Shown here piece by piece: positions 1 to 64,000 of a stretch of DNA of 64,000 bases. A model generated the notes under the pieces. That model was not told the DNA's origin. It saw only the letters and a list, made by a program, of their open reading frames with translations, and searched no databases. The number at the start of each line of letters is the position of its first letter. The stretch's first letter is position 1. The position numbers and the translations under genes were made by a program. The DNA comes from Kiritimatiellia bacterium (GTDB taxonomy: Bacteria > Verrucomicrobiota > Kiritimatiellia > RFP12 > JAAYLN01): the NCBI GenBank assembly GCA_017962605.1, contig JAGCUY010000180.1, positions 1-64,000 of the forward strand. The letters run 5' to 3'.

Positions 1-588
1 CATGAGTTTTCCCGGGTGTCTCCCACGCGGACAGCAGATGAGTTACCGATTCACCTGCTTTCCGTATCATACTCCGATTCGAGACAGTCTTCAAGACCCC
101 TTGCATGTGAAAATCCTCGAGAACCACATTACCAACACGAAACCTGAATGGCCATACCCAACTCCGCAGTCTGTGCGCGAGGAAATCCTGGCAATCCTGT
201 TAATCCTGTCAAAGAAAACACTGCGTTCTCCATGTGTGTCTTTTGCATGTCCGAATTTAGTGTCAATTCGTGGGGTTTTCGTGTCCAGCAAGGCATGGCC
301 ACGAAGTGGCGCGGCAAAGGCACGGCATTGCGCGGGGGCTTGCCCACTGGCGCAAGGACGGGCTTGCCGCACGGTGGCTCAGCCGCCCCTGCCGAAGCTG
401 GCTTTCGTGTTCCGGCGCGGAGCGCCCAACCCGTATGAGAAGCCAAGATTCTAAAATTTTAATTTCCTGAAGAAAAGTGGGGGATAAGTCTCTTCCATCT
501 TTGGCTCTTGCCGGAATGGACGACTTGCGGTAGAATCGTTGCAAGAAGAAACCAGTTCCCTTCGTTGAATAATGACCGAGCATTCGAA
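1..588. other. Non-coding start of window with short repeats
   Basis: No convincing gene was found. Open frames here overlap each other on both strands and have no recognisable domain or ribosome-binding site. A 9-bp tandem repeat (AATCCTGKY, three units) lies near 184-212. A GC-rich stretch at about 290-430 resembles other spacer DNA in the window; for example CGTGTTCCGGCGCG recurs near 46416. The right end carries the promoter of the mannonate dehydratase gene. A truncated upstream gene cannot be excluded. Confidence 0.6.
508..536 (+). promoter_or_regulatory. Sigma70-type promoter for mannonate dehydratase
   Basis: A -35 TTGCCG (508-513) and a -10 TAGAAT (531-536) are separated by exactly 17 bp, about 50 bp upstream of the chosen start codon. 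This favours the internal ATG at 589 over more upstream starts of the same frame, because the promoter would otherwise lie inside the coding region. Confidence 0.55.
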
Positions 589-1545
589 ATGATCATCACC
601 GACTACTTTCGCCCAAACCGCGACCTCACCTGGGACTACGCCCTCCAGTGCGGCGTGACGCATGGCGTCGTGCGCCTCCCCGAAACTCCCGACTTCGACC
701 CCGCCAACCGTTCGCACTGGCGCACCGTTGTAGAGAGGTTCCGCGCCGCCGGCATCCGCCCGCTAGTCGTTGAGCCGCTTCCCAACGCCCTCCATGACCA
801 TATCAAGCTCGGCGACGCCCGGCGCGACGAGTGCATTGAGAAGGCGCTTGCGATGTTCCCGATCATGGAGGAGTTCGGCTTCACGACCCTTTGCGCCAAC
901 TTCATGGCCGCAATCGGCTGGACGCGCACAAGTCAGGACCTTCCGGACCGCGGCGGCGCACTTGTCACAGGATTCGACGAGAGCTCTTTCCGCGCACCGC
1001 CTGGAACGCCGGCGATTGGCGAGGATAAACTTTGGGACAACCTCGCCATATTCCTCCGCGCCGCAGTGCCTGTCGCCGAGAGGCATGGCATCCGCATCGC
1101 CATTCATCCCGACGATCCGCCGCTGCCGCGCCTTGGGCCGGTCGCCCGCATTCTGCGCAGCGCCGCCGCCTTTGAGCGCGCATGGTCGCTGGCACCATCG
1201 CCATGCCTTGGCGCTACTTTCTGCCAAGCCACATTCGCCATGATGGGCGAGGACGTCTATTCCCTTGTCCCGCGCTGGAAGGACAAGATTTTCTTCGTCC
1301 ACTTCCGCAACGCGCGAGGCACGGCCTCGTCTTTCCGCGAGACCTTCCACGACGACGGCCAGCTGGACATGGCGCGGCTCATCCGCCTCTACGAGGACAA
1401 CCTGCCCGCCGATACGCCGGTGCGCGTCGATCATGTTCCGGCCATGGGCGCGGCAGACGCCCGCGACGGCTATGGCGCAACTGGCCGCCTCTTTGCCATT
1501 GGCTACTTAAAAGGATTGATCGAAGAAGGTCGGAAGGCTGAATGA
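589..1545 (+). CDS. uxuA: Mannonate dehydratase (UxuA family)
   Basis: Predicted to dehydrate D-mannonate to 2-keto-3-deoxy-D-gluconate in uronic acid catabolism, a cytoplasmic metal-dependent TIM-barrel enzyme. The frame shows family hallmarks: IHPDDPP near the middle, HFRNARG followed by FRETFHDDGQLDM, RVDHVPAM, and the C-terminal GRLFAIGYLKGL segment. I chose the ATG at 589 (MIITDYFRPN), which gives 318 residues, because the N-terminus then aligns with the family and the promoter lies upstream. This is somewhat short for UxuA (usually 350-390). The stop overlaps the start of the next gene by four bases (ATGA), so enzyme and regulator are probably translationally coupled. Confidence 0.85.
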   Translation: MIITDYFRPNRDLTWDYALQCGVTHGVVRLPETPDFDPANRSHWRTVVERFRAAGIRPLVVEPLPNALHDHIKLGDARRDECIEKALAMFPIMEEFGFTTLCANFMAAIGWTRTSQDLPDRGGALVTGFDESSFRAPPGTPAIGEDKLWDNLAIFLRAAVPVAERHGIRIAIHPDDPPLPRLGPVARILRSAAAFERAWSLAPSPCLGATFCQATFAMMGEDVYSLVPRWKDKIFFVHFRNARGTASSFRETFHDDGQLDMARLIRLYEDNLPADTPVRVDHVPAMGAADARDGYGATGRLFAIGYLKGLIEEGRKAE

Positions 1546-2768
1546 GGCTGGCGCAGGAAAAGATCGCGCAGAGGCGCATCCAGAGGAAGCGCGTCCTTGT
1601 CGCCATGTGGGTTGGCGTCTTTTGGCAGGACGTCCAGGATGGCATCCAGTCTTGGGTTTCCGACAACGGGGGCAAGTGGCACCTTCACCTGGCCGCCGGC
1701 CCGCGGCGCTACGCCAAGACACTCAAGTGGATGGCCGGCGAGGGGCGCGTCGATGGCGTTATATCACTCTATCATGGCGAGGATGAACTTGAGACTTTGC
1801 GCTTCGCCGGCATTCCCATTGTAGTCATCGACGCCGACCAGACCTTCGACCTTGATGCCGCACGCGGCCGCAGGTGCCGCGTGGCAAGTGTCGTGATGGA
1901 TATGGACGAACTCGGCCGCGTGGCGGTTGATCACTTCCTCGACCGCGCCACCTTCCGCTGCGGCGGGTATGTGGAGAACTATGTCGGCAACGACTGGTCG
2001 CGAAGGCGCGGCGACGCATGCCTCTCGGAATTCGAGAGGCGCGGCCTGCCGACGCACCGTTTCACCCATCATGGCAAGTCTTGCGAGCCGGGTTCCGACA
2101 AGACTCCGGACTTTGACGGCCTTGCCGACTGGCTCCGAGCCTTGGAGAAGCCGGCCGCCGTCATCGCCGCCAACGATGCGACCGCAAACGACATCGTCAC
2201 GCTTTGCGCCGCAATGGACATCGCCGTTCCGCGTGAGATATCGGTGCTTGGCATGGACGACAACCCGGTAATATGCCGGCAGTGCATCCCCAACATTTCA
2301 AGCATCCACTTCGATGGTTTCCGCGCCGGGCGGCTGGCCGCAGAGGCCCTTGCCGCGCTGATCGCCGGGCGCAAGCCGCCTGCGCCAGACGCGTTGCGCT
2401 ATGGCGTGGCAAGGGTTGCGCGGCGCGGCTCCTCCGCATCCACGCCCTCCGCCGGAACCCTTGTCCAGCGGGCCTTGGATTACATCGACGCCCACGCCTG
2501 CGAGGGCGCTACGCTGGCGGATGTGGTCCGCCACTGCAGTTATTCGCGTTCGCTTGTGATGAAGCGCTTCCGCGAGATGACGGGGAGAAGCGTCGAGAAG
2601 GCCATAATCGCCCGCAAGCTGGAGGAGGCGCGTCGCCTGCTGCGCGAAACGCCGCTGCCGGCTGAGGAAATCGCCCCTCTTTGCGGTTACGAAACCGCCA
2701 GCGCCCTTCGCCGCGCCTTCAAGCGCGAGCTGGGCACCACACTTTCCACCTGGCGGGAAAGCCTCTAA
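1542..2768 (+). CDS. XylR-like regulator (sugar-binding domain + AraC HTH)
   Basis: A 408-residue one-component transcription factor. Residues about 15-290 form a LacI/periplasmic-binding-type sensor domain (RVLVAMWVGVFWQDV at the start, later AAVIAANDATANDIV and ISVLGMDDNP). Residues about 305-405 form an AraC-type double helix-turn-helix ending GTTLSTWRESL. This is the E. coli XylR architecture, where the sensor binds a sugar and the AraC domain activates catabolic genes. It overlaps the mannonate dehydratase stop by 4 bp, so hexuronate or a related sugar is the likely ligand (inference). It probably controls the promoter in front of uxuA and possibly the surface protein at 2921. Confidence 0.85.
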   Translation: MRLAQEKIAQRRIQRKRVLVAMWVGVFWQDVQDGIQSWVSDNGGKWHLHLAAGPRRYAKTLKWMAGEGRVDGVISLYHGEDELETLRFAGIPIVVIDADQTFDLDAARGRRCRVASVVMDMDELGRVAVDHFLDRATFRCGGYVENYVGNDWSRRRGDACLSEFERRGLPTHRFTHHGKSCEPGSDKTPDFDGLADWLRALEKPAAVIAANDATANDIVTLCAAMDIAVPREISVLGMDDNPVICRQCIPNISSIHFDGFRAGRLAAEALAALIAGRKPPAPDALRYGVARVARRGSSASTPSAGTLVQRALDYIDAHACEGATLADVVRHCSYSRSLVMKRFREMTGRSVEKAIIARKLEEARRLLRETPLPAEEIAPLCGYETASALRRAFKRELGTTLSTWRESL

Positions 2769-2855
2769 GCTTATACTGAGCGACTCGCCAATCTTCCACA
2801 TCGTTTGCTTTTTATCCGTATCCTTTAGGACCTTTCATTTTTCTCCTTTCGGATA

Positions 2856-2884
2856 TTGTTTGAATTGGGGCAGGGGAGTATAAT
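2856..2884 (+). promoter_or_regulatory. Promoter for the 1327-residue surface protein
   Basis: A -35 TTGTTT (2856-2861), a 17-bp spacer and a perfect -10 TATAAT (2879-2884) lie just upstream of a good ribosome-binding site (AAGGAG, 2909-2914) and the ATG at 2921. Confidence 0.65.
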
Positions 2885-2920
2885 GATTGCAACCTCTTAA
2901 CTAAAATAAGGAGCAGAAAA

Positions 2921-5900
2921 ATGTCATCATCCAACGAATACCTTCGCCATTCCTCCTCTGTAGCCGCAGCCGTCGCGGCGGCCATGTTCGCGGTAGCGCC
3001 CGCCATTCATGCCGATACCGTCACCCTAGCGCCCGCAGAGGGCACCACGACCAATGTCCTGGCCCTCTACACGGGTGATACGGCGGTTGAAATCAACGGT
3101 CCCGGTACGGTAAAGCTCAACAATTCCAATTCCCACACGGGCGGCACGACGCTCTCAGGCGGCACCCTTGAGATTTCCGGCGACGTCACCGCTTCTGGCC
3201 GCTCGCCTGTCGGCGCGGGCACCTTCACCATCACCGGCGGCACCTTGCGCGGCTCCGGCACCTTCGGCGGGAACATCACCGGCGAGGGCGAGTTCAACGT
3301 CGAGGCCCCCGACGGCTGGAAGTGGACAGGCAACCACTCGTTTGCCTCACCAGTGACTCTTGCCGAGGGCAGTCTCACGGTTGCAGACGGGGCAATGACG
3401 TTTTCCGATAACCTCTGGCTTGGCGTCGGCGGTTCTGACGTCTCCTTTACAATGACTGGCGGCTCCATAACGATGGGCTCGAAGAACCCGCATTTTTCCC
3501 CAAAAAAGTACGCGAAGTCCCGCTTTTCGATAACCGGCGGTTCGTTCAACGCCAACGGCAGAAACGTCCTGACAGGGTATCAGACCACGTATGCGACGAA
3601 CACGTTTGACGTTTCCGGCAACGCAGTCTTCTACAATGTCGGAAACATCTACACTTACAGCGGCAGCGGCAACGTAATGGACATCAACGTCCATGACGGC
3701 GGAACGCTAGACTGTTCTGCCATCTACAATGGCAACGACACCGCCGGAACGGCGAAAACGAACTTGCGTGTGGACGGCGGCATACTGCGCTGCAACAAGA
3801 AGGGCAGTACGGCAACCTCCTATGCGCTTTGGATAGGCCAGACTTCCGCTAACGTCAAACGGCAGCTTACTTCCTTCACCATCGGCCCGAAGGGCGCGAC
3901 GTTCACGACGGACAATGGTGATGCCTCCGGTGTCATGCAAATCTATTCCCCAATCACGGCGGAAGCGGCGGGGGCGGGCGAGACTGCGGCTGGCGTCACC
4001 CTTTCCGGTGGGCGCTTTGCGTATTACGTCCCCACAGCCTACGAGGGGCCAACCATCATCAAGGATGGTGCGACGCTTTATCTCTCCGCCGACGGAACGA
4101 TTCCTTCTGGCTCAGCCGTAACAGTCAAGAGCGGTTCTATGCTCCGTCTGCAGGGGGCGGACAAGACGATCTCCTCGTTGACGCTCGAAGAGGGTGCGGC
4201 ACTTGGTTTCGGTACGCCGTCATCCGGCGCGAACTCGGCGGTTCTTACGGTTTCCGGTTCCGTCACGCTGCCGCGCCAGGCGCAGATCGCGCTTTACACG
4301 CTTGCCACGCCCGCCGGCGTGGCAAAGGACGCCAACGGCACATACGCGGTGTTGGAGGTTCCGGCCGCTTCCGCCGCAGCGCTCCGTGCCGTCCGCTGGT
4401 CGTGCGCGACCATTGCAGACGGCAAGACGGCCACCTTCGCTGTGACGGAAAGCGGCGGGACGGCCACACTCTCCGTGACGATTGCGGATTCCGACGCGGC
4501 CACCACATCCGGCGACATCACCGTCGGCTCCGGCGAATTCGTCTCGCTCTCTTCGTCGCTCGATGTAGGTTCCCGTACCGTTACGGTTGACGGTGGCTGG
4601 CTGAAGACCAGCGCGTCACTCACGGGTACCGGGGCCGGAGGCCAGGTCATTGTCGAGAACGGCGGCCTCCTCGATGTCTGGAACTATGTTCGCTTCTCCA
4701 CCGCCGCCAATGCCCACTACGACCTCTATGTGCGGAACGGCGGCATTGTCCGCGCCCAGCTTTTCAGCCCGCAAGATGCCTACAAGGCGTATGTGGACGG
4801 CGCACTTCACATTGACGGCGGAACGCTGCAGTTTGTCTTTCAGACGGGAACGAGCGATAACTACAAAAACCCGAACTTCGTGTCCACTTACATCGGCGCT
4901 GGTGGCGCCACCTTCGACCTTTCACACTGGAACGACAAGGGCCGCACGGGCTGGCTCCGCTTCGTGTGCGAAAACTTGAAATTCTACCACGATCCCAACT
5001 GCGTCGGTGCCGACGGCGGAATTACCGTCTGCGGGTCGAATGGCGACCCTATCCTCTACTACTTCAAGAGCATCGACAGTGCTTCGACAATGAACGGCGG
5101 CATTACGGTGGCCGACGGCGGCGTTGTCTCCACGGTGGGCGGCCTCAACGAGCAGACGGTGCGCATTCGCCCGGGTGGCATGTTCCGCGGATACAATGCG
5201 ACGAGCACCGCGACAATTGAAAGCCTTGTCCTCGGCGAGGCGAATGCCACAAAGCCGGCGGAGATTGTCGTGTGCCGCAACTCGACCGTTCCGACAATTG
5301 TCGTCACGGACACCTTGAGCGTCTTCTCACCTGTGACGGTCAGCGTTGCGCAGGGTTGGAGCTATGACGCCGCCATCGCCTCCGGCGTCTATACGGCGCT
5401 CGTCTATCAGGCGTCGTGCAACGTAGACACTTCGCTCTTCCAGCTTCCAGCTGGCTGCGCCGGAACACTCTCCGCCAGCGAGGTGACGCTTTCGGGCGGC
5501 GACTACGACGGCTGGAAGGCGCTTGTCGTCACCATCGACAACGCCATCGTCGTCACGGGTGCGACGGAATACCCGTCGCCGAAGACGGTTTCATCCGACG
5601 CTTCCTGCGACAGCATCGTTGTCGGCGGCTCGTGGAACGGCGTTGCCGACCCGGTCTGCGAAACCTCGCTCACGGTTTCCGGAAACGTCATGGCATCGAC
5701 AGGACTCTACCTCGGCTACAACCCCGCCCCCGGCGTGGACAAGGATGACTGGCACCAGGGCTTCCTTACGTTGAACGGAGGCTCGATTACGACGCCACTG
5801 CTCTACTCGATCTACCGCCCCGGCATGACCGGCAACAACGATTCCGATTGCCGCTTTGGCTGCGAGGCGACCGTGAATGGCGGCCTTCTCGATGTCGCCG

Positions 5901-6904
5901 GGGATGTCCGCCTTGCCTACAACCGTTCGAAAAACGGCAATAACCTGTATTCGCAACTTACGGTGAACGGCGGTCGTGTTGCAGTCGGCGGTAAGTTCTA
6001 TCTGTTTTACGACGAAACGTCGGGGGCTTATTCGGCTCCTGGCTCCATCGTGTTGAACGGCGGCGAGGTGGATGTGAAGGGTCTCATCGATCTGACGCGC
6101 AACGCGCAAAAGCCTTCGGGCAATTTGGCGTACGCCGAAAAGTTCGGCGTGTGGCTCAACGGCGGTGTCCTCAAGGCCGAGAACATCATGATGACCGCCA
6201 CAACGGCGACATCGCCGCAGCTCGTCTTCAACGGAGGCACGTACATGCCATACGGCGTGACGGAGGCGAACCGCACGATGCAGAACCTGAATGTTGCCTA
6301 TGTCTCGACGAACGGCGCGATAATCTCCACGGAGAACCTCCCCGCTGGCGAGACCTACACGATTGCACAACCACTCCTGACCGCCCCGGCGCTCGGCGGT
6401 GCCGCCGACGGCGGCCTCACAAAGAAGGGAGCTGGAACGCTAGAGCTCACGGGCGACAACACATTCACAGGCCTCACTAAGGTCGAAGCCGGCACGCTCG
6501 TCGCCGGAAGCGCCGACGCGCTCTCCGACTCCGTCGCGGTCGCGAATGGCGCGGCGCTGGACGCCAACGGCGCAGACCTCTCCGTCGGGACAATCACCGC
6601 CAGCGGCGCCGTGAACGGCAACCTCACCATTACGAACGCCATCGTTCTTGCGGGCGAAGGCTCCATCCTCTCCGTGGATGGCAACCTGGCGCTCCAGCGA
6701 GGCGTGACCATTGACTTCGCGGCGTTTGGCGGGAATGTGCCGAGGGATTGGACGCCTGTCGCAGCTGTAAGCGGATCGCCTTCCGTCACGGACTTCATCC
6801 GCGCCCGCAACTCCGGCGACTACAACCGCTGCATGCCGATGATCGTTGATGGCGTCCTCTATGTGATGCCTACTTCGGCTGGCTTTACCATCGTGGTGAA
6901 GTAA
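2921..6904 (+). CDS. Large secreted beta-strand-repeat surface protein
   Basis: A 1327-residue protein with an N-terminal signal peptide (hydrophobic alanine-rich core at about residues 15-30, probable cleavage after IHA). The body is Gly/Thr/Val-rich with repeated short beta strands. Autotransporter-associated (TIGR02601-type) repeats are visible near residues 65-85 (HTGGTTLSGGTLEISG) and near the C-terminus (KKGAGTLELTGDNTFTG). No C-terminal outer-membrane barrel is present, so it is not a classical autotransporter. It ends in a short hydrophobic strand, FTIVVK. It has its own promoter and ribosome-binding site, and its stop lies 2 bp before the next start. Likely a cell-surface or extracellular beta-helix protein, possibly carbohydrate-binding; substrate unknown. 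Confidence 0.8.
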   Translation: MSSSNEYLRHSSSVAAAVAAAMFAVAPAIHADTVTLAPAEGTTTNVLALYTGDTAVEINGPGTVKLNNSNSHTGGTTLSGGTLEISGDVTASGRSPVGAGTFTITGGTLRGSGTFGGNITGEGEFNVEAPDGWKWTGNHSFASPVTLAEGSLTVADGAMTFSDNLWLGVGGSDVSFTMTGGSITMGSKNPHFSPKKYAKSRFSITGGSFNANGRNVLTGYQTTYATNTFDVSGNAVFYNVGNIYTYSGSGNVMDINVHDGGTLDCSAIYNGNDTAGTAKTNLRVDGGILRCNKKGSTATSYALWIGQTSANVKRQLTSFTIGPKGATFTTDNGDASGVMQIYSPITAEAAGAGETAAGVTLSGGRFAYYVPTAYEGPTIIKDGATLYLSADGTIPSGSAVTVKSGSMLRLQGADKTISSLTLEEGAALGFGTPSSGANSAVLTVSGSVTLPRQAQIALYTLATPAGVAKDANGTYAVLEVPAASAAALRAVRWSCATIADGKTATFAVTESGGTATLSVTIADSDAATTSGDITVGSGEFVSLSSSLDVGSRTVTVDGGWLKTSASLTGTGAGGQVIVENGGLLDVWNYVRFSTAANAHYDLYVRNGGIVRAQLFSPQDAYKAYVDGALHIDGGTLQFVFQTGTSDNYKNPNFVSTYIGAGGATFDLSHWNDKGRTGWLRFVCENLKFYHDPNCVGADGGITVCGSNGDPILYYFKSIDSASTMNGGITVADGGVVSTVGGLNEQTVRIRPGGMFRGYNATSTATIESLVLGEANATKPAEIVVCRNSTVPTIVVTDTLSVFSPVTVSVAQGWSYDAAIASGVYTALVYQASCNVDTSLFQLPAGCAGTLSASEVTLSGGDYDGWKALVVTIDNAIVVTGATEYPSPKTVSSDASCDSIVVGGSWNGVADPVCETSLTVSGNVMASTGLYLGYNPAPGVDKDDWHQGFLTLNGGSITTPLLYSIYRPGMTGNNDSDCRFGCEATVNGGLLDVAGDVRLAYNRSKNGNNLYSQLTVNGGRVAVGGKFYLFYDETSGAYSAPGSIVLNGGEVDVKGLIDLTRNAQKPSGNLAYAEKFGVWLNGGVLKAENIMMTATTATSPQLVFNGGTYMPYGVTEANRTMQNLNVAYVSTNGAIISTENLPAGETYTIAQPLLTAPALGGAADGGLTKKGAGTLELTGDNTFTGLTKVEAGTLVAGSADALSDSVAVANGAALDANGADLSVGTITASGAVNGNLTITNAIVLAGEGSILSVDGNLALQRGVTIDFAAFGGNVPRDWTPVAAVSGSPSVTDFIRARNSGDYNRCMPMIVDGVLYVMPTSAGFTIVVK

Positions 6905-6906
6905 AA

Positions 6907-7599
6907 ATGCGATGCGCTGTATTTGATCTTGACGACACCCTCTACGACGCACGGGAGGCGTATCCTGCCTCCATGTCGGCTGCGGCGGCCCTCGCCCATG
7001 AGCGCTACGGCATTCCGGAGGACGAATTCCTGGAGGCTGCGCAGAGCGAGTACCACTGGCAGTGCTCGCTTCATCCCGATTCGCCGAGTAACCACAGCCG
7101 CGCGCCGCGTTTCCAGCGCATCCTGGAGGCGCGCGGCAAGCCGCCATGCGGTGCCTTCGCCCTCACGCGCCGCTACTGGGAGGCGTATCTGGATGCCATG
7201 AGACCACGCCCCGAGGCGGCGCCGCTGCTGCAGGCGCTGCGCGCCGCCGGCCTTCGCGTTGGCGTGGGAACCAACATGCTCTGCGCCATCCAGCTCGCAA
7301 AGCTTGAGCGCCTTGGGCTGGACGAACTTTTCGACTTCGTGGCGACGAGCGACGAGGCCGCCGCTGAAAAGCCTGCGCCTGAGTTCTTCGCGCTTGTCGT
7401 TGAAAAGGCCCGCTGCGCCCCCTGCGACATTCTCTTCTGCGGCGACAACCTGGAATGGGACGCACGCGGCGCCGCGCGCGCCGGAATGCGCGGCGTCTGG
7501 CTCCGCACTTCGCCTGACCTTCCCGCCGCAACCGACGTCGAAACCATCGATTCGCTCGCCGCAATCGAGGCGCTTGTGACGGCGGATAAGAACGGATGA
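6907..7599 (+). CDS. HAD-superfamily phosphatase
   Basis: A 230-residue haloacid-dehalogenase-type hydrolase with an alpha-helical cap. Motif I is DLDDT at residues 7-11 (Asp nucleophile and second Asp), motif II is the Thr of VGVGTN, motif III is the Lys of AAEKPAPEFF, and motif IV is GDNLEWDARGA. All catalytic positions are present, so it should be active. The sequence resembles YjjG/pyrimidine 5'-nucleotidase and phosphoglycolate phosphatase-like enzymes, but the substrate cannot be told. It starts 2 bp after the preceding stop and overlaps the next gene by 4 bp, so it is part of one transcription unit. Confidence 0.85.
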   Translation: MRCAVFDLDDTLYDAREAYPASMSAAAALAHERYGIPEDEFLEAAQSEYHWQCSLHPDSPSNHSRAPRFQRILEARGKPPCGAFALTRRYWEAYLDAMRPRPEAAPLLQALRAAGLRVGVGTNMLCAIQLAKLERLGLDELFDFVATSDEAAAEKPAPEFFALVVEKARCAPCDILFCGDNLEWDARGAARAGMRGVWLRTSPDLPAATDVETIDSLAAIEALVTADKNG

Positions 7600-8576
7600 A
7601 ACTTCCAGTCATATTTTTCGCCATGCTCTCCATCTCCGCTGCGGCAACCTGCCCGTCCTCAGGTACTCCGGTTCCCGGAATGAGGACAATTGGACTCGTC
7701 TCAATCTCCAGCATCCTTCCCAGGGAGCAGTTCGACGCAGGAACGAATGAACTGACCAAGGCTGGATGGCGTGTAAAGGTCGCGCCAAATGTGGTCGGCC
7801 CCCAAATTGCTCCCGCCGACGAGCGGGCGCGTATCCTTGAGGAGTTCTGGCTCGACCCTGAGATCGACATGCTGCTATTCTCGCGTGGCGGCGAGGGCGC
7901 GGCCGACGTGGTGCCGCTCCTTGACTGGGAGCGGCTCCGCGCCCGTTCCGACTTGCCGGTCATCGGTTTCAGCGACGTGACAATCCTCCTGAACGCCATG
8001 CTGGCAAAGGGTGTCGGCCATCCGCTCTCCGGCCCAATGCTCTCCTACGCGACCCGCCTCACTCCGGAGGCCCGCGACTGGTTTCTCGCCGCCATTGCCG
8101 GAGCGATGTCCGAGACGATGGGGGCTGATGCCTCCTGCCATGGCATTCGCAGGGAGTTGCCGCCCATCCAATGCCGCGTCCTGCGCGGCGGGGCGGTCGA
8201 GGCCGCCATGCCCATGGGCGGCCATGTCACCCGCATGCACTGGCTATGGGAGCGGGGGCTTGCCCCATCCGCCGCCGGCCGTGTCGTATTTCTCGAATGC
8301 ACGGCGCGTCATGTGGCCGCCACTGTGATCGCTGACATTGAGGCCATGCGCGATGGCGGCTTCTTCGACGGCGCCGCTGCAGTAGTCTTCGGCTCGTTCA
8401 AGCACAAGGACGCGGAACGCGAGGCGATTGAGGCCTTTCTCCCGACCTTCGCCGCGACGGTGAAATGCCCAGTATTCGCCGACTTCCCCTACGGCCACAT
8501 CTTCGATATCCGCACGTTGGATTTCCGCCGCCCGCTCTCCATCTCCCCCGCCGGCCTTCTCCAATTCGCACCTTGA
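7596..8576 (+). CDS. S66-family LD-carboxypeptidase (LdcA/MccF-like)
   Basis: A 326-residue serine peptidase of family S66, whose members remove the terminal D-Ala from muropeptide tetrapeptides or cleave microcin C7-type acyl sulfamates. The SRGGEG turn, GFSDVT with the nucleophilic Ser, GHPLSGPM, VVFLEC with the catalytic Glu, and YGHIFD with the catalytic His are all visible. The first 20 residues are hydrophobic and end near ISAAA, suggesting export; cytoplasmic recycling enzymes of this family lack that, so a periplasmic role is possible. The start overlaps the preceding HAD stop (ATGA). Confidence 0.85.
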   Translation: MKLPVIFFAMLSISAAATCPSSGTPVPGMRTIGLVSISSILPREQFDAGTNELTKAGWRVKVAPNVVGPQIAPADERARILEEFWLDPEIDMLLFSRGGEGAADVVPLLDWERLRARSDLPVIGFSDVTILLNAMLAKGVGHPLSGPMLSYATRLTPEARDWFLAAIAGAMSETMGADASCHGIRRELPPIQCRVLRGGAVEAAMPMGGHVTRMHWLWERGLAPSAAGRVVFLECTARHVAATVIADIEAMRDGGFFDGAAAVVFGSFKHKDAEREAIEAFLPTFAATVKCPVFADFPYGHIFDIRTLDFRRPLSISPAGLLQFAP

Positions 8577-8661
8577 GGTTGGGGCTCGTTTTGCATGGGG
8601 CAAAAGGCCCGCGTAGAGAGTGATATTGACAAGGCAGCATAGGCGAAAATGCTTTTATTTT

Positions 8662-8950
8662 ACTGCTCACTTCGTTCGCGACGAATGGAGCGGTTTTGGC
8701 GCTCACCGTGCGGAGGCGGGCTTCGCCAGCCGTGCCGGTCTGCCTTCGGCGCCCGCCTGGCGCAAGCCCTTATTCCTCCGCGCGTCTCGCACAGGTTTTC
8801 TTGAGCAAGTCATATCGGGCGGGGCTTTCGCAGAAGGTTGATGGCTGCGAGGCGCGGGCGCCGTAGGCAAACCGGCCCGCGACGAGAGTCATCCCTGCGG
8901 AAGCCTCGCCCACAAGAACCGTTCCCCTCGTCGCCCGCGCAGCGGGCAGT
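8662..8950. repeat. Palindromic repeat element, copy A (289 bp)
   Basis: One of three full copies of a ~285-bp element. It begins ACTGCTCACTTCGTTCGCG and ends CGCCCGCGCAGCGGGCAGT, imperfect inverted termini of about 23 bp (both ends read ACTGCYCRCTKCG outward-in). Internal segments are also complementary (for example GCCGGTCTGCCTTCGGCGCC against GGCGCCGTAGGCAAACCGGC), so the whole unit can fold into one long interrupted hairpin. No gene was found inside. It resembles a MITE-like non-autonomous element or a structured intergenic repeat. Confidence 0.75.
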
Positions 8951-8992
8951 AAAAAAGAAATAATGTAAAGGCAACACTGGCGAAAATGAAAT

Positions 8993-9602
8993 TACTGCAC
9001 ACCTCGTTCGCGACGAAAGGCGCGGTATGCTCAAAGCGCAGAAAGCATACGATCAAAGCAAATTCATGTTTAAATTTGCGGCAAACAGCTACGAAACTCA
9101 CAACAAGGCCGAAATGTTCTCGTTAGTCCCTCGTTCTCCCATGTCGCTAAGAAATATCCTTCGCACTTCCACACTTGGCATGGCATGGAAATTCACCAAT
9201 AGCCCCACTCGCATGCCAAGTAGCCCCATGTAGTTCCTTATCTGACCAAAATGCGCGGGAAGCAATTGCGCTACTGCCTTCAATTCTACCACAATTTTCC
9301 CATAGCAAATGATGTCTGGCCTATAAGTGTGGAGCATTTCTTTTCCATGGAATACTGGGTGTATTTCTTTCTGTGCTTCAAAAGGAATGCAAGCATCAGA
9401 CAACGCCATTTCCAAAGCTTCTTGATATAAGGCTTCTTCAGCAAATCGAGGCATTGCATTAAAGACTTCGTGAATGCATCCGATGATGGCTGCCGTTTCA
9501 TCCCGATAGAGTAAATCGATGTTTTTCATTTTCACCTTTATTTATCCATGTTATCAAAAAGTAAATATTGTTTCTTGCGCTGCAGCCATGCAAGCGGGCA
9601 GT
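8993..9602. repeat. Interrupted copy of the palindromic repeat, split by the GxxExxY gene
   Basis: The left end of the ~285-bp element is present at 8993-9027 (ACTGCACACCTCGTTCGCG, then GACGAAAGGCGCGG). What looks like the very right end, GCGGGCAGT followed by the usual AAAAAAGAAATAGCG linker, is present at about 9594-9602. In between lies the GxxExxY gene instead of the repeat body. The simplest reading is that the gene was inserted into, or replaced, the body of a repeat copy. Confidence 0.55.
9098..9529 (-). CDS. GxxExxY-family protein (PD-(D/E)XK-like)
   Basis: A 143-residue protein of the GxxExxY family (function unknown; the family is assigned to the PD-(D/E)XK nuclease-like fold). The name-giving motif is degenerate (FAEEALYQEAL), and the nuclease-like core is visible as RPDIICYGKIVVELKA with D, E and K in the usual order. 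I chose ATG 9529 because AAAGGTG precedes it at proper spacing; a GTG two codons upstream is part of that ribosome-binding site. Its A+T content is clearly higher than that of neighbouring genes and it sits within a repeat element, which suggests acquisition by transfer. Confidence 0.8.
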   Translation of the reverse strand: MKNIDLLYRDETAAIIGCIHEVFNAMPRFAEEALYQEALEMALSDACIPFEAQKEIHPVFHGKEMLHTYRPDIICYGKIVVELKAVAQLLPAHFGQIRNYMGLLGMRVGLLVNFHAMPSVEVRRIFLSDMGERGTNENISALL

Positions 9603-9644
9603 AAAAAAGAAATAGCGTAAAGGCAACACTGGCGCTAATAAATT

Positions 9645-9929
9645 ACTGCTCACTTCGTTCGCGACGAATGGAGCGGTTTTGGCGCTCACCGTGCGGAGGT
9701 GGGCTTCGCCAGCCGTGCCGGTCTGCCTTCGGCGCCCGCCTGGCGCAAGCCCTTATTCCTCCGCGCGTCTCGCGCAGAGTTTCGTGTGAATGTCAGGGCG
9801 GGGTGTCCGCAGGATGTGGATGGCTGCGAGGCGCGGGCGCCGTAGGCAAACCGGCCCGCGACGAGAGCCATCCCTGCGAATGCCCCGCCCACAAGAACCG
9901 TTCCCCTCGTCGCCCGCGCAGCGGGCAGT
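9645..9929. repeat. Palindromic repeat element, copy B (285 bp)
   Basis: Direct repeat of copy A with the same imperfect inverted ends. It is preceded by a conserved linker (GTAAAAAAGAAATAGCG then TAAAGGCAACACTGGCG) that also precedes the interrupted copy and, in altered form, copies A and C. Open frames inside are by-products of GC-rich palindromic sequence. Confidence 0.75.
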
Positions 9930-9970
9930 AAAAAGAAACAGCGTAAAGGTAGCATAGGCACAAATGAATT

Positions 9971-10255
9971 ACTGCTCACTTCGTTCGCGACGAATGGAGC
10001 GGTTTTGGCGCTCGGCGTGCGGAGGCGGGCTTCGCCAGCCGTGCCGGTCTGCCTTCGGCGCCCGCCTGGCGCAAGCCCTGCCTCCTCCGCGCGTCTCGCG
10101 CAGAGTTTCGTGTGAATGTCAGGGCGGGGTGTCCGCAGGATGCGGATGGATGCGAGGCGCGGGCGCCGTAGGCAAACCGGCCCGCGACGAGAGCCATCCC
10201 TGCGGATGCCCCGCCCACAAGAACCGTTCCCCTCGTCGCCCGCGCAGCGGGCAGT
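9971..10255. repeat. Palindromic repeat element, copy C (285 bp)
   Basis: Third full copy, same orientation as A and B, about 40 bp after copy B. Over most of its length it differs from copy B at only a few bases. It ends 45 bp before the stop codon of nagA, where its hairpin could act as a transcript end for that operon. Confidence 0.75.
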
Positions 10256-10299
10256 AAACAAGAAACGGCGAAAGTCTTGTTTGCAAGTTATGCAGTTGG

Positions 10300-11451
10300 C
10301 TAGAGGCGCTTTTCGCCGCCGACAAAGACACCCTTGACCGAGTAGTCCGCTTCGTCCAGCAGCACGAGGTCGGCGGCATAGCCGGGTTCGATCCGCCCGA
10401 ACTGGTCGCCAAGGCCAAGTTCCTCCGCCTGGTTCCATGATGTCGTCTGTATGACATCCTCCACCGGCAGGCCAGTGACTTCTACGACGTTGCGGAGCGC
10501 CTGGTTCATGCGGAGCATGGAACCCGCCAGCGCGCCGTCCTTCGCGAGACGCGCTTCGCCATTCTTCACGATCACGTCCAGGCCGCCTATTGACGAAGGC
10601 CCGTCTGGCAGATGCGAGGCACGCATGGAGTCGGTGATGAGGAGAATCGACTCAATCGGCTTGCGGTCGAATACGAGCTGAATCATCGGCACGGAGACGT
10701 GGACCTTGTCGCAGATGATCTCGATGCGAACATCGTCGTGCAGCAGGCCGGCGCCGACGAGGCCGATGTCGCGGTGGTGCAGCGGCGACATCTGATTGCA
10801 GAAGTGGGTGAGGTGGCGGAGGCCGCGCGCGTATGCGTCGCGGAACTGCGCATAGGTGGCCTTGCTGTGGCCGCAGGATGGGACGATGCCGTTTTCAAGC
10901 AGTTGGCGGGCGAACTCGGCGCCGCCTTCCATCTCGGCGGCGAAGGTCATCTCGGAAACGGGCGCGATGGCCGCGAGTTGCAGGACTTCCTCAATGTCCG
11001 GCTTGCGGACGAATGCCGGGTTCTGCGCGCCGAGCGACGATGGGTTGATGAACGGCCCTTCGAGGTGGACGCCGGGAACGCGGCAGTATTCCTCCTTCTC
11101 GCAGTAGAGGGCGACACGCTCCATCGTCTTTGCCAGGGCCTCATGGCCGAGGGTGAGCGTGGTGGGGAAGTAGCTGGTGACGCCTTCCTCAAGCTTTGCC
11201 TTGCATACTGCCGGGATGGCTGCCGGATCGTCGTCGGTGATCTCATAGCCGACTGCGCCGTGGGCGTGGATGTCGAAGAAGCCGGGAACGAGAAGCGCGC
11301 CGCCTGCGTCGTATGTCTCATCGGCGTCTGGCAGCGGGGTGCCGGCGGGGAGGACTTCGGCGATTTCGGCGTCCTCTATGATTACGGACGCGCCATTGAT
11401 GCGCACTTCGGGGTTGATGACAGATGCGTTGGTTATGCGGATGATGGACAT
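10300..11451 (-). CDS. nagA: N-acetylglucosamine-6-phosphate deacetylase
   Basis: A 383-residue amidohydrolase that deacetylates GlcNAc-6-phosphate to glucosamine-6-phosphate for amino-sugar catabolism and wall recycling. Visible hallmarks are the metal-binding DIHAHG, HLEGPFI, GHSKATY, HFCNQMSPLHHR and the catalytic Asp of LLITDSM. Length is typical. No Shine-Dalgarno precedes the ATG; the upstream 80 bp is a tandem heptad repeat. It follows murG on the same strand and fits with the GH20 hexosaminidase encoded at 19523. Confidence 0.93.
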   Translation of the reverse strand: MSIIRITNASVINPEVRINGASVIIEDAEIAEVLPAGTPLPDADETYDAGGALLVPGFFDIHAHGAVGYEITDDDPAAIPAVCKAKLEEGVTSYFPTTLTLGHEALAKTMERVALYCEKEEYCRVPGVHLEGPFINPSSLGAQNPAFVRKPDIEEVLQLAAIAPVSEMTFAAEMEGGAEFARQLLENGIVPSCGHSKATYAQFRDAYARGLRHLTHFCNQMSPLHHRDIGLVGAGLLHDDVRIEIICDKVHVSVPMIQLVFDRKPIESILLITDSMRASHLPDGPSSIGGLDVIVKNGEARLAKDGALAGSMLRMNQALRNVVEVTGLPVEDVIQTTSWNQAEELGLGDQFGRIEPGYAADLVLLDEADYSVKGVFVGGEKRL

Positions 11452-11458
11452 GGTGTAG

Positions 11459-11554
11459 GTAGGGATTAGGGGTTAGGGATTAGGGGCTAGGGGGAGGTGT
11501 AGTAGTTAGTGGTTAGTAGTTAGTGGTTAGTAGTTAGTGGTTAGGGGGTAGGGG
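11459..11554. repeat. Tandem 7-bp repeats between murG and nagA
   Basis: Two successive arrays with a 7-bp period: first GGGATTA/GGGGTTA/GGGGCTA units, then alternating TTAGTGG and TTAGTAG units (about six), closing with GGGGGTA-like units. The array fills the whole murG-nagA gap where a ribosome-binding site or promoter would be expected. Confidence 0.85.
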
Positions 11555-12614
11555 TTTTTTCCAGAAGTTCAGCTAGGCGCGTGGCTGCGTCGGGGGCGGC
11601 GAGGGCTTTGGAGGCTTCTGACATTGCCGTCAGGCGGGAAGGGGAGGCAAGCAGGTCGCCGATGGCGTCGGCCAGCGGCGCGGGTGCGCAATCTTCCTGG
11701 CGCATGACCAGCGCCGCGCCGCCATCGGCCAGATGTTTCGCGTTGAGGAACTGGTGGTCGCGGACGGCGGTCGGGAGCGGGATGAAGAGCGCGGGCTTGC
11801 CGAAGAGGGCGATTTCGGCGCATGTGGCGGCACCGGCGCGTGCGATGACGAGGTCGGCGACCTTGTAGGCGCCGCCCATTGTGGTGATGAATGGTTCGAC
11901 AATGGCTTCGATGCCGGCTTCGGCGTAGCGGCGGCGCGTCGCCTCAACTGCGTCTTCGTGGTTGCCTGTCTGGTGGATGACGCGGAAGCGTGGCGCACCG
12001 GAGCGCGCGGCCAGTGTGGCAAGCGCCTCGGCGACGCGGCGGTTCATCTCGTAAGCGCCCTGGCTGCCGCCGGTGATGAATATGGTAGTAGGCTGTGAAT
12101 CGGAAGGCTGAAGGGCGAATGGCGGCTGATCCAGGAGTTCCGTCCGCACTGGCAGTCCGGTTTGAACGACATGGGCCCCGCGTGAGAAGTGGCGCTCGGT
12201 GCCGGGGAAGGTGATTGCTATGGCGGATGCGAGTCGTGACAGGAAGGCGATTGCCTTGCCAGGAACGGCATTGGCCTCATGCAGCACTATGGGGATGCCG
12301 AGGATGCGTGCCGCAATGACGGGCGGCAGGCTTGCGTAGCTGCCCATCGCGAGCAGGGCATCGGGGCGATTGGCGCGGAGGTGGCGGAGAGTCCGCCTTA
12401 CGCTTGCGGTGAAGGCAAAGGGATGGTGGGCAGGGGACTTTGGCGCGCCCATGCCGAATACGGGGCCGTCCCAGCCCTTGAGAGTCGAACCCTCGATTTC
12501 GCGGCCGGCCGAGAACACCTCGACCTCGTGGCCACGCGCGAGTAGCGCGCGCCCCGTGGCGAGTCCGGGGAAAGTATGGCCCCCGGTGCCGCCGCATGCA
12601 ATTGCGAACTTCAT
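11541..12614 (-). CDS. murG: MurG, lipid II synthase
   Basis: UDP-GlcNAc:undecaprenyl-pyrophosphoryl-MurNAc-pentapeptide GlcNAc transferase, the last cytoplasmic step of peptidoglycan precursor synthesis at the inner face of the membrane. The N-terminal GGTGGH (residues 8-13), LHEANAVPGKA, GGSQGA and ARAGAATCAE motifs of GT28 are present. ATG 12614 (MKFAIACGG) is preceded by GAAGG; the frame is open 12 codons further up. 357 residues is normal. The linker at 12099-12119, between the two domains, contains three 7-bp units that may be an in-gene heptad repeat. It sits outside a division/cell-wall cluster, next to nagA. Confidence 0.93.
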   Translation of the reverse strand: MKFAIACGGTGGHTFPGLATGRALLARGHEVEVFSAGREIEGSTLKGWDGPVFGMGAPKSPAHHPFAFTASVRRTLRHLRANRPDALLAMGSYASLPPVIAARILGIPIVLHEANAVPGKAIAFLSRLASAIAITFPGTERHFSRGAHVVQTGLPVRTELLDQPPFALQPSDSQPTTIFITGGSQGAYEMNRRVAEALATLAARSGAPRFRVIHQTGNHEDAVEATRRRYAEAGIEAIVEPFITTMGGAYKVADLVIARAGAATCAEIALFGKPALFIPLPTAVRDHQFLNAKHLADGGAALVMRQEDCAPAPLADAIGDLLASPSRLTAMSEASKALAAPDAATRLAELLEKTPTP

Positions 12615-12658
12615 GCCTTCAATGATAACACAACGCCGTGCTCGCCGCAATGATTGCG

Positions 12659-13573
12659 CTAGACGAGCCTGTCGCCCCAGAAAGGCGCGAGGGCGGGCGT
12701 GCCTTCCGCCTCGGCTTCGGCCTTGCGTTCGATGGCCTTGGACAATGCCCGCCGTCCGCCCGCCTTGTGGCCGAGTTCCAAATGGTGGGTGACTGCCGCC
12801 AGGCGCGGGTGGAAGGCCCGGATGCCTCGCACCGTCTCGGAAAGGCCGTCAGGCGACGACCAGCACCAGGCGTGGTGAATCCAGATGTCCGGCGTGCGTG
12901 AGGGGCGGAGATCCTGCACATTGAAGGTGTCGCCGTTGTGGAGAATCGTGTAGCCGCCGGCATTGATCTCGACCGGCATCACGAATCCGCGCAGGAGGGG
13001 GTTGTGGTCGGACTGGTAGGTGCGGACTGTAACGTCGCCAAGCTCGAATACATGCTCCCCGCGCGAAAAGCCGCCGATGCCGTCGTATCCCAGGCAGGCC
13101 CCGTAGTTGTCGCGGAAGTTTGATATGACCGTCTTGTGGCGCTGGTCCATCGCCTGGTAGAAGGCCTCGGTGTAGTGGTCATCGTGGTTGTGGGTGATGA
13201 TGGCGAAGTTGAGCTCGTCCGCGATTGACGGGGCGAGGCGGTGGCAGAGGTCGATAGAGAAGAAGGACTTTCGCGTCTTCACGAGAACGCCCATGTTGTA
13301 AACATACCAGATGGCCGGGATGTCGCCGGGTGTGGTGTCGTGGGCCTCGCGGACGGCCTGCTCGAAGCCGCCGTCATAGCGGCGCAGGATTGGCCAGCGG
13401 GCGTGGGCCGCCTCCACGTCTGCCGCCGGGAGCGCTGGGCCGGCGTTGAGGAAGGCCATGTAGTCCTCTTTTGGGATGGCGTTGACTTCAACTTGCAATT
13501 CGGAGTCGTCGGGGCCTGCCGCGCCGCTGGGGAGGTTGGTGCTTTCTTTCATAGGATGTGTACCGTTTTTCAT
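12659..13573 (-). CDS. Metallo-beta-lactamase-fold hydrolase
   Basis: A protein of about 304 residues with the MBL-fold metal motif THNHDDHYT (HxHxDH), a later SDHN, and ILHNGDTFN supplying further ligands. The N-terminal ~100 residues are an extension rich in acidic residues and have no clear match. Such proteins act as diverse hydrolases (lactonases, phosphodiesterases); no specific substrate can be assigned. Start is uncertain between ATG 13573 and ATG 13552, neither with a good ribosome-binding site. It lies between a glycerophosphodiesterase and murG in a same-strand run with short gaps, suggesting an operon. Confidence 0.75.
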   Translation of the reverse strand: MKNGTHPMKESTNLPSGAAGPDDSELQVEVNAIPKEDYMAFLNAGPALPAADVEAAHARWPILRRYDGGFEQAVREAHDTTPGDIPAIWYVYNMGVLVKTRKSFFSIDLCHRLAPSIADELNFAIITHNHDDHYTEAFYQAMDQRHKTVISNFRDNYGACLGYDGIGGFSRGEHVFELGDVTVRTYQSDHNPLLRGFVMPVEINAGGYTILHNGDTFNVQDLRPSRTPDIWIHHAWCWSSPDGLSETVRGIRAFHPRLAAVTHHLELGHKAGGRRALSKAIERKAEAEAEGTPALAPFWGDRLV

Positions 13574-13598
13574 GGTGGTTGTCAACTGTCCTGGAAAT

Positions 13599-14393
13599 CT
13601 ATTTTGCCTGGCGGAGCCATTCGACGAGTCGCGCCGGCGCGTCTGTCAGGATGCCGGGCGTACCGAGGTTGTAGAGATGGCCGAAGTCAATCTCGGCATC
13701 GGCGAAGAATACATTGGAACGGAGACCGAGGGAGCGGGCGAGATCGAGCTTTTCAGCCGTGACGGTTTCGCGTATTGGCTGGATGAAGCGGCAGCCGAGC
13801 TCGGCGCAGCGGCGCATGTTCTTCTCATCCATGCGCTCGTTCCACCCCGGGGTGAGGCAAATCGCGATGTTCCTGTCGATGGCCCAGACGGCCTCGACGA
13901 CCTCCTCCTTGGCGATGGTCATGTATCCCTTGTCGTACATGTCGTATTTCCTGTAGAGGCGGCAGGCCTCGGCGAGGGCTTCGGGCGACGAAAGGTAAAT
14001 CTGGATGTTCATTGCCACCTTGCCGGCCAGGGCGGAGAGTATCTCCTCGAAGGTGGGAATCTCGACTTTCTCCGGCAGCGGGGCGCTCCTGCGGAGCATC
14101 CGCCGGAACCAGGAGGCGTTAAGCGTCTTGAGTTCGGCGAGGGGCATCTCCTCTGGCCGCCTCTCGTCGTTCGCCGTGCGTTTCAGCGTATCGTCGTGCA
14201 GGAGTATCGGAACGTTGTCGCTTGTGGAGCGCAGGTCAAACTCGATGAAGTCTGCCCCGGCCGCGACGGCGCTCTCCATCGCGGGCAGCGTGTTTTCGGG
14301 GCATTCGATGGAGTTGCCCCTGTGGGCGGTGACGAGTGTCCTCTCCGCGTCGTGTAGGCGGGCGAGGGAAACTGTGCTCTGGTCTGCTTTCAT
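13599..14393 (-). CDS. Glycerophosphodiester phosphodiesterase family protein
   Basis: A 264-residue GDPD TIM-barrel protein. The catalytic AHRGNSIECPENT and IEFDLRSTSDNVPILLHDDTLKRT segments contain the expected His-Arg, Glu-Asn, Glu/Asp and His positions. The enzymes split glycerophosphodiesters into glycerol-3-phosphate and an alcohol. ATG 14393 was chosen because homology begins shortly after (TLVTAHRGN); the upstream 27 codons are open only because they run into the truncated toxin. No signal peptide, so cytoplasmic. Confidence 0.82.
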   Translation of the reverse strand: MKADQSTVSLARLHDAERTLVTAHRGNSIECPENTLPAMESAVAAGADFIEFDLRSTSDNVPILLHDDTLKRTANDERRPEEMPLAELKTLNASWFRRMLRRSAPLPEKVEIPTFEEILSALAGKVAMNIQIYLSSPEALAEACRLYRKYDMYDKGYMTIAKEEVVEAVWAIDRNIAICLTPGWNERMDEKNMRRCAELGCRFIQPIRETVTAEKLDLARSLGLRSNVFFADAEIDFGHLYNLGTPGILTDAPARLVEWLRQAK

Positions 14394-14436
14394 GGATGTC
14401 TTTAGTTCTGGAAGTCGGGGAAAAATCGCCCAATCG

Positions 14437-14499
14437 TTAAGGCGCAATCCGGTAAAGTCCGCCCACGTTGTCAAAGTCAGTGTCGAGACAGAGCTTCAT
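14437..14499 (-). pseudogene. Truncated VapC/PIN-type toxin start
   Basis: The ATG at 14499 overlaps the antitoxin stop (ATGA), the classic toxin-antitoxin arrangement. The first residues, MKLCLDTD, match the start of PIN-domain toxins, where the Asp is the first metal ligand. The frame ends after 20 codons (GLYRIAP then TAA), so the rest of the nuclease is missing. The assignment rests on eight residues plus position; it is suggestive rather than certain. Confidence 0.5.
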
Positions 14500-14747
14500 T
14501 TCAACTCCCCTGAACCGACTTTTCGGCACTCGGCCACAACGGAGTCAAAGCGGCGCGCCTCGGCGGCAATCCACGAGCCGAAAAGCCACGACAAGTCTCG
14601 CCGCTTGCGCTGGCGGGGGGCAATCCCGGCGGCTCTTGAAAGAAGCGATACGGCGGTGGCGTTGATGCTCTTGCCTTCTGTTGCGGCGCGTCCGGAAAGG
14701 TATGCTGAACCCTCATCGGGGAGGTTGCGCAGGGTCATGGTCTTCAT
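14496..14747 (-). CDS. FitA-like ribbon-helix-helix antitoxin (orphan)
   Basis: An 83-residue protein starting MKTMTLRNLPDEGSAYLSGR followed by ATEGKSINATAVSLLSRA, the typical ribbon-helix-helix DNA-binding N-terminus of FitA/VapB antitoxins. The C-terminal tail (about 30 residues, with FGSWIAAEARRFDSVV) would bind the toxin. ATG 14747 has an excellent ribosome-binding site, GGAGG; upstream in-frame codons have none. The expected PIN toxin immediately downstream is cut to 20 codons, leaving an apparently intact antitoxin alone. It may still repress its own promoter. Confidence 0.75.
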   Translation of the reverse strand: MKTMTLRNLPDEGSAYLSGRAATEGKSINATAVSLLSRAAGIAPRQRKRRDLSWLFGSWIAAEARRFDSVVAECRKVGSGELK

Positions 14748-14859
14748 TTGACTTCCTCCGTTGATGTCACTGACTTCATCACATGACATCAATGCTATCA
14801 TATTTTCATCTTTCGCGTAAGAATATAAGTGAAAAGGACCATGGCCGCGCCTATCGGGA

Positions 14860-16215
14860 CTATGGAAGTCCTGCCATGTATAGCGGAAGACACTTGAGAT
14901 CGCCGGCATCCCGCACATCGCCATCATGGAAGAGGAAAGGTTCGGCGACATATTCCGCGAATTTAGCCCTAAATTTGTCAAGCGAGGTGTGGCGGAGCCT
15001 TTTTCCGCTTTTTACCTCTATTGGACTGACATTGTTCTTGTTGGCCAGCTTTGATTTCGCCACAAGGAAGTCAATTTCCATACGATCCCGCCGACTTGCG
15101 GGATCGTTTCGCGAATAGAAGTAGAGCTTGCGGCCTGACGCCACGAGCATCTGCGCCACGGCGTTCTCCATGATCATTCCCTCGTTGACGGACAAATCGC
15201 CCGTCAAAAGCCTTCGATGGATTTGCTCCGATGCCAGTTCGTTTTCGTCGAACGCATGGCTCACGAGAAGCCCAGTATCGCCCATGTAGCATTTGAAGGT
15301 CGTATGGTCTGCGCTCATCGAAAGGCCGAGGTTCGGCTCTGTGGCGTTGTAGCAGAAATTGCACGTCATCGAATCCTGAAGCCAGAAGGCGGGATCTTCA
15401 TAGCCGCGCATGCGGGCGTCCTCGCCTAGGTCGGCCAGATTATAGCGTTTCTCATGGCGAGAGAGCTGGGCGGGAATGGCATCCCACATGGCCTGCACCT
15501 TTGGTGCCTGCGCCCCGGCGTGTTTCGAAATGTCCGCACGGTAAAGTTCAAGGATGTCCCGCTTTGTGCGGTCAACAGCTGCAAGGTTGCGGGTCATCAC
15601 GTATTTCTCTACGGCCTGTGGCATCCCGCCGACAAGGACATAAGCGCGGAACTCGTCCATGGCTCGGCGGTGGAGTGACCCGAGGGACACCTTCTTCGAA
15701 AAAGCCTCGCGAATGGCGTCCATGAGCGTCCCAGCCGTGTCTGCCCACAAGAACTCCTCGAAGTCCATCGGGAACATCTTCACATGACGCTCTTCGGACG
15801 GGACGAGGATTCCTTCTACGTTGCGGCGGATTGACAGAAGAGATCCGGTCTCGATGAAATGGTAGCGGCCATCCGCGACAAGCGGCTTGATGGCTTCGCG
15901 GGCACGGGGGAAGGCCTGTACTTCGTCAAAAATGATGAGACTGCCTCTGGGAAGCGGCGCGATGCCCAGCACGAGGAAGAGCCTGTCAAAGAACGTATCC
16001 AGCCGCGACAGATACTCTATAAACGTCTCCTTGACATCGCTTCCGACGTATTTGAAATTGATGACGTGGTAGGCAGGGAACTCCGTCTTGGCGAATTCCT
16101 CGACGATGAAGCTCTTCCCGACGCGACGCGCTCCGTCTATAAGCAGGGCACATTCGTGCATGTCGTTCCGCTTCCATGCCAGGAGGGTTTCGGTGATTTT
16201 CCGTTTCATGGCCAT
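14860..16215 (-). CDS. AAA/DUF4143 ATPase, intact (locus 1)
   Basis: A 451-residue orphan ATPase of the AAA_14 plus DUF4143 type. The Walker A motif is GARRVGKS (about residues 28-35), Walker B LIIFDEVQ, then a winged-helix/DUF4143 half with a PD-(D/E)XK-like core at the C-terminus (MEIDFLVAK, then PIEVKSGKRL). The cellular role of these common proteins is unknown. ATG 16215 has GGAG at suitable spacing. A consensus promoter with an iterated motif lies directly upstream, one repeat sitting between -35 and -10, which suggests tight autoregulation. Neighbouring loci hold three relatives, two of them damaged. Confidence 0.88.
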   Translation of the reverse strand: MAMKRKITETLLAWKRNDMHECALLIDGARRVGKSFIVEEFAKTEFPAYHVINFKYVGSDVKETFIEYLSRLDTFFDRLFLVLGIAPLPRGSLIIFDEVQAFPRAREAIKPLVADGRYHFIETGSLLSIRRNVEGILVPSEERHVKMFPMDFEEFLWADTAGTLMDAIREAFSKKVSLGSLHRRAMDEFRAYVLVGGMPQAVEKYVMTRNLAAVDRTKRDILELYRADISKHAGAQAPKVQAMWDAIPAQLSRHEKRYNLADLGEDARMRGYEDPAFWLQDSMTCNFCYNATEPNLGLSMSADHTTFKCYMGDTGLLVSHAFDENELASEQIHRRLLTGDLSVNEGMIMENAVAQMLVASGRKLYFYSRNDPASRRDRMEIDFLVAKSKLANKNNVSPIEVKSGKRLRHTSLDKFRAKFAEYVAEPFLFHDGDVRDAGDLKCLPLYMAGLP

Positions 16216-16238
16216 TTGTCATTCTCCAGTTCGGAAAT

Positions 16239-16266
16239 ATTATATCACGTTTTTGACGGTTTGCAA
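16239..16266 (-). promoter_or_regulatory. Promoter of DUF4143 locus 1
   Basis: On the minus strand: -35 TTGCAA (16261-16266), 16-bp spacer, -10 TATAAT (16239-16244). The spacer is almost exactly one copy of the locus-specific repeat (read on this strand as ACCGTCAAAAACGTG), so a protein bound there would block RNA polymerase. Confidence 0.7.
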
Positions 16267-16327
16267 ACATGAAAAATGCACGTTTTTGACGGTTTAAAAA
16301 TGTGGTTTTTGCACGTTTTTGACGGTT
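16246..16327. repeat. Iteron-like direct repeats upstream of DUF4143 locus 1
   Basis: Three copies of CACGTTTTTGACGGTT start at 16246, 16279 and 16312, exactly 33 bp apart (about three helical turns). The 17-bp intervals between them are not conserved. The promoter-proximal copy lies within the promoter. The spacing and the position upstream of a single gene fit an operator array. Confidence 0.85.
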
Positions 16328-16340
16328 AGCGTTGGTTTTG

Positions 16341-16778
16341 TCAAGAAAGAGGCCCCTTCGGTGGCAAGCTTATGAAGACCGCTGATCGCGCGAGCCTCCG
16401 CCATTCATCCGACACTTCGTGGATGGCCGCGCAACATGGGGCGAGGCGGACATCAAAGGCGTCTGCGACACCGAGGTGTTGCGCGGCGCGGAGGGCATGG
16501 ACGAGGCAGGTTTCCAATGGCGCGATTTCGGCCATTTCCGCTTCGCCGAAAAGTCGAGTTCCACCATCGCAGACCCCTCCACGCAGATAGACGCGCATCA
16601 GCTTCGCTAAGTCCTCTGTCGTGGAAAAGAGCCCTGCATTAAATGTGCCGATTCCCGCCGCCCGGCCCCACGAGGCTTGGATTTCCTCACCGTAGGGGCC
16701 TACGGCGAGAAAGGTCGCGCCGTGAATCACGCCATCGGCGATTTCCTGTTCAAAGATGCGTTTCGCCTTATCGGCCAT
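16341..16778 (-). pseudogene. Internally deleted serine hydrolase (beta-lactamase class C-like)
   Basis: The reading frame starts like a serine hydrolase (MADKAKRIFEQEIADGVIHG, then ATFLAVGPYG) and jumps to a segment normally found far downstream (NAGLFSTTEDLAKLMRVYLR). The region that should hold the SxxK nucleophile and the Tyr motif is absent. After AEMAEIAP the frame no longer resembles the family. It therefore looks like a relic with an internal deletion and a frameshifted tail. An intact, related gene lies about 0.4 kb away (17126-18193). Confidence 0.65.
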
Positions 16779-16789
16779 AGTCTGCCGTC

Positions 16790-16939
16790 TCATGCTTCAA
16801 AAAACGATGCCATAGGGACAGCGAACATGCCGTTCCCGAAACTGGCGACCTCGTCGCCCGTATGCATTACGATTCCGATGAATCTACGCGGGGCCATCTT
16901 TTCCTTGAACCAGTGGAGGTGCTTGCACCCTTTCCATAG
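16790..16939 (-). pseudogene. DUF4143 ATPase C-terminal remnant (locus 2)
   Basis: Fifty codons translate to a typical DUF4143 C-terminus (CKHLHWFKEKMAPRRFIG, then IVMHTGDEVASFGNG and MFAVPMASFFEA, stop). The remaining ~330 N-terminal residues are gone. A usable ATG at 16937 sits just upstream but in another frame, and a promoter plus repeated motif lie 20-80 bp further up. This suggests that a deletion joined the start region of the gene to its 3' end out of frame. Confidence 0.65.
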
Positions 16940-16955
16940 TCAGTAATACAGAAAA

Positions 16956-17021
16956 AATATATCCTACATTCAGATTTTTTGCAAACCTAGTTTACAAAAA
17001 ATCGGAAGTCTAGTTTACAAA
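16956..17021 (-). promoter_or_regulatory. Promoter and paired repeats of DUF4143 locus 2
   Basis: On the minus strand: -10 TATATT (16956-16961), 17-bp spacer, -35 TTGCAA (16979-16984). Two direct copies of CTAGTTTACAAA (16987-16998 and 17010-17021, 23 bp apart) lie immediately upstream of the -35. The layout parallels loci 1 and 4 although the repeat sequence differs. Confidence 0.6.
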
Positions 17022-17125
17022 TTATCTATTATGTCCGCTGCGCTCACGATGATTGTGAAAAGATTTTCATGCGTGGCAATCCACTCTCTGTTTGGCAAAG
17101 CTGTCGCTGATGTTCTTGGCGAATC

Positions 17126-18193
17126 TCAGGTTCGACGAATGAGCGGCGCGTTGTCGAAGTTGCACGTGTAGCCGATGGCAAGCCTCTGCGAGCGGTCGCA
17201 AAGCCCTTCGCTTCCGCCGACGCCGCCGTGGCCGAAGACGCGCGAGAGGTCGTCCGCCCCGCCCCAAAGCCCGTATCCCATGCCGAAGATCATGTGCCAC
17301 TGCTTCAGCCCCTCGGCATCCGGCACGGGGTCGGACGCATGGCGGCAGGGCTTCAGCGCCCCGTCAAGCGTTTCCTCGCCGACAAGCGGCGCCTGGCCGT
17401 CGAACCCGCAGAGGCGGTTGTAGAACCGCGCGATGCCCCTCGCCGTGGAAACCGCCCACGAACTCGGCAGCAGCGAACGGCGGGCGAGGTCGTCGTTCAT
17501 CGTCTCGAAAGACGCGCTCTTGTAAACCGTGGCGATTCGCCCGACCTCCGCGTCCCCGCAGACGAAGAAGAAGTCGTCCTCGATTCCGGCCGGACGAAGG
17601 ACCAGCTCGCGCAGGAGGTCGTTCGCCGGACGCCCCCAGACCTTTTCGAGAAGTCCTCCCAGCGCCCAGCCGTAGGACTTCGGCATGTAGCGCTGCTTCG
17701 TGCCCGGCTCGATCTCCGGCTCGCACGAGGCGTACCAGTCGAGCATGGCTTTCCAGTCGGCCTCCTCTTGAATGCTCTTGCGGTCAAAGCCAAGTCCCGG
17801 CTTGTTGTCGGGGAGTCCGCTGCGGTAGCCCAGCAGCTCGCGGACGGTCAGCCGCTCCTTGCCGCCGCCCCGGAATTCGGGCCAGTAGTCGGACACGCGC
17901 CTGTCGTATTCCAGCTTGCCGCGCTCGACGCTGCGGTGGACGGCCGTCGCAAGCAGGGGCTTTTCGGTGGAGAAGATGGGGAAGAGGGTGCGGCCGTCGA
18001 TCTTCGCCGCGCCGGGGTCGGTCGCCATCGTTCCCGCCCACACGTCAATGACGCACCTGCCGTCCTTGAAGGCGCAGAACTGCAAGGCGCCCTGCAAGCC
18101 GTCGCGGACGGCAAGGTCCACCAACGCCTGCGCCCTTTCCTGCAATTCGCCAGTCGGACGCGTAGTGGTGATTGGCCTGTTGGTCTTATTCAT
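17126..18193 (-). CDS. Serine hydrolase, beta-lactamase class C family
   Basis: A 355-residue penicillin-binding-protein-like esterase/hydrolase. The catalytic Ser-Lys pair is in FSTEKPLLATA (SxxK). The Tyr motif region reads RYMPKSYGWALGGLLEKV, and FGHGGVGGSEG near the C-terminus supplies the HxG motif. No signal peptide or membrane anchor is visible, so a cytoplasmic esterase rather than a beta-lactamase is likely. It lies between damaged ATPase genes and may be carried along with them. Confidence 0.85.
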   Translation of the reverse strand: MNKTNRPITTTRPTGELQERAQALVDLAVRDGLQGALQFCAFKDGRCVIDVWAGTMATDPGAAKIDGRTLFPIFSTEKPLLATAVHRSVERGKLEYDRRVSDYWPEFRGGGKERLTVRELLGYRSGLPDNKPGLGFDRKSIQEEADWKAMLDWYASCEPEIEPGTKQRYMPKSYGWALGGLLEKVWGRPANDLLRELVLRPAGIEDDFFFVCGDAEVGRIATVYKSASFETMNDDLARRSLLPSSWAVSTARGIARFYNRLCGFDGQAPLVGEETLDGALKPCRHASDPVPDAEGLKQWHMIFGMGYGLWGGADDLSRVFGHGGVGGSEGLCDRSQRLAIGYTCNFDNAPLIRRT

Positions 18194-18253
18194 TGTTTCC
18201 TTTCATCCTCACCCAGGCCGCGTCGCGGGCGGCGACGCAGATGGAACCCCCGA

Positions 18254-18997
18254 TTACTCGCCGAACAAGTCCGCAAGAGTCAACTCGCTTTGGATGTTTC
18301 CGCTATACTTGTTGTGGCAAAGGCCGTTGGATGTAATCATCGTAAGGTGAATCGACCTTCTGGCTCCGCAGACCGCCCGGAAAGCCTCCCTTCGATTAAT
18401 CAGCCTGTCAAGTTCGCTTTTGTCCAGCGAGTATTCGCCATCCGTGTATTTCATTTCGCAAAGATTGACGATGCCGTCCTTGCGGTCAAGAAGCAAGTCT
18501 ATCTGGACGCCTTGGCTGCCTTGCGCCGATCCTCCGCGTTTCTGGCGCCAGGCGTAAACTTCCACCGCGACGCCCGAAATGCCAAGTCTGTCCTTTATCT
18601 GGCGGACATGTTCCAGGCAAAGGCGCTTGAAGGCAAGCCCCCTCCAGGCATGTTTCGCGCCCTCGGAGACCGACGCCGTCCAGTAGTTGCCTGCATGGCG
18701 CCTCTTTTTGGAGACAAACTGCATGTGGAACAGGCTGAAATTGTCCATCAACTGGTAAAGGCTGCCGTTCCTTTCCGCCCCAAGCACATGGTATTTCCGT
18801 ATGAACCCGCATTCTTCCAGCTCTTCCAAGAACCTTGACAAGTCGCCGCCGCTTCCCATCCCTGTCGCGGCGATGATCTCGTCGCGCGTGAGGCCGTCCC
18901 TGCGCCTCCCCAGGGCCAGGACAATGCCCTTGTAAGGTTCAGGGTTCTTGAAAAGCGAGGAATACAGTTCGTCGAATTCGCCACGTAGGCCTATCAT
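18254..18997 (-). CDS. Truncated AAA-type ATPase: C-terminal winged-helix/nuclease-like half only (locus 3)
   Basis: 247 residues that match only the C-terminal half of a common orphan ATPase family: LRGEFDELYSSLFKNPEPYK, a winged helix (LTRDEIIAATGMGSGGDLSR), then a PD-(D/E)XK-like domain (QIDLLLDRKDGIVNLCEMKY). The ~230-residue AAA domain with Walker motifs is missing. A start codon with a strong ribosome-binding site (GAGGAG) and a regulated promoter precede it, so the truncated protein could be expressed. It is either a decaying gene or a domain now used alone. Confidence 0.7.
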   Translation of the reverse strand: MIGLRGEFDELYSSLFKNPEPYKGIVLALGRRRDGLTRDEIIAATGMGSGGDLSRFLEELEECGFIRKYHVLGAERNGSLYQLMDNFSLFHMQFVSKKRRHAGNYWTASVSEGAKHAWRGLAFKRLCLEHVRQIKDRLGISGVAVEVYAWRQKRGGSAQGSQGVQIDLLLDRKDGIVNLCEMKYTDGEYSLDKSELDRLINRREAFRAVCGARRSIHLTMITSNGLCHNKYSGNIQSELTLADLFGE

Positions 18998-19010
18998 TGC
19001 GAACTCCTCT

Positions 19011-19114
19011 TTGACGCTCCAAATTATACCAAAAATTCAAACTTTTGGAGCGTCAAGTAAAAAAATGTTTCGTTTTGCGCTCCAAAACGGCTGTGCTTCG
19101 GCCTGTTTTGGAGC
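19011..19114. promoter_or_regulatory. Paired inverted repeats over the promoter of ATPase locus 3
   Basis: Four copies of GCTCCAAA in alternating orientation form two inverted repeats: TTGACGCTCCAAA (19011-19023) with TTTTGGAGCGTCAA (19043-19056), and GCTCCAAAAC (19079-19088) with GTTTTGGAGC (19105-19114). The two pairs are 63 bp apart. A TATAAT (minus strand, 19023-19028) lies between the arms of the first pair. The only good -35 (TTGACG) lies 22 bp upstream of it, an over-long spacer that might require an activator or DNA distortion. Confidence 0.75.
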
Positions 19115-19522
19115 CTTAAGTCACTTCACGCGGAAAGCGCCGGGAAGCCCGATTTGCCTTGCGTTGTCCGTTGCATTTTGCCGTCCTATTCCCCCGTCCG
19201 CGCCACGGCGACATTGCCCGTTGTCCTTGTACCTACCTGTTGTTTTCTTGTTTCAATAATTGGGATTTGATAAAATTATTGCCAGAAACCCCGCCGGATA
19301 GGCTTCGGCCTATTGTTGCGGCGGGGAATTTTTTATTTTGGGAAACGCGATGAAACCACTCTCTCACTAAAACTCCTCGATGCGGTGCGCGAAGGTGACG
19401 ACATTCACCGACGAGCGGAACTTATTCCCGCCGAACTCGAACTCAAGCACGTCCTCGCCGCCATCTGCAGGTCCTGGATGTTCACGTCCTCGTTCCAGTA
19501 GCGCCAACGCATACCGCACCTC
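19115..19522. other. Gap without a confident gene; promoter-terminator unit inside
   Basis: No clear gene. On the plus strand -35 TTGTTT (19248-19253), 17 bp, -10 TAAAAT (19271-19276) is followed within 15 bp by a strong terminator hairpin (19289-19326). A transcript would be only about 50 nt long. On the minus strand the GH20 frame stays open after its TGA for 51 more codons, to a TAG at 19367-19369 (see findings). Confidence 0.5.
19289..19340 (+). terminator. Rho-independent terminator with TTCG loop
   Basis: Stem CCCCGCCG (19289-19296) pairs with CGGCGGGG (19319-19326). An inner stem TAGGC/GCCTA closes a TTCG tetraloop. It is followed on the plus strand by AATTTTTTATTTT. On the minus strand it could also end the GH20 operon, although only three T residues follow there. 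Confidence 0.7.
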
Positions 19523-21370
19523 TCATTCCATCGGGTGAGCGCTGTATTCAAGTTCCGGGACTTCGCGGGGATGGTCGATTGTCCCGAGAATTGGCGTGAA
19601 GAGAGTCTGCCAGCCATAGCACCAGGCGTCGAACGTCTTCGGAGCCGTGATCTTCACGTGGTTCCACCCCGCCTTCAGCCGCAGCGGCGCCGGCGGCCGC
19701 ATCCAGCAGCACTCGTCGGAGAACGGCGTTTCCGAAACGTTGTTGGATGTCGGCTCTTCGGGGTGGGCGGCGAGGAACTTCAGCCCGGGATGCCTCCACC
19801 GGGGCGGCGGAATCGCGATTCCGTTCACTTCGACCTTTGCCCTCTTCGACGCAGACCACTCGCCATTCTCGGCCAGCGCCCCGCTTTCAAGGGCAATTGA
19901 ACTTCTAGCCCCGGAACGGCCGAAGCACTCAAAGTCTATCCACGCGCCCACGGACTGGTCCCTCGGACTCCTGACCCAAGTCTCCAGCACGGCGACGCCG
20001 GTCGTTTCCCTGATGTAGGCCGTCTTGTCGCCTGGCCCCTGCACCGAGAACCCGTGAATCTGAACGCATCCACCGGGAATGTCTTCTGCAAGGACCTTGC
20101 CCGTGGTCCCGTCCGTAAGTCGCCAGCGCATGTCCGTCCCCCGCACCCAAGCGAAGGGCAGCGGCGAATCGGCAAGCGCCTTGTCGCGCTGCGCGGCGAC
20201 GGCCTTTTCGAAGCGCACGGCCTCGTCGAACTCCGGCGTCCCGGCGGCTGGCATTTTGAAGTGGAATTCAGGGCGGTTCTTCTCTCGCCCATTCCACTGG
20301 AGGTCGGAGAACATGACGACGGCAAGGGCGAAGTTGTTGTTGAGAAGGACATCACCGCCATTGTTCCCCGCCATGTCGTCGTGCCACGAGGCGATGACGG
20401 CGCCGAGCTTGTCGGCATCGGGAATGTCCCATCTGCACGGCTTGGCAAAGAGCGCATAGTTGAGAAACGAGAACGGGGTGTAGTTGCCGAAATACCAGTA
20501 GGCGGTGTCGAAGGCCTTCTCGCCAGAGCCGACGCGCTCGTCACCATTCCAGACCATCTTGACGGATTTGCGCCCGCCGGGGAGCGTCATGTTCTTTCCG
20601 GGCGACCAGCCGACCGGGGTGCGCCCGTTGCGCCACACGGCCTCGGCCCAGGCGGGGCAGAACGAGTCCGGCACCATTTCCTCCGGCGTCCTCGACTCGT
20701 CCGTGCCAAGATGGATGAAAGGCATCTCCTCCGGCGTCGCGAGCGAGCAGAGTTCGTCGATGAGGTCGATGACGACCTCCTTCACCCTCTCCTCGCACAT
20801 GAACTTGAATCCAAGCCCGCGCCGGAAGGCGAGCGAGTGCCCCGGCACGTCCAGTTCCGGCATGACCGTGATTCCGCGCACCTTCGCGTAGTCGAGGACT
20901 TCGCGAAACTGCGCCTGGGTGTAGAACATGCCGTGCTGGCGCCCGAACGCCCACGGGGCCTGGAGCATCGGGTATTTCTTCGACTCAAGCCGCCACCCCC
21001 AGTAGTCCGTGAGGTGCCAGTGGAAGAGGTTCAACTTGTATTTCGCCATCAGGTCGATGACATTTTTGACGGACTCCACGTCGAGGAAGTTGCGCCCGCA
21101 GTCGTGCATGAAGCCGCGCCACGGGAAGGTCGGCCAGTCGCGGATCGTGCAGTCGGGCGGCGTCCCGCCCGAAAGGAGGCGCAGCTGCACAAGGGTCGCC
21201 TCGGCGTGGTGCCGCCCCGCATCGTCCACGGCGGCGATCTCGGCCCTGCCGCCCTTGACGCGGAGCGCGTAGCCGCCCGGCGGCATCCGCTCGGTGGAAA
21301 GAGACCCGTCGGCGGAGGCAAGCGCCTCCTTCGGGCGCGGCAGAAGTTCGTCCAGAGGTTTCATCTCCAT
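19523..21370 (-). CDS. GH20 beta-N-acetylhexosaminidase
   Basis: A 615-residue glycoside hydrolase of family 20, expected to release terminal GlcNAc/GalNAc by substrate-assisted catalysis. Key motifs are GRNFLDVESVK, HWHLTDYWGWRLESKKYP, and the catalytic Asp-Glu pair in FIHLGTDESR. A C-terminal beta-rich region of about 200 residues may be a carbohydrate-binding module. No signal peptide is visible, so the enzyme may act on imported oligosaccharides in the cytoplasm. It is last in the minus-strand cluster after the symporter (15-bp gap). AAGGAGG overlaps the symporter stop, about 20 bp before the chosen ATG, so the exact start is uncertain. Confidence 0.9.
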   Translation of the reverse strand: MEMKPLDELLPRPKEALASADGSLSTERMPPGGYALRVKGGRAEIAAVDDAGRHHAEATLVQLRLLSGGTPPDCTIRDWPTFPWRGFMHDCGRNFLDVESVKNVIDLMAKYKLNLFHWHLTDYWGWRLESKKYPMLQAPWAFGRQHGMFYTQAQFREVLDYAKVRGITVMPELDVPGHSLAFRRGLGFKFMCEERVKEVVIDLIDELCSLATPEEMPFIHLGTDESRTPEEMVPDSFCPAWAEAVWRNGRTPVGWSPGKNMTLPGGRKSVKMVWNGDERVGSGEKAFDTAYWYFGNYTPFSFLNYALFAKPCRWDIPDADKLGAVIASWHDDMAGNNGGDVLLNNNFALAVVMFSDLQWNGREKNRPEFHFKMPAAGTPEFDEAVRFEKAVAAQRDKALADSPLPFAWVRGTDMRWRLTDGTTGKVLAEDIPGGCVQIHGFSVQGPGDKTAYIRETTGVAVLETWVRSPRDQSVGAWIDFECFGRSGARSSIALESGALAENGEWSASKRAKVEVNGIAIPPPRWRHPGLKFLAAHPEEPTSNNVSETPFSDECCWMRPPAPLRLKAGWNHVKITAPKTFDAWCYGWQTLFTPILGTIDHPREVPELEYSAHPME

Positions 21371-21384
21371 AGTTTCATTGATGG

Positions 21385-23778
21385 CTAGTCCTCCTTGCGG
21401 TCGGCCTCTTCAAGTTCCTTCTTGTCGGCGAGAGAGACATTGCCTTCAACTCGCCCGTCATCAAGGTCGTTCGTATCCTTGCGAGCACGGAGGTCGATGA
21501 AAAGCTCACGCAGTCCGACAACGCCGCCGATTCCAAACCACACCGTTGTCACGCATGCCACTAGGCATGGAATTGCGAAGTAGCGGATGATGAAATACCT
21601 GCTCCACCATTTGATTGGCCACGGTCGGAAGTGGTTCCAGACGACGGTGCCTACGAAGCATAACAGGAAGCCGTAGCCGAAACTGTAGAGGAAGACGCCC
21701 CACGCGATGGCCTTATCGCCCCGCGTGTATTCAGGGGTGATGCCGACGAGGTTGGAGAGAATCGTGCGCGGCGTCCAGCGGAATTTCAAGTTGCGTTTCC
21801 GGCCGAGATCGTATTTGCCCCGGTGGAGCATGCGGTCGAGGTTGAATGGCTTGCGGCAGGTGGCAAGCGAGACGGCGACATAGAGGATGACGCACAGCAC
21901 CGAGAGGAAGAAATTGAACTCGATGGCGTTCACAGGGCACTTCACGGCGTCCATCTGCCAGTGGATGTAGGGTTCGAAGGGCGACGACAGCCACCGCAGC
22001 GCGCGGTCGAACGGATCCACGAGACCCGCCTTGGCGATGGCGGGATACACCACATCGGCCCAGCTGCGCTGGACGTAGAGGTAAGCGCCGCTCAGGCAGG
22101 TGCTGGCGCCGAGGGCCGCCCATGCGCCGGCAGTCGTGCCGAAGCGGCTGTAGAGGCCGAATGTCATGATCGCGCCCGCGCCGCCCATCCACATGGCGCA
22201 TGCCAGGGTGTTGAACATCGAGTAGTAGTCCAGCTGCTTCATGTAGTATGAGCCAGCGAGGAAGAAGACGCCAATGCCGATGGCGACAGCGCGGATCATC
22301 CACAGGTGCTGCTTCGGCGTGAAGGGCTTCCTGCGCAGAGGGAGGATAACATCCTGCGCAATGGTAAGCGCGGCGCTGTAGATGCGGGAGTCGTCCGTGG
22401 AGAGCATGGCGAGGAAAAGCAGCAGGGCGAAGAGGCCGAAGAGGCCGTGCGGAAGCAGCTCCCGCATCGTGGCGGAAAGAATGAGCTGGTTGTAGAGCGT
22501 CCGGCATTGCTGGAAGTCATCGTTGGCGCGGCCTTCGGCGTCCACAAGCGCGGCGTTGTCGCACCGGGTTGAAAGTTGAGAAGTTGAAGGTTGAAAGCAG
22601 GAGGCCGCGCCGCCGGTTTTCCGCGCTTCGGCGAGCAGCGCCTGGTGGATTACGTCCAGGAAGGCGGTGTCGAGGTTCTCCATCTGCGAAAGCGGCGGAT
22701 CGACGCCGATTTCATGCACTTGCGGCGGCATGGCGGCAATGGCGGACTTCACGATGTCGCGGGAACGGGGGTCGCTTTTGAAAACGTCGTCTGCAACGCG
22801 CGCGGCCAGCTCCTTGCGGACGGCGCCCGCCTCCGGCGCGAAGCTCCGATGGTTGAGGAATGCGATGAGCGATGCGGCAATGAGGATGTAGAAGACATTG
22901 ATAATCGCGTTGCGCCAGGTGCCAAGAAGCCCTGCCATCTTCTGCTCCTGCGGGTTCTTCGCGGCGGTAGTGTAGCCCGCGCCAATCCAGTTGGCGCGGT
23001 TCATGACCGCCCCGTATGCCGCCACAATCACCAGCGTGAAGATGTTGAAGTCACGCAGGCTGGCGATGTCGTAGGGGTTGATGAAGCTCTCGCCCGCCAC
23101 GCGGTCGGCCATCACCGGCATGATCTCCCGCGTAACCGAGAACTTCCAGAAGAGGAATGCTATGAAGCATGCGAGTACCGGGTAGAGTATCATCCCTTGT
23201 ATTGTGTCCGTAATCACAAGGGCAAGCGTTCCTCCGAAGCAGATAAGCGAGATGGCCAGCGTGAGGAAAAGAACCATCAGCGCGACGAATGTTGAGACTG
23301 GGATGCCGAGGATGTGGAAGACATCCGGGAGGTCGAGCATTTTGATGAAAAATCGCGCGGCGACGGCTGGCATGACCATGTTGGCGACCATCTCCGCAAG
23401 CGACCGCAGCGCCGCCGCCGCGATTCGGAAGCGGCGGCTGTAGCGCATTTCAAGAAACTGTCCGAGGCTCATCGCCCGCGTCTCGCGGAAGCGGTAGGTG
23501 ACGAAGCCCGTCAGCCCCATAACTATGGAGAGCGGTGCGAGGATGCTCCCCCAGAAGCCTACTGAAAAGCCGGTTCTATAGTGGATTTCGATGTAGCTCA
23601 CCAGTCCGATGATCGAGAGGGCGTTCGCCACATCGCCCATCGAGATAACGTAGCGCCCGCACAGTCGCCCCGCCGAGAGAAAGTCCGACACCCCGCGCAC
23701 ATAGCGGCGCGACCGAAGCCCCATCCACATCACGAAGGAGACGGGGAGGATCAGGATAAGCCAGTCGTACCAGATCAT
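21385..23778 (-). CDS. Sodium:solute symporter family transporter
   Basis: A 797-residue integral membrane protein of the SSS family, with a first helix (WYDWLILILPVSFVMWMGLR), GVSDFLSAGRLCGRY and GDVANALSIIGLVSY typical of the family. It is predicted to couple Na+ entry to uptake of a sugar, sialic acid or similar solute. Family members are usually 480-600 residues; this one has a hydrophilic loop of about 110 residues near residues 335-435 and extra C-terminal helices. The loop contains an in-frame heptad DNA repeat (22567-22598). It follows the dehydrogenase by 6 bp and is very likely the importer for the cluster's sugar. Confidence 0.88.
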   Translation of the reverse strand: MIWYDWLILILPVSFVMWMGLRSRRYVRGVSDFLSAGRLCGRYVISMGDVANALSIIGLVSYIEIHYRTGFSVGFWGSILAPLSIVMGLTGFVTYRFRETRAMSLGQFLEMRYSRRFRIAAAALRSLAEMVANMVMPAVAARFFIKMLDLPDVFHILGIPVSTFVALMVLFLTLAISLICFGGTLALVITDTIQGMILYPVLACFIAFLFWKFSVTREIMPVMADRVAGESFINPYDIASLRDFNIFTLVIVAAYGAVMNRANWIGAGYTTAAKNPQEQKMAGLLGTWRNAIINVFYILIAASLIAFLNHRSFAPEAGAVRKELAARVADDVFKSDPRSRDIVKSAIAAMPPQVHEIGVDPPLSQMENLDTAFLDVIHQALLAEARKTGGAASCFQPSTSQLSTRCDNAALVDAEGRANDDFQQCRTLYNQLILSATMRELLPHGLFGLFALLLFLAMLSTDDSRIYSAALTIAQDVILPLRRKPFTPKQHLWMIRAVAIGIGVFFLAGSYYMKQLDYYSMFNTLACAMWMGGAGAIMTFGLYSRFGTTAGAWAALGASTCLSGAYLYVQRSWADVVYPAIAKAGLVDPFDRALRWLSSPFEPYIHWQMDAVKCPVNAIEFNFFLSVLCVILYVAVSLATCRKPFNLDRMLHRGKYDLGRKRNLKFRWTPRTILSNLVGITPEYTRGDKAIAWGVFLYSFGYGFLLCFVGTVVWNHFRPWPIKWWSRYFIIRYFAIPCLVACVTTVWFGIGGVVGLRELFIDLRARKDTNDLDDGRVEGNVSLADKKELEEADRKED
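22567..22598. repeat. Heptad repeat inside the symporter gene
   Basis: Four TTCAACY-type units (minus strand CTTTCAA, CCTTCAA, CTTCTCAA, CTTTCAA) encode FQPSTSQLSTR between two Cys codons. The same repeat is otherwise intergenic (39299-39364, 39500-39537, 46434-46531). It keeps the reading frame and falls in the extra hydrophilic loop. Confidence 0.8.
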
Positions 23779-23784
23779 AGGTCG

Positions 23785-24804
23785 TCAAAACTTCTCAGTC
23801 CAGTCGAACTGCACGGTCGGGAAGGGACCGCCCTGCGCGAGGCGCGTGTAAACGGCGGGGGCATCGGAAATGGGATGGACCCCTTCCACGAATCCCGCCA
23901 TGACGAGGCGTCCGAGTGAGAGCATCCGCAAATAGGCGAGCGCGTCGTCGCGCACCGTCCACCAGCCGGGCGAGGAGTCGTGCGCCGGACGCGCCTGGTT
24001 GTGCGCCCCGACGAGCAAGACGCCGCGCCCGTGAACCTTGCGGTAGAAGTCGATTGCGAACTCAGAACGCCGTGTGCAGCCAAGAAGTGCCACACGCCCG
24101 AAACGCGCGACGGCATCTAGCGCCGTGTCAAGCGCCCTATCGACGCCCGTCACCTCGATAACAACCCGCGCGCCGCCATCTGTTGCGGTCTTCGCCCGCT
24201 CGGCGAAGTCCGGCGCGCTTGGGTCGAGCGCGAGGTCTGCGCCGAGGGCGAGCGCCCGATTGCGTTTTCTCGGCACTGGGTCGGCGGCGATTACTGGCGT
24301 GGCGCCGACTGCGCGCGCAAGCTTGACGGCCAGCTGTCCAAGAAGCCCCTGCCCGACCACAAGGACGCTCTCGCCGAACTCGAACCGGCACTTGCGCAGC
24401 GCCTGCATCGGCATGATTGCGATGTGCGTGAGCGCTCCCGCCTCAAAGGATACGTTCTCCGGCAATGGATAGACGAGGCCTTCGGGACGGCATTGGAGCG
24501 CGCCGTGGTGGCACCAACTCATCGCCACACGGTCTCCGGACTTCACGGAGGCAACGCCTTCGCCGACGGCCTCCACGGTGCCGGCGGCGCTGTAGCCGAG
24601 CTGGCATGGAAAGACGGCGGGGGCGTCCTTGACAGATTGAAGCCCCATGTTCGGTTCGCCGCGAAGAGCGCCGCGCTCCGTTCCGGCGGAGAGGCACGAG
24701 CGCACTGTCCGCACGAGGACTTCGCCCGGCTCCGGCGAAGGGGCTGGCTTGTCGATGACTTCCGCGACACGCGGCGCGGAGAATACGATGTTCGGGTTTT
24801 TCAT
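23785..24804 (-). CDS. Medium-chain dehydrogenase/reductase (zinc-type alcohol dehydrogenase-like)
   Basis: A 339-residue MDR-superfamily NAD(P)-dependent oxidoreductase. An N-terminal GroES-like half (PGEVLVRTVRSCLSAGTERG; GYSAAGTVEAVGEGV) is followed by a Rossmann half (VLVVGQGLLGQLAVKLARAVG). The usual catalytic and structural zinc Cys residues are not obvious, so it may be a zinc-free member. In this context it probably oxidises or reduces a sugar or sugar acid. The start overlaps the aldolase stop (ATGA). Confidence 0.82.
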   Translation of the reverse strand: MKNPNIVFSAPRVAEVIDKPAPSPEPGEVLVRTVRSCLSAGTERGALRGEPNMGLQSVKDAPAVFPCQLGYSAAGTVEAVGEGVASVKSGDRVAMSWCHHGALQCRPEGLVYPLPENVSFEAGALTHIAIMPMQALRKCRFEFGESVLVVGQGLLGQLAVKLARAVGATPVIAADPVPRKRNRALALGADLALDPSAPDFAERAKTATDGGARVVIEVTGVDRALDTALDAVARFGRVALLGCTRRSEFAIDFYRKVHGRGVLLVGAHNQARPAHDSSPGWWTVRDDALAYLRMLSLGRLVMAGFVEGVHPISDAPAVYTRLAQGGPFPTVQFDWTEKF

Positions 24805-25823
24805 GGCTGTTCACCAAGGGGGGAAAGGACGAAGTCGAGGCGGGCGTCGATTTCGGCGCGGTCGGAATCGGTGAGCGCAAGGTCGGCGAGAGTCCATCCG
24901 CCGCCGGGTTGCCGGACGCGCGAAAGGGTGTTGGCGAAGATGCCGCGCCGCTTCAGGACGTAGAGGTTCCAGCCGCGCATTTCAGGCGCGGGCAGGGTTT
25001 CCTCAAGATTGCGCAAGTGCATGAAGCGCGCGAAAAGACCGTCCGCCGCCGGATCGCAGGCCACGAGCGCGCGCCAGACAGCAACCATGAGGTCGGCTAA
25101 CATGGGCCGCTGCGAAATCACACCGCGAGTCCCGATGCAGCGGAAGTCGTAGAGCCAGTCGCGCCCGCCCCACCCAGTGAAGACCGTCTTGACGACGGGC
25201 ATCGCTGCGACGAGCGCCCGCTTGCAGGGGACGATCTCAGGGCCGGTTCCCTCGACCTTGAACCAGCCAAAGGTCTCCGGGTGGCGCCGCGCCAAATCGA
25301 CCAGCATCTCTGCCGACGACATTGGCGACTGACCGTTGTAGGCTTGGACGATGATGGGGAGGCTCGTGGCGGCGGCGAGCGCATCGAACTGGCGCACATA
25401 GTCCGCGTCACCCTTCGCGTCGTTGGCAAGGCGGATGAGCAGTGCCGCCGGGAGTCCGGGATGGCGCGCGGCAACCGCCTCGGCGACCGCGACGCGCCGC
25501 TGCATATCGGCTATGTTGCGTCCCGGACAGCATACCGTGAAAAGAATACCACGTCCGTCAAGCGCCGTGGCAACGGCTTCAAGCCCCTTTTCTATCTCCT
25601 CTGGCGAGAGAAGGTTCAGCGCATCGTTGGCGCATGGCCAGATGAGGCCCTGAACGTCACTGTTCGCGACGAACAGCGCCTCACACGCTAGTGTCACGTA
25701 GTCAAGCGAACCGTCCGCCGAATATGGTGTGCAAAGAATGGGGAATACTCCCTCGAGTCTCTGCTCTGGGCAAACATCAGCACCGTGCATATTGGCGTCA
25801 AGGTGTCGGATTTGGGTGTTCAT
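24801..25823 (-). CDS. Dihydrodipicolinate synthase/N-acetylneuraminate lyase family aldolase
   Basis: A 340-residue class I aldolase of the DapA/NanA family. The Schiff-base Lys is in TFGWFKVEG, the conserved Tyr in IIVQAYNGQSP, and the N-terminal strand reads GVFPILCTPY. As it lies in a cluster with a hexosaminidase, symporter and dehydrogenase, a catabolic sugar-acid lyase (for example sialic acid or keto-deoxy sugar) is more likely than lysine synthesis; this is inference. ATG 25823 (MNTQIRHLD) was chosen for its AGGAG; the frame opens ten codons earlier. Confidence 0.82.
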   Translation of the reverse strand: MNTQIRHLDANMHGADVCPEQRLEGVFPILCTPYSADGSLDYVTLACEALFVANSDVQGLIWPCANDALNLLSPEEIEKGLEAVATALDGRGILFTVCCPGRNIADMQRRVAVAEAVAARHPGLPAALLIRLANDAKGDADYVRQFDALAAATSLPIIVQAYNGQSPMSSAEMLVDLARRHPETFGWFKVEGTGPEIVPCKRALVAAMPVVKTVFTGWGGRDWLYDFRCIGTRGVISQRPMLADLMVAVWRALVACDPAADGLFARFMHLRNLEETLPAPEMRGWNLYVLKRRGIFANTLSRVRQPGGGWTLADLALTDSDRAEIDARLDFVLSPLGEQP

Positions 25824-25897
25824 TCGAGAAACATCTCCTCTTATCGCTTCCATTCTTCACGAATGTCTGCACTTCGTGTGGCTGTCGGAGATTGTCC

Positions 25898-28762
25898 TTA
25901 TCGAAATGCGACGCGGATTCCGTCAAGCATGATCCAACCCCAGAAGTAGTCGCGTTTCGCCCGGAAAAGGTCGCCGCACTCGCCGTCCACTTCGGTGTCA
26001 GGTGTCGTGTTCATAACGATGATCTCGTTCTCCCCCGCTTTCAGCAGACCGCCGGGGAGTTCCAGCGCCCATTCGCCGTGCTTGTCCTTGCGCCAGCCCA
26101 CCGGCCCTTCGTAGATGGCCTCGCCATTTACCTTTACCATGATTTGGGCGACTCCCTCCTTGTCGTTGTCTATGCCTTTCAAGTAAAGGGTCGCGCCCGA
26201 TGGCGGCGCCTCTTCAATGTCAAGGTGCGTGATGGCGATGCCATACCCCGACGACTCACGCCGGAGAATGCGAAGGTCATATCCCTCCTTGTTCCGCCAG
26301 AAGCATTTTCTTTCGCGCTCGCCCCCCACCATTCCGCCGACGGGAATCTCAATGCCGTCCTCCGTCTCGCGCTGCAAATTCGGGACATTGCCGGCAAGCG
26401 TCCCCACGGGGTCATTGAGAACCGCCTGTATTTCCGGCGCCTTCGTCCAGTTCTCATAAACGCTGTCGGTCGCCGAAATGTCGAGCATCATTTTGTCGTG
26501 GAACCACTGTCTGGGCGACACCTTGCCCATGTAGAAAGTCCCGTTCGCCCTGCACAGGGCGGCGAATCGTGCGACACGATGCGCCCAGACCTCCACCTCG
26601 GCGGACGACACGTTGCCGTGGCCCCGGTTCACGCCGTCCAGATACGTCCAGTAGTAGGGTATGGCCTGTTTGCGGATTCGCCGCGCAAGGGCCTCGTCGC
26701 CATCCGCCAGCCTCACCGCCTCGTCGAGCAAGGGGAAGGCCCGGTCGGCGAACTCTTTGCTAATTAGCCCAGACCGCCGCTGTTCGGGAAACTGCACCCA
26801 ATCGCGACGCTTCGGCTCCTCCATCGCCAGCCGGAAGAACTCCCGCATCGGTCCCGCCGCCGCGCCGTAGAACCACCCGATGAACTCATCGGCCAACTTC
26901 CGCTCGTCAAGTTCAGGATTAACCTCAATCCTCGCCAGAACATAGAGAATGAGGTCGACGAAACTGCCGGCTTCGTTGATGTAGCCCGCATGGGCGGGCG
27001 TCATGCCGAAGCACCATGTCAGGAAACTGCGGTGCCGGGCGAAGTCCCGCGTGAGCCACACGTCCGCGTCGAATGCTGGCCAGCAGTTCATCCACTGCCC
27101 GCACTGGAAAAAATACCCGATGAGCGACAGGTTCGGGCAGCACTCCCGCCGCCATGCCTCCAGCGCCATTTCTCCGCGTTCGTTCGCGGGATGGGGGATT
27201 ACCATGCAGCTCGGCCAGTATCTTTCGGGATAGACGGCGTATCCGACATTCAGGTTTGGGTGCGCCCTGACCGGGTTTTTCGGCGGTTCGGGCGTATCGA
27301 CGTACGAGTATATCCAGATGACGTTGTCCGGGAACTCCCGCGCCGTCAGTTCTGCAACGCGGTTGGCAAGGCGCACAAGGCCGTCCGAGTCGCTGCCGAG
27401 CGCCTTGCAGCTGTCGCATTTGCAGTTGCGCCCTCCGCCGTCTCCGGGCGCCAGTATCCATACTGGCTGTTCGGGAAGCGCCCGCATCATTTCGCGGTAG
27501 CGTTCGGCGACAAGTTCCGCGAGACCAGGCGCTGTCCAGCAGAAATGTGTGAGGACGCCCGCATGGGCGTTGTCGGTCAGGCGGGTCCCGTCGGCTTGCA
27601 GGGCGAAGTATTCGGGATGCGTCTCGCGAAACTCCGAGACCGGCACGATGCAGCCAAGGGAGTCTTCGTAGAGGACGTCCCTTTCCGGCACCGACCCGAT
27701 TGCGTGGGCGCCGACGAGGCAGTCCCGCGACACCATCCCGCGCAACTCGGCGTTGTATCCGCAACGCCCGTTCCCGGACGCCGTTGGGAAGGCCGTCGCG
27801 GGGAGAACCGTCTCCGCGAAGTCGCATGTCTCAAATGCGTCGCCCGCAAAGGGCTTGAATACGTCAGACCCCAGATAGACGATTCCCAGCCGTTCCAGCG
27901 CCCTCCACGCGCCGCGCTGGACACCGCCCGGAACCGCGCCGGCGAGTCCGAGCCGTCCTCCTCTGGCCGCTGTCGCCCAGCCACCCGTCAGACCCTCGAC
28001 TTTCGCCTGCTCGGCGGCATCCACCACGCCAGCGTCCACGGCCAGCCGTCCGACAAGCACAGCGTTCTCCCCGACCTCACCGGCATTTTCCACCTCGCGG
28101 ATGGGCAGCCATTCGCCGCCAACCGTCCGTAGCGCATAACGGAACATCAGCGCCGCCCGCAAGTCATTCAGGCGATGTCGGGGGGTATCGCTTGCGTAGA
28201 GACAGACCTCCTCCACCCGCGAGCCGTTCACCAACAGCGGCTTGCCGGACTTGTCTTCCGGCGGGACGTCGGTAATCGAAAGTTCCTTCACCTCGATGAA
28301 GCCCTCCCCCGCCGCGCACGAAAGACGAAGCCCTGTGCTGTCCAAACAGTCTATTTGCGTCGCCATCGGCTCCCATGCGAAGCCTGCCCACTCCGCGCTC
28401 GGCGGAATGTCCTTGGACTGGCTCCAGAGCCGAGGGTCGAAGGTGTCCATCGGCTTGGCGCTCAACTTCAGCGTCGCCCGCGCCGTCGAACGGTATTTGA
28501 AAGCGATGCGGTAGCGCGGCCCGCCGGGGAAGGCCGCAATGAAGCGAGCATCGTTCTTGAGGTTGAAGCCGAACGCCGTGGCGGCGTCCGGCTTCGCGTC
28601 AAGGTGGAGAAGCCCCGCTTTCAGCGTCCATGTCCTGTCGCGCTGCGCCCAGCTCATGAACTTCGCCTCGCCGAGTGTGCAACGAGAGGGTTCGGCGGGT
28701 GCCGTGACGGCCGCCAGAATAGTGGCGGCAACGGCCGCGACGGGGAAAGGCAGAGTCTTCAT
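25898..28762 (-). CDS. Secreted DUF4838 protein (glucuronidase-like)
   Basis: A 954-residue protein with a clear signal peptide (residues 1-23, ending APA). The central part matches DUF4838 proteins, which are related to alpha-glucuronidase-type glycoside hydrolases. Diagnostic is the metal-binding-like loop GGGRNCKCDSCKALG followed by DGLVRLANRVAE. The N-terminal ~170 residues and C-terminal ~150 residues look like beta-sandwich carbohydrate-binding domains. It ends GIRVAFR. AAGGAG precedes the ATG. Within the GntR-to-GH20 cluster it is the probable extracytoplasmic enzyme that starts substrate breakdown; the substrate is unknown. Confidence 0.82.
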   Translation of the reverse strand: MKTLPFPVAAVAATILAAVTAPAEPSRCTLGEAKFMSWAQRDRTWTLKAGLLHLDAKPDAATAFGFNLKNDARFIAAFPGGPRYRIAFKYRSTARATLKLSAKPMDTFDPRLWSQSKDIPPSAEWAGFAWEPMATQIDCLDSTGLRLSCAAGEGFIEVKELSITDVPPEDKSGKPLLVNGSRVEEVCLYASDTPRHRLNDLRAALMFRYALRTVGGEWLPIREVENAGEVGENAVLVGRLAVDAGVVDAAEQAKVEGLTGGWATAARGGRLGLAGAVPGGVQRGAWRALERLGIVYLGSDVFKPFAGDAFETCDFAETVLPATAFPTASGNGRCGYNAELRGMVSRDCLVGAHAIGSVPERDVLYEDSLGCIVPVSEFRETHPEYFALQADGTRLTDNAHAGVLTHFCWTAPGLAELVAERYREMMRALPEQPVWILAPGDGGGRNCKCDSCKALGSDSDGLVRLANRVAELTAREFPDNVIWIYSYVDTPEPPKNPVRAHPNLNVGYAVYPERYWPSCMVIPHPANERGEMALEAWRRECCPNLSLIGYFFQCGQWMNCWPAFDADVWLTRDFARHRSFLTWCFGMTPAHAGYINEAGSFVDLILYVLARIEVNPELDERKLADEFIGWFYGAAAGPMREFFRLAMEEPKRRDWVQFPEQRRSGLISKEFADRAFPLLDEAVRLADGDEALARRIRKQAIPYYWTYLDGVNRGHGNVSSAEVEVWAHRVARFAALCRANGTFYMGKVSPRQWFHDKMMLDISATDSVYENWTKAPEIQAVLNDPVGTLAGNVPNLQRETEDGIEIPVGGMVGGERERKCFWRNKEGYDLRILRRESSGYGIAITHLDIEEAPPSGATLYLKGIDNDKEGVAQIMVKVNGEAIYEGPVGWRKDKHGEWALELPGGLLKAGENEIIVMNTTPDTEVDGECGDLFRAKRDYFWGWIMLDGIRVAFR

Positions 28763-28786
28763 GCGCGGGCGCTCCTTCCCTGCCGT

Positions 28787-30817
28787 CTACCTGAACACGA
28801 CAACCGTTCCGTTTTCGGAAGAGAACTCGAAGCAGCCATAGTCCGGCGATCCTCCCGAAATTCGCGGAAGCGCGTTGTTGCGCAGCACCGTCACGCCATA
28901 TTTGCCAGAATCAGCGATTGAATATGTGCCGTCGCCCATGTCGAATGGCCCGGTTTTTGCCCCGTCCCCCATCCAGACACCGGCGACGCCCTTGTTGATG
29001 AACGGCGTGCCTCTCCTGAGACGGCGGTCGGTCGCAAGGTTTTCAAATGGCGGCTCGCCGCCCGGCATCATCGCCTTGTTGTAGTTGCGCAGTGCGGGAA
29101 CCTCAGTCCACCAGTTTGCACGGAACGTGTCCGCGTATGTGTAGGTGATGTTCGTCACGGTGTTCATTGACGGCGGGAACGTGGACTTGCCGCAGTTCGA
29201 CGAAAACACGCACCCCTTCACGAAGAAGTTCGAGACCGTTGCGGCGGAAATCTCCTGCCATTGGTTCTTGTCATGATAGGGGAACAAGACAAAGCTGACG
29301 GTGCTGTCAACACAGTTTGACACGAATGTGCAGTATTCAACCGAAACCGGCGAATTGACGCCTTTCGTTCCTGAGTTGAATGACCCGAAACCGGATGAGG
29401 TTTCGCCGCCGTTGCCGGTGAAATACGAATTCCGCATTACGACGGCACCCTTGTTGTTGCCAGTTCCCGAAACCGAACCAATCGAATAGAACAGGGCGGT
29501 GTTGGAAAGGCAAAACACATCTGTCAGCAGCGCGCCGTCGCAATCCTGTAGGTAGAAACCTCCCCCTTGTCTGGCCTTGTTTGCGGCAATGACGCAGTTG
29601 CTGACGGACACGGAACCGGAATAGATGCCGCCACCTTGCCCTTTTGCCGTGTTCCAATCGCTGTCAACCACCGCGTTGCCTTCGACAATGCTGTCCGCAA
29701 GCGAAGAAACCGTTGAAAGCCGGATTCCGCCGCCAATGCTTTCATTGCTGCCGGAGACGATGCGGTTGCCCGAAAAGCGGGAGTTCTCTATCTCGTAGTT
29801 CGCAACCGTAAGATTTGCCCCTCCGCCATACCCGGCGGCGCTGGCGGGAATTGCTTGAATCGTGTTTCCCGCGAACGTGCAGTTTCTGACAGACAGTCTT
29901 GCCGATGCACCGCCTTCGCCATGGAACCCCGCGCCAGATCTGTTCGCCGTGCAGTTGGTGATGAGGACGTTCTCGAAGGTGTTGTCAACGTATGTCCTCT
30001 TGAACACACCGCCGCCGTAGCCCACGGCAGACGTAGGCGATGCGGCGTTGTTCGACGCCACGCAGTCGATTGCGACGAGTCCGTTGACATTCGCCCTGTT
30101 GAGCCATGCGCCACCGCCCTGAGGATAGGATGGGCTGCGCACGGCACAGTTGCTAACCGCCACGTCGCGGATCGTCATGGTGCCTTCCGCCGACTCGTTG
30201 TACGTGTATCCTGTCATGAATCCCCCGCCATACGCGCCCTTGGCCGCACCCGTTGTCTCTGCCGAACAGTCGGCAAACAGCGTGTCCATGATGGTCGTGT
30301 TCTTCGCGGCGAAGAGTCCTCCGCCCTGGACGTTTGCCGACGACGAAACGGAGTGGCAGTTTCTCACCACGCAGTTCGATACGACATAGTTGTTGCGCGG
30401 CAAGTAAAACCCCGCCGCATAACCATCGGTCGCGTAGCCGTTTGCCACGGTTATTCCATGGAATTGCGTCTCGTATCCCTCGCACTTGATGCAACGCACG
30501 GAGTTTTGCCCGTCGATGACAACGTCCTCAGGGTTCCCGCTCATTGAACGAACCTTGCAATAATTTTGGCCGCCGCGATCACCAAACACAATCGGGGCGT
30601 CAAGTTTATAGACTCCGTTCGATATCCAGAGCGTCGATGGCCATCCATCGACGAGTTTGCCCACGCCAGCCTGAATCGTCTTCATCGGGTTCGCCTGGGA
30701 GCCGTCCCCCGTCTCATCGTTGCCGTATTCGACCGATACATAGACCGTGTTGGCCACGGCTGTAAGCACCGCGGAGCATCCTGCGAGCGCTATCAACATG
30801 TTCCTGATGTAGTTCAT
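28787..30817 (-). CDS. Secreted right-handed parallel beta-helix protein
   Basis: A 676-residue protein with a signal peptide (LIALAGCSAVLTAVA, cleavage after VANA-like site). The mature start, YGNDETGDGSQANPMKTIQA, is the usual opening of pectate-lyase-like/DUF1565 beta helices. The rest consists of repeated Asn/Gly-rich coils such as VSNCVVRNCHS and VSNCVIAANKARQGGGFYL, resembling polymorphic outer-membrane protein repeats. It ends GTVVVFR. It may be a polysaccharide lyase or a surface adhesin. AAGGAAGGA precedes the ATG, and it is the first structural gene after the GntR regulator. Confidence 0.8.
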   Translation of the reverse strand: MNYIRNMLIALAGCSAVLTAVANTVYVSVEYGNDETGDGSQANPMKTIQAGVGKLVDGWPSTLWISNGVYKLDAPIVFGDRGGQNYCKVRSMSGNPEDVVIDGQNSVRCIKCEGYETQFHGITVANGYATDGYAAGFYLPRNNYVVSNCVVRNCHSVSSSANVQGGGLFAAKNTTIMDTLFADCSAETTGAAKGAYGGGFMTGYTYNESAEGTMTIRDVAVSNCAVRSPSYPQGGGAWLNRANVNGLVAIDCVASNNAASPTSAVGYGGGVFKRTYVDNTFENVLITNCTANRSGAGFHGEGGASARLSVRNCTFAGNTIQAIPASAAGYGGGANLTVANYEIENSRFSGNRIVSGSNESIGGGIRLSTVSSLADSIVEGNAVVDSDWNTAKGQGGGIYSGSVSVSNCVIAANKARQGGGFYLQDCDGALLTDVFCLSNTALFYSIGSVSGTGNNKGAVVMRNSYFTGNGGETSSGFGSFNSGTKGVNSPVSVEYCTFVSNCVDSTVSFVLFPYHDKNQWQEISAATVSNFFVKGCVFSSNCGKSTFPPSMNTVTNITYTYADTFRANWWTEVPALRNYNKAMMPGGEPPFENLATDRRLRRGTPFINKGVAGVWMGDGAKTGPFDMGDGTYSIADSGKYGVTVLRNNALPRISGGSPDYGCFEFSSENGTVVVFR

Positions 30818-30881
30818 TGTTTTGTTCCTTCCTTAGTTGTTTTGGTTAAATGGCGCTTTCACGGAAAACACCCGAAAAAAC

Positions 30882-31988
30882 TCACAGAGTCGCCCCCTTC
30901 TGGAATTTCGGCGCGAGGGTGAGGGGGAAGTCGCCAGGGCGGCCTTCAAGTTGCGCCAGGATGGCGTCGGCGACTTTCCCCGCATCGCCTTCGGGGTCCA
31001 TCTCCATCCTGGCGAGTTCCCTTGCGAAAACGGGGCCGTTGCCGAGGTTGGCCCATGTCGCCACGCGAACGACCTCCGGCACTTTGACGCCCGCCGCCGC
31101 AAAGGCCGCAAGCGCGCCCGCGCAGACGTAGTCATCGGAGAAGTAGAGGAGGTCGTGAAGCCACGCGCGTCCCTTCGCCAGCCGCGCCGCGAAAGCGTCA
31201 CGGGCCGCGAATGCAATGGCTTCCGGCGCCTTTCCGCCCGGCGGCACGTCGACGACCCACCGCTCCGCTCGTATGCCAGCCGCCTTCAACGCCGCACCCA
31301 AGTCGTTGAATCGTTCGCATCCGACTTCAAGGACGCTGCGAACGCCCGCACGTCTTGCGGCTTCGGCCAGCTCGCCCGCCGCTGCGGCGCGGTCGTAGCG
31401 AACGTGGCCAACGCAGCCCCGGAGGCTGCATGTCGCCTTGTCGCCCAGCGTGACGAACGGAACGCCGGACTTCATCAGCAGCCTCTCCGCCGGGGGGTTG
31501 TCGAACATAGTGACCGCGAGCGAGACGGGGTGCGTGAGGTGGAGTTCCAGTTCGGCGAGATCGGGCGTTTCGGACGGCTTGGGCAAGACCGTCACCTGCG
31601 TGAAGAGCCATCCCGCCTTGACGAGACGCGCGCGGAGCACGGACGAAAAGACGTTGGCGTAGAAGCCGCGCCCGTCCGAGCGTTGGACGAAGAGGACGCT
31701 GCCGCGCCACAGTTTTTCCTTGCGGCCGAGAACCACGCTGCCCGCGCGGGGCCGGGGGATGATGAAGCCTGAGTCGGTCAGCGACTTCACCGCGGCGCGC
31801 GTGACGATGCGGCTCACGCCCAGCGCTGCGGCCAGGTCGCGCGTCGTCGGGATGACGTCGCCCTCCTTGAAGAAGCCGGAGACGATGCCATCGCGCAGCC
31901 CATCGACGACCTGCGAGACTAGTGTCGCGCGGCTTGATCTGGAGACGGCGAACGGGAGCGTCGGCGTTTTGCTTTTTTCGGTTTTCAT
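30882..31988 (-). CDS. GntR-type regulator with sugar-binding C-terminal domain
   Basis: A 368-residue transcription factor. Residues about 20-85 are a GntR winged helix-turn-helix (VVDGLRDGIVSGFFKEGDVI, TTRDLAAALGVSR). Residues about 95-360 resemble LacI/GalR periplasmic-binding-like sensors, the AraR architecture. It is the likely local repressor of the downstream glycan cluster. The gene has a consensus promoter so close that the transcript would have almost no leader and no Shine-Dalgarno. Confidence 0.8.
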   Translation of the reverse strand: MKTEKSKTPTLPFAVSRSSRATLVSQVVDGLRDGIVSGFFKEGDVIPTTRDLAAALGVSRIVTRAAVKSLTDSGFIIPRPRAGSVVLGRKEKLWRGSVLFVQRSDGRGFYANVFSSVLRARLVKAGWLFTQVTVLPKPSETPDLAELELHLTHPVSLAVTMFDNPPAERLLMKSGVPFVTLGDKATCSLRGCVGHVRYDRAAAAGELAEAARRAGVRSVLEVGCERFNDLGAALKAAGIRAERWVVDVPPGGKAPEAIAFAARDAFAARLAKGRAWLHDLLYFSDDYVCAGALAAFAAAGVKVPEVVRVATWANLGNGPVFARELARMEMDPEGDAGKVADAILAQLEGRPGDFPLTLAPKFQKGATL

Positions 31989-32000
31989 TTTCGGGCCACA

Positions 32001-32029
32001 ATTATACCCAATAGCCCAAACTTTGTCAA
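32001..32029 (-). promoter_or_regulatory. Consensus promoter of the GntR-type regulator
   Basis: On the minus strand: perfect -35 TTGACA (32024-32029), 17-bp spacer, perfect -10 TATAAT (32001-32006). The ATG begins at 31988, so the expected 5' leader is only about 5-7 nt. The spacer contains GGGCTATTGGG, flanked by another GGCCC; these may be operator half-sites. Confidence 0.75.
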
Positions 32030-32084
32030 GCGGGGTTTTCGGGTGTGGAAAAGATTATCATGCTGGTCAAGGCGCTACCGCGCC

Positions 32085-32380
32085 GAGGCAGGGAAACTGC
32101 CGCACCCCCGCTGTGTGGGCCATCGGCCTCGATGGGACGGCATTGATGCAAGCATCATGCGTCCGCATCCATGCCGTGTGGCTTCGCCACGGTGCGCCAG
32201 ACTGGGAATCCGCCTCCGGCGGACTAGAAAATATCTTGGAAGGAGGTCGCAAGCTGTTGAGCCGTGTAGAAGTGGAGAAATGGAGATGTAATTGAACCTC
32301 TACATCTCTACACCTCTACACGGCTTAAAGATATTCCCCTTTTCCAGTTTCCAAGGTTCGGCGCGGTAGCGCCTGGGAGG
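32085..32380. repeat. Long intergenic repeat, copy 1
   Basis: About 296 bp nearly identical to the sequence at 33698-34114. Shared landmarks include GAGGCAGGGAAACTG, GCATTGATGCAAGCATCATG, CAGACTGGGAATCCGCCTCC, a hairpin with arms AGCCGTGTAGA/TCTACACGGCT, CCTTTTCCAGTTT and GGCGCGGTAGCGCCTGGGAGG-type ends. No gene. It abuts the stop of the DUF4143 gene. Confidence 0.85.
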
Positions 32381-32391
32381 GAGGCGGAGGG

Positions 32392-33528
32392 CTAGAAGAG
32401 TTCGCCCGACCATAATCGGGCAATGAACTCCTGCCACGGGAGAATGACTATTCCCTCAACGTCGCGCGGGCGCGGTTCCCTGCAGACAAGAATGCGGTGG
32501 CGGAACTGCCCCTCCTCGCCAATTGCGCGAAGTTCGCGGAGGTCATCCTTCGTCGCGTTGCGCGTGGTCTTGGTTTCAATTGCGACCTCCCCGTTCACAA
32601 CAAAATCCACTTCGAGGTTCGTCCGCGTTCGCCAGTAGGCGATTTCCGCATCGCGGCGAAATGTGTCCGCGTATGAGGATATCTCATGGAGTATCCAGCT
32701 CTCGAAGGCATGGCCGTATTCCGCCGTGCCGGGAACCAGTTCCCTGCGGCCTTGGAGGCGGTGCGCCACACCCGTGTCGAAAAGGTAGAATTTCGCCGTC
32801 TCGACTGTCTTGCGAGAGCGTCCCTTCTGCCATACGGGGACCTCGCGGGCAAGAAGCGTGTCCTTGAGAATCTTGAAATATTCCTGAACGGTGCTGCGCG
32901 CAATCTGAGCGTCAGAGGCAATGGCCTGGTAGTTTATCTGTTCGCCGCTCGACAGTGCGGCGACCTCAAGAAAGCGACTGAAGGCAGGAAGGTTGCGCGT
33001 CGCCCCCTCCTGCATTATCTCCTGCTCAAGATAAAGCGAAACATACCCTGCCAGGTCTTCATCCGGGTCGTCCGAGCCCCAAATGCCTGGGACAAGGCCG
33101 TGACTTAGTGCCTTGTCGAGATTGAAGCGCGTTCCGAGTTCTGATGCGGAAAAAGGGTGCAAATTCCGAATCCGCGCTCGTCCGCCGAGGAGATTGACTC
33201 CGCCTTTGCGCAATTTGCGGGCGCTTGATCCTGTAAGGAGGAAGCGGATGCCTTTTTCCTCAATCAGGCGATGGACTTCATCCAGCAACGAGGGCATCTT
33301 TTGGATTTCGTCTATGACAACGGGGCGGCCGTCGCCGCATGTCTCTTCGATGTAGTTCGAGTTTCGAGCCAGGCGCGTAAAGGTGTCGCCAGAAAGCAGG
33401 TCGAACACATGCGCGTCTGGCAGCGTTTCCCTTACAAGCGAAGTCTTACCGCACTGGCGCGGCCCGAAAAGGAAGCAGGACTTCTTCTGCAAGACGGAGG
33501 CTATGTCTAGTTTCCGAGCGACATACAT
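32392..33528 (-). CDS. AAA/DUF4143 ATPase, intact (locus 4)
   Basis: A 378-residue orphan ATPase. Walker A is FGPRQCGKTSL (about residues 20-30), Walker B RPVVIDEIQ, the sensor-like FLLTGSSARKLR follows, and the DUF4143 half ends with a nuclease-like core (LEVDFVVNGEVAIETK). ATG 33528 (MYVARKLD) follows GGGGTG at good spacing; the 17 upstream codons of the frame run into the promoter. The gene and its upstream repeats sit exactly between two copies of a long intergenic repeat. Role unknown; see the iteron finding. Confidence 0.88.
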   Translation of the reverse strand: MYVARKLDIASVLQKKSCFLFGPRQCGKTSLVRETLPDAHVFDLLSGDTFTRLARNSNYIEETCGDGRPVVIDEIQKMPSLLDEVHRLIEEKGIRFLLTGSSARKLRKGGVNLLGGRARIRNLHPFSASELGTRFNLDKALSHGLVPGIWGSDDPDEDLAGYVSLYLEQEIMQEGATRNLPAFSRFLEVAALSSGEQINYQAIASDAQIARSTVQEYFKILKDTLLAREVPVWQKGRSRKTVETAKFYLFDTGVAHRLQGRRELVPGTAEYGHAFESWILHEISSYADTFRRDAEIAYWRTRTNLEVDFVVNGEVAIETKTTRNATKDDLRELRAIGEEGQFRHRILVCREPRPRDVEGIVILPWQEFIARLWSGELF

Positions 33529-33578
33529 GGTTTCACCCCATTGGGAAAAGGACTTTATTATGATAAAAGATAGCAACA

Positions 33579-33607
33579 AGTTTAGCAGTTGAGAGCCGCT
33601 TTGTCAA
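33579..33607 (-). promoter_or_regulatory. Promoter of DUF4143 locus 4
   Basis: On the minus strand: perfect -35 TTGACA (33602-33607), 17-bp spacer, -10 TAAACT (33579-33584), about 50 bp before the start codon. Confidence 0.65.
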
Positions 33608-33609
33608 TG

Positions 33610-33668
33610 AAAATCGCCAACTATGTCGGCATTTTTGCAACAAAATCGCCAACTCTGTCGGCGATTTT
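33610..33668. repeat. Iteron-like repeats upstream of DUF4143 locus 4
   Basis: Two direct copies of AAAATCGCCAACTNTGTCGG (33610 and 33642, 32 bp apart). Each is also close to a palindrome (AAAATCGCC with GGCGATTTT). They lie immediately upstream of the -35. The motif is unrelated to the repeats at the other ATPase loci. Confidence 0.85.
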
Positions 33669-33697
33669 ACATCAAATGGGGTGGAAGTTTCCTATGA

Positions 33698-34114
33698 GAG
33701 GCAGGGAAACTGTCGAGTAGCCCGCTGCGCGGGCCAACGGCCTCGATGCGACAGCATTGATGCAAGCATCATGCGTCCGCATCCATGCCGTGCGGCTTCG
33801 CCACAGTGCGCCAGACTGGGAATCCGCCTCCGGCGGTTTGGAAAAGATTTTGGAAGGGGTTCGCAATCTGATGAGCCGTGTAGAAGTGGAGATGTAATTG
33901 AACCTCTACACCTCTACACGGCTTAAAGATCTTCCCCTTTTCCAGTTTTCCCGTGCCGCGAAGCGGCCTTCCCAATCTGCCGGGGGCGGCCATCGGCCGT
34001 GCGACAGGGCTGGCGACGCATGAAGCTTGCTTCAAGGCGGCGGCAGCCACGGCGTATGTGCGCGTAGCGCGTTCCCGGCAGTTTCCAAGGTTCGGCGCGG
34101 TAGCGCCTGGGAGG
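33698..34114. repeat. Long intergenic repeat, copy 2
   Basis: Second copy of the 32085-32380 repeat in the same orientation, with about 130 extra bases (33949-34080) between the CCTTTTCCAGTTT and CCAAGGTTCGG landmarks. Together the two copies frame the DUF4143 gene and its iterons as a 1.3-kb unit. Confidence 0.85.
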
Positions 34115-34132
34115 TTTGGCGCAAGCGCCTGG

Positions 34133-34202
34133 GAGGTTGAGAGGTTGAAATGTGAAAATGTGGAAATGTTGCCAATGGCCAATCCCTAATCCCGAATCCC
34201 GC
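34133..34202. repeat. Composite short repeat (GGAAATGT, TTGCCAATGGCC, AATCCCK)
   Basis: A string of intergenic modules also found at 39366-39495 and 46308-46375: GTGGAAATG-type 8-bp units, TTGCCAATGGCC, then AATCCCT/AATCCCG 7-bp units. It lies downstream of the gene at 34234 (minus strand). Confidence 0.75.
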
Positions 34203-34233
34203 TTGTTAACGATACGGGGAACAGGGTAGGGGA

Positions 34234-35958
34234 TTAGGGGGCGAGGAAGAGCGTCGCTATTTGCCAGCCCGGAAGATCGGGGATGACGACGACCAGTTCC
34301 TCAGGCGATGCCCCGTCCTCGCACTCGACGGCAATTGGCTCGGCCATTGTCGGGGTTTGCATGAAGACTTCACGCGAGACGGGACGGCGAATGCGCACGC
34401 GGAGTTCATCGGTGCCGCCAATAGACAGGTTGAGCAATGTGACGCTGTCGAGACGGCCATCTTCGCGGACTCGCAGCAGGATGCGCAGCGGGCGGATGGC
34501 ATCGACACGCACCGGGAATGTGCCGCCGGTCGCGGCGTCGAGGTCGTCGAGAAGCTTCGTCCGGCGGCTCGCCAGCGGATATTTCCCCATGTCCGCGACA
34601 TCAACGACTGCGCTCGAAGCGAGGACGGCCTTGTCGGCATCGGTCATTTCGCGGCGCGACTTGTCGGTCAAATACCAGACCTTCGTCCCGCTCTCGGCCA
34701 CGGTCACGGGGATCCCGGCGCAGGCGAGGTCAAAGTCCATGGGATCGCGTAGGTCGAAGTCTGGCGTCTCGCTGGCGGCAGAGCCAATGAACCGAGCCAC
34801 GCCTCCGAGGCGCGTTTTCCGCGTCGATGCGGCCAGGCGCTCGAAGTATGGGCGTGCGCGGTGGAGCGTTCGCAGGAAGCGGTCGTATTCCTCGACAGGC
34901 TCCGGCGCCTCCCCGGCGAACCAGTAGAGCGAGAGCGAGTCGCAGCCTGAGGCTAGGGCGAGGGCGCATTCTGTCATGATTGCCCCCGGTGACTTGTGCA
35001 GGACGTGGCGCGGGTAGGTCTCCTGCTCGTAGCAAACCGACGCGACGATGCCATCATAGGCGCGGCAGCGTTCGGCCTCGCGGGCGACGCTCAGGCACTT
35101 GGCGACCATTCCACGCGGCTCCGCCTCTGTGTAGAAGCCGGCGCCGGGTCGGATGCCTACCCGCTTGCGCGAAGACCCGGAGAGGGCCTCCAGCAGCGGG
35201 CGGTAGCTTGACGCGGTGTAGATGGTGTCCGACCATACCGCCTGATAGGCAAGGCGGCAGGGGCTTCCAAGCGCGTCTGCGGCTTCGCGGACTGTGGCGG
35301 CGTAAATGGCAAGCGACTCGGCGTTGAAGTCAATCCAGGCGGCGCGGAGCGGTTCCCTGGGGGAATCCGAGAAGAGGCGCTCGACAAGCGTCTCGCGCGT
35401 CCAGTTCCCGCCGGTCTTTTCGTTGAAGGCGGCGATGCAGCGCGGGCAGAAGCATCCGTGCGGCTTGCACACGCCCAGGCGGAGGTCGTCGTCGATCCAG
35501 TACGAGCCTGGGTTGACGACGCGCAGGACTGTCTTCGCGTAGTTGAATTCGTAGTCAAGGACAAGGGGCGAGCGCGGGCAGAGGAAGTTGATTCGCTCGC
35601 CGTCGCGGCCCATCTGCCAGGCATCTTCGGGGAAGGTCTGCTCGCCGGGCTTCGGCGTGCCGTCATGCGCCTCACCGTGGCCGAGCGTCAGCCCCTGCTG
35701 GTAGGAGGGGATGACGCCGATTTCATTGCATAGCGGACGGTAGGCGGCGAAGGTCGCGCATTCCTTCTCAAGCGCGGGGATTGTCTTGCGGGAGCCGGTC
35801 GCGAACCAGAACTCGTCGCATGCCCCCTGGTGGCGTCGGTGGCAGTCAACGAGCTGCCCGAAGAGGTCCGGACGCCCGTTGACTCCCATCGTGTGGCGGA
35901 TTACAATGAAGGGCCAGTCATCCGCGCCGCCAAGCGGCTTTCCAGACTTGTCTTTCAT
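34234..35958 (-). CDS. Glycoside-hydrolase-like TIM-barrel protein, substrate unknown
   Basis: A 574-residue protein without a signal peptide. It shows a TIM-barrel glycosidase flavour: FIVIRHTMGVNGRP near the start, YWIDDDLRLG, a Cys cluster GVCKPHGCFCPRCIAAFNEK like that of GH42-related proteins, then SLYWFAGEAPEPVEEY and a C-terminal beta domain. I do not recognise a defined family, and the catalytic acids cannot be placed with confidence. It follows leuS by 14 bp on the same strand, an odd pairing probably due to operon reshuffling. Confidence 0.6.
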   Translation of the reverse strand: MKDKSGKPLGGADDWPFIVIRHTMGVNGRPDLFGQLVDCHRRHQGACDEFWFATGSRKTIPALEKECATFAAYRPLCNEIGVIPSYQQGLTLGHGEAHDGTPKPGEQTFPEDAWQMGRDGERINFLCPRSPLVLDYEFNYAKTVLRVVNPGSYWIDDDLRLGVCKPHGCFCPRCIAAFNEKTGGNWTRETLVERLFSDSPREPLRAAWIDFNAESLAIYAATVREAADALGSPCRLAYQAVWSDTIYTASSYRPLLEALSGSSRKRVGIRPGAGFYTEAEPRGMVAKCLSVAREAERCRAYDGIVASVCYEQETYPRHVLHKSPGAIMTECALALASGCDSLSLYWFAGEAPEPVEEYDRFLRTLHRARPYFERLAASTRKTRLGGVARFIGSAASETPDFDLRDPMDFDLACAGIPVTVAESGTKVWYLTDKSRREMTDADKAVLASSAVVDVADMGKYPLASRRTKLLDDLDAATGGTFPVRVDAIRPLRILLRVREDGRLDSVTLLNLSIGGTDELRVRIRRPVSREVFMQTPTMAEPIAVECEDGASPEELVVVIPDLPGWQIATLFLAP

Positions 35959-35972
35959 CGCCGCAGGGCGGG

Positions 35973-38402
35973 TTAGTTGGCCACGATGTTGACAAGGCGG
36001 CCTGGGACGCAGACGACCTTGCGGACAGTCTTGCCTTCGATGGCCTCCTTGACCTTGGCGTCGGCCAGGGCGGCGGCTTCGAGAGCCGCCGCGTCCGCAT
36101 TGGCCGGCACCTTGATGCGAGACTTCGGCTTGCCAAGCACCTGCACGAGAATCTCAACCTCATCGACGGCGAGGAACTTCTCGTCGTATTTCGGCCAGGG
36201 CTCGTAGGCGAGCGTGTGGTCGTGGCCGAGATACTCCCAGAGCTCCTCGCAGACATGCGGGGCGATCGGTGAAAGCAGCAGCACGAACTTTTCGGCAGCC
36301 TCGCGCGGGAGGTCCTTGCCCTCGCCCGCAAAGGCGTTCACGAAGATCATGAGCTGGCTGATCGCCGTGTTGATGTTGAGCGTTTCGAGATCGTTCGTGA
36401 CCTTCTTGATCGTCGCGTGGAGGACGCGGAGTTCGTCGGCCGTTGGCGCGCGGTCAACGATTGCCTGGTCCTTGACCATGCGGAAGGCGCGCTTGAGGAA
36501 GCGGAAGGCACCCTCGACGCCTGCGGCGCTCCAGGGCTTGCTGGCTTCGAGCGGGCCCATGAACATCTCGTAGAGACGGAGCGTGTCCGCGCCGTATTTC
36601 TTCACGATGTCGCTCGGGTTCACGACGAACTTCGGGAAGCGCTTGCCCATCTTGATGCCGTTTTCGCCGAGGATCATCCCCTGGTGGACGAGCTTCTTGA
36701 AGGGCTCCTTGACGGGGCTGAGGCCCTTGTCGTAGAGATACCGGTTCCAGATGCGGGAATACATCAGGTGGCCGACGGCGTGCTCGGGGCCGCCGATGTA
36801 AAGGTCGACGGGGAGCCAGTGCTTGAGGAGCTCGTAGTTCGCGAACTCCTTGTCGTTGTGCGGATCGACGTAGCGGAGGAAGTACCAGCTGGAGCCTGCG
36901 GAGCCGGGCATGGTCGAGGTCTCGCGGACGCCCTTGACGCCGTTGCGGTCGTACTTCTTCCATTCGGTGGCGTTCTCAAGCGGCGCCTTGCCGCCCTGGC
37001 CCTTGTAGTCTTCGAGTTCGGGGAGGACGAGCGGAAGCTCGTCGTCGGGAAGGGGGTAGATCTTGCCGTCTTCGGTGTGGACCACGGGCACAGGCTCGCC
37101 CCAGTAGCGCTGGCGCGCGAAGATCCATTCGCGGAAGTGGTAGTTCACGGTGCGCTTCGCGACGCCCATCTTCTCGAGCTTGGCCGTGATGGCCTCCTTA
37201 GCCTCCTCGACGGTGAGGCCGGTGAACTCCTCGGAGTTGATGAGCTTGCAGCCCTTGCCGAGGTAGTCCTGCTTCTCGAAGGCGTGCTGCGAGACATCCG
37301 CTCCGTCGATGACCTGGATCATCGGGATGTTGTGGGCGACGGCGTATTCGAAGTCGCGCTGGTCGTGGCTCGGGACGGCCATGACGGCGCCCGTGCCGTA
37401 GCTGGCGAGGACGAAGTCGCCGATGAAGAGCTGCGCCTCCTTGCCGTTCGCGGGGTTGATGCAGGTCACGCCTTCGAGGCGGCAGCCCGTCTTGCCCTTG
37501 TTCAGCTCGGTGCGGTCCATGTCGTTCTTCTTCTTCGTCTCCTCGATGTAGGCCTTCACCTCCGCCTGGTTCTTGATGCGGGGCATGAGGTCCTGGACGA
37601 GCTGCCCGTCGGGAGCGAGCACCATGAAGGTGATGCCGTAGATTGTCTCGATGCAGGTCGTGAAAATCGAGAACTCGCCGCCGCCGACAATCTGGAACTT
37701 GACCTCGACGCCCTCGCTCTTGCCGATCCAGTGGCGCTGCATCTCCTTGGTGGATTCTGGCCAGTTGATCTCATTCAGCCCTTCGAGAAGCTTTTCGGCG
37801 AAGGCCGGCTGGTTGATGACCCACTGCTTCATGTTCTTGCGGACGACGGGGTATCCACCGCGCTCGCTCTTGCCGTCGATGACTTCGTCGTTGCTCAGGA
37901 CGGTGCCGAGCTCCTCGCACCAGTTCACCGGCATGTCGATGTACTGGGCGTAGCCGTCGAGGAAGAGCTGCTTGAAGATCCACTGAGTCCACTTGTAGTA
38001 GTCGGGGTTGCTGGTGGCGATCATCTTCGACCAGTCGTAGTCGAAGCCGAGCTCCTTGAGCTGCCGTGAGAAGGTCTCGATGTTCTTCTGCGTGAAGCCA
38101 TCTGGGTGGTTGCCGGTGCTGATGGCGTACTGCTCTGCGGGGAGGCCGAAGGAGTCATAGCCCATCGGGTGCAGGACGTTGTAGCCCTGCATGCGCTTCA
38201 TGCGCGAGATGATGTCGGTGGCGGTGTAGCCTTCGGGGTGTCCGGCGTGAAGCCCGACGCCGCTGGGGTAGGGGAACATGTCCAGAGCGTAGAACTTGGG
38301 TTTGGAGAAGTCCCAGACGTCGGTCTTGAAGGTCTCGTGCTCGGCCCAGTAGGCCTGCCACTTCTTCTCGATTTCGCTGAAGTCGTATTCCGAGTTTGCC
38401 AT
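35973..38402 (-). CDS. leuS: Leucyl-tRNA synthetase
   Basis: An 809-residue class I aminoacyl-tRNA synthetase. The N-terminal signature is GLHAGHPEGYTATD (HIGH-type motif HAGH), followed by the leucine-specific PMGYDSFGLPAEQYAI. A CP1 editing domain carries a TGAVMAVPSHDQRD-type segment. The C-terminal catalytic loop reads GIKMGKRFPKF, so the usual KMSKS is KMGKR. The remainder (NPSDIVKKYGADTLRLYEMF) is canonical. Length is normal. The start lies 9 bp after the GDPD stop. Confidence 0.95.
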   Translation of the reverse strand: MANSEYDFSEIEKKWQAYWAEHETFKTDVWDFSKPKFYALDMFPYPSGVGLHAGHPEGYTATDIISRMKRMQGYNVLHPMGYDSFGLPAEQYAISTGNHPDGFTQKNIETFSRQLKELGFDYDWSKMIATSNPDYYKWTQWIFKQLFLDGYAQYIDMPVNWCEELGTVLSNDEVIDGKSERGGYPVVRKNMKQWVINQPAFAEKLLEGLNEINWPESTKEMQRHWIGKSEGVEVKFQIVGGGEFSIFTTCIETIYGITFMVLAPDGQLVQDLMPRIKNQAEVKAYIEETKKKNDMDRTELNKGKTGCRLEGVTCINPANGKEAQLFIGDFVLASYGTGAVMAVPSHDQRDFEYAVAHNIPMIQVIDGADVSQHAFEKQDYLGKGCKLINSEEFTGLTVEEAKEAITAKLEKMGVAKRTVNYHFREWIFARQRYWGEPVPVVHTEDGKIYPLPDDELPLVLPELEDYKGQGGKAPLENATEWKKYDRNGVKGVRETSTMPGSAGSSWYFLRYVDPHNDKEFANYELLKHWLPVDLYIGGPEHAVGHLMYSRIWNRYLYDKGLSPVKEPFKKLVHQGMILGENGIKMGKRFPKFVVNPSDIVKKYGADTLRLYEMFMGPLEASKPWSAAGVEGAFRFLKRAFRMVKDQAIVDRAPTADELRVLHATIKKVTNDLETLNINTAISQLMIFVNAFAGEGKDLPREAAEKFVLLLSPIAPHVCEELWEYLGHDHTLAYEPWPKYDEKFLAVDEVEILVQVLGKPKSRIKVPANADAAALEAAALADAKVKEAIEGKTVRKVVCVPGRLVNIVAN

Positions 38403-38411
38403 GGTTTTCCT

Positions 38412-39281
38412 TTAACCTCTGAGTTTGTGGATGACGGAGAACATCACGCTGGGGTAGTCGCTGGAGAAGCCGTCGCAGCCGAGATCCCACAGCCTGAAAT
38501 AGGCTTCCTCTGTTTCGCCGCCCTCGAATGGGATGGAGCAGACGGGGATGTCGTGGGCGTGGAACTCGTCGATGATGCGCTTCAGGTAGGCCGTGCCGGG
38601 AACGAACGGCTCGTCGGCCTTGGGGTTGAAGTAGGAGTGGAGCGAGACGGCGGAGATGGACTTGAAATCGCCGGCGCGGACTTCATCCATGATCTTCTCG
38701 AAATGGGCCTGGAAGCGGGCGAGGTCGGCGGCGTTGTGTTCCGGCGCGGGGACGGGCCATGTGCCAATCCAGAGGAGCGTCTTGCCGCCGGGGACGTTTT
38801 TCGTCCATTCGACTGCCTTGGCGTAGTCTTGCCCGGTGTAGTAAACCTGGTCGAGGACACCGGCTTCGCGCGCCTTCTCGGCGATGTATGCGGGGCCTGC
38901 GCCCTTCTCATCGACGAAGCAGAGCCAGGTGGGGTGGCCCTTCATTGTGTCGAAGACTTCCTCGATGGTTGGGATGCGGTGGTGCGAGAAGTCGGGCGAG
39001 AGGTAGGAGCCAACGTCGATGTCGCGGATGGTTGCCCAGTCGAGCTGCGTGGAGACGTCGATGTCCTTGAGGGACTCGGGAATCCCGCGCGCTGTGCGGC
39101 GCAGGGTGGCGTCGTGGAGCATGATGCCTACGCCGTCGCGGGTCTTGCGGCAGTCGCATTCAAGGGCAGATCCGTTCTCCCAGCACCAGCGGAAGGTGTC
39201 CAGGGTGTTGTCGGGACGCTCGAACTTTCCGCCGCCGCGGTGGACATGAGAGATATGGAGAAGAGAATTGGTGTGGAGCAT
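38412..39281 (-). CDS. Glycerophosphodiester phosphodiesterase family protein (second copy)
   Basis: A 289-residue GDPD TIM-barrel protein. The motifs HVHRGGGKFERPDNTLDTF, ALECDCRKTRDGVGIMLHDA and TLRRTARG contain the catalytic His-Arg, Glu-x-Asp and His positions; the usual E-N-T reads D-N-T. The ORF continues upstream of ATG 39281 for 67 codons, but that part is entirely heptad and octad repeat DNA, so it is excluded. No Shine-Dalgarno is visible (upstream is CCTCCCC-rich). Confidence 0.8.
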   Translation of the reverse strand: MLHTNSLLHISHVHRGGGKFERPDNTLDTFRWCWENGSALECDCRKTRDGVGIMLHDATLRRTARGIPESLKDIDVSTQLDWATIRDIDVGSYLSPDFSHHRIPTIEEVFDTMKGHPTWLCFVDEKGAGPAYIAEKAREAGVLDQVYYTGQDYAKAVEWTKNVPGGKTLLWIGTWPVPAPEHNAADLARFQAHFEKIMDEVRAGDFKSISAVSLHSYFNPKADEPFVPGTAYLKRIIDEFHAHDIPVCSIPFEGGETEEAYFRLWDLGCDGFSSDYPSVMFSVIHKLRG

Positions 39282-39298
39282 GGGGGGAGGGAGGGGAG

Positions 39299-39537
39299 GG
39301 TTGAAAAGTTGAGAAGTTGAGAAGTTGAGAAGTTGAAAGGTTGAAAAGTTGGGAAGTTGAAAGGGTGAAATGTGAAAATGTGGAAGTGTGAAAATGTGGA
39401 AATGTGGAAGTGTGGAAATGTGGAAGTGTGGAAGTGTGGAAATGTGGAAATGTTGCCAATTATCAATGTTGCCAATGGCCAATCCCGAATCCCTCGGTGC
39501 AACTTCTCAACTTTTCAACCTTTCAACTTTTCAACTC
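39299..39537. repeat. Composite tandem repeats (7-bp and 8-bp units)
   Basis: Three blocks: GTTGAGA/GTTGAAA units (7 bp, 39299-39364), GGAAATGT/GGAAGTGT units (8 bp, 39366-39453), then TTGCCAATTATCAATGTTGCC, AATCCCK units and TTCAACY units (39500-39537). They fill the space between the GDPD gene and the HTH/zinc-ribbon gene. The first and last blocks are the same heptad on opposite strands. Confidence 0.85.
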
Positions 39538-40088
39538 TATATCAGGCGCTCAACTGCGGCGATTTCGGCGCGGCGGGCTTCAGCCCAGGCAACGGGGTCG
39601 GCGACGCCTTCCGGCGGCTCGATGCGCTTTGCGCCGCAAGAGGGGCAGAAGGCGGTGCGCGTTGCGGGTGCCTCACACTGCGGGCACTCGCGGAGCAGGA
39701 CTTCGCCGCACCATGGGCAGTATGTGGCGCCGGCGTCGGGCTGACGGCGCGGCATGAAGGCGAGCGCGCCATCGACTACGTATGGGACGTTGGAGAGACA
39801 GCCGGCGTTGGGGCAGAAGGGCTCGCGACGGGTTAGCGGCGATGGGGCCATGCTGGTAGTCGCGCCGCTTGCGGGCGCTGCGCCCTGCGGCGTTTCGTCG
39901 GCCAGCTCCGCCGGCATCTCGATCTCAAGGATCTCGCAGATTTTCTCGATGGTGTCGCGGCTGAGGGCGGTGCGCTTGCCGCCCTCGAACTGGCTAATGG
40001 CCGATTGGGTGCAGCCCGCCATCTTTGCGAGCTGCACCCCGGTAAGGCGCTTTGCGCGCCTTGCATTGCGGAAAATGGGGCCGAACAT
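39537..40088 (-). CDS. XRE-type HTH protein with zinc-ribbon tail
   Basis: A 183-residue protein. Residues 1-60 form a Cro/CI-type helix-turn-helix (NARRAKRLTGVQLAKMAGC, TQSAISQFEGGKR). Residues about 90-155 contain four Cys-x2/4-Cys pairs (FCPNAGC, YCPWCGE, ECPQCE, FCPSCGAKR) forming one or two zinc ribbons. A C-terminal helix follows. It starts 6 bp after the EF-G-like gene, so the two are probably co-transcribed. It is likely a DNA-binding regulator with a zinc-dependent interaction module; target unknown. Confidence 0.8.
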   Translation of the reverse strand: MFGPIFRNARRAKRLTGVQLAKMAGCTQSAISQFEGGKRTALSRDTIEKICEILEIEMPAELADETPQGAAPASGATTSMAPSPLTRREPFCPNAGCLSNVPYVVDGALAFMPRRQPDAGATYCPWCGEVLLRECPQCEAPATRTAFCPSCGAKRIEPPEGVADPVAWAEARRAEIAAVERLI

Positions 40089-40094
40089 TTCCCC

Positions 40095-42110
40095 TTATTC
40101 GTCCTCCATCTTGAGCTCATCCTGGCGGGCGGCGGCGATCTTCTGCGCGAGGTTGCCGGGCACCACGTCGTAGCGGGTGAGTTCCATCTCGAAGGAGCCG
40201 CGGCCGCCGGTCATGCTGCGGAGCTGCGCCGGATACTGGAAGAGCTCGGCCATCGGGACTTCGGCGGTGACGGTCTGGAGTTCGTCCTGCATCTCCATGC
40301 CGAGGACGCGGCCGCGACGGTGGTTGAGGTCGCCGGTGACTGCGCCCATGTAGCTGTCGGGGATCGTGACCTTGACGGTCATGATCGGCTCGAGCAGCGA
40401 GGGCTTGGCCTGCGACATCGCCTCGCGGAAGGCGCGGGACGCGGCGATCTTGAAGGCGACTTCGGAGGAATCGACCGGGTGGAAGGAGCCGTCATAGACC
40501 TCGACCTTGACGTTCTGCACGGGGTAGCCGGCGATGGCGCCCTTGGAAAGGCCTTCGTTGACGCCCTTCTGCACTGCGGGCATGAAGTTGCCGGGGATGG
40601 AGCCGCCGACGGTGCTGTCCACGAATCCCTCTTCGCCCTCTGCCTTCGGCATGATGCGGAGATAGACCTCGCCGTACTGGCCGTGGCCGCCGGTCTGCTT
40701 TTTGTGCTTGTAGTGGCCTTCGCCGCGCCCGGTGACGGTTTCGCGGTAGGCGACTTTTGGAACGGTCAGCTCGACGTTGACGTTGGACTGGAGCTTCATC
40801 AGCGCGACCGCGACGTCGATGTGGACGTCGCCGAGGCCCTTCATGACGATCTCCTTCGTCTCCTCGTCCTTGATGAAGTGGAGGGTGGGGTCGCTGTCGG
40901 CGAGGCGCTTCATGGCGGTGCCGAGCTTGTCCTCGTCAACCTGGGTCTTGGCGTGGACGCTCATCCACATGACGGGCTGCGGGTAGTCGATGTCGGGCAT
41001 GACGGTCGCGGTGCCGACGGCGCAGAGGGTGTCGCCGGTGTGGACGTCCTTGAACTTCGGGATGGCGACGATCTCGCCGGGGCCGGCGTTCTCGACCGGA
41101 ACCTGCTTGCGGCCGAAGACCTGGAGCAGCGAGGATGCGACTTCCTTGGAGCCGGTGGTGTTGTTCTGGAGCGCCATGCCGGGGGTGATGGTGCCGGAGA
41201 GGACGCGGATGTAGGAGAGCTGGCCGACGAAGGTGTCGATGGCGGTGCGCCAGACCTGTGCCACGAATGGCGCGGCGGCGTCGGCCTTGACCTCGTTGCC
41301 GTCCTTGTCGGCGAACTTGCGGGTGCCGGGGGCGGGGAAGAGGCGGCAGACGCTGGAGAGGAATGCGTCGACGCCGTCGCCCTGGAGGGCCTTGACGACG
41401 TAGATGGGGTGGGTGGAGCCGGAGGCGACGGCGTCGCGGAGGCCGCCGCGGATCTCGTCGGCCGCGAGGGTGCCTTCCTCGAAGTACTTGTTCATGAGCT
41501 CCTCGGAGCTCTCGGCCGCGGATTCGGCGAGTGCCGTGTAGGACTCTTCAAGCTCGGCGGGGACTTCGCCCATGTCGAGGATGTTGGCGACGCCGTCTGC
41601 GGCGGGAACGGTCAGCGGGCAGCAGCCCGTGCCGAAGTGCTCGCGGATGGCGGCGACGGTCGTCAGGAAGTTGGTGTTTTCCTTGTCGAGACCGGTGATG
41701 ACGAAGGCGACGGAGTTGACGCCGTAGGCCTTGCATGCGTGCCAGGCGCGGATGGTGCCCGCCTCGATGCCGGAGGCTGCATCGACGGCGATGACGATGG
41801 CGTCGGAGGCGCGGATGGCGCCGCGGACGGCGCCGTAGAAGTCGGGGGCGCCGGGGGTGTCGATGAAGGCGAGGCGGTAGTCGGTGTCGCCGGCCTTGTA
41901 GGTGCCCATGAAGGAGTTCGCGAAGATGGAGATCTTGCGCGACTTCTCCTCGTCGTTGGTGTCCGAGATGGATGAGCCGTTGGCCACGGAGCCAAGCCTG
42001 TCGTTGAGGCCGAGCTTGAATGCGATCGCGTCGGTCAGAGTTGTCTTGCCGCTGCCGCTATGGCCGAGAAGGGCGAATGTGCGCACGTTTGATACGGGGA
42101 TTCCAGTCAT
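40095..42110 (-). CDS. EF-G-like translational GTPase (paralogue)
   Basis: A 671-residue GTPase with the five-domain EF-G layout but closer to EF-G-like paralogues. G1 is GHSGSGKT and G3 is IDTPGAPDF. The G4 motif, normally NKxD, reads ITGLDKEN, so the guanine-recognising Asn-Lys is replaced. Later domains are recognisable (GRGEGHYKHKKQTGGHGQYG in domain IV and a C-terminal domain V). Canonical EF-G binds the ribosome for translocation; the role of such paralogues is not settled. GGAG precedes the ATG. Confidence 0.85.
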   Translation of the reverse strand: MTGIPVSNVRTFALLGHSGSGKTTLTDAIAFKLGLNDRLGSVANGSSISDTNDEEKSRKISIFANSFMGTYKAGDTDYRLAFIDTPGAPDFYGAVRGAIRASDAIVIAVDAASGIEAGTIRAWHACKAYGVNSVAFVITGLDKENTNFLTTVAAIREHFGTGCCPLTVPAADGVANILDMGEVPAELEESYTALAESAAESSEELMNKYFEEGTLAADEIRGGLRDAVASGSTHPIYVVKALQGDGVDAFLSSVCRLFPAPGTRKFADKDGNEVKADAAAPFVAQVWRTAIDTFVGQLSYIRVLSGTITPGMALQNNTTGSKEVASSLLQVFGRKQVPVENAGPGEIVAIPKFKDVHTGDTLCAVGTATVMPDIDYPQPVMWMSVHAKTQVDEDKLGTAMKRLADSDPTLHFIKDEETKEIVMKGLGDVHIDVAVALMKLQSNVNVELTVPKVAYRETVTGRGEGHYKHKKQTGGHGQYGEVYLRIMPKAEGEEGFVDSTVGGSIPGNFMPAVQKGVNEGLSKGAIAGYPVQNVKVEVYDGSFHPVDSSEVAFKIAASRAFREAMSQAKPSLLEPIMTVKVTIPDSYMGAVTGDLNHRRGRVLGMEMQDELQTVTAEVPMAELFQYPAQLRSMTGGRGSFEMELTRYDVVPGNLAQKIAAARQDELKMEDE

Positions 42111-42187
42111 CGTTGTCTCCAGTTGTTCCTTGTCTATTTATTGAGTAAAGAGGATGGCGCCGCCAAGCGCGGCAAAAACCGTCAACT

Positions 42188-42215
42188 ATGATACCAAAAA
42201 TTCCAGAAGGCGCAA
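42188..42215 (-). promoter_or_regulatory. Promoter of the EF-G-like gene
   Basis: On the minus strand: -35 TTGCGC (42210-42215), 16-bp spacer, -10 TATCAT (42188-42193), about 75 bp upstream of the start codon. It is divergent from the acyl-CoA ligase promoter. Confidence 0.5.
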
Positions 42216-42251
42216 GGGAAATTTTTATTGCAGCAAATCCAAGCCAGTTAT

Positions 42252-42280
42252 TTGACATTGGCGGGGGCGGAATGTAGAAT
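42252..42280 (+). promoter_or_regulatory. Promoter of the acyl-CoA ligase gene
   Basis: Perfect -35 TTGACA (42252-42257), 17-bp spacer and -10 TAGAAT (42275-42280), about 35 bp before the ATG at 42315. This also rules out the earlier in-frame start at 42228. Confidence 0.7.
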
Positions 42281-42314
42281 AGATACTTCTACATTTAATA
42301 AGGTAACGACTCAC

Positions 42315-43988
42315 ATGAACGGCAGGGACATACTCACAAGGTATCTCGAACGGACCGAGTTCACCTCCTACGAGGACTTCAAGGCGAACTACCGGCTAAA
42401 GGTGCCGGCGAACTTCAACTTCGCGTTTGACGTCGTAGATGCCTTCGCCCGCGAGGAGCCGGAGCGCCGCGCCCTTGTCTGGTGCAACGACCACGGCGGC
42501 GAGCGCATCCTCACCTTCGCCGACATCTCCCGCGAGAGCTCTCAGATCGCGAACTGGTTCCGCTCGCTCGGCATCCGCAAGGGCGACGTGGTGATGCTCA
42601 TCATGTGCCGCCACTACCGCTACTGGGAGGTCATCATGGCCCTCCACAAGCTGGGCGCAGTGGCAATCCCCGCCTCGAACCTACTCCAGCCGCACGACAT
42701 CAACTACCGCGTCCAGGCGGCCGGCGTGAAGATGATCGTCACGAGCCACAACGAGCACGTGCTGGAGTCTGTCATCGGCGCGCAGGAGAAGACCCCCGTG
42801 CCCCTGCTCGTCTGCTGCGGCGGCGAGACGCCAAAGGGCTGGCTCAACATTGACGACGAGATCGACCGCTTCCCTGGCACCTTTGCGCGCCCCACCGACG
42901 ACCAGGCCACGACAAACGAAGACGCGATGCTCTGCTACTTCACTTCGGGCACCACGGGCAACCCGAAGATCGTGCGCCACAACTTCGTCTATCCGCTTGG
43001 CCACATCGTCACGGCCCGCTACTGGCAGGGCTGCCAGCCCGGCGGTCTCCACTACACGCTCTCCGACACCGGCTGGGCCAAGGCCGCATGGGGCAAGCTC
43101 TACGGGCAGTGGCTCGCCGGCAGCGCCATCATGGCCTACGACATGGACAAGTTCCACGCCGCCGACGTGATGGCCGTCATCGCCAAATACAAGGTCACCA
43201 CCTTCTGCGCGCCGCCAACGGTATTCCGCTTCATGATCCAGGAGGACCTCTCGAAGTACGACTGGTCCAGCGTGAAGCGCTGCGCCATCGCTGGCGAGGC
43301 GCTGAACCCCGAGGTCTTCAACAAGTTCCGCGAGCTGACTGGCCTGACCCTCAACGAGGGCTTCGGCCAGACCGAAGGCCCGGTGCTGGTGGGCAACTTC
43401 CTCTGGATCGACCCCAAGCCAGGCTCGATGGGCAAGCCCACCGGCGCCTTCGACGTGGACATCGTCGATGAGGACGGCCGCAGCAGCGCACCCGGCATCG
43501 AGGGCGAGATTGTCATCCGCTGCCCTGACCGCAAGCTTCCATGCGGGCTCGTGGCCGGCTATGGCCTCGTGCAGAAGACATGGGAGAATGAGGGTGTCTG
43601 GAGCAACGACTGCTACCATACCGGCGACCTCGGCTGGAAGGACGAGGACGGCTATTTCTGGTTCATTGGCCGCGCCGACGACGTGATCAAGTCCTCGGGC
43701 TATCGCATCGGCCCGTTTGAGGTCGAGAGCGCCCTGCTCGAGCATCCGGCGGTCGTCGAGTGCGCCGTCACCGGCGTCCCCGACCCCAAGGGCGAGCGCG
43801 GGATTGTCGTGAAGGCGACGGTCGTGCTGGCGAAGGGCTTCTCGCCCTCGGACGAACTGGCCAAGGAGCTCCAGACGCACGTGAAGAAGACGACCGCGCC
43901 ATACAAGTACCCGCGCATCGTCGAGTTCGTTGAGGAGCTGCCGAAGACGGTCAGCGGCAAGATCAGGCGCGCGGCGCTGAGGAAGTAA
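42315..43988 (+). CDS. AMP-forming acyl-CoA synthetase (acetyl/medium-chain type)
   Basis: A 557-residue ANL-superfamily ligase that activates a carboxylic acid via an acyl-adenylate. The P-loop-like YFTSGTTGNPK, GEALNPEV, NEGFGQTEG, YHTGDLGWKDEDGYFWFIGR (ADP-binding Asp and Arg) and the catalytic Lys in TVSGKIRRA are all present. The sequence resembles medium-chain/AcsM-type ligases rather than acetyl-CoA synthetase proper. AAGG precedes ATG 42315. It is followed 22 bp later by the sugar transferase gene. Confidence 0.88.
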   Translation: MNGRDILTRYLERTEFTSYEDFKANYRLKVPANFNFAFDVVDAFAREEPERRALVWCNDHGGERILTFADISRESSQIANWFRSLGIRKGDVVMLIMCRHYRYWEVIMALHKLGAVAIPASNLLQPHDINYRVQAAGVKMIVTSHNEHVLESVIGAQEKTPVPLLVCCGGETPKGWLNIDDEIDRFPGTFARPTDDQATTNEDAMLCYFTSGTTGNPKIVRHNFVYPLGHIVTARYWQGCQPGGLHYTLSDTGWAKAAWGKLYGQWLAGSAIMAYDMDKFHAADVMAVIAKYKVTTFCAPPTVFRFMIQEDLSKYDWSSVKRCAIAGEALNPEVFNKFRELTGLTLNEGFGQTEGPVLVGNFLWIDPKPGSMGKPTGAFDVDIVDEDGRSSAPGIEGEIVIRCPDRKLPCGLVAGYGLVQKTWENEGVWSNDCYHTGDLGWKDEDGYFWFIGRADDVIKSSGYRIGPFEVESALLEHPAVVECAVTGVPDPKGERGIVVKATVVLAKGFSPSDELAKELQTHVKKTTAPYKYPRIVEFVEELPKTVSGKIRRAALRK

Positions 43989-44010
43989 CGGCGCGGGAGG
44001 GACGGCGGCC

Positions 44011-45453
44011 ATGCTAGTGATGCGCGACCGGGACTCCTACGATGCAATGGCGTCGCTCGCGGCGCTGGCCCTTGACGCCGTCGCCATCTGGGCGGCGCAG
44101 ATGCTTGCCGTCTGGATCCGCTATTCAAGCGGATGGATGACGCTTACGCCTGAAATCACGGCCAGCATGGCCGACACGTCGTTCCGCGGCCATCTCTACT
44201 TCCAGTATGCAGTTGCGGCGGCCGCCGTCTTGCCGCTCTACGCGATAGTCTTCCAAATATTGAAGCTCTACACGCGGCCCCAGGACGGGACCTTCACCGG
44301 CCGCGTCCCGCGTCTGGTGCGGGCATGCCTCCTCGGCGGCGGCGCGGTGCTTATCTGCACCGGCCTTTTGAAGAACACCGTTCCATTCATATCCAACGGC
44401 GCGATTGTCATCTCGCTTTTCACTGTGACGACGCTGGTGCTGATTGAGCGCGCCGCCGCCTTCCACGCCGAAATCGCGCTCGCCAAACGGATTCCCCCGT
44501 GCCATAGGGCGATCATCCTTGGCTCGAACGATGACGCCCGCCACTTTGCGGAGGCCGTTACCCAGGAGCCTCGCATGAGGACGCAGGTCGTGGCGCTTCT
44601 CGCCGTCAAGGACGAAAAGGCGGAGGAGGGGACCACGAAGGTTAGCTCTGTTGAGGACCTGACCAAGGTGGTGGCCGAGACGCGCGCCGACATGCTCGTG
44701 CTGGCGTCGCATCGCCTCACTCACGACGAGACAGTTGATCTCGTCGTCTGGTGCGAGCGCCACCTGGTGCGCTTCAGCATGATCCCCGACCTTTTCCGCA
44801 TGCTCACCCACAAGATGGAGTTCTCGATGGTTGGCACAGTGCCGGTGGTCGGCATTGGCCGCTGGCCGCTTGACCAGGTCTGGAACCGCGTGGCCAAGCG
44901 CCTGGTGGACATCGTCGGCGCAATCGTCGGGCTGGTCTTCTCCTCGCCTTTCATCCTTGTGGCGGCCATCTTCATCAAGGCTGGATCGCGCGGTCCCGTC
45001 TTCTACCGCCAGCCACGCTGCGGCCAGCGTGGAAAGACCTTCCAGATACTCAAGCTCCGCACCATGCGCCAAGACGACGACGGCAAATACCATCCCGGCT
45101 GGACGGCGCAGGACGACCCGCGCCGCACGCGCGTCGGCGCGTTCCTGCGTCGCTGGAACATCGACGAGCTCCCGCAGTTCTTCAACGTCCTCGTCGGCAA
45201 CATGAGCCTCGTCGGGCCGCGTCCGGAGCAGCCATACTACGTGGAACAGTTCACGACCGGCATCGAGCACTACATGTGGCGCCATGTCTCCAAGCCGGGG
45301 ATTACCGGATGGGCGCAGGTGAACGGCCTCCGCGGCGACACCAGCATTTCAGAGCGCGTGAAATACGACCTCTACTATTTGGAGAATTGGTCGCTCGCCT
45401 TCGACTTCAAGGTACTCGTCCGCACTTTCTTCTCGTATAGGGGAGCTGGTTGA
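44011..45453 (+). CDS. Polyprenyl-phosphate glycosylphosphotransferase (WcaJ/PssY type)
   Basis: A 480-residue membrane enzyme that transfers a sugar-1-phosphate to undecaprenyl phosphate to start exopolysaccharide or O-antigen synthesis. Four N-terminal membrane segments (about residues 12-145) are followed by a CoA-binding-like Rossmann domain (HRAIILGSNDDARHFA). A membrane-embedded helix then leads into the catalytic bacterial sugar transferase domain (KLRTMR, LRRWNIDELPQFFNVL, SLVGPRPE, KPGITGWAQVNG). The catalytic Asp-Glu pair is in IDELPQ. GGGAGG precedes the ATG. Confidence 0.9.
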   Translation: MLVMRDRDSYDAMASLAALALDAVAIWAAQMLAVWIRYSSGWMTLTPEITASMADTSFRGHLYFQYAVAAAAVLPLYAIVFQILKLYTRPQDGTFTGRVPRLVRACLLGGGAVLICTGLLKNTVPFISNGAIVISLFTVTTLVLIERAAAFHAEIALAKRIPPCHRAIILGSNDDARHFAEAVTQEPRMRTQVVALLAVKDEKAEEGTTKVSSVEDLTKVVAETRADMLVLASHRLTHDETVDLVVWCERHLVRFSMIPDLFRMLTHKMEFSMVGTVPVVGIGRWPLDQVWNRVAKRLVDIVGAIVGLVFSSPFILVAAIFIKAGSRGPVFYRQPRCGQRGKTFQILKLRTMRQDDDGKYHPGWTAQDDPRRTRVGAFLRRWNIDELPQFFNVLVGNMSLVGPRPEQPYYVEQFTTGIEHYMWRHVSKPGITGWAQVNGLRGDTSISERVKYDLYYLENWSLAFDFKVLVRTFFSYRGAG

Positions 45454-45509
45454 GGAGAAGACGGCGAGCGCTGGTTGGGCGTTGGAACTTTTGAAGAAAA
45501 GGAGATTCC

Positions 45510-46307
45510 ATGAAAAAGGCAATACCATACTGCGTGGCAATAGTGTTCGCGATCGCATTCGCGGCGGTTGCGGCGAGGAACAGGGCGCTCAGCGCCGATT
45601 TGGAGGAGGCGCAGGCAGCGCTTGCCGCGTTCAAGGCGGCGCCCCAGCCGGAGAAGAACGTCGCCGTTCCCAGGCCGGCGTCGCCCCGGCCTCCTGTCGC
45701 CGAGCCCACTCCGCCCCCCGAACCGGAGTTCGACCAGGAAAAGTTCGACAAGGCCGTTGAAGAGCGCGTGGCGGAGCGAGTTGCAGAGCGCGACGCGCAG
45801 CGTGAGGCGGAACGCGAAGAGCGCCGTCGCGCATGGCAGAACGAGACCGAGGAGCAGCGCGAGGCGCGGCGCCAGGAGTTCCATGCCCGCATCAAGGAAC
45901 ATGCCGCCGAGCAGCTTGCCGCATTCGTCGAGAAGACCGGCCTCAACGAAGAGCAGCAGATGGCCCTTGAGGGCGAACTGGGACTGCTTGACTCTCGGGT
46001 CCGCGAAATTTCGGAAGAGTTCGCCTCGGCGCTTGACGAGGGCGTCCCCTTCGGCTTCGAGACGCAGATGCAGTTGATGAACAACATCAGCGCCGCTGTG
46101 CTTGACACCTTTGCCGGACTGGACGAGGCGCTGCCTGAGGGATGGCGCGAAAGCGACGAGGGCTTTGTCGTCATGATGGGCATTGACCCCGGGTCCGTCG
46201 ATTCGCTTTTCCGTGCCATGAGGAGGACGGGGATGCGCGGCATGGGCATGCCCTTCATGCGAGGCGGCCCGCCGCCCGGAGGACGCCGGGGACGGCAACA
46301 GCAATAA
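45510..46307 (+). CDS. Exported coiled-coil protein, function unknown
   Basis: A 265-residue protein with one N-terminal hydrophobic segment (residues 5-22; signal anchor or signal peptide). A short helix and a Pro-rich stretch (PRPASPRPPVAEPTPPPEPE) follow, then a highly charged coiled coil (about 78-125, repeated ERVAER/REAEREERRR) and a helical domain. The C-terminus is rich in Met, Gly and Arg (MRRTGMRGMGMPFMRGG). I recognise no family. AAGGAG lies 6 bp before the ATG. Possibly a periplasmic chaperone or metal-binding factor; the Met-rich tail is compatible with copper binding but this is speculation. Confidence 0.7.
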   Translation: MKKAIPYCVAIVFAIAFAAVAARNRALSADLEEAQAALAAFKAAPQPEKNVAVPRPASPRPPVAEPTPPPEPEFDQEKFDKAVEERVAERVAERDAQREAEREERRRAWQNETEEQREARRQEFHARIKEHAAEQLAAFVEKTGLNEEQQMALEGELGLLDSRVREISEEFASALDEGVPFGFETQMQLMNNISAAVLDTFAGLDEALPEGWRESDEGFVVMMGIDPGSVDSLFRAMRRTGMRGMGMPFMRGGPPPGGRRGRQQQ

Positions 46308-46545
46308 TGTGAAAATGTGGAAATGTTGCCAATTATCAATGTTGCCAATGGCCAATCCCGAATCCCTAACCCCGTTGCGGCTATCGGCTGTCGGCTACCG
46401 GCTACCGATTTCTTCCGTGTTCCGGCGCGTTAACCTCTCAACCTCTCAACCTCTCAACTTTTCAACGTTTCAACTTTTCAACTTTTCAACCTTTCAACTT
46501 TTCAACTTTTCAACTTTTCAACTTTTCAACCGTTTTTGGTAGAAT
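46308..46545. repeat. Composite tandem repeats leading into a -10 site
   Basis: In order: GTGGAAATG unit, TTGCCAATTATCAATGTTGCC, AATCCCK units (7 bp), CTATCGG/CTGTCGG/CTACCGG units (7 bp, 46381-46407), a CGTGTTCCGGCGCG segment, and about 14 TTCAACY units (46434-46531). The array ends 9 bp before a TAGAAT (46540-46545) that probably serves the lptE-like gene. No gene is present in this gap. Confidence 0.85.
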
Positions 46546-46581
46546 CTATTCCAATAATTTAAGTGAATGGAGAAGACTTTC

Positions 46582-47097
46582 ATGAAGCATTCGAAACAGC
46601 TTTTCACCGCAGCAGCGGCATTGTGCGCCGCGCTCTTCGCCGGTTGCGCCAACTACCGCCTTGGAACGACCCTGCCGCCTCACTTGAAGACGATTTACGT
46701 CTCCACCTTTGAGAACCACACGGTCGAGCCGAACATCGAGCAGAAGATCACGACTGCCGTCCGCAGGAAGTTCCAGCATGACGGCCAGCTCAAGATTGTC
46801 GGCTCCGAGGCCGACGCCGACATCATACTCAAGGCCACGCTCAAGTCATACGACGTGGATTCGCTCCTCTTCGAGCGCGACAACCCCAGCGCCACGCGGC
46901 GCTATCGCGCCACGATTACCTGCGCCATCGACGCCAGGGAGGCCGCCAGCGACAAAGTCGTCGTCCAGCGCGAAGTCAGGGGCGACACGACCTTCCCGGC
47001 TGCTGGCGACACCGTCACGGCTCGCCGCAACGCGCTGGAGGATGTCGCTCGCGACCTCGCCACTGAGGTCGTGGACGCCGTGATTGGCGCCTGGTAG
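46582..47097 (+). CDS. LptE-like LPS-assembly lipoprotein
   Basis: A 171-residue lipoprotein. The signal sequence ends in a lipobox (LFAGC, Cys about residue 22). The mature part begins NYRLGTTLPPHLKTIYVSTF and continues ENHTVEPNIEQKITTAVRRKF, the typical opening of LptE/LPS-assembly proteins that plug the LptD translocon in the outer membrane. ATG 46582 has GGAG at 9-bp spacing; an ATG at 46567 overlaps that site. Its presence supports a lipopolysaccharide-bearing outer membrane. Confidence 0.8.
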   Translation: MKHSKQLFTAAAALCAALFAGCANYRLGTTLPPHLKTIYVSTFENHTVEPNIEQKITTAVRRKFQHDGQLKIVGSEADADIILKATLKSYDVDSLLFERDNPSATRRYRATITCAIDAREAASDKVVVQREVRGDTTFPAAGDTVTARRNALEDVARDLATEVVDAVIGAW

Positions 47098-47125
47098 CAG
47101 TTGGCGCCGCAAGGGGAACTGGCAA

Positions 47126-48226
47126 ATGGACTACACTTTTCAAGACGAAGACGATGCTGCGCGTCGCAACATCTGGATTTTCGCAATGGCTGTCGCGCTC
47201 GCCATAGTGGTGGGCGCGATACTGCTGCTGCGGGCGAACAGCCGCCGCAATGCCGCGAATGAGCCCGCCGAGCCGGCGCCTGTGGAGCAGTCGGAGACTG
47301 CTGGGACTGAAACCGCCCAGCCCGAGACGCCGCGACAGGCGGCCCGCGATACGCGGCCTTCAACTCCCGCTCCCGATGCCCGCCCTCGTGATGCAGCTGC
47401 AACTTCTGTCGGCACTCGTCCTGTCGGCGCAGACCTTCAGTCTGCGCCCGCGCAGGGCGCGGGGCGCGAGGCCCCGCCACCTCCTGCCGCCGCCGGCGCC
47501 AACGCCCGCGCACTGCTGGCGAAGGGGCAGGACGCCGAACGCGCCGACGACCTCCTAGCCGCGCGGGCTGCATACGAGGCGGCTCTCGCCTCTTCGGATA
47601 TTGGCGAGGCGCGCGCCCTCGTCGAAAGCCGTCTCGGAGCCGTCATGGTCTCCCTCATAACCTCGCAGCGCCAGATGCCCGAGAAAATCGAGCATGCCAT
47701 CGCCTCTGGCGACCGCATCGAGAGGCTGGCCAGGACGCATGGCACAACCGCCGATCTCATCGCCGCCGCCAACGGCATCTCCAACCCGAACAACATCCGC
47801 CTTGGCGACCGCCTCCGCATCCTCCATGGCGCGAAGTTCGAGATCCTCGTGTCAAAGTCGCAGAACTGGCTGCTCCTCAAGATGAACGGCAAGTTCTTCA
47901 AGCGCTACACCGTTGGCACCGGCCGCTACAACCGCACGCCAATAGGCACATTCGTCATCTCCGACAAGATCAAGGAACCGAGCTGGTGGAAGGACAACGT
48001 TGAAATCCCATACGGCGACGAACGGAACATCCTCGGCACGCGCTGGATGGCCATCTCGGCCACGGGCAACACACCTCCGGCCAGCGGCTACGGCATCCAC
48101 GGCACGTGGGACAACTCCTCCCTGGGCCAGCAGTCAAGCGCCGGATGCGTCCGCATGGCCAACACCGACGTCGAAGAACTCTTCATGATCGTCCCGAAGG
48201 GGACGCCAGTGACAATCCAGGACTAA
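47126..48226 (+). CDS. LysM and L,D-transpeptidase (YkuD) protein
   Basis: A 366-residue cell-wall enzyme. A membrane anchor lies at residues about 17-37, followed by an Ala/Pro-rich low-complexity region. A LysM domain (GDRIERLARTHGTTADLIAA then NGISNPNNIRLGDRLRIL) precedes a C-terminal YkuD domain. Its catalytic signature is GIHGTWDNSSLGQQSSAGCV with the nucleophilic Cys and conserved His. It would form 3-3 peptidoglycan crosslinks or attach proteins to the wall. The AAGGGG site supports ATG 47126. Confidence 0.9.
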   Translation: MDYTFQDEDDAARRNIWIFAMAVALAIVVGAILLLRANSRRNAANEPAEPAPVEQSETAGTETAQPETPRQAARDTRPSTPAPDARPRDAAATSVGTRPVGADLQSAPAQGAGREAPPPPAAAGANARALLAKGQDAERADDLLAARAAYEAALASSDIGEARALVESRLGAVMVSLITSQRQMPEKIEHAIASGDRIERLARTHGTTADLIAAANGISNPNNIRLGDRLRILHGAKFEILVSKSQNWLLLKMNGKFFKRYTVGTGRYNRTPIGTFVISDKIKEPSWWKDNVEIPYGDERNILGTRWMAISATGNTPPASGYGIHGTWDNSSLGQQSSAGCVRMANTDVEELFMIVPKGTPVTIQD

Positions 48227-48251
48227 CTAAACAATAAGGAACTAAAAACAA

Positions 48252-49706
48252 ATGAGCACCCTAAACCAGCAATCCAACCCCGGACACGACTTTGAACTCG
48301 GCGCCGTTGCCGAATCGCAGAAACGCGGCTTCTGGTCGATGTTCGTAATCATGATGGGCTTCACCTTCTTCTCGGCGTCGATGTGGGTGGGCCTGAACCT
48401 GGCCAATGGCCTTACCGCGTCGCGCTTCTTCTGGGCCGTAATGGCGGGCAACCTCATCCTTGGCGTATATACTGGACTTCTCGCCTATCCGGCAGCCCGC
48501 ACCGGCCTCTCCGTCCACCTCCTCTCCCGCTACTCCTTCGGTGTCTTCGGCTCGGACATCCCATCGACCGTCCTGGCCATCACGCAGATTGGCTGGTTCG
48601 GCGTGGGCGTGGCGATGTTCTCCATCCCCACCACGGTCTGGCTGAACGACGCGTCCTTCCTGCAAGGCACATGGTTCGCGGCAGGGCCGGACATCTCGCC
48701 CTGGGGCGTGACGGCGCCGCTACATGCGCGCCTGCTCTGGACGATCACCCTCGTCGCCGGAGCGGCCATGACCTCATCGGCCTACTTCGGCATCAAGGCG
48801 CTGCACGTCATCTCCATCGTGGCGGTGCCGGCAATCGCCGTCCTCGGCGGCTGGTCCGCGATCCAGGCGCTCTTCTTCGACAAGCCGGAGTTCATCCTCG
48901 CCAACAACGAGACCCTCGCCGCCTCCCTGCAGACGGCTGGGCAGACCATCCGCACCGGTTGGGACGCCCTCGTGCAGCACCAGCCCGTAGATGCCAAGAC
49001 CGGCGCATCCACGGCCATCGGCATGGTGCTCGCCATCTCGATGGGCATCGGCTCCTTCGTCTCCGGCGGCTCCTGCACGCCTGACTTCACCCGCTTCGCC
49101 AAGTCGCCGAAGATCGCAGTCGGCACGACCGTGCTCGCCTTCTTCATCGGCAACTCGCTGATGTTCTTCTTCGGCGGCGCCGCCGCGATGGTCTATAACA
49201 AGAACGACATCTCCGAAGTGCTCAAGATCCAGGGCCTCCTAGCTCCGGCGGTCATCGTCCTCCTCCTCAACATCTGGACGACCAATGACAACGCCCTCTA
49301 CACCTCCGGCCTCGGGCTGTCGAACATCGTCCGCCTGCCGAAGCGCTACATGGTGCTCTTCAACGGCATCGTCGGAACTCTGGCCGGACTTTGGCTCTAC
49401 GACAACTTCTGCGGCTGGCTGAACATCCTCAACACCTTCATCCCGCCCTGCGGCGCAATCCTCATCACCGACTACTTCCTGGTGCGGAAACGCTCCTACC
49501 CGACGATGGCCGAGAAGAAGTTCGTGCCGGTTTCCTGGCCGGCGGTCATCTCCTGGGCGCTCGGCTCGGTCGTGGCGCTGGCCGGCTTCAACAAGTTCGG
49601 TCTGGGCGACCTCGCCCCCTTCCTCATGAAGGGCATCCCCGCCATCAACGGCATGGCCGTGACGGCTGTGGTCTACTTGGTTCTCTCACCCCTGAACCGC
49701 GACTAG
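48252..49706 (+). CDS. NCS1-family cytosine-type permease (CodB-like)
   Basis: A 484-residue transporter with about 12 membrane segments, matching nucleobase:cation symporter-1 proteins: GFTFFSASMWVGLNLANGL in helix 1, FGSDIPSTVLAITQIGWFGV, and NIWTTNDNALYTSGLGLSN, a CodB hallmark. It is predicted to import cytosine or a related base with Na+/H+. No cytosine deaminase gene is adjacent. It lies 25 bp after the transpeptidase stop and ends before a terminator. Confidence 0.88.
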   Translation: MSTLNQQSNPGHDFELGAVAESQKRGFWSMFVIMMGFTFFSASMWVGLNLANGLTASRFFWAVMAGNLILGVYTGLLAYPAARTGLSVHLLSRYSFGVFGSDIPSTVLAITQIGWFGVGVAMFSIPTTVWLNDASFLQGTWFAAGPDISPWGVTAPLHARLLWTITLVAGAAMTSSAYFGIKALHVISIVAVPAIAVLGGWSAIQALFFDKPEFILANNETLAASLQTAGQTIRTGWDALVQHQPVDAKTGASTAIGMVLAISMGIGSFVSGGSCTPDFTRFAKSPKIAVGTTVLAFFIGNSLMFFFGGAAAMVYNKNDISEVLKIQGLLAPAVIVLLLNIWTTNDNALYTSGLGLSNIVRLPKRYMVLFNGIVGTLAGLWLYDNFCGWLNILNTFIPPCGAILITDYFLVRKRSYPTMAEKKFVPVSWPAVISWALGSVVALAGFNKFGLGDLAPFLMKGIPAINGMAVTAVVYLVLSPLNRD

Positions 49707-49748
49707 CGCGGGGAATCGCGACCCAAAAGGCCGCGTAAAATTGGCAGA

Positions 49749-49786
49749 GTGGCGGTGGCGCAAATGCGCCGCCGCCACAATGTTTA
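49749..49786 (+). terminator. Terminator after the NCS1 permease
   Basis: A 12-bp stem, GTGGCGGTGGCG (49749-49760) with GCGCCGCCGCCAC-type partner (49767-49778), loop CAAATG, followed by AATGTTTAAAA. The U-tract is short, so termination may be partial. Confidence 0.55.
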
Positions 49787-49794
49787 AAAAAGTC

Positions 49795-49848
49795 GTGAAC
49801 AAAACATCCCCGATTGTGCTTAATTAATTAGGAGATATTATTGTTCAC
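49795..49848. promoter_or_regulatory. Inverted repeat upstream of sigma factor 1
   Basis: GTGAACAA (49795-49802) and TTGTTCAC (49841-49848) are perfect inverse complements 38 bp apart, bracketing an AT-rich stretch (TTAATTAATTAGGAGATATT) and ending 3 bp before the ATG. TGAAC is also the core of many ECF -35 elements, so autoregulation by the sigma factor is conceivable. This is inference. Confidence 0.45.
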
Positions 49849-49851
49849 CGC

Positions 49852-52800
49852 ATGGACATCGTTGAAGAACTAAGGCGTGACCGCGAAAAGGGCGCAAGGC
49901 GGCTTGAGGTTGAATACAAGGCCGGCCTCATGTCGCTCGCGCGTCGCTTTGGCGTGAACGACTCCGATGCCGAGGAACTGGTGAACAGCACTTTCGCCAC
50001 GGTTGTTGAGAACATCGACGACTACATTGAGCAGTCGGCCTTCTTCGCGTGGATGTGCCAGATACTGACGAGCAAGTATTCGCGGAGCATAAGGCGCAAG
50101 TCAACCCAGATGGAGGTTTTCCCCGGAACTGTTCCCGACCTGGTTGACGAATCGGCGCAGGAGGCGATATACAGCAACCTTGACGCCTCGCTGCTTCGCG
50201 ACGCCGTTGGCCAATTGCCGGAAGACCAGCGCGAGGTTATTATCCTCAGGTATTTCGTGGACATGCCGATCTCCAAGATAGCGAAATACCTCTCCATTCC
50301 ATCGGGAACGGTTCGCAGCCGCCTTCACTACGCGCGCAAGGCGCTGGCGCTGAAGATGGGCGCCAAGATGAACGATGTCGTGAAGAAGCCCGGCGGCAAG
50401 GCCGTGATCCTGGCGCTGCTGCTCTGCGGCCTCACTGCGCTTGGCGCGGGGGTTAAGCTTGCTGTTGCCCGCTTGATGCCGTCGCCGCCGCTCGCCGTGG
50501 AACAGCAAGCGGACAACAGCAAGGACGCAGGGCAGGCGACAGGCGACCCGCGACAAGCCGAGGCTTACGTAGCCACCCAGTCGGCAACCGATTGCTATCG
50601 GCCACCGGCAACCGAAAACTCCAACTTTTCAACCGATAACTCGCAAGGAGAACAAAACATGAATATCACCACAACACGCACCGCAGCCATGCTCGCGGCC
50701 GGAACAATGGCTCTCGCCGCGTCACCGTCGGCGCAGGCCTCAATGGATAACTGGCAGGGCAATGCCGCCTCGCCGTGCGTTGTCATTGCCGTAGATGTTG
50801 ACATGTCGCTCTCCGAGGCGCTCACGGCAAATAACGTCAGCCTCACCGGCGCCGCGTCGCTCGTCAAGCTAGGCAACGGCACCGTCACAGTCGATGATGA
50901 GAGCGGCATCGGCTCCTTCGCCGGCGACATCCATGTGTTTAAGGGCGGGTGGTCCGTCGGCACTGCGGCGGGCTTTGGCACCTCCGCCGGCTCTACATGG
51001 GTTTATCCGAACGGCTGCGTCCTCATAACCGATGTGACGGTCCCGCACACGGGCGAGACCTTCCACCTCGCTGGCACTGGCATTTCGGATTGGTATGGCT
51101 GGGGCGCGATCCGCTTCCCGTCCAGCTCGCAGGAATCGGCCGTCATGGCGGCCGGCGCCTACGGTTCGCGCTGGATTCTCGAGGGCGACGCCACGGTGAT
51201 GCTGGCCACCGGCCCCTCCGTTTCCGGTCAGGCATCTTTCCTCCCCGCCGTTGATCTGGAACTGAACGGCCACGAGCTGACGCTCTGGCGCGGCCACTAC
51301 GGGACAATCGCGACGACCAAGCTCTATGGGAACTTCAACAGCGTGACCGGCGCCGGCGGCATCGTCTGCAGGAACGGCGTCCAGTTCATCGACTACTGCT
51401 TCAGCCTCCCCGGCACGGCGGCGAACTCAATCGTTCTCCAGAATGCGCGCCTCAATGTTTGGGAGACGAAGGCGATGAACACCCCCTGGCGGCTTGTCGC
51501 AAGGCCCACGCCCATTGCCGACTGGCATGGGAACGCTACGACCCAGGCGGCGCTCATGCCGAGACTTCGGCTCTATGCCTGGGGCAACCGCGACAGGGCA
51601 GGGGAACATGACTTCCAGATATGGCCTGGGCCGGTGACGCTGGAAGGCGACCTCTGGATAGAGATGGAGAACCAGAGCCGCATCCAACCGATGACCTTCA
51701 CGAACAAGGTCACTGGCGCAGGCGGCTTCGCCGTCACGACTGGCAAGGCGTGGCTCTACCTCGACTGCCCCGAAAACGACTTCCAAGGCGGCGTGACGCT
51801 CTGCGGGCCGGATGACCGCCTCGTCCTCGCGAATGACGGCGCGCTCCCCGCTGACGGCGGGCGGCTGCTGATGACGAACTCAGTCGTGACCTTCCCTTCG
51901 ACCGTTTCCGCGCCGTGGTCTCTTCCGGCGCTTGAACTCGCCGGCGCGAGCGAGGTCCGAAACTGCCAGGGCAGCTGGAAGAGCGTCACCGCCCTTGATG
52001 GCGCCAACGCCCAGTACAGTTCCGCGCTCGGCGCAAGCAACCTCGTTGTGAAGTCCGGCGCGAAACTCACGGTTCATTCGCTTTTCGACCCCGCCACCTA
52101 CGCCGGATGGGAGGAATACTACGATGTCAACCACAGCACGACGGACCTTTCGCAACTGCAATACCAAGGAGTCCAGTCCTATCCGCGGTATTTCGAGAAC
52201 AACAGTTTCCGGGATCTCCCGGATTCAAACAACGCCACCCGGACGTCCACGCGCACGATTGCCTACGCCACCTACCTCTGGAATCATGGCTCGTCCGATG
52301 GGACCTGGACGTTCGCGGGGCATTTCGGCTCGCACGTTTACATCTGGCTCAACGGACAGCGGATTCTCGCGCTCACCGCGGGCAACGCCTGGCGCAACCC
52401 CTACCGCGTCACCGGGACGCTTCACCCCGGCGCAAACCGGCTCGTCGTCCTTTCCGACAACTGTAGCTGGGGGGCGACCGCCGACACAAACTCCGGCAAC
52501 GACATCGGGACATGGACGGGAGTGAACTACAAGGGATTCGCATACGCCGAAGGCGACGTGTCGCTTGCAGAATGCAGCGACTTCAGCGTCCCGACCGACC
52601 CTGGCGACGGCTCATTCTGCACGACGAAGTGCGGCGACGAGGCTTTGGACGGCATCGCGTGGGCGCCGTCGTTCCAGAACCTCGCGATGGAGGCGGACTC
52701 CACGCTTTGCCTTGACGGTGCGTTGAGCGTCGAGACCGCCAAGGGCGCAGGCCTAGTCACGAATGGCACCCTCACCGTGACGCGGGCGCTGGATGTTGAT

Positions 52801-53076
52801 CCTACAATCTTCGAGCGCAACGGCGGCATCGCCGTCGATGGCGACCTCGTTTTCGGCTCCGGGGCGAAAGTCTCGTTTGCGGACTCCGACAACTACAGCA
52901 AGGAAGCGGCCGGGGCCTACACGCTGGCGACGGCCACTGGGGCCATCACCGGCTTCGACTCGTCGATGCTGGAACTCGGCGGAAAGCGGCGGTGCTGGAA
53001 AGTCCAGCTGATCAACGGCGGCAAGGAACTTGTCCTTGAACTCATCCCGCCGGCGACAACCTTCATCTGCAAATAG
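49852..53076 (+). CDS. Membrane-tethered ECF sigma factor 1, open in frame into surface protein A
   Basis: A 1074-codon frame. Residues 1-170 are an ECF sigma factor: region 2 at about 25-85 (DAEELVNSTFATVVENI, FFAWMCQILTSKY) and region 4 at about 112-168 (LPEDQREVIILRYFVDMPIS, IPSGTVRSRLHYARKAL). A membrane helix follows at about 183-203 (VILALLLCGLTALGAG), then a linker of about 65 residues made largely of 7-bp DNA repeats. No stop codon precedes the internal start at 50659, which has its own ribosome-binding site and signal peptide. Translation may therefore give a sigma factor covalently joined to protein A, or ribosomes may start separately at 50659. No anti-sigma gene is nearby. Paralogue at 62340. 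Confidence 0.8.
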   Translation: MDIVEELRRDREKGARRLEVEYKAGLMSLARRFGVNDSDAEELVNSTFATVVENIDDYIEQSAFFAWMCQILTSKYSRSIRRKSTQMEVFPGTVPDLVDESAQEAIYSNLDASLLRDAVGQLPEDQREVIILRYFVDMPISKIAKYLSIPSGTVRSRLHYARKALALKMGAKMNDVVKKPGGKAVILALLLCGLTALGAGVKLAVARLMPSPPLAVEQQADNSKDAGQATGDPRQAEAYVATQSATDCYRPPATENSNFSTDNSQGEQNMNITTTRTAAMLAAGTMALAASPSAQASMDNWQGNAASPCVVIAVDVDMSLSEALTANNVSLTGAASLVKLGNGTVTVDDESGIGSFAGDIHVFKGGWSVGTAAGFGTSAGSTWVYPNGCVLITDVTVPHTGETFHLAGTGISDWYGWGAIRFPSSSQESAVMAAGAYGSRWILEGDATVMLATGPSVSGQASFLPAVDLELNGHELTLWRGHYGTIATTKLYGNFNSVTGAGGIVCRNGVQFIDYCFSLPGTAANSIVLQNARLNVWETKAMNTPWRLVARPTPIADWHGNATTQAALMPRLRLYAWGNRDRAGEHDFQIWPGPVTLEGDLWIEMENQSRIQPMTFTNKVTGAGGFAVTTGKAWLYLDCPENDFQGGVTLCGPDDRLVLANDGALPADGGRLLMTNSVVTFPSTVSAPWSLPALELAGASEVRNCQGSWKSVTALDGANAQYSSALGASNLVVKSGAKLTVHSLFDPATYAGWEEYYDVNHSTTDLSQLQYQGVQSYPRYFENNSFRDLPDSNNATRTSTRTIAYATYLWNHGSSDGTWTFAGHFGSHVYIWLNGQRILALTAGNAWRNPYRVTGTLHPGANRLVVLSDNCSWGATADTNSGNDIGTWTGVNYKGFAYAEGDVSLAECSDFSVPTDPGDGSFCTTKCGDEALDGIAWAPSFQNLAMEADSTLCLDGALSVETAKGAGLVTNGTLTVTRALDVDPTIFERNGGIAVDGDLVFGSGAKVSFADSDNYSKEAAGAYTLATATGAITGFDSSMLELGGKRRCWKVQLINGGKELVLELIPPATTFICK
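50659..53076 (+). CDS. Surface protein A (autotransporter-repeat/PA14-like), internal start
   Basis: An 805-residue exported protein read from an internal ATG with an ideal Shine-Dalgarno (AAGGAG, 8 bp away) and a signal peptide (MNITTTRTAAMLAAGTMALA, cleavage near AQA). The body has an N-terminal module (MSLSEALTANNV, SGIGSFAGDIHVFKGGWSVG) and an autotransporter-associated strand repeat (AGGFAVTTGKAWLYLDCPEN, DFQGGV). A PA14/sandwich-like domain follows (TWTFAGHFGSHVYIWLNGQR). It ends ATTFICK. The same modules form the C-terminal half of protein B and all of protein D, with near-identical DNA in places. Probable surface glycan-binding protein. It ends 8 bp before gene B. Confidence 0.8.
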   Translation: MNITTTRTAAMLAAGTMALAASPSAQASMDNWQGNAASPCVVIAVDVDMSLSEALTANNVSLTGAASLVKLGNGTVTVDDESGIGSFAGDIHVFKGGWSVGTAAGFGTSAGSTWVYPNGCVLITDVTVPHTGETFHLAGTGISDWYGWGAIRFPSSSQESAVMAAGAYGSRWILEGDATVMLATGPSVSGQASFLPAVDLELNGHELTLWRGHYGTIATTKLYGNFNSVTGAGGIVCRNGVQFIDYCFSLPGTAANSIVLQNARLNVWETKAMNTPWRLVARPTPIADWHGNATTQAALMPRLRLYAWGNRDRAGEHDFQIWPGPVTLEGDLWIEMENQSRIQPMTFTNKVTGAGGFAVTTGKAWLYLDCPENDFQGGVTLCGPDDRLVLANDGALPADGGRLLMTNSVVTFPSTVSAPWSLPALELAGASEVRNCQGSWKSVTALDGANAQYSSALGASNLVVKSGAKLTVHSLFDPATYAGWEEYYDVNHSTTDLSQLQYQGVQSYPRYFENNSFRDLPDSNNATRTSTRTIAYATYLWNHGSSDGTWTFAGHFGSHVYIWLNGQRILALTAGNAWRNPYRVTGTLHPGANRLVVLSDNCSWGATADTNSGNDIGTWTGVNYKGFAYAEGDVSLAECSDFSVPTDPGDGSFCTTKCGDEALDGIAWAPSFQNLAMEADSTLCLDGALSVETAKGAGLVTNGTLTVTRALDVDPTIFERNGGIAVDGDLVFGSGAKVSFADSDNYSKEAAGAYTLATATGAITGFDSSMLELGGKRRCWKVQLINGGKELVLELIPPATTFICK

Positions 53077-53084
53077 GAGGACGC

Positions 53085-56000
53085 ATGAACCCGGAAATGA
53101 AGTTGAAGGCCATTGGCGCCTTTCTGGCCCTTGCCGCGCCCCTCGCCCTTTTGGCCGATGGGTTGAGCAACCCCGGCTTCGAGAGCAACCTGACTGGCTG
53201 GACAACCTACTCAAACATGGCGGCGGACTCGACCGTGGCCCATTCCGGTTCAAAGTCGGCCCGAATAACGGTCTCGAACCCCAGCAGCGACCACACGGCC
53301 ATGACCCTCTATGTTGCCGTTACGTCCGGCCGCACATACACCGCGACATGCCAGGTTCGGACGGAGAACGTGAGCGAAGTCACAAGCGCGGGCAACAATG
53401 GGACAAAGGGCGCCTGCCTTAACGTCGAGTGGTACAATTCAAGCAAGACGTGGCTGGCGTCCGGCAAGTATTCGAAGAGCCTGTGGGGCACCGCTGACTG
53501 GCGTCTTGCCGTCTGCAGTGGCCTTGCGGCACCAACTGGCGCGGCGTATGCGAAGATCAGCCTGATGGTGCGCGGCAACGGGAAGGCCTGGTTTGACGAC
53601 GTGACCTTCGGCCTCGACAAGGGTCCAGTCACCCGCATCTCCCCCGCAAGCGGGGCGTCGCTTGCCGACAACACCCCGCTCTTCTCCTGGGCGTTCAAGG
53701 GCGGCGTGGGCACTTACACCCTCCAGGTTTCGCAAAACGAGGACTTCCCCTACGGGAGCACATTGGAGCGCGAAGTCGTGGCGTCCACATCCTACCAGTG
53801 GGATTCCCTCCTGGCTCCGGGAACATGGCATTGGCGCGTCTTGGCGGAAGGATGCCCAGACGCCTCGTCATGGACGTTCACACAGACGGCGGCGACCTCC
53901 CGCGACTGCCTCCCGCCGCGTTGTTCCGACATCGCTTGCCGCGTAACGGACGCCGAGGAGACCTTCTGGCTCCAGGTGACCTCCGAGGACGGCCTATCGG
54001 ACATTCGCCTCGGCGACTGGGAGGGCACTGTGGCCCAGCGCGTGGGCGACGTTCTCCACTGCAAGTTCATCTCGCCGGATGGCGGATGGCCGGCGGGGCT
54101 GACCGAAACAAACCTCGTCGCGACCGACAATGCCGGCAACGCCTCGACCAACCTCTTCTGGCTCCTCAACGCGCCGCAGCCCGCGAACGTCGTGACGATT
54201 GACGGCAACGGCTTCTACCGCGTGGGTGGCGAACGCTTCTTCCCGCTCATGATCTTCGAGGTGGAGCTTGGCGACATGGCCGACGTCGCGGCGGCGGGCT
54301 TCGACGTGGTACACAACTACAAGTGGGAGAAGAACCGCAGCGTCAACAGCGTCCGCTCCTACCTCGACACCTGCACCGCCAACGGCCTGCGGGCCTTCGT
54401 TGGCTTCGACCGCGGCACAATCACCGAAGAAGGCCTCATCCAAGGCGATATCGCACGTGTCGCGCAGCGTGTCGGCGCCCTCGCAGACCATGCCGGCCTT
54501 TTCTGCTGGTACCTCTACGACGAGCCGGACAAGGCGGATCCCGTCGTCACCCCCGAATTCGCGAAGAAGGCCGCCAACCTCGTGCGGACGCTCGACCCCT
54601 GGCACCCGGTCACGCTCACGACCGGGCGGGAAAACTCGGCCGCCTACCGCGATGCCTGCGACACCTACTGGGCGCAGGCCTACGGCACCTGGGCCGAAGG
54701 CTTCGGCAACCCGAAGGCTGTTGCAAGCCGAATCGACGAGATGCCATCATATATGGGCGGAGACACTTCCCCAGTCACCGTGCTCCTGAACTGCAACGAC
54801 AGGGAGCAGGGCGAATTGCGGAAACAGGGTGTAGAGCCTGACCCGTCGAAGTTCGCACGAGACTACGACCATCTGCGGGCGTGTGCCTTCCTTGGTCTAG
54901 CCAAGGAGTGCAACGGCGACTGCTGGTGGTGGTTTGGCCGGGACTCGGACGATTTCTACTCCGCCGCGCAGTGCCCTCCGGCCTGGACCAACCTCTCGGC
55001 CATCGTCCAGGAACTCCGCGTCATGCGCCGGTACGCCCATGCCGCCGGCACCGTTTCCACTGGCACCGCCACAAGCGGCTCGAACAAGGTGGCCTGGTGG
55101 TACAAGACGATGTCCGATGGCTCCGCCTTCGTCGCGGTCAACACCTCCTCCAACGCCGTCTCGGTCAATCTGACCCTCCCAGGCCTGGCGTCGCGGAGCG
55201 TTACGTTCCGCGGCCACGAGGTGAAGACCGGCTACATGGCCAGTCCAGTCGATACGTCAATCATTGACTCGCCCGTGATCGCGCTTTCGCCAGACACGGA
55301 CATGACGCTCTCGGAGGCGCTGGCCAACGCCGGCGTTTCCAGCCTCGGTACGAAGGGAACCATCTACAAGTATGGCAAGCGAACCATAACCGTCGATGAC
55401 GCAAGCGGCATCGGCTCCTTCACTGGCGACATCCACGTCTGCGAGGGCGGGTGGTCCGTCGGCACGGCCGCTGGTTTCGGCACCTCCGCCGGCGAGACAT
55501 GGATTGACGATGGTGCCTGCGTCCTCATAACCGATGTGACGGTCCCGCACACGGGTGAGACTTTCCACCTCGCCGGAACGGGCAAGTCCGACTGGTATGG
55601 CTGGGGCGCGATCCGCTTCCCGTCCAGCTCGCAGGAATTGGCCACGATGGCCGTCGGCGCATACGGCTCCCGCTGGATTCTCGAAGGCGACGCGACCGTC
55701 ATGCTCGCCACTGGCCCCACGACGACGGCCCACAGCGGCTTCCTCCCCGCCATTGACCTCGACCTCAACGGCCACGAACTGACGCTCTGGCGCGGCCACT
55801 ACGGCACCATCGCGACCACCAAGCTCTACGGCAACTTCAACAGCGTGACCGGCGCGGGCGGCATCGTCTGCAAGAACGGCGTCCAGTTCATCGACTACTG
55901 CTTCAGTCTCCCCGGCACTGCCGACAACTACATCGCGCTCCAGAACGCGCGCCTCAACGTCTGGGAGACGAAGGCCATGAACACCCCGTGGAGGCTCGTC

Positions 56001-57551
56001 GCGAAGCCGACGCCGCTCTCCGAATGGCACGGGAACGCCACGACCCAGGCGGCGCTCATGCCGAGACTTCGGCTCTACTCCTGGGGCAACCGCGACAGGG
56101 CAGGGGAACACGACTTCCAGATATGGCCTGGACCGGTGACGCTGGAAGGAGACCTCTGGATAGAGATGGAAAACCAGAACCGTTGCCACCCGATGACCTT
56201 CACGAACAAGGTCACGGGCGCAGGCGGCTTCGCCGTCACGACGGGCAAGGCATGGCTCTACCTCGACTGCCCCGAGAACGACTTCCAGGGCGGCGTGACG
56301 CTCTGCGGGCCGGATGACCGCCTTGTCCTCGCGAACGATGGCGCCCTCCCTGCGGACGGCGGGCGGCTGTTGATGACGAACTCAATCGTGGCCTTCCCCT
56401 CGACCGTTTCCGCACCGTGGTCGCTTCCGGCGCTCGAACTCGGCGGCACGAGCGAGGTCCGAAACTGCCAAGGCAACTGGAAGAGCGTCACCGCGCTGTC
56501 CGGCGCTGACGCCTCCTACAAGTCAGCCCTCGGCGCCGACGACCTGATTCTCAAGTCCAGCTCGAAGCTCACGATCCATTCGCTTTTTGACCCCGCCGCG
56601 TATGCGGGCTGGGAGGAGCACTACACGCTGGCATCGGCTCCGACGGAATTCGCCGACATCCCACTCGTCGGAAGGCGGAACGACCCCCGCTATCTCCAGA
56701 ACAACAGCTTCCCGAAACTGACCGCGCCAAGTGGTTCGACAGGTCGCTCATTGGCCTATTCGACCTACATCTGGAACCACAGCCAGGATTACCAGACCTG
56801 GACCTTCGCGGGCCATTTCGGGGGGCGGATCATGATCTTCCTGAATGGCGTGAAGATTCTCGACTACAACCAGTGGCGCAACCCCTACCGCGTCACGGGG
56901 ACGCTTCGCCCTGGTCCCAACAAGGTTGTCGTCGTCGCCCCGTCATGCACTTGGGCCGCCACGGCGGACGGCGCCAGCGGCACATGGGCTGGCATCAACT
57001 ACAAGGGCTTCGTCTATTATCCGGGCGAACACGAGCTTGACGACCAGGCTAGCTATCTCTTCCCAGACGACCCCGGCGACGGCTCCTTCTGCACGACGAT
57101 GAGCGGCGACGAGTCAATCGACGGCGTCCAGTGGTCCCCGCATTTCAAGTCTCTCACGATGGAGCAGGGGTCTGTCCTCGATTTGGATGGAGGCACATTG
57201 AGCGTGGAGACCGCAACGGGTTCAGGCACGGTCGTAAACGGCTCCCTGGCCATTGCGGAGACGCTTGCCGTCGATGCCGGCGTCCTCGAGGGCGATGGAG
57301 GCATCGTGGTCAATGGCAACCTCTCCTTTGGTGCGGGGGCCAAGATTCACTTCCCGGATGCCGACGCCTATTATGGGGCGACAACTGAGGAGTTCACGCT
57401 TGCCACCGTTACGGGCACAATCAGCGGCTTCAAGCCATCCATGCTTGACCTCGGCAACCAGCATTCATCCTGGGGCGTTGGCCTTTCGGCGAACGGGAAT
57501 GCGATTCTCCTCAGGCGCATCCCTGTGCAGACGGTGCTGATGCTCCAGTGA
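53085..57551 (+). CDS. Protein B: CBM + TIM-barrel enzyme fused to the surface module
   Basis: A 1488-residue secreted protein (signal peptide ending LLADG; AGGAGG 4 bp before the ATG). Domains in order: a CBM4/9-like carbohydrate-binding module (about 25-175, GLSNPGFESNLTGWTTYS), a fibronectin-III-like domain (about 180-275) and a TIM-barrel glycosidase-like domain (about 365-690). The last has the acid-type motif FCWYLYDEPD and CWWWFGRDS. After a short beta segment ending near residue 722 comes the complete protein A/D surface module to the C-terminus. Gene C has only the first part and genes A and D only the second, so B looks like a fusion of both types. It is likely a surface-bound glycosidase. 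Confidence 0.8.
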   Translation: MNPEMKLKAIGAFLALAAPLALLADGLSNPGFESNLTGWTTYSNMAADSTVAHSGSKSARITVSNPSSDHTAMTLYVAVTSGRTYTATCQVRTENVSEVTSAGNNGTKGACLNVEWYNSSKTWLASGKYSKSLWGTADWRLAVCSGLAAPTGAAYAKISLMVRGNGKAWFDDVTFGLDKGPVTRISPASGASLADNTPLFSWAFKGGVGTYTLQVSQNEDFPYGSTLEREVVASTSYQWDSLLAPGTWHWRVLAEGCPDASSWTFTQTAATSRDCLPPRCSDIACRVTDAEETFWLQVTSEDGLSDIRLGDWEGTVAQRVGDVLHCKFISPDGGWPAGLTETNLVATDNAGNASTNLFWLLNAPQPANVVTIDGNGFYRVGGERFFPLMIFEVELGDMADVAAAGFDVVHNYKWEKNRSVNSVRSYLDTCTANGLRAFVGFDRGTITEEGLIQGDIARVAQRVGALADHAGLFCWYLYDEPDKADPVVTPEFAKKAANLVRTLDPWHPVTLTTGRENSAAYRDACDTYWAQAYGTWAEGFGNPKAVASRIDEMPSYMGGDTSPVTVLLNCNDREQGELRKQGVEPDPSKFARDYDHLRACAFLGLAKECNGDCWWWFGRDSDDFYSAAQCPPAWTNLSAIVQELRVMRRYAHAAGTVSTGTATSGSNKVAWWYKTMSDGSAFVAVNTSSNAVSVNLTLPGLASRSVTFRGHEVKTGYMASPVDTSIIDSPVIALSPDTDMTLSEALANAGVSSLGTKGTIYKYGKRTITVDDASGIGSFTGDIHVCEGGWSVGTAAGFGTSAGETWIDDGACVLITDVTVPHTGETFHLAGTGKSDWYGWGAIRFPSSSQELATMAVGAYGSRWILEGDATVMLATGPTTTAHSGFLPAIDLDLNGHELTLWRGHYGTIATTKLYGNFNSVTGAGGIVCKNGVQFIDYCFSLPGTADNYIALQNARLNVWETKAMNTPWRLVAKPTPLSEWHGNATTQAALMPRLRLYSWGNRDRAGEHDFQIWPGPVTLEGDLWIEMENQNRCHPMTFTNKVTGAGGFAVTTGKAWLYLDCPENDFQGGVTLCGPDDRLVLANDGALPADGGRLLMTNSIVAFPSTVSAPWSLPALELGGTSEVRNCQGNWKSVTALSGADASYKSALGADDLILKSSSKLTIHSLFDPAAYAGWEEHYTLASAPTEFADIPLVGRRNDPRYLQNNSFPKLTAPSGSTGRSLAYSTYIWNHSQDYQTWTFAGHFGGRIMIFLNGVKILDYNQWRNPYRVTGTLRPGPNKVVVVAPSCTWAATADGASGTWAGINYKGFVYYPGEHELDDQASYLFPDDPGDGSFCTTMSGDESIDGVQWSPHFKSLTMEQGSVLDLDGGTLSVETATGSGTVVNGSLAIAETLAVDAGVLEGDGGIVVNGNLSFGAGAKIHFPDADAYYGATTEEFTLATVTGTISGFKPSMLDLGNQHSSWGVGLSANGNAILLRRIPVQTVLMLQ

Positions 57552-57579
57552 CAATGATTCATTTGCACGTTTGACTAAA

Positions 57580-59724
57580 ATGCCTGGAAAGACCTTGCCA
57601 ATATTGTTAGGAGCGATGGCCGCCATTGCGGCCATCGCCTCGACTCCCGTATCCACGCCACCCACTTCCTCGGCATTCGGCGAGGGCTTTGAGAACGGGG
57701 CCGACGGCTGGGAAGGTGGTGCCAACATGGCTCTGGACACTGCCGTCGCCCACACTTGCGGAAGTTCAGCCCGCCTCGTTGTCGCCGACCCGACGCGCGA
57801 TCCAGTTTACATCACGCGCAAAGTCCCCATTGAAGCCGGAGCATACTACACCGCATCGTGCTTCGTCAGGACGGAAAACGTCGTCGAGGCGCAGGGCGCG
57901 AAGTGGTCGGTCGGCGCCGGCCTCATCGTCGAGTGGGCCAACCGCGACGGCGCGTGGATGAAGTCCGGCCAATACGCCTGCGGGCTGCGCGGGACGGAGG
58001 ACTGGCGCCGCGTCGAATGCAATTCCCTGAAGGCCCCCGACGAGGCCGGGTTCGCAATCCTTTTCCTTACGCTCCGCGACGCCGGGACGGCCTGGTTCGA
58101 CGATGTCTCGCTTGAGCGCGTGGACGTCAGCATCGAAAAGGTGTCGCCAGGGGAGGGCGCAACCTTTGCCAACAACTGCCCGTTCTTTGAATGGAAGTCA
58201 ATGCCTGGAATCCGCTCCTATACTTTGGAACTCTCGCAAGACCCGTCGTTCGCGCCTGGGGCGACGCTGTCCTTCGCGGCGGGCGGGCTGCCGAGGTTCC
58301 AGCTCCGCGAACCACTGGAGCCGGGCGTTTGGCACTGGCGCGTCGTCGCGCATGGACTGCAGGACAGCCACCCAAGGTCTTTCACGCAGACCGCACCGCA
58401 GGATCGCGACTGCCTCCCGCCACTTGTCGCTACCAGGGCGGCGCGCGTCACGCGTGGTGACGAACCGTTCGCGGTTGAGGTCGAGGGCGACGACCTTGCT
58501 GTTGTCCTCTTGCTGTTTGGCGCGGAGACGGCCATCGGGCAGCAAGCGGACAGCGGCAAGCGGACAATGGCAAGGATGGTTCCCCCAGCCGGCGGCTGGC
58601 CGGAAGGCCTTACCGAAGGCCGGCTCATCGCATCTGATGCGTCAGGCAACGCCTCGACAACCGACTTCTGGCTTCTCAACGAGTCGGCCCCGGCGAACGC
58701 CGTGGCCATAGGCGCGGACGGCTTTTACCATGAGAATGGCCAGCGCATCTTCCCGCTGATGATCTACGAGGTCGAGCCGGGCGACATGGCCGACATCCGC
58801 GAAGCCGGCATCGAGGTCGTCCACAACTACCGCTGGGAGAAGACGCAGGATGACGCCTCCTGCCGCGCCTGGCTCGACGCATGCGCCACGAATGGGCTGC
58901 GCGCCTTTATTGGATTCGACCGCGGCATCCGCACCGGCAGAGGAATGGTGCAGGGCAACCTGGCGTGCGTCGCGCGCCGTGTCGGCGCACTTGCAAGCCA
59001 CCCGGCGCTTTTCTGCTGGTATCTCTTTGACGAGCCGGAATGGCTCAACCAGTTCATTACTGCCGAATCCATGATTGAGTTCGCCGATCTCGTCCGGGCC
59101 CTCGACCCGTTCCACCCCGTCGTGGTGACCACCTGGGGCGAGCAGATGAAGTCCTACCGCCGCTCCTGGGATACGCACTGGACACAGGCCTACGGCAAGC
59201 CCGCCGATGTCGATGACCAGCTGGACGAGCATTTCCGATTCCTCGACAACGATTCGCCGGTCACGCTTGTGGCATGTTGCAACGACACCGCGCAGGGTGA
59301 GCGGCGCAGGCGTGGAGTCGAGCCCGACCCGACGAAGTTCGCGCGAGACCGCGACCACATGCGGGCATGCGCCTTCCTAAGCATTGTCAAGGGGTGCAAC
59401 GGCCTGGCCTGGTGGTGGTTCGGACGCGGCTCGACTGAATATTATTCCGCCGCCCAGTGCCCTCCGGCGTGGGAGGACATGAAAGGCATTGTCGCTGAAC
59501 TCCGCTGCCTGCGGCCAATGCTCGCCGCCGACGGAACAGTCGAAAGCGGTTCGGCGCGCGATGGCGACGCCCGCGTGAAGTGGTGGCTCAAGCGCGCGGG
59601 CGGCAGGACTGTGTTCATCGCCGTCAACACCGCCGACCACCCCGTCACCGTGACAATCGACACGCCCGAAGGCAGGCGCCGCCTTGACCTGCGACGCTAC
59701 GAGGTTCGCGTCGAGGGGCTGTAA
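57580..59724 (+). CDS. Protein C: secreted CBM + TIM-barrel glycosidase-like protein
   Basis: A 714-residue exported protein (hydrophobic alanine-rich leader, ILLGAMAAIAAIA). Domain order matches the first half of protein B: CBM4/9-like (about 30-175), fibronectin-III-like (about 180-270), TIM-barrel (about 365-680) with FCWYLFDEPEW and AWWWFGRGS, and a short C-terminal strand domain ending RRYEVRVEGL. The start is uncertain: ATG 57580 lacks a ribosome-binding site, TTG 57571 is in frame, and ATG 57616 follows AGGAG too closely. A GCGGACA/GCGGCAA heptad run (58539-58575) lies inside the gene. Substrate unknown. Confidence 0.78.
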   Translation: MPGKTLPILLGAMAAIAAIASTPVSTPPTSSAFGEGFENGADGWEGGANMALDTAVAHTCGSSARLVVADPTRDPVYITRKVPIEAGAYYTASCFVRTENVVEAQGAKWSVGAGLIVEWANRDGAWMKSGQYACGLRGTEDWRRVECNSLKAPDEAGFAILFLTLRDAGTAWFDDVSLERVDVSIEKVSPGEGATFANNCPFFEWKSMPGIRSYTLELSQDPSFAPGATLSFAAGGLPRFQLREPLEPGVWHWRVVAHGLQDSHPRSFTQTAPQDRDCLPPLVATRAARVTRGDEPFAVEVEGDDLAVVLLLFGAETAIGQQADSGKRTMARMVPPAGGWPEGLTEGRLIASDASGNASTTDFWLLNESAPANAVAIGADGFYHENGQRIFPLMIYEVEPGDMADIREAGIEVVHNYRWEKTQDDASCRAWLDACATNGLRAFIGFDRGIRTGRGMVQGNLACVARRVGALASHPALFCWYLFDEPEWLNQFITAESMIEFADLVRALDPFHPVVVTTWGEQMKSYRRSWDTHWTQAYGKPADVDDQLDEHFRFLDNDSPVTLVACCNDTAQGERRRRGVEPDPTKFARDRDHMRACAFLSIVKGCNGLAWWWFGRGSTEYYSAAQCPPAWEDMKGIVAELRCLRPMLAADGTVESGSARDGDARVKWWLKRAGGRTVFIAVNTADHPVTVTIDTPEGRRRLDLRRYEVRVEGL

Positions 59725-59777
59725 AGGATTTGCACTTTTCCGTCTCTTTTTCCAACTAACAAACCCAAGGAGAAAAC

Positions 59778-62210
59778 ATGAACAGAATAGCGAAAGCAAC
59801 CGCCGCCCCGTTTGCGGCACTCACCTGCGCGCTCGCCCTGCAGACGGCGACCCCCGCCCAGGCATCCATGGACGACTGGCGCGGGAACGCCGCCACGCCA
59901 GCGGTGCAAATAGCCGTGGGGAGCGACATGACGCTCTCCGACGCGCTCACGGCAAACGGCGTCAGCCTTTCCGGCGCCGCGTCGCTCGTCAAGACCGGCA
60001 GCGGCACCGTGACCGTCGATGATGCGAGCGGCATCGGGTCGTTCGCCGGCGACATCCATGTCTTCCAGGGCGGGTGGCAGGTCGGCACCTCCGCCGGCTT
60101 CGGCACCTCCGACGGCTCGACATGGGTTTATCCAAACGGCTGCGTCCTCGTCACCGACGTGACCGTCTCGCACTCAGGCGAGATCTTCCACCTCGCCGGG
60201 ACGGGAAAGCACGACTGGTACGGCTGGGGCGCGATCCGTTTTCCAACCGATACTCAGCAAAATAACGCGATGGCGGTCGGTGCATACGGCTCTCGCTGGA
60301 TTCTCGAGGATGACGCAACGGTGATGGTCTCCGGCAACGGGAACGGGAGGTCGTTCCTCCCCGCCATCGACCTGGAGCTAAACGGCCATGACCTCACCTT
60401 TTGGCGCGGCCGATACGGGAAAGTCGCCGCGACATACAGCGCGCCCAGCCAGTATGGCATGTTCAGCAGCATTACGGGTAGTGGCAACATAATTATGGAA
60501 AACGGCGTGACATTCCTCGCCAGCGGCTTCGACCCGCCGTCCTACACGGAGGGCAACGGGCTGGTTCTCCGAAATGCAATGATCGCCTTCGAGAAATCGA
60601 AGAGCCGCGAGGGCTGGCGACTCACCGCAAGCCCCCTGCCCGCAGCGGACTGGGACGACCCCAAATATGTGGCTGCCAACTTGCGGCCCTCTCTTGTCCT
60701 GCGCAACTTGAACAACAAGAATTACAACGGAGAACACGACGCCAACGTCTGGCGCGGCCCAGTGACGCTTGAGGGCGACCTTGACATCTGGCAGGCGGAT
60801 CAGAACTACGCATATTCTATGACCCTTCCCAACAAGGTGACTGGCACCGGGGGCCTGAACGTCATCACCGGCAAGGCGTGGCTCTATCTCGATAACCCTG
60901 AGAATGACTTCCAGGGCGGGGTTAGGCTTTCCGGCCCGAACAACCGCCTCGTCCTCGCCGCCGACGGTGCCCTTCCGGCGGACGGCGGGCGGCTGCTACT
61001 GACCGACTCGTCTGTGGCTTTCCCCTCGACAGTTTCCGCGCCGTGGTCGCTTCCGGCGCTCGAACTCGGCGGCACGAGCGTCGTGCAGAACTGCCAGGGC
61101 TCCTGGAAGAGCGTCACGGCCCTCGCTGGCGCCGACGCCAAATACAACTCCTTCCTCGGCGCGAGCAACCTGATTCTTCGCTCCGGCTCGAAACTCACGC
61201 TCAAGTCGTTCTTCGACCCCGCTGACTACCCCGGCTGGGAGGAACGCTACGACGTGAATCGCAGCACGACTGACTTCGACTCGCTGCCACAGACCGGCAT
61301 TCGGCTATATCCGTACTACATGGAAAACAATGATTTCAGAGACATTAAAGATTCCAATAATGCCACACGTACCGGGACGCGAACTATCGCCTACGCTACC
61401 TATCTATGGAATCACGGAACATCCGACGAAACTTGGACGTTCGCCGGACACTTTGGATCCCATGTCTATGTCTGGCTCAACGGTCAGCAGATTCTCGCCC
61501 TCACCGCCGGCAACGCCTGGCGCAACCCCTACCGCGTCACGGGGACTCTCCACCCTGGAGCAAACCGGCTCATAGTCCTTTCCGACAACTGCAGCTGGGG
61601 CGCGACCTCAGACACGAGAGAAAGCGACATCGGGACATGGGCTGGCGTAAATAACAAGGGGTTTGTCTACGCAGTTGGCGATGTGCCATTGACAGACAGC
61701 ACACTCTTCCATGCCCCGACAGACCCCGGCGACGGCTCCTTCTGCACGACGAAGTGCGGCGACGATGCTTTGGACGGTATCTCGTGGGGGGCGACGTTTA
61801 CTGCGCTTTCGATGGCTCCGGATTCGCTTCTTGACCTCGGCGGGCGTGACTACACCTTCGCCGAATTCGAGAACGCGGGCACCGTTGTCAGCAACGGCAA
61901 CGCAACCGTCACAAGCTCGTGGACGATCGACTGCTCGCAGGTCGCCTTCGACGACTGGGCGCCCTCCACATTCACGGGGACGCTGACAATTGGCGACAAC
62001 GCCGAAATCGTCCTTGAGAACGCGCTGTCCTGGCCGAGGGAGTTCGACATCGAGATTGCCACGGCCGGCGCCGCCATCAACCGCGCTCCGTCGGTTAGGG
62101 TGGTGGGCGGCTATCCGGGGAACAATGTGAAAGCCGAACTCACCGGAGCGGGGAACACGACGCTGAAACTCTCCTCGGCCCGACCGGTTTTGAAGCTTTC
62201 GTTCCGCTAG
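59778..62210 (+). CDS. Protein D: surface protein paralogous to A
   Basis: An 810-residue exported protein (signal peptide ending PAQA; AAGGAG before the ATG). It carries the A-type modules in the same order: MTLSDALTANGV, IGSFAGDIHVFQGGWQVG, the strand repeat GLNVITGKAWLYLDNPENDF and the PA14-like TWTFAGHFGSHVYVWLNGQQ. The central third has diverged from A and B. The C-terminal ~100 residues differ entirely (TFAEFENAGTVVSNGNATVT) and end VLKLSFR. Its position downstream of C suggests one A-B-C-D transcription unit. Confidence 0.8.
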   Translation: MNRIAKATAAPFAALTCALALQTATPAQASMDDWRGNAATPAVQIAVGSDMTLSDALTANGVSLSGAASLVKTGSGTVTVDDASGIGSFAGDIHVFQGGWQVGTSAGFGTSDGSTWVYPNGCVLVTDVTVSHSGEIFHLAGTGKHDWYGWGAIRFPTDTQQNNAMAVGAYGSRWILEDDATVMVSGNGNGRSFLPAIDLELNGHDLTFWRGRYGKVAATYSAPSQYGMFSSITGSGNIIMENGVTFLASGFDPPSYTEGNGLVLRNAMIAFEKSKSREGWRLTASPLPAADWDDPKYVAANLRPSLVLRNLNNKNYNGEHDANVWRGPVTLEGDLDIWQADQNYAYSMTLPNKVTGTGGLNVITGKAWLYLDNPENDFQGGVRLSGPNNRLVLAADGALPADGGRLLLTDSSVAFPSTVSAPWSLPALELGGTSVVQNCQGSWKSVTALAGADAKYNSFLGASNLILRSGSKLTLKSFFDPADYPGWEERYDVNRSTTDFDSLPQTGIRLYPYYMENNDFRDIKDSNNATRTGTRTIAYATYLWNHGTSDETWTFAGHFGSHVYVWLNGQQILALTAGNAWRNPYRVTGTLHPGANRLIVLSDNCSWGATSDTRESDIGTWAGVNNKGFVYAVGDVPLTDSTLFHAPTDPGDGSFCTTKCGDDALDGISWGATFTALSMAPDSLLDLGGRDYTFAEFENAGTVVSNGNATVTSSWTIDCSQVAFDDWAPSTFTGTLTIGDNAEIVLENALSWPREFDIEIATAGAAINRAPSVRVVGGYPGNNVKAELTGAGNTTLKLSSARPVLKLSFR

Positions 62211-62281
62211 AAGAGAGTATAGAACGCGGCTCGGCGCGCGATGGCGCATTTGAAAATTTTTAATCAAATATATAGGCTTTG

Positions 62282-62330
62282 ATCGGTTACTAACTTAATA
62301 GGTGGAATTCAATTCCATCAAAAACCGATT
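62282..62330. promoter_or_regulatory. Palindrome and inverted repeat upstream of sigma factor 2
   Basis: A perfect palindrome with one central base, TGGAATT-C-AATTCCA (62303-62317), lies inside a wider inverted repeat ATCGGTT (62282-62288) and AACCGAT (about 62323-62329), 10-55 bp before the ATG. The arrangement (wide inverted repeat just ahead of the start) parallels sigma factor 1 although the sequences differ. Confidence 0.5.
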
Positions 62331-62339
62331 CAAGGCTAA

Positions 62340-64000
62340 ATGGACATTGTCGAAGAACTAAGAAGAGACCGCGAGAATGGCGCGAAGAGGCTAGTTGAGG
62401 AATACAAGACTGGCCTCATGACGCTTGCGCGCCGTTTTTGCCGTAATCCAAGCGATGCCGAGGAACTGGTTAACCGCACCTTTGCGGCCGTAGTCGAAGG
62501 CATAGACGGTTTCCTCGAGCAGTCTTCTTTCTTCACATGGATGTGCCAGATTCTGGTGAACCTTAACGCCAATGACAACCGGCGCAAGGCGAACGGGGAC
62601 ATTGTCTATCCCGGCGAACTGCCGGAAGTCGCCGACGAATCCGCCGATGATGGCGTTTACAGGGCTTTGGATGCGGCGCTTTTGCGAGATGCCATCAGGA
62701 CGCTGCCTGAGGATATCCGCAAGACGGTCGTTTTGCATTACTTCATGGAGATGAGCGTGAAGGACATCGCGCGTTTCCTGGCCATACCAACCGGCACCGT
62801 GATGTGGCGTCTCCACTATGCGCGGAAGATGCTGGCGGTAAAGATGGGGGCTGCGGCGAAGAAACCCGGCGGCAAGGCCGTGATTCTGGCGCTGCTGCTC
62901 TGCGGCCTCACCGCGCTCGGCGCAGCGGTATGGCACCTCGCCGTCCCCGGCGAGGTGCAGAACCCCGCCGATGCCGGCATGTCGCTTGTCGCAAGTCGCA
63001 TGTCGTCTTCCGCCCAAACCTCCTCCTCCAACTTGCCGCAATCTCCTTCAGGGGTTGCGGGTTCCCCACAGCGACAAGCGGAGGCTTCCAACCTTTCAAC
63101 TTTTCAACCTTTCAACTTTTCAACCGATAACTCACCAGGAGAAACTATGAACATAACCACAACCAAACGCACCGCAGCCATGCTGGCCGCGGCAACGGTC
63201 GCGACGGGAGCGACGCTATCCACCCCTGCATCGACGGTGACAATAAGCGTGCCGGCTGTAGCAGACTATACGCTAGCCGAGGCGTTCGCGAACGGATGCG
63301 TTTCTGGCGCGTCCGATGTAGCCGCGCTTTGCGCCGCAGACGACCTCCAGATTGACGGTGCCGGTCGCCTAATCATTGACCAAGACCTCAAGACCGCCGG
63401 TTTCGCTGGCGAAATCCATGTGAACGCCGGAGCGACGCTGCGCCTTGCGGTCACAGGCGCACTTGGCGATACCGCGCACGGCACCTTCGTCGCCGATGGC
63501 GCGACGCTGGAAACGCTGGCCTCCGGTGGAACATCGCTCGACTTCTACGGCGAGCCGGTTTCTTTCGCCGGGACGGGCGTCGATGGAACCGGCGCCCTGA
63601 AGGCTCTCTCCACCACTGTGCAGCGCAACGGTGCCTGGGGCGGCTCCGTCCTCACGATGACGGGTGATGCAACCATCTCTCAGGCCACGCACCAGAACCA
63701 GTTATTCCCGATAGGAGATAGCGCCTCAACGCTCAACATGAACGGCTTCGACTTGACTATCGTTGGTTTGCACCCGAATGACAACCTGACCTTCCGACCA
63801 ACAATCTCCAACCCTGGCAACATCGTGGCGACGAACGTCCACCTTGTTGTCCGCCATCAGGCGGTTTTCCCCGGTGGTGCCGCGCATACCCTCACTATTT
63901 CCGCGAACGCACGACTTCAGCTCTTCTCCTGCTCGGAGGCGACGCGCGGCAACCGCACATGGACGATTTCCATTCCGCAAGGCGGTTTGTCTGATGCACT
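62340..64000 (+). CDS. Membrane-tethered ECF sigma factor 2, open in frame into surface protein E (runs off window)
   Basis: Paralogue of sigma factor 1, starting MDIVEELRRDRENGAKRL. Region 2 (DAEELVNRTFAAVVEGI, FFTWMCQILVNL) and region 4 (LPEDIRKTVVLHYFMEMSVK, IPTGTVMWRLHYARKML) are conserved. The membrane helix (GGKAVILALLLCGLTALGA) is almost identical in protein and DNA to that of sigma 1. The linker is built from two 7-bp repeat runs (GCATGTC type at 62977-63005, TTCAACY type at 63089-63124). There is again no stop: codon 270 is the ATG of protein E, exactly as in sigma 1. The frame is still open at the window end. Confidence 0.8.
   Translation, partial: MDIVEELRRDRENGAKRLVEEYKTGLMTLARRFCRNPSDAEELVNRTFAAVVEGIDGFLEQSSFFTWMCQILVNLNANDNRRKANGDIVYPGELPEVADESADDGVYRALDAALLRDAIRTLPEDIRKTVVLHYFMEMSVKDIARFLAIPTGTVMWRLHYARKMLAVKMGAAAKKPGGKAVILALLLCGLTALGAAVWHLAVPGEVQNPADAGMSLVASRMSSSAQTSSSNLPQSPSGVAGSPQRQAEASNLSTFQPFNFSTDNSPGETMNITTTKRTAAMLAAATVATGATLSTPASTVTISVPAVADYTLAEAFANGCVSGASDVAALCAADDLQIDGAGRLIIDQDLKTAGFAGEIHVNAGATLRLAVTGALGDTAHGTFVADGATLETLASGGTSLDFYGEPVSFAGTGVDGTGALKALSTTVQRNGAWGGSVLTMTGDATISQATHQNQLFPIGDSASTLNMNGFDLTIVGLHPNDNLTFRPTISNPGNIVATNVHLVVRHQAVFPGGAAHTLTISANARLQLFSCSEATRGNRTWTISIPQGGLSDA
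63147..64000 (+). CDS. Surface protein E, internal start, partial
   Basis: At least 284 residues, cut by the window end. The ATG at 63147 is preceded by AGGAG and followed by a signal peptide (MNITTTKRTAAMLAAATVAT) closely related to that of protein A. The body is beta-rich (TLAEAFANGCV, TAGFAGEIHVNAGATLRLAV), similar in layout to the A/D N-terminal module but diverged. It is in the same frame as sigma factor 2. Confidence 0.75.
   Translation, partial: MNITTTKRTAAMLAAATVATGATLSTPASTVTISVPAVADYTLAEAFANGCVSGASDVAALCAADDLQIDGAGRLIIDQDLKTAGFAGEIHVNAGATLRLAVTGALGDTAHGTFVADGATLETLASGGTSLDFYGEPVSFAGTGVDGTGALKALSTTVQRNGAWGGSVLTMTGDATISQATHQNQLFPIGDSASTLNMNGFDLTIVGLHPNDNLTFRPTISNPGNIVATNVHLVVRHQAVFPGGAAHTLTISANARLQLFSCSEATRGNRTWTISIPQGGLSDA

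Follow-up and report, generated by a model that had tools for sequence, protein, structure and literature searches.

What does a bacterium make from a frame in which an ECF sigma factor reads without a stop into a surface protein? The frame in question, at positions 49852–53076 of a 64,000-nt stretch (the window) of contig JAGCUY010000180.1 from a Kiritimatiellia bacterium, is a single open frame of 1074 codons. The preliminary description of the locus had proposed either a one-polypeptide sensor or a long fusion together with a short secreted form. Our evidence backs both at once, and probably both are true: the locus is likely a one-piece transmembrane ECF sigma factor gene with two products, serving as a private autoregulated glycan receptor. 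The frame, its anatomy, the internal start signals, the promoter with its covariation and the neighboring genes are established here by sequence comparison. The features are collected in Table 1.

Table 1. Positions of the features in and around the fusion gene within the window.
Feature	Positions	Strand	Details and basis
ECF-type promoter	49798..49826	+	-35 AACAAAA 49798-49804; 12-nt spacer; -10-like TGCTTAATTA 49817-49826
Long product: sigma-TM-linker-signal segment-ectodomain	49852..53076	+	1074 aa
Sigma-70 region 2	49915..50103	+	residues 22-84; Pfam PF04542
Sigma-70 region 4, recognition helix SGTVRSRLHYARK	50191..50346	+	residues 114-165; Pfam PF08281; helix/-35 covariation
Transmembrane helix TM1	50395..50475	+	residues 182-208; predicted helix, hydrophobicity, kept in all paralogues
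Disordered linker	50476..50658	+	length varies in family, in frame throughout
Internal Shine-Dalgarno AGGAG	50646..50650	+	core present in 17/17 readable copies of genome
Internal ATG and signal-peptide-like segment H2 (MNITTTRTAAMLAAGTMALAASPSAQA)	50659..50739	+	initiation signals, hydrophobicity, RNA structure
Beta-rich ectodomain	50740..53073	+	protein comparison, AlphaFold, Foldseek
C-terminal tail ATTFICK	53053..53073	+	variant of family tail; tails compared
Secreted protein: CBM_4_9-like N-terminus, glycosidase-like middle, ectodomain copy C-terminal	53085..57551	+	Pfam CBM_4_9; middle read from sequence
Related glycosidase-like secreted protein without ectodomain copy	57571..59724	+	start TTG 57571 or ATG 57580
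Stand-alone secreted ectodomain copy	59778..62210	+	810 aa
Second sigma-TM-ectodomain fusion	62340..64000	+	972-aa open frame, extends beyond window end

The window protein matches the Pfam families Sigma70_r2 (6e-7) and Sigma70_r4_2 (2.5e-15) and scores over the cut-off of the NCBIfam model sigma70-ECF (TIGR02937). It has regions 2 and 4 only, without region 3, and so fulfils the criterion for an ECF sigma factor; the best structure matches of this part are AlgU, SigE, SigW and RpoE. In the AlphaFold model of the full chain (pTM 0.35) sigma region 2 is modeled well, with pLDDT mostly ~90 or higher, and the ectodomain poorly and with low confidence. Foldseek placed a CBM35/PA14-like fold inside the ectodomain with high probability but weak E-values. 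Disorder is predicted for residues 209–305, and H2 is an Ala-rich segment of 27 residues ending in AQA. The elements listed in the preliminary description, namely the two sigma regions, hydrophobic helix, linker, Shine-Dalgarno, ATG, signal peptide and beta-rich protein in one frame, were thus confirmed entirely.

The earlier statement that no anti-sigma gene is present also held. No membrane anti-sigma gene neighbors the fusion at the locus: the downstream genes encode secreted enzymes and surface proteins, and the gene upstream of 49852 encodes a cytosine/purine-type permease. Nor did Pfam match an anti-sigma domain between sigma region 4 and TM1, where only ~15 residues are found (165 to 182), which leaves no room for one.

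An open frame of this kind could be a chance event or the result of an error. The genome (4.18 Mb, 231 contigs) holds 17 readable copies including the window gene, all of them one open frame, and extra copies that are truncated at contig ends. The N-terminal identity of the paralogues to the window protein is mostly 53–68%. Related genomes were searched for the same arrangement of sigma factor, helix and surface protein, and dozens more copies were found, from the genus itself as well as from further families of its order, with up to ~20 copies per genome. Named records carrying the family are mostly MAGs of Kiritimatiellae/Verrucomicrobia from rumen, omasum or other ruminant gut, and in a broader sampling of the class it was seen in few genomes. 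The common layout consists of sigma regions 2 and 4 of the ECF type, a single strong TM helix, a disordered linker, a weaker signal-peptide-like segment and a diverse beta-rich or lectin-like ectodomain. The 72 distinct linkers vary between 41 and 94 codons in 37 different lengths, and none of their 5029 codons is an in-frame stop, whereas the two alternative frames contain 57 and 107. These stop counts, together with the 16 further readable copies of the genome, exclude a chance open frame. A sequencing error or lost stop is likewise ruled out, since no readable copy in the genome interrupts the frame and independent assemblies also have it open. A conserved stop between sigma and surface protein in relatives, which had been named as the observation that would refute the fusion, was looked for with negative outcome. 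We conclude that the fusion is a large conserved family, neither a quirk nor an error.

TM1 is present in every paralogue. Two family members (L096 and L098) run from sigma and TM1 into LamG-like ectodomains without an internal signal peptide or second hydrophobic segment. As the frame is preserved over linkers of variable length and also in these two genes, the long form itself is under selection. The sigma part is under purifying selection (dN/dS ~0.25), and the linker dN/dS of only ~0.63 indicates that the linker sequence is weakly constrained. Ectodomain dN/dS values were contaminated by short copies and were not used. Clear exceptions to the layout are few: in L079 the sigma ORF ends at a TGA overlapping the ATG of the surface protein (ATGA), and L055 and L106 appear broken.

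The signals for an internal start are conserved as well. A Shine-Dalgarno-like motif precedes the internal Met in 59/72 genes, compared with 106/896 control internal Mets (12%). The Gly codon within the motif is always GGA in the window genome, where GGA makes up 16% of Gly codons. In 73/73 cases the RNA has less structure near the internal ATG than in the gene's other windows (mean z +2.4), and the GC content there drops from ~0.70 to 0.44. Both the Shine-Dalgarno and the unstructured initiation region are kept across genera, and one member (L108) lacks the ATG in its expected place. Thus we infer, from sequence alone, that the internal start is under conservation like the frame.

Two successive membrane signals on one chain seem to conflict. 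On an approximate scale TM1 is far more hydrophobic than H2 in all 73 of the 73 genes, which resolves the apparent conflict: in the long form H2 is expected to be translocated rather than to turn the chain back. The predicted topology, for which there is no measurement, therefore has TM1 as anchor with the sigma factor inside in the long form, and H2 working as a normal signal peptide in the short form.

A two-block motif, AACC-like and then G-(G/C)-(T/C)-ATTATT-like, lies upstream in 62 family members, with a spacer of exactly 12 nt between the blocks in 57 of these regions. The motif scores 554, and shuffled sets score 269–283. The -35 element varies with the recognition helix of sigma region 4: helices of the types STVKW, TTVKW and RTVKW pair with ATC-type elements, GTVRS with AACA, GTVLS with AATA, GTVNS and GTVHS with AAGG or AAGC, and GTVK mostly with AACC or AACG. 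Across 57 distinct sigma4 regions, Ser or Trp in the helix predicts which base precedes the -35 (19/2/2/34, Fisher 6e-11). In a tree built without the helix, only 3 of ~8 helix and promoter changes coincide on the same branch, against 0.5 expected, so that part of the covariation is due to relatedness. The window promoter pattern has one match in the genome, itself, at ≤2 mismatches. One strict promoter pattern run over the genome thus gave no wider regulon of the window sigma factor, and the same was true for C91b. The window gene satisfies what is expected of an ECF-type autoregulated promoter, and since the -35 bases covary with the sigma4 helix, private autoregulation is the natural reading; this function is inferred and has not been assayed.

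Two features of the window had been overlooked in the preliminary description, the second fusion starting at 62340 and an operon-like run of secreted proteins after 53076 (53085, 57571 and 59778). The first of these begins 8 nt after the window gene, and over its C-terminal half it shares ~69% identity with the window ectodomain; for the protein from 59778 the identity is 64%. Pfam gave no match for the protein encoded at 57571. In the family as a whole, close downstream genes include GH5, GH28, GH39, pectate-lyase-like proteins, esterases, deacetylases and sulfatase-modifying enzymes. Ectodomain types include LamG, CBM60, beta-helix, lyase folds, PATR and LRR, and many ectodomains have no Pfam match. 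The neighbors and the ectodomain folds together suggest plant glycans as ligands, although glycan binding is inferred and not proven. Proteases of the RseP type (M50) and the Prc type (S41) are encoded. Their presence would permit release of the sigma factor by proteolysis, a possibility for which it is no specific evidence, as such proteases are common.

The two halves of the gene do not always appear to share a history. L011 of the window genome and L062 of the same genus are 99.4% identical in DNA over a stretch that opens 3 codons ahead of the internal ATG and takes in the following gene, while their sigma DNA is only 66% identical. The reverse pattern is seen in the pairs L063/L101 and L078/L075; the former are 97% identical from 590 bases upstream until shortly after TM1, beyond which they differ. 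Similar breaks occur in L078/L075, L083/L092 and L056/L095. Modules appear to have been swapped; chimeric MAG contigs could account for some of the junctions. In addition, C187 of the window genome and L033 of a relative are two-gene loci in which the sigma factor is separate. Their second protein opens with a short cytoplasmic domain that takes the anti-sigma position and continues with TM, linker, signal segment and ectodomain; for the C187 domain NCBIfam gave no match. A plausible origin of the fusion, which we infer, is that the domain in the anti-sigma position was lost and the sigma factor itself became fused to the receptor.

These observations lead us to propose the following mechanism, in which the glycan ligand, the proteolytic release and the accumulation of both proteins are inferred without any experiment. 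From the first start a protein of ~1070 aa would be made and anchored by TM1 in the inner membrane, with the sigma factor on the cytoplasmic side and linker plus ectodomain outside; lacking a stop within the frame, the gene would always deliver the sigma factor tethered to its receptor. From the internal Shine-Dalgarno and ATG on the same mRNA the ectodomain alone would be made with a cleavable signal peptide and secreted. This copy could act as a working surface protein and as a competitor of the sensor for ligand. Plant glycan binding, or failed assembly, would trigger cleavage outside and then within the membrane, freeing the sigma factor. Free sigma would transcribe its own promoter and so raise its receptor, along with the secreted copy and the glycan enzymes linked to it, in a private positive loop. 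Paralogues differing in sigma4 helix, promoter and ectodomain would form a repertoire. A bolder version, toward which we lean slightly less than away from it, is that the receptor is dual-coded, with the secreted ectodomain being both an effector and a decoy that sets the threshold of the sensor, and that in-frame exchange of sigma-promoter and ectodomain parts rewires which glycan switches which operon.

Three other explanations were considered. According to the first, only the long form matters: the gene encodes a transmembrane sigma receptor, and the internal Shine-Dalgarno, ATG and signal peptide are relics of a separate surface gene that give little or no short form. The fusions without internal signal peptide (L096, L098), the gene lacking the usual ATG (L108) and the chain of TM, linker, signal segment and ectodomain already present downstream of a separate sigma in C187 and L033 speak for it. 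We nevertheless consider it unlikely, as a relic should decay, whereas here both Shine-Dalgarno and unstructured initiation region persist across genera, and as L079 must use the internal start. According to the second, the gene is an operon-like pair with translational coupling, where the ectodomain comes mainly from the internal start and read-through is a tolerated by-product that parks the sigma factor at the membrane. The strong internal initiation signals and the split L079 with its ATGA overlap are in accordance with this. Coupling does not require the same frame, yet stops are absent from all 72 linkers of 37 lengths; without a stop the sigma factor can only be obtained as a fusion, and fusions without internal start exist. 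This explanation, too, is improbable. The third, that a domain-shuffling cassette of promoter, sigma, TM, linker and start mainly drives and diversifies surface proteins in the style of antigenic variation rather than sensing, draws on the near-identical ectodomain DNA under diverged sigmas in L011/L062 and the reverse in L063/L101 and L078/L075, but is very unlikely because each sigma covaries with its own promoter and is under purifying selection, enzymes are often encoded downstream, and some junctions are possibly chimeric MAG contigs.

The two-product sigma receptor that we favor resembles several known systems. The nearest in design is ECF52 (SCO4117 of Streptomyces coelicolor), a single chain of sigma factor, TM, proline-rich disordered linker and carbohydrate-binding ectodomain, for which positive autoregulation and proteolytic release have been proposed (PMC5826349; PMC8999054). 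Sigma factor, TM, disordered linker and ectodomain are likewise on one chain here, and part of the Kiritimatiellae family has lectin/CBM-like folds, for which there are no binding data. In ECF52 a zinc-finger anti-sigma domain precedes the membrane segment, and the group has been described as restricted to Actinobacteria (PMC5826349), whereas the window protein lacks the zinc finger, there being no Pfam match in the short segment before the helix. The Kiritimatiellae family further differs in host and copy number and in an internal start that comes with its own, second signal peptide. IutY of Pseudomonas putida (ECF243), a sigma/anti-sigma fusion of a siderophore cell-surface signaling system, similarly joins the sigma factor to a membrane segment and a periplasmic part and is freed by Prc and RseP (PMC8999054). 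In contrast to IutY, the window protein has neither a match to nor room for a C-terminal anti-sigma domain, and its ectodomain is on the same chain. Nearest in use are the SigI/RsgI systems of cellulolytic clostridia, where polysaccharide-degrading genes are governed by several autoregulated sigma paralogues, each coupled to a module that senses glycans outside (PMC6056542). There the sigma factor and the RsgI anti-sigma are two proteins, whereas here an ECF-type sigma factor itself bears the helix and ectodomain. C187 and L033 resemble the fusions in having an ECF sigma followed by TM, linker, signal segment and ectodomain with the same kind of tail, and C187 also has an AAC-type promoter upstream; they differ in that the sigma is a separate gene and the membrane protein opens with the short domain described above. 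The open-access literature that we searched, subscription papers being outside its scope, holds no description of the arrangement in Kiritimatiellae. The family differs from the known one-chain and paired systems in the absence of an anti-sigma domain, the internal start, the copy number and the apparent module swapping.

If the proposed mechanism is true, this would be among the simplest pathways from the outside to a promoter, with receptor, anchor and sigma factor in one chain and no anti-sigma factor. Uncultured rumen bacteria would carry it in numerous copies that look orthogonal and are linked to genes for plant glycan degradation. The matching pairs of sigma4 helix and -35 element offer a ready natural data set on the specificity of sigma factors for promoters, and since the internal start is conserved, a design of sensor plus secreted copy can be tested directly.

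The 5′ leader folds better than shuffled sequence in ~40% of the genes, which is suggestive only. The family has a C-terminal tail of F/T, then hydrophobic residues and finally R/K, which is enriched (58/76 versus 7/73 and 15/318). The idea of the tail as a sigma-specific signal was weakened, since some surface proteins without sigma carry it too. In L083, L051, L092, L077, L091, L081 and L108 the chain of sigma, TM, linker and signal segment is kept with a very short outside part and the usual tail.

A further one-chain fusion of a sigma factor and a transmembrane helix was seen at two loci, L133 and L136 (G037, G051). Its outside part, as read from the sequence, resembles a helical repeat domain of the squalene-cyclase/prenyltransferase type, and the C-terminal tail of the family is absent. 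This suggests more than one origin for the design.

The tail itself consists of F/T followed by hydrophobic residues and a last R/K at the extreme C-terminus. It is present on most family fusions and on some other surface proteins, and could be a sorting signal or a protease recognition tail.

Surface proteins in the window carrying the tail
Feature	Position	Strand
Surface protein with tail	2863-6901	+
Surface protein with tail	33168-35211	-

Between family loci L011 (the window's genome) and L062 (same genus), the surface gene and the downstream gene are 99.4% identical, whereas the sigma modules are just 66% identical. The break sits at the internal start, and reflects either recent exchange or an assembly chimera.

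Folding of 65 family leaders gave a mean z of -1.1. Strong hairpins enclosing the GGAGG-like Shine-Dalgarno sequence of the sigma start were seen in some 5′ leaders (L010, L003, L084, L016), unlike the window gene's own leader (49827-49851), which showed no structure. In the linker DNA, units of the TTTCAACCTTTCAACTTTTCAACC and SNLPQSPSGVAGSPQR types are repeated, for example ahead of the internal ATG in L002, L010 and L011, and the TTTCAACC repeat of linkers is also found upstream of the sigma gene at locus C30.
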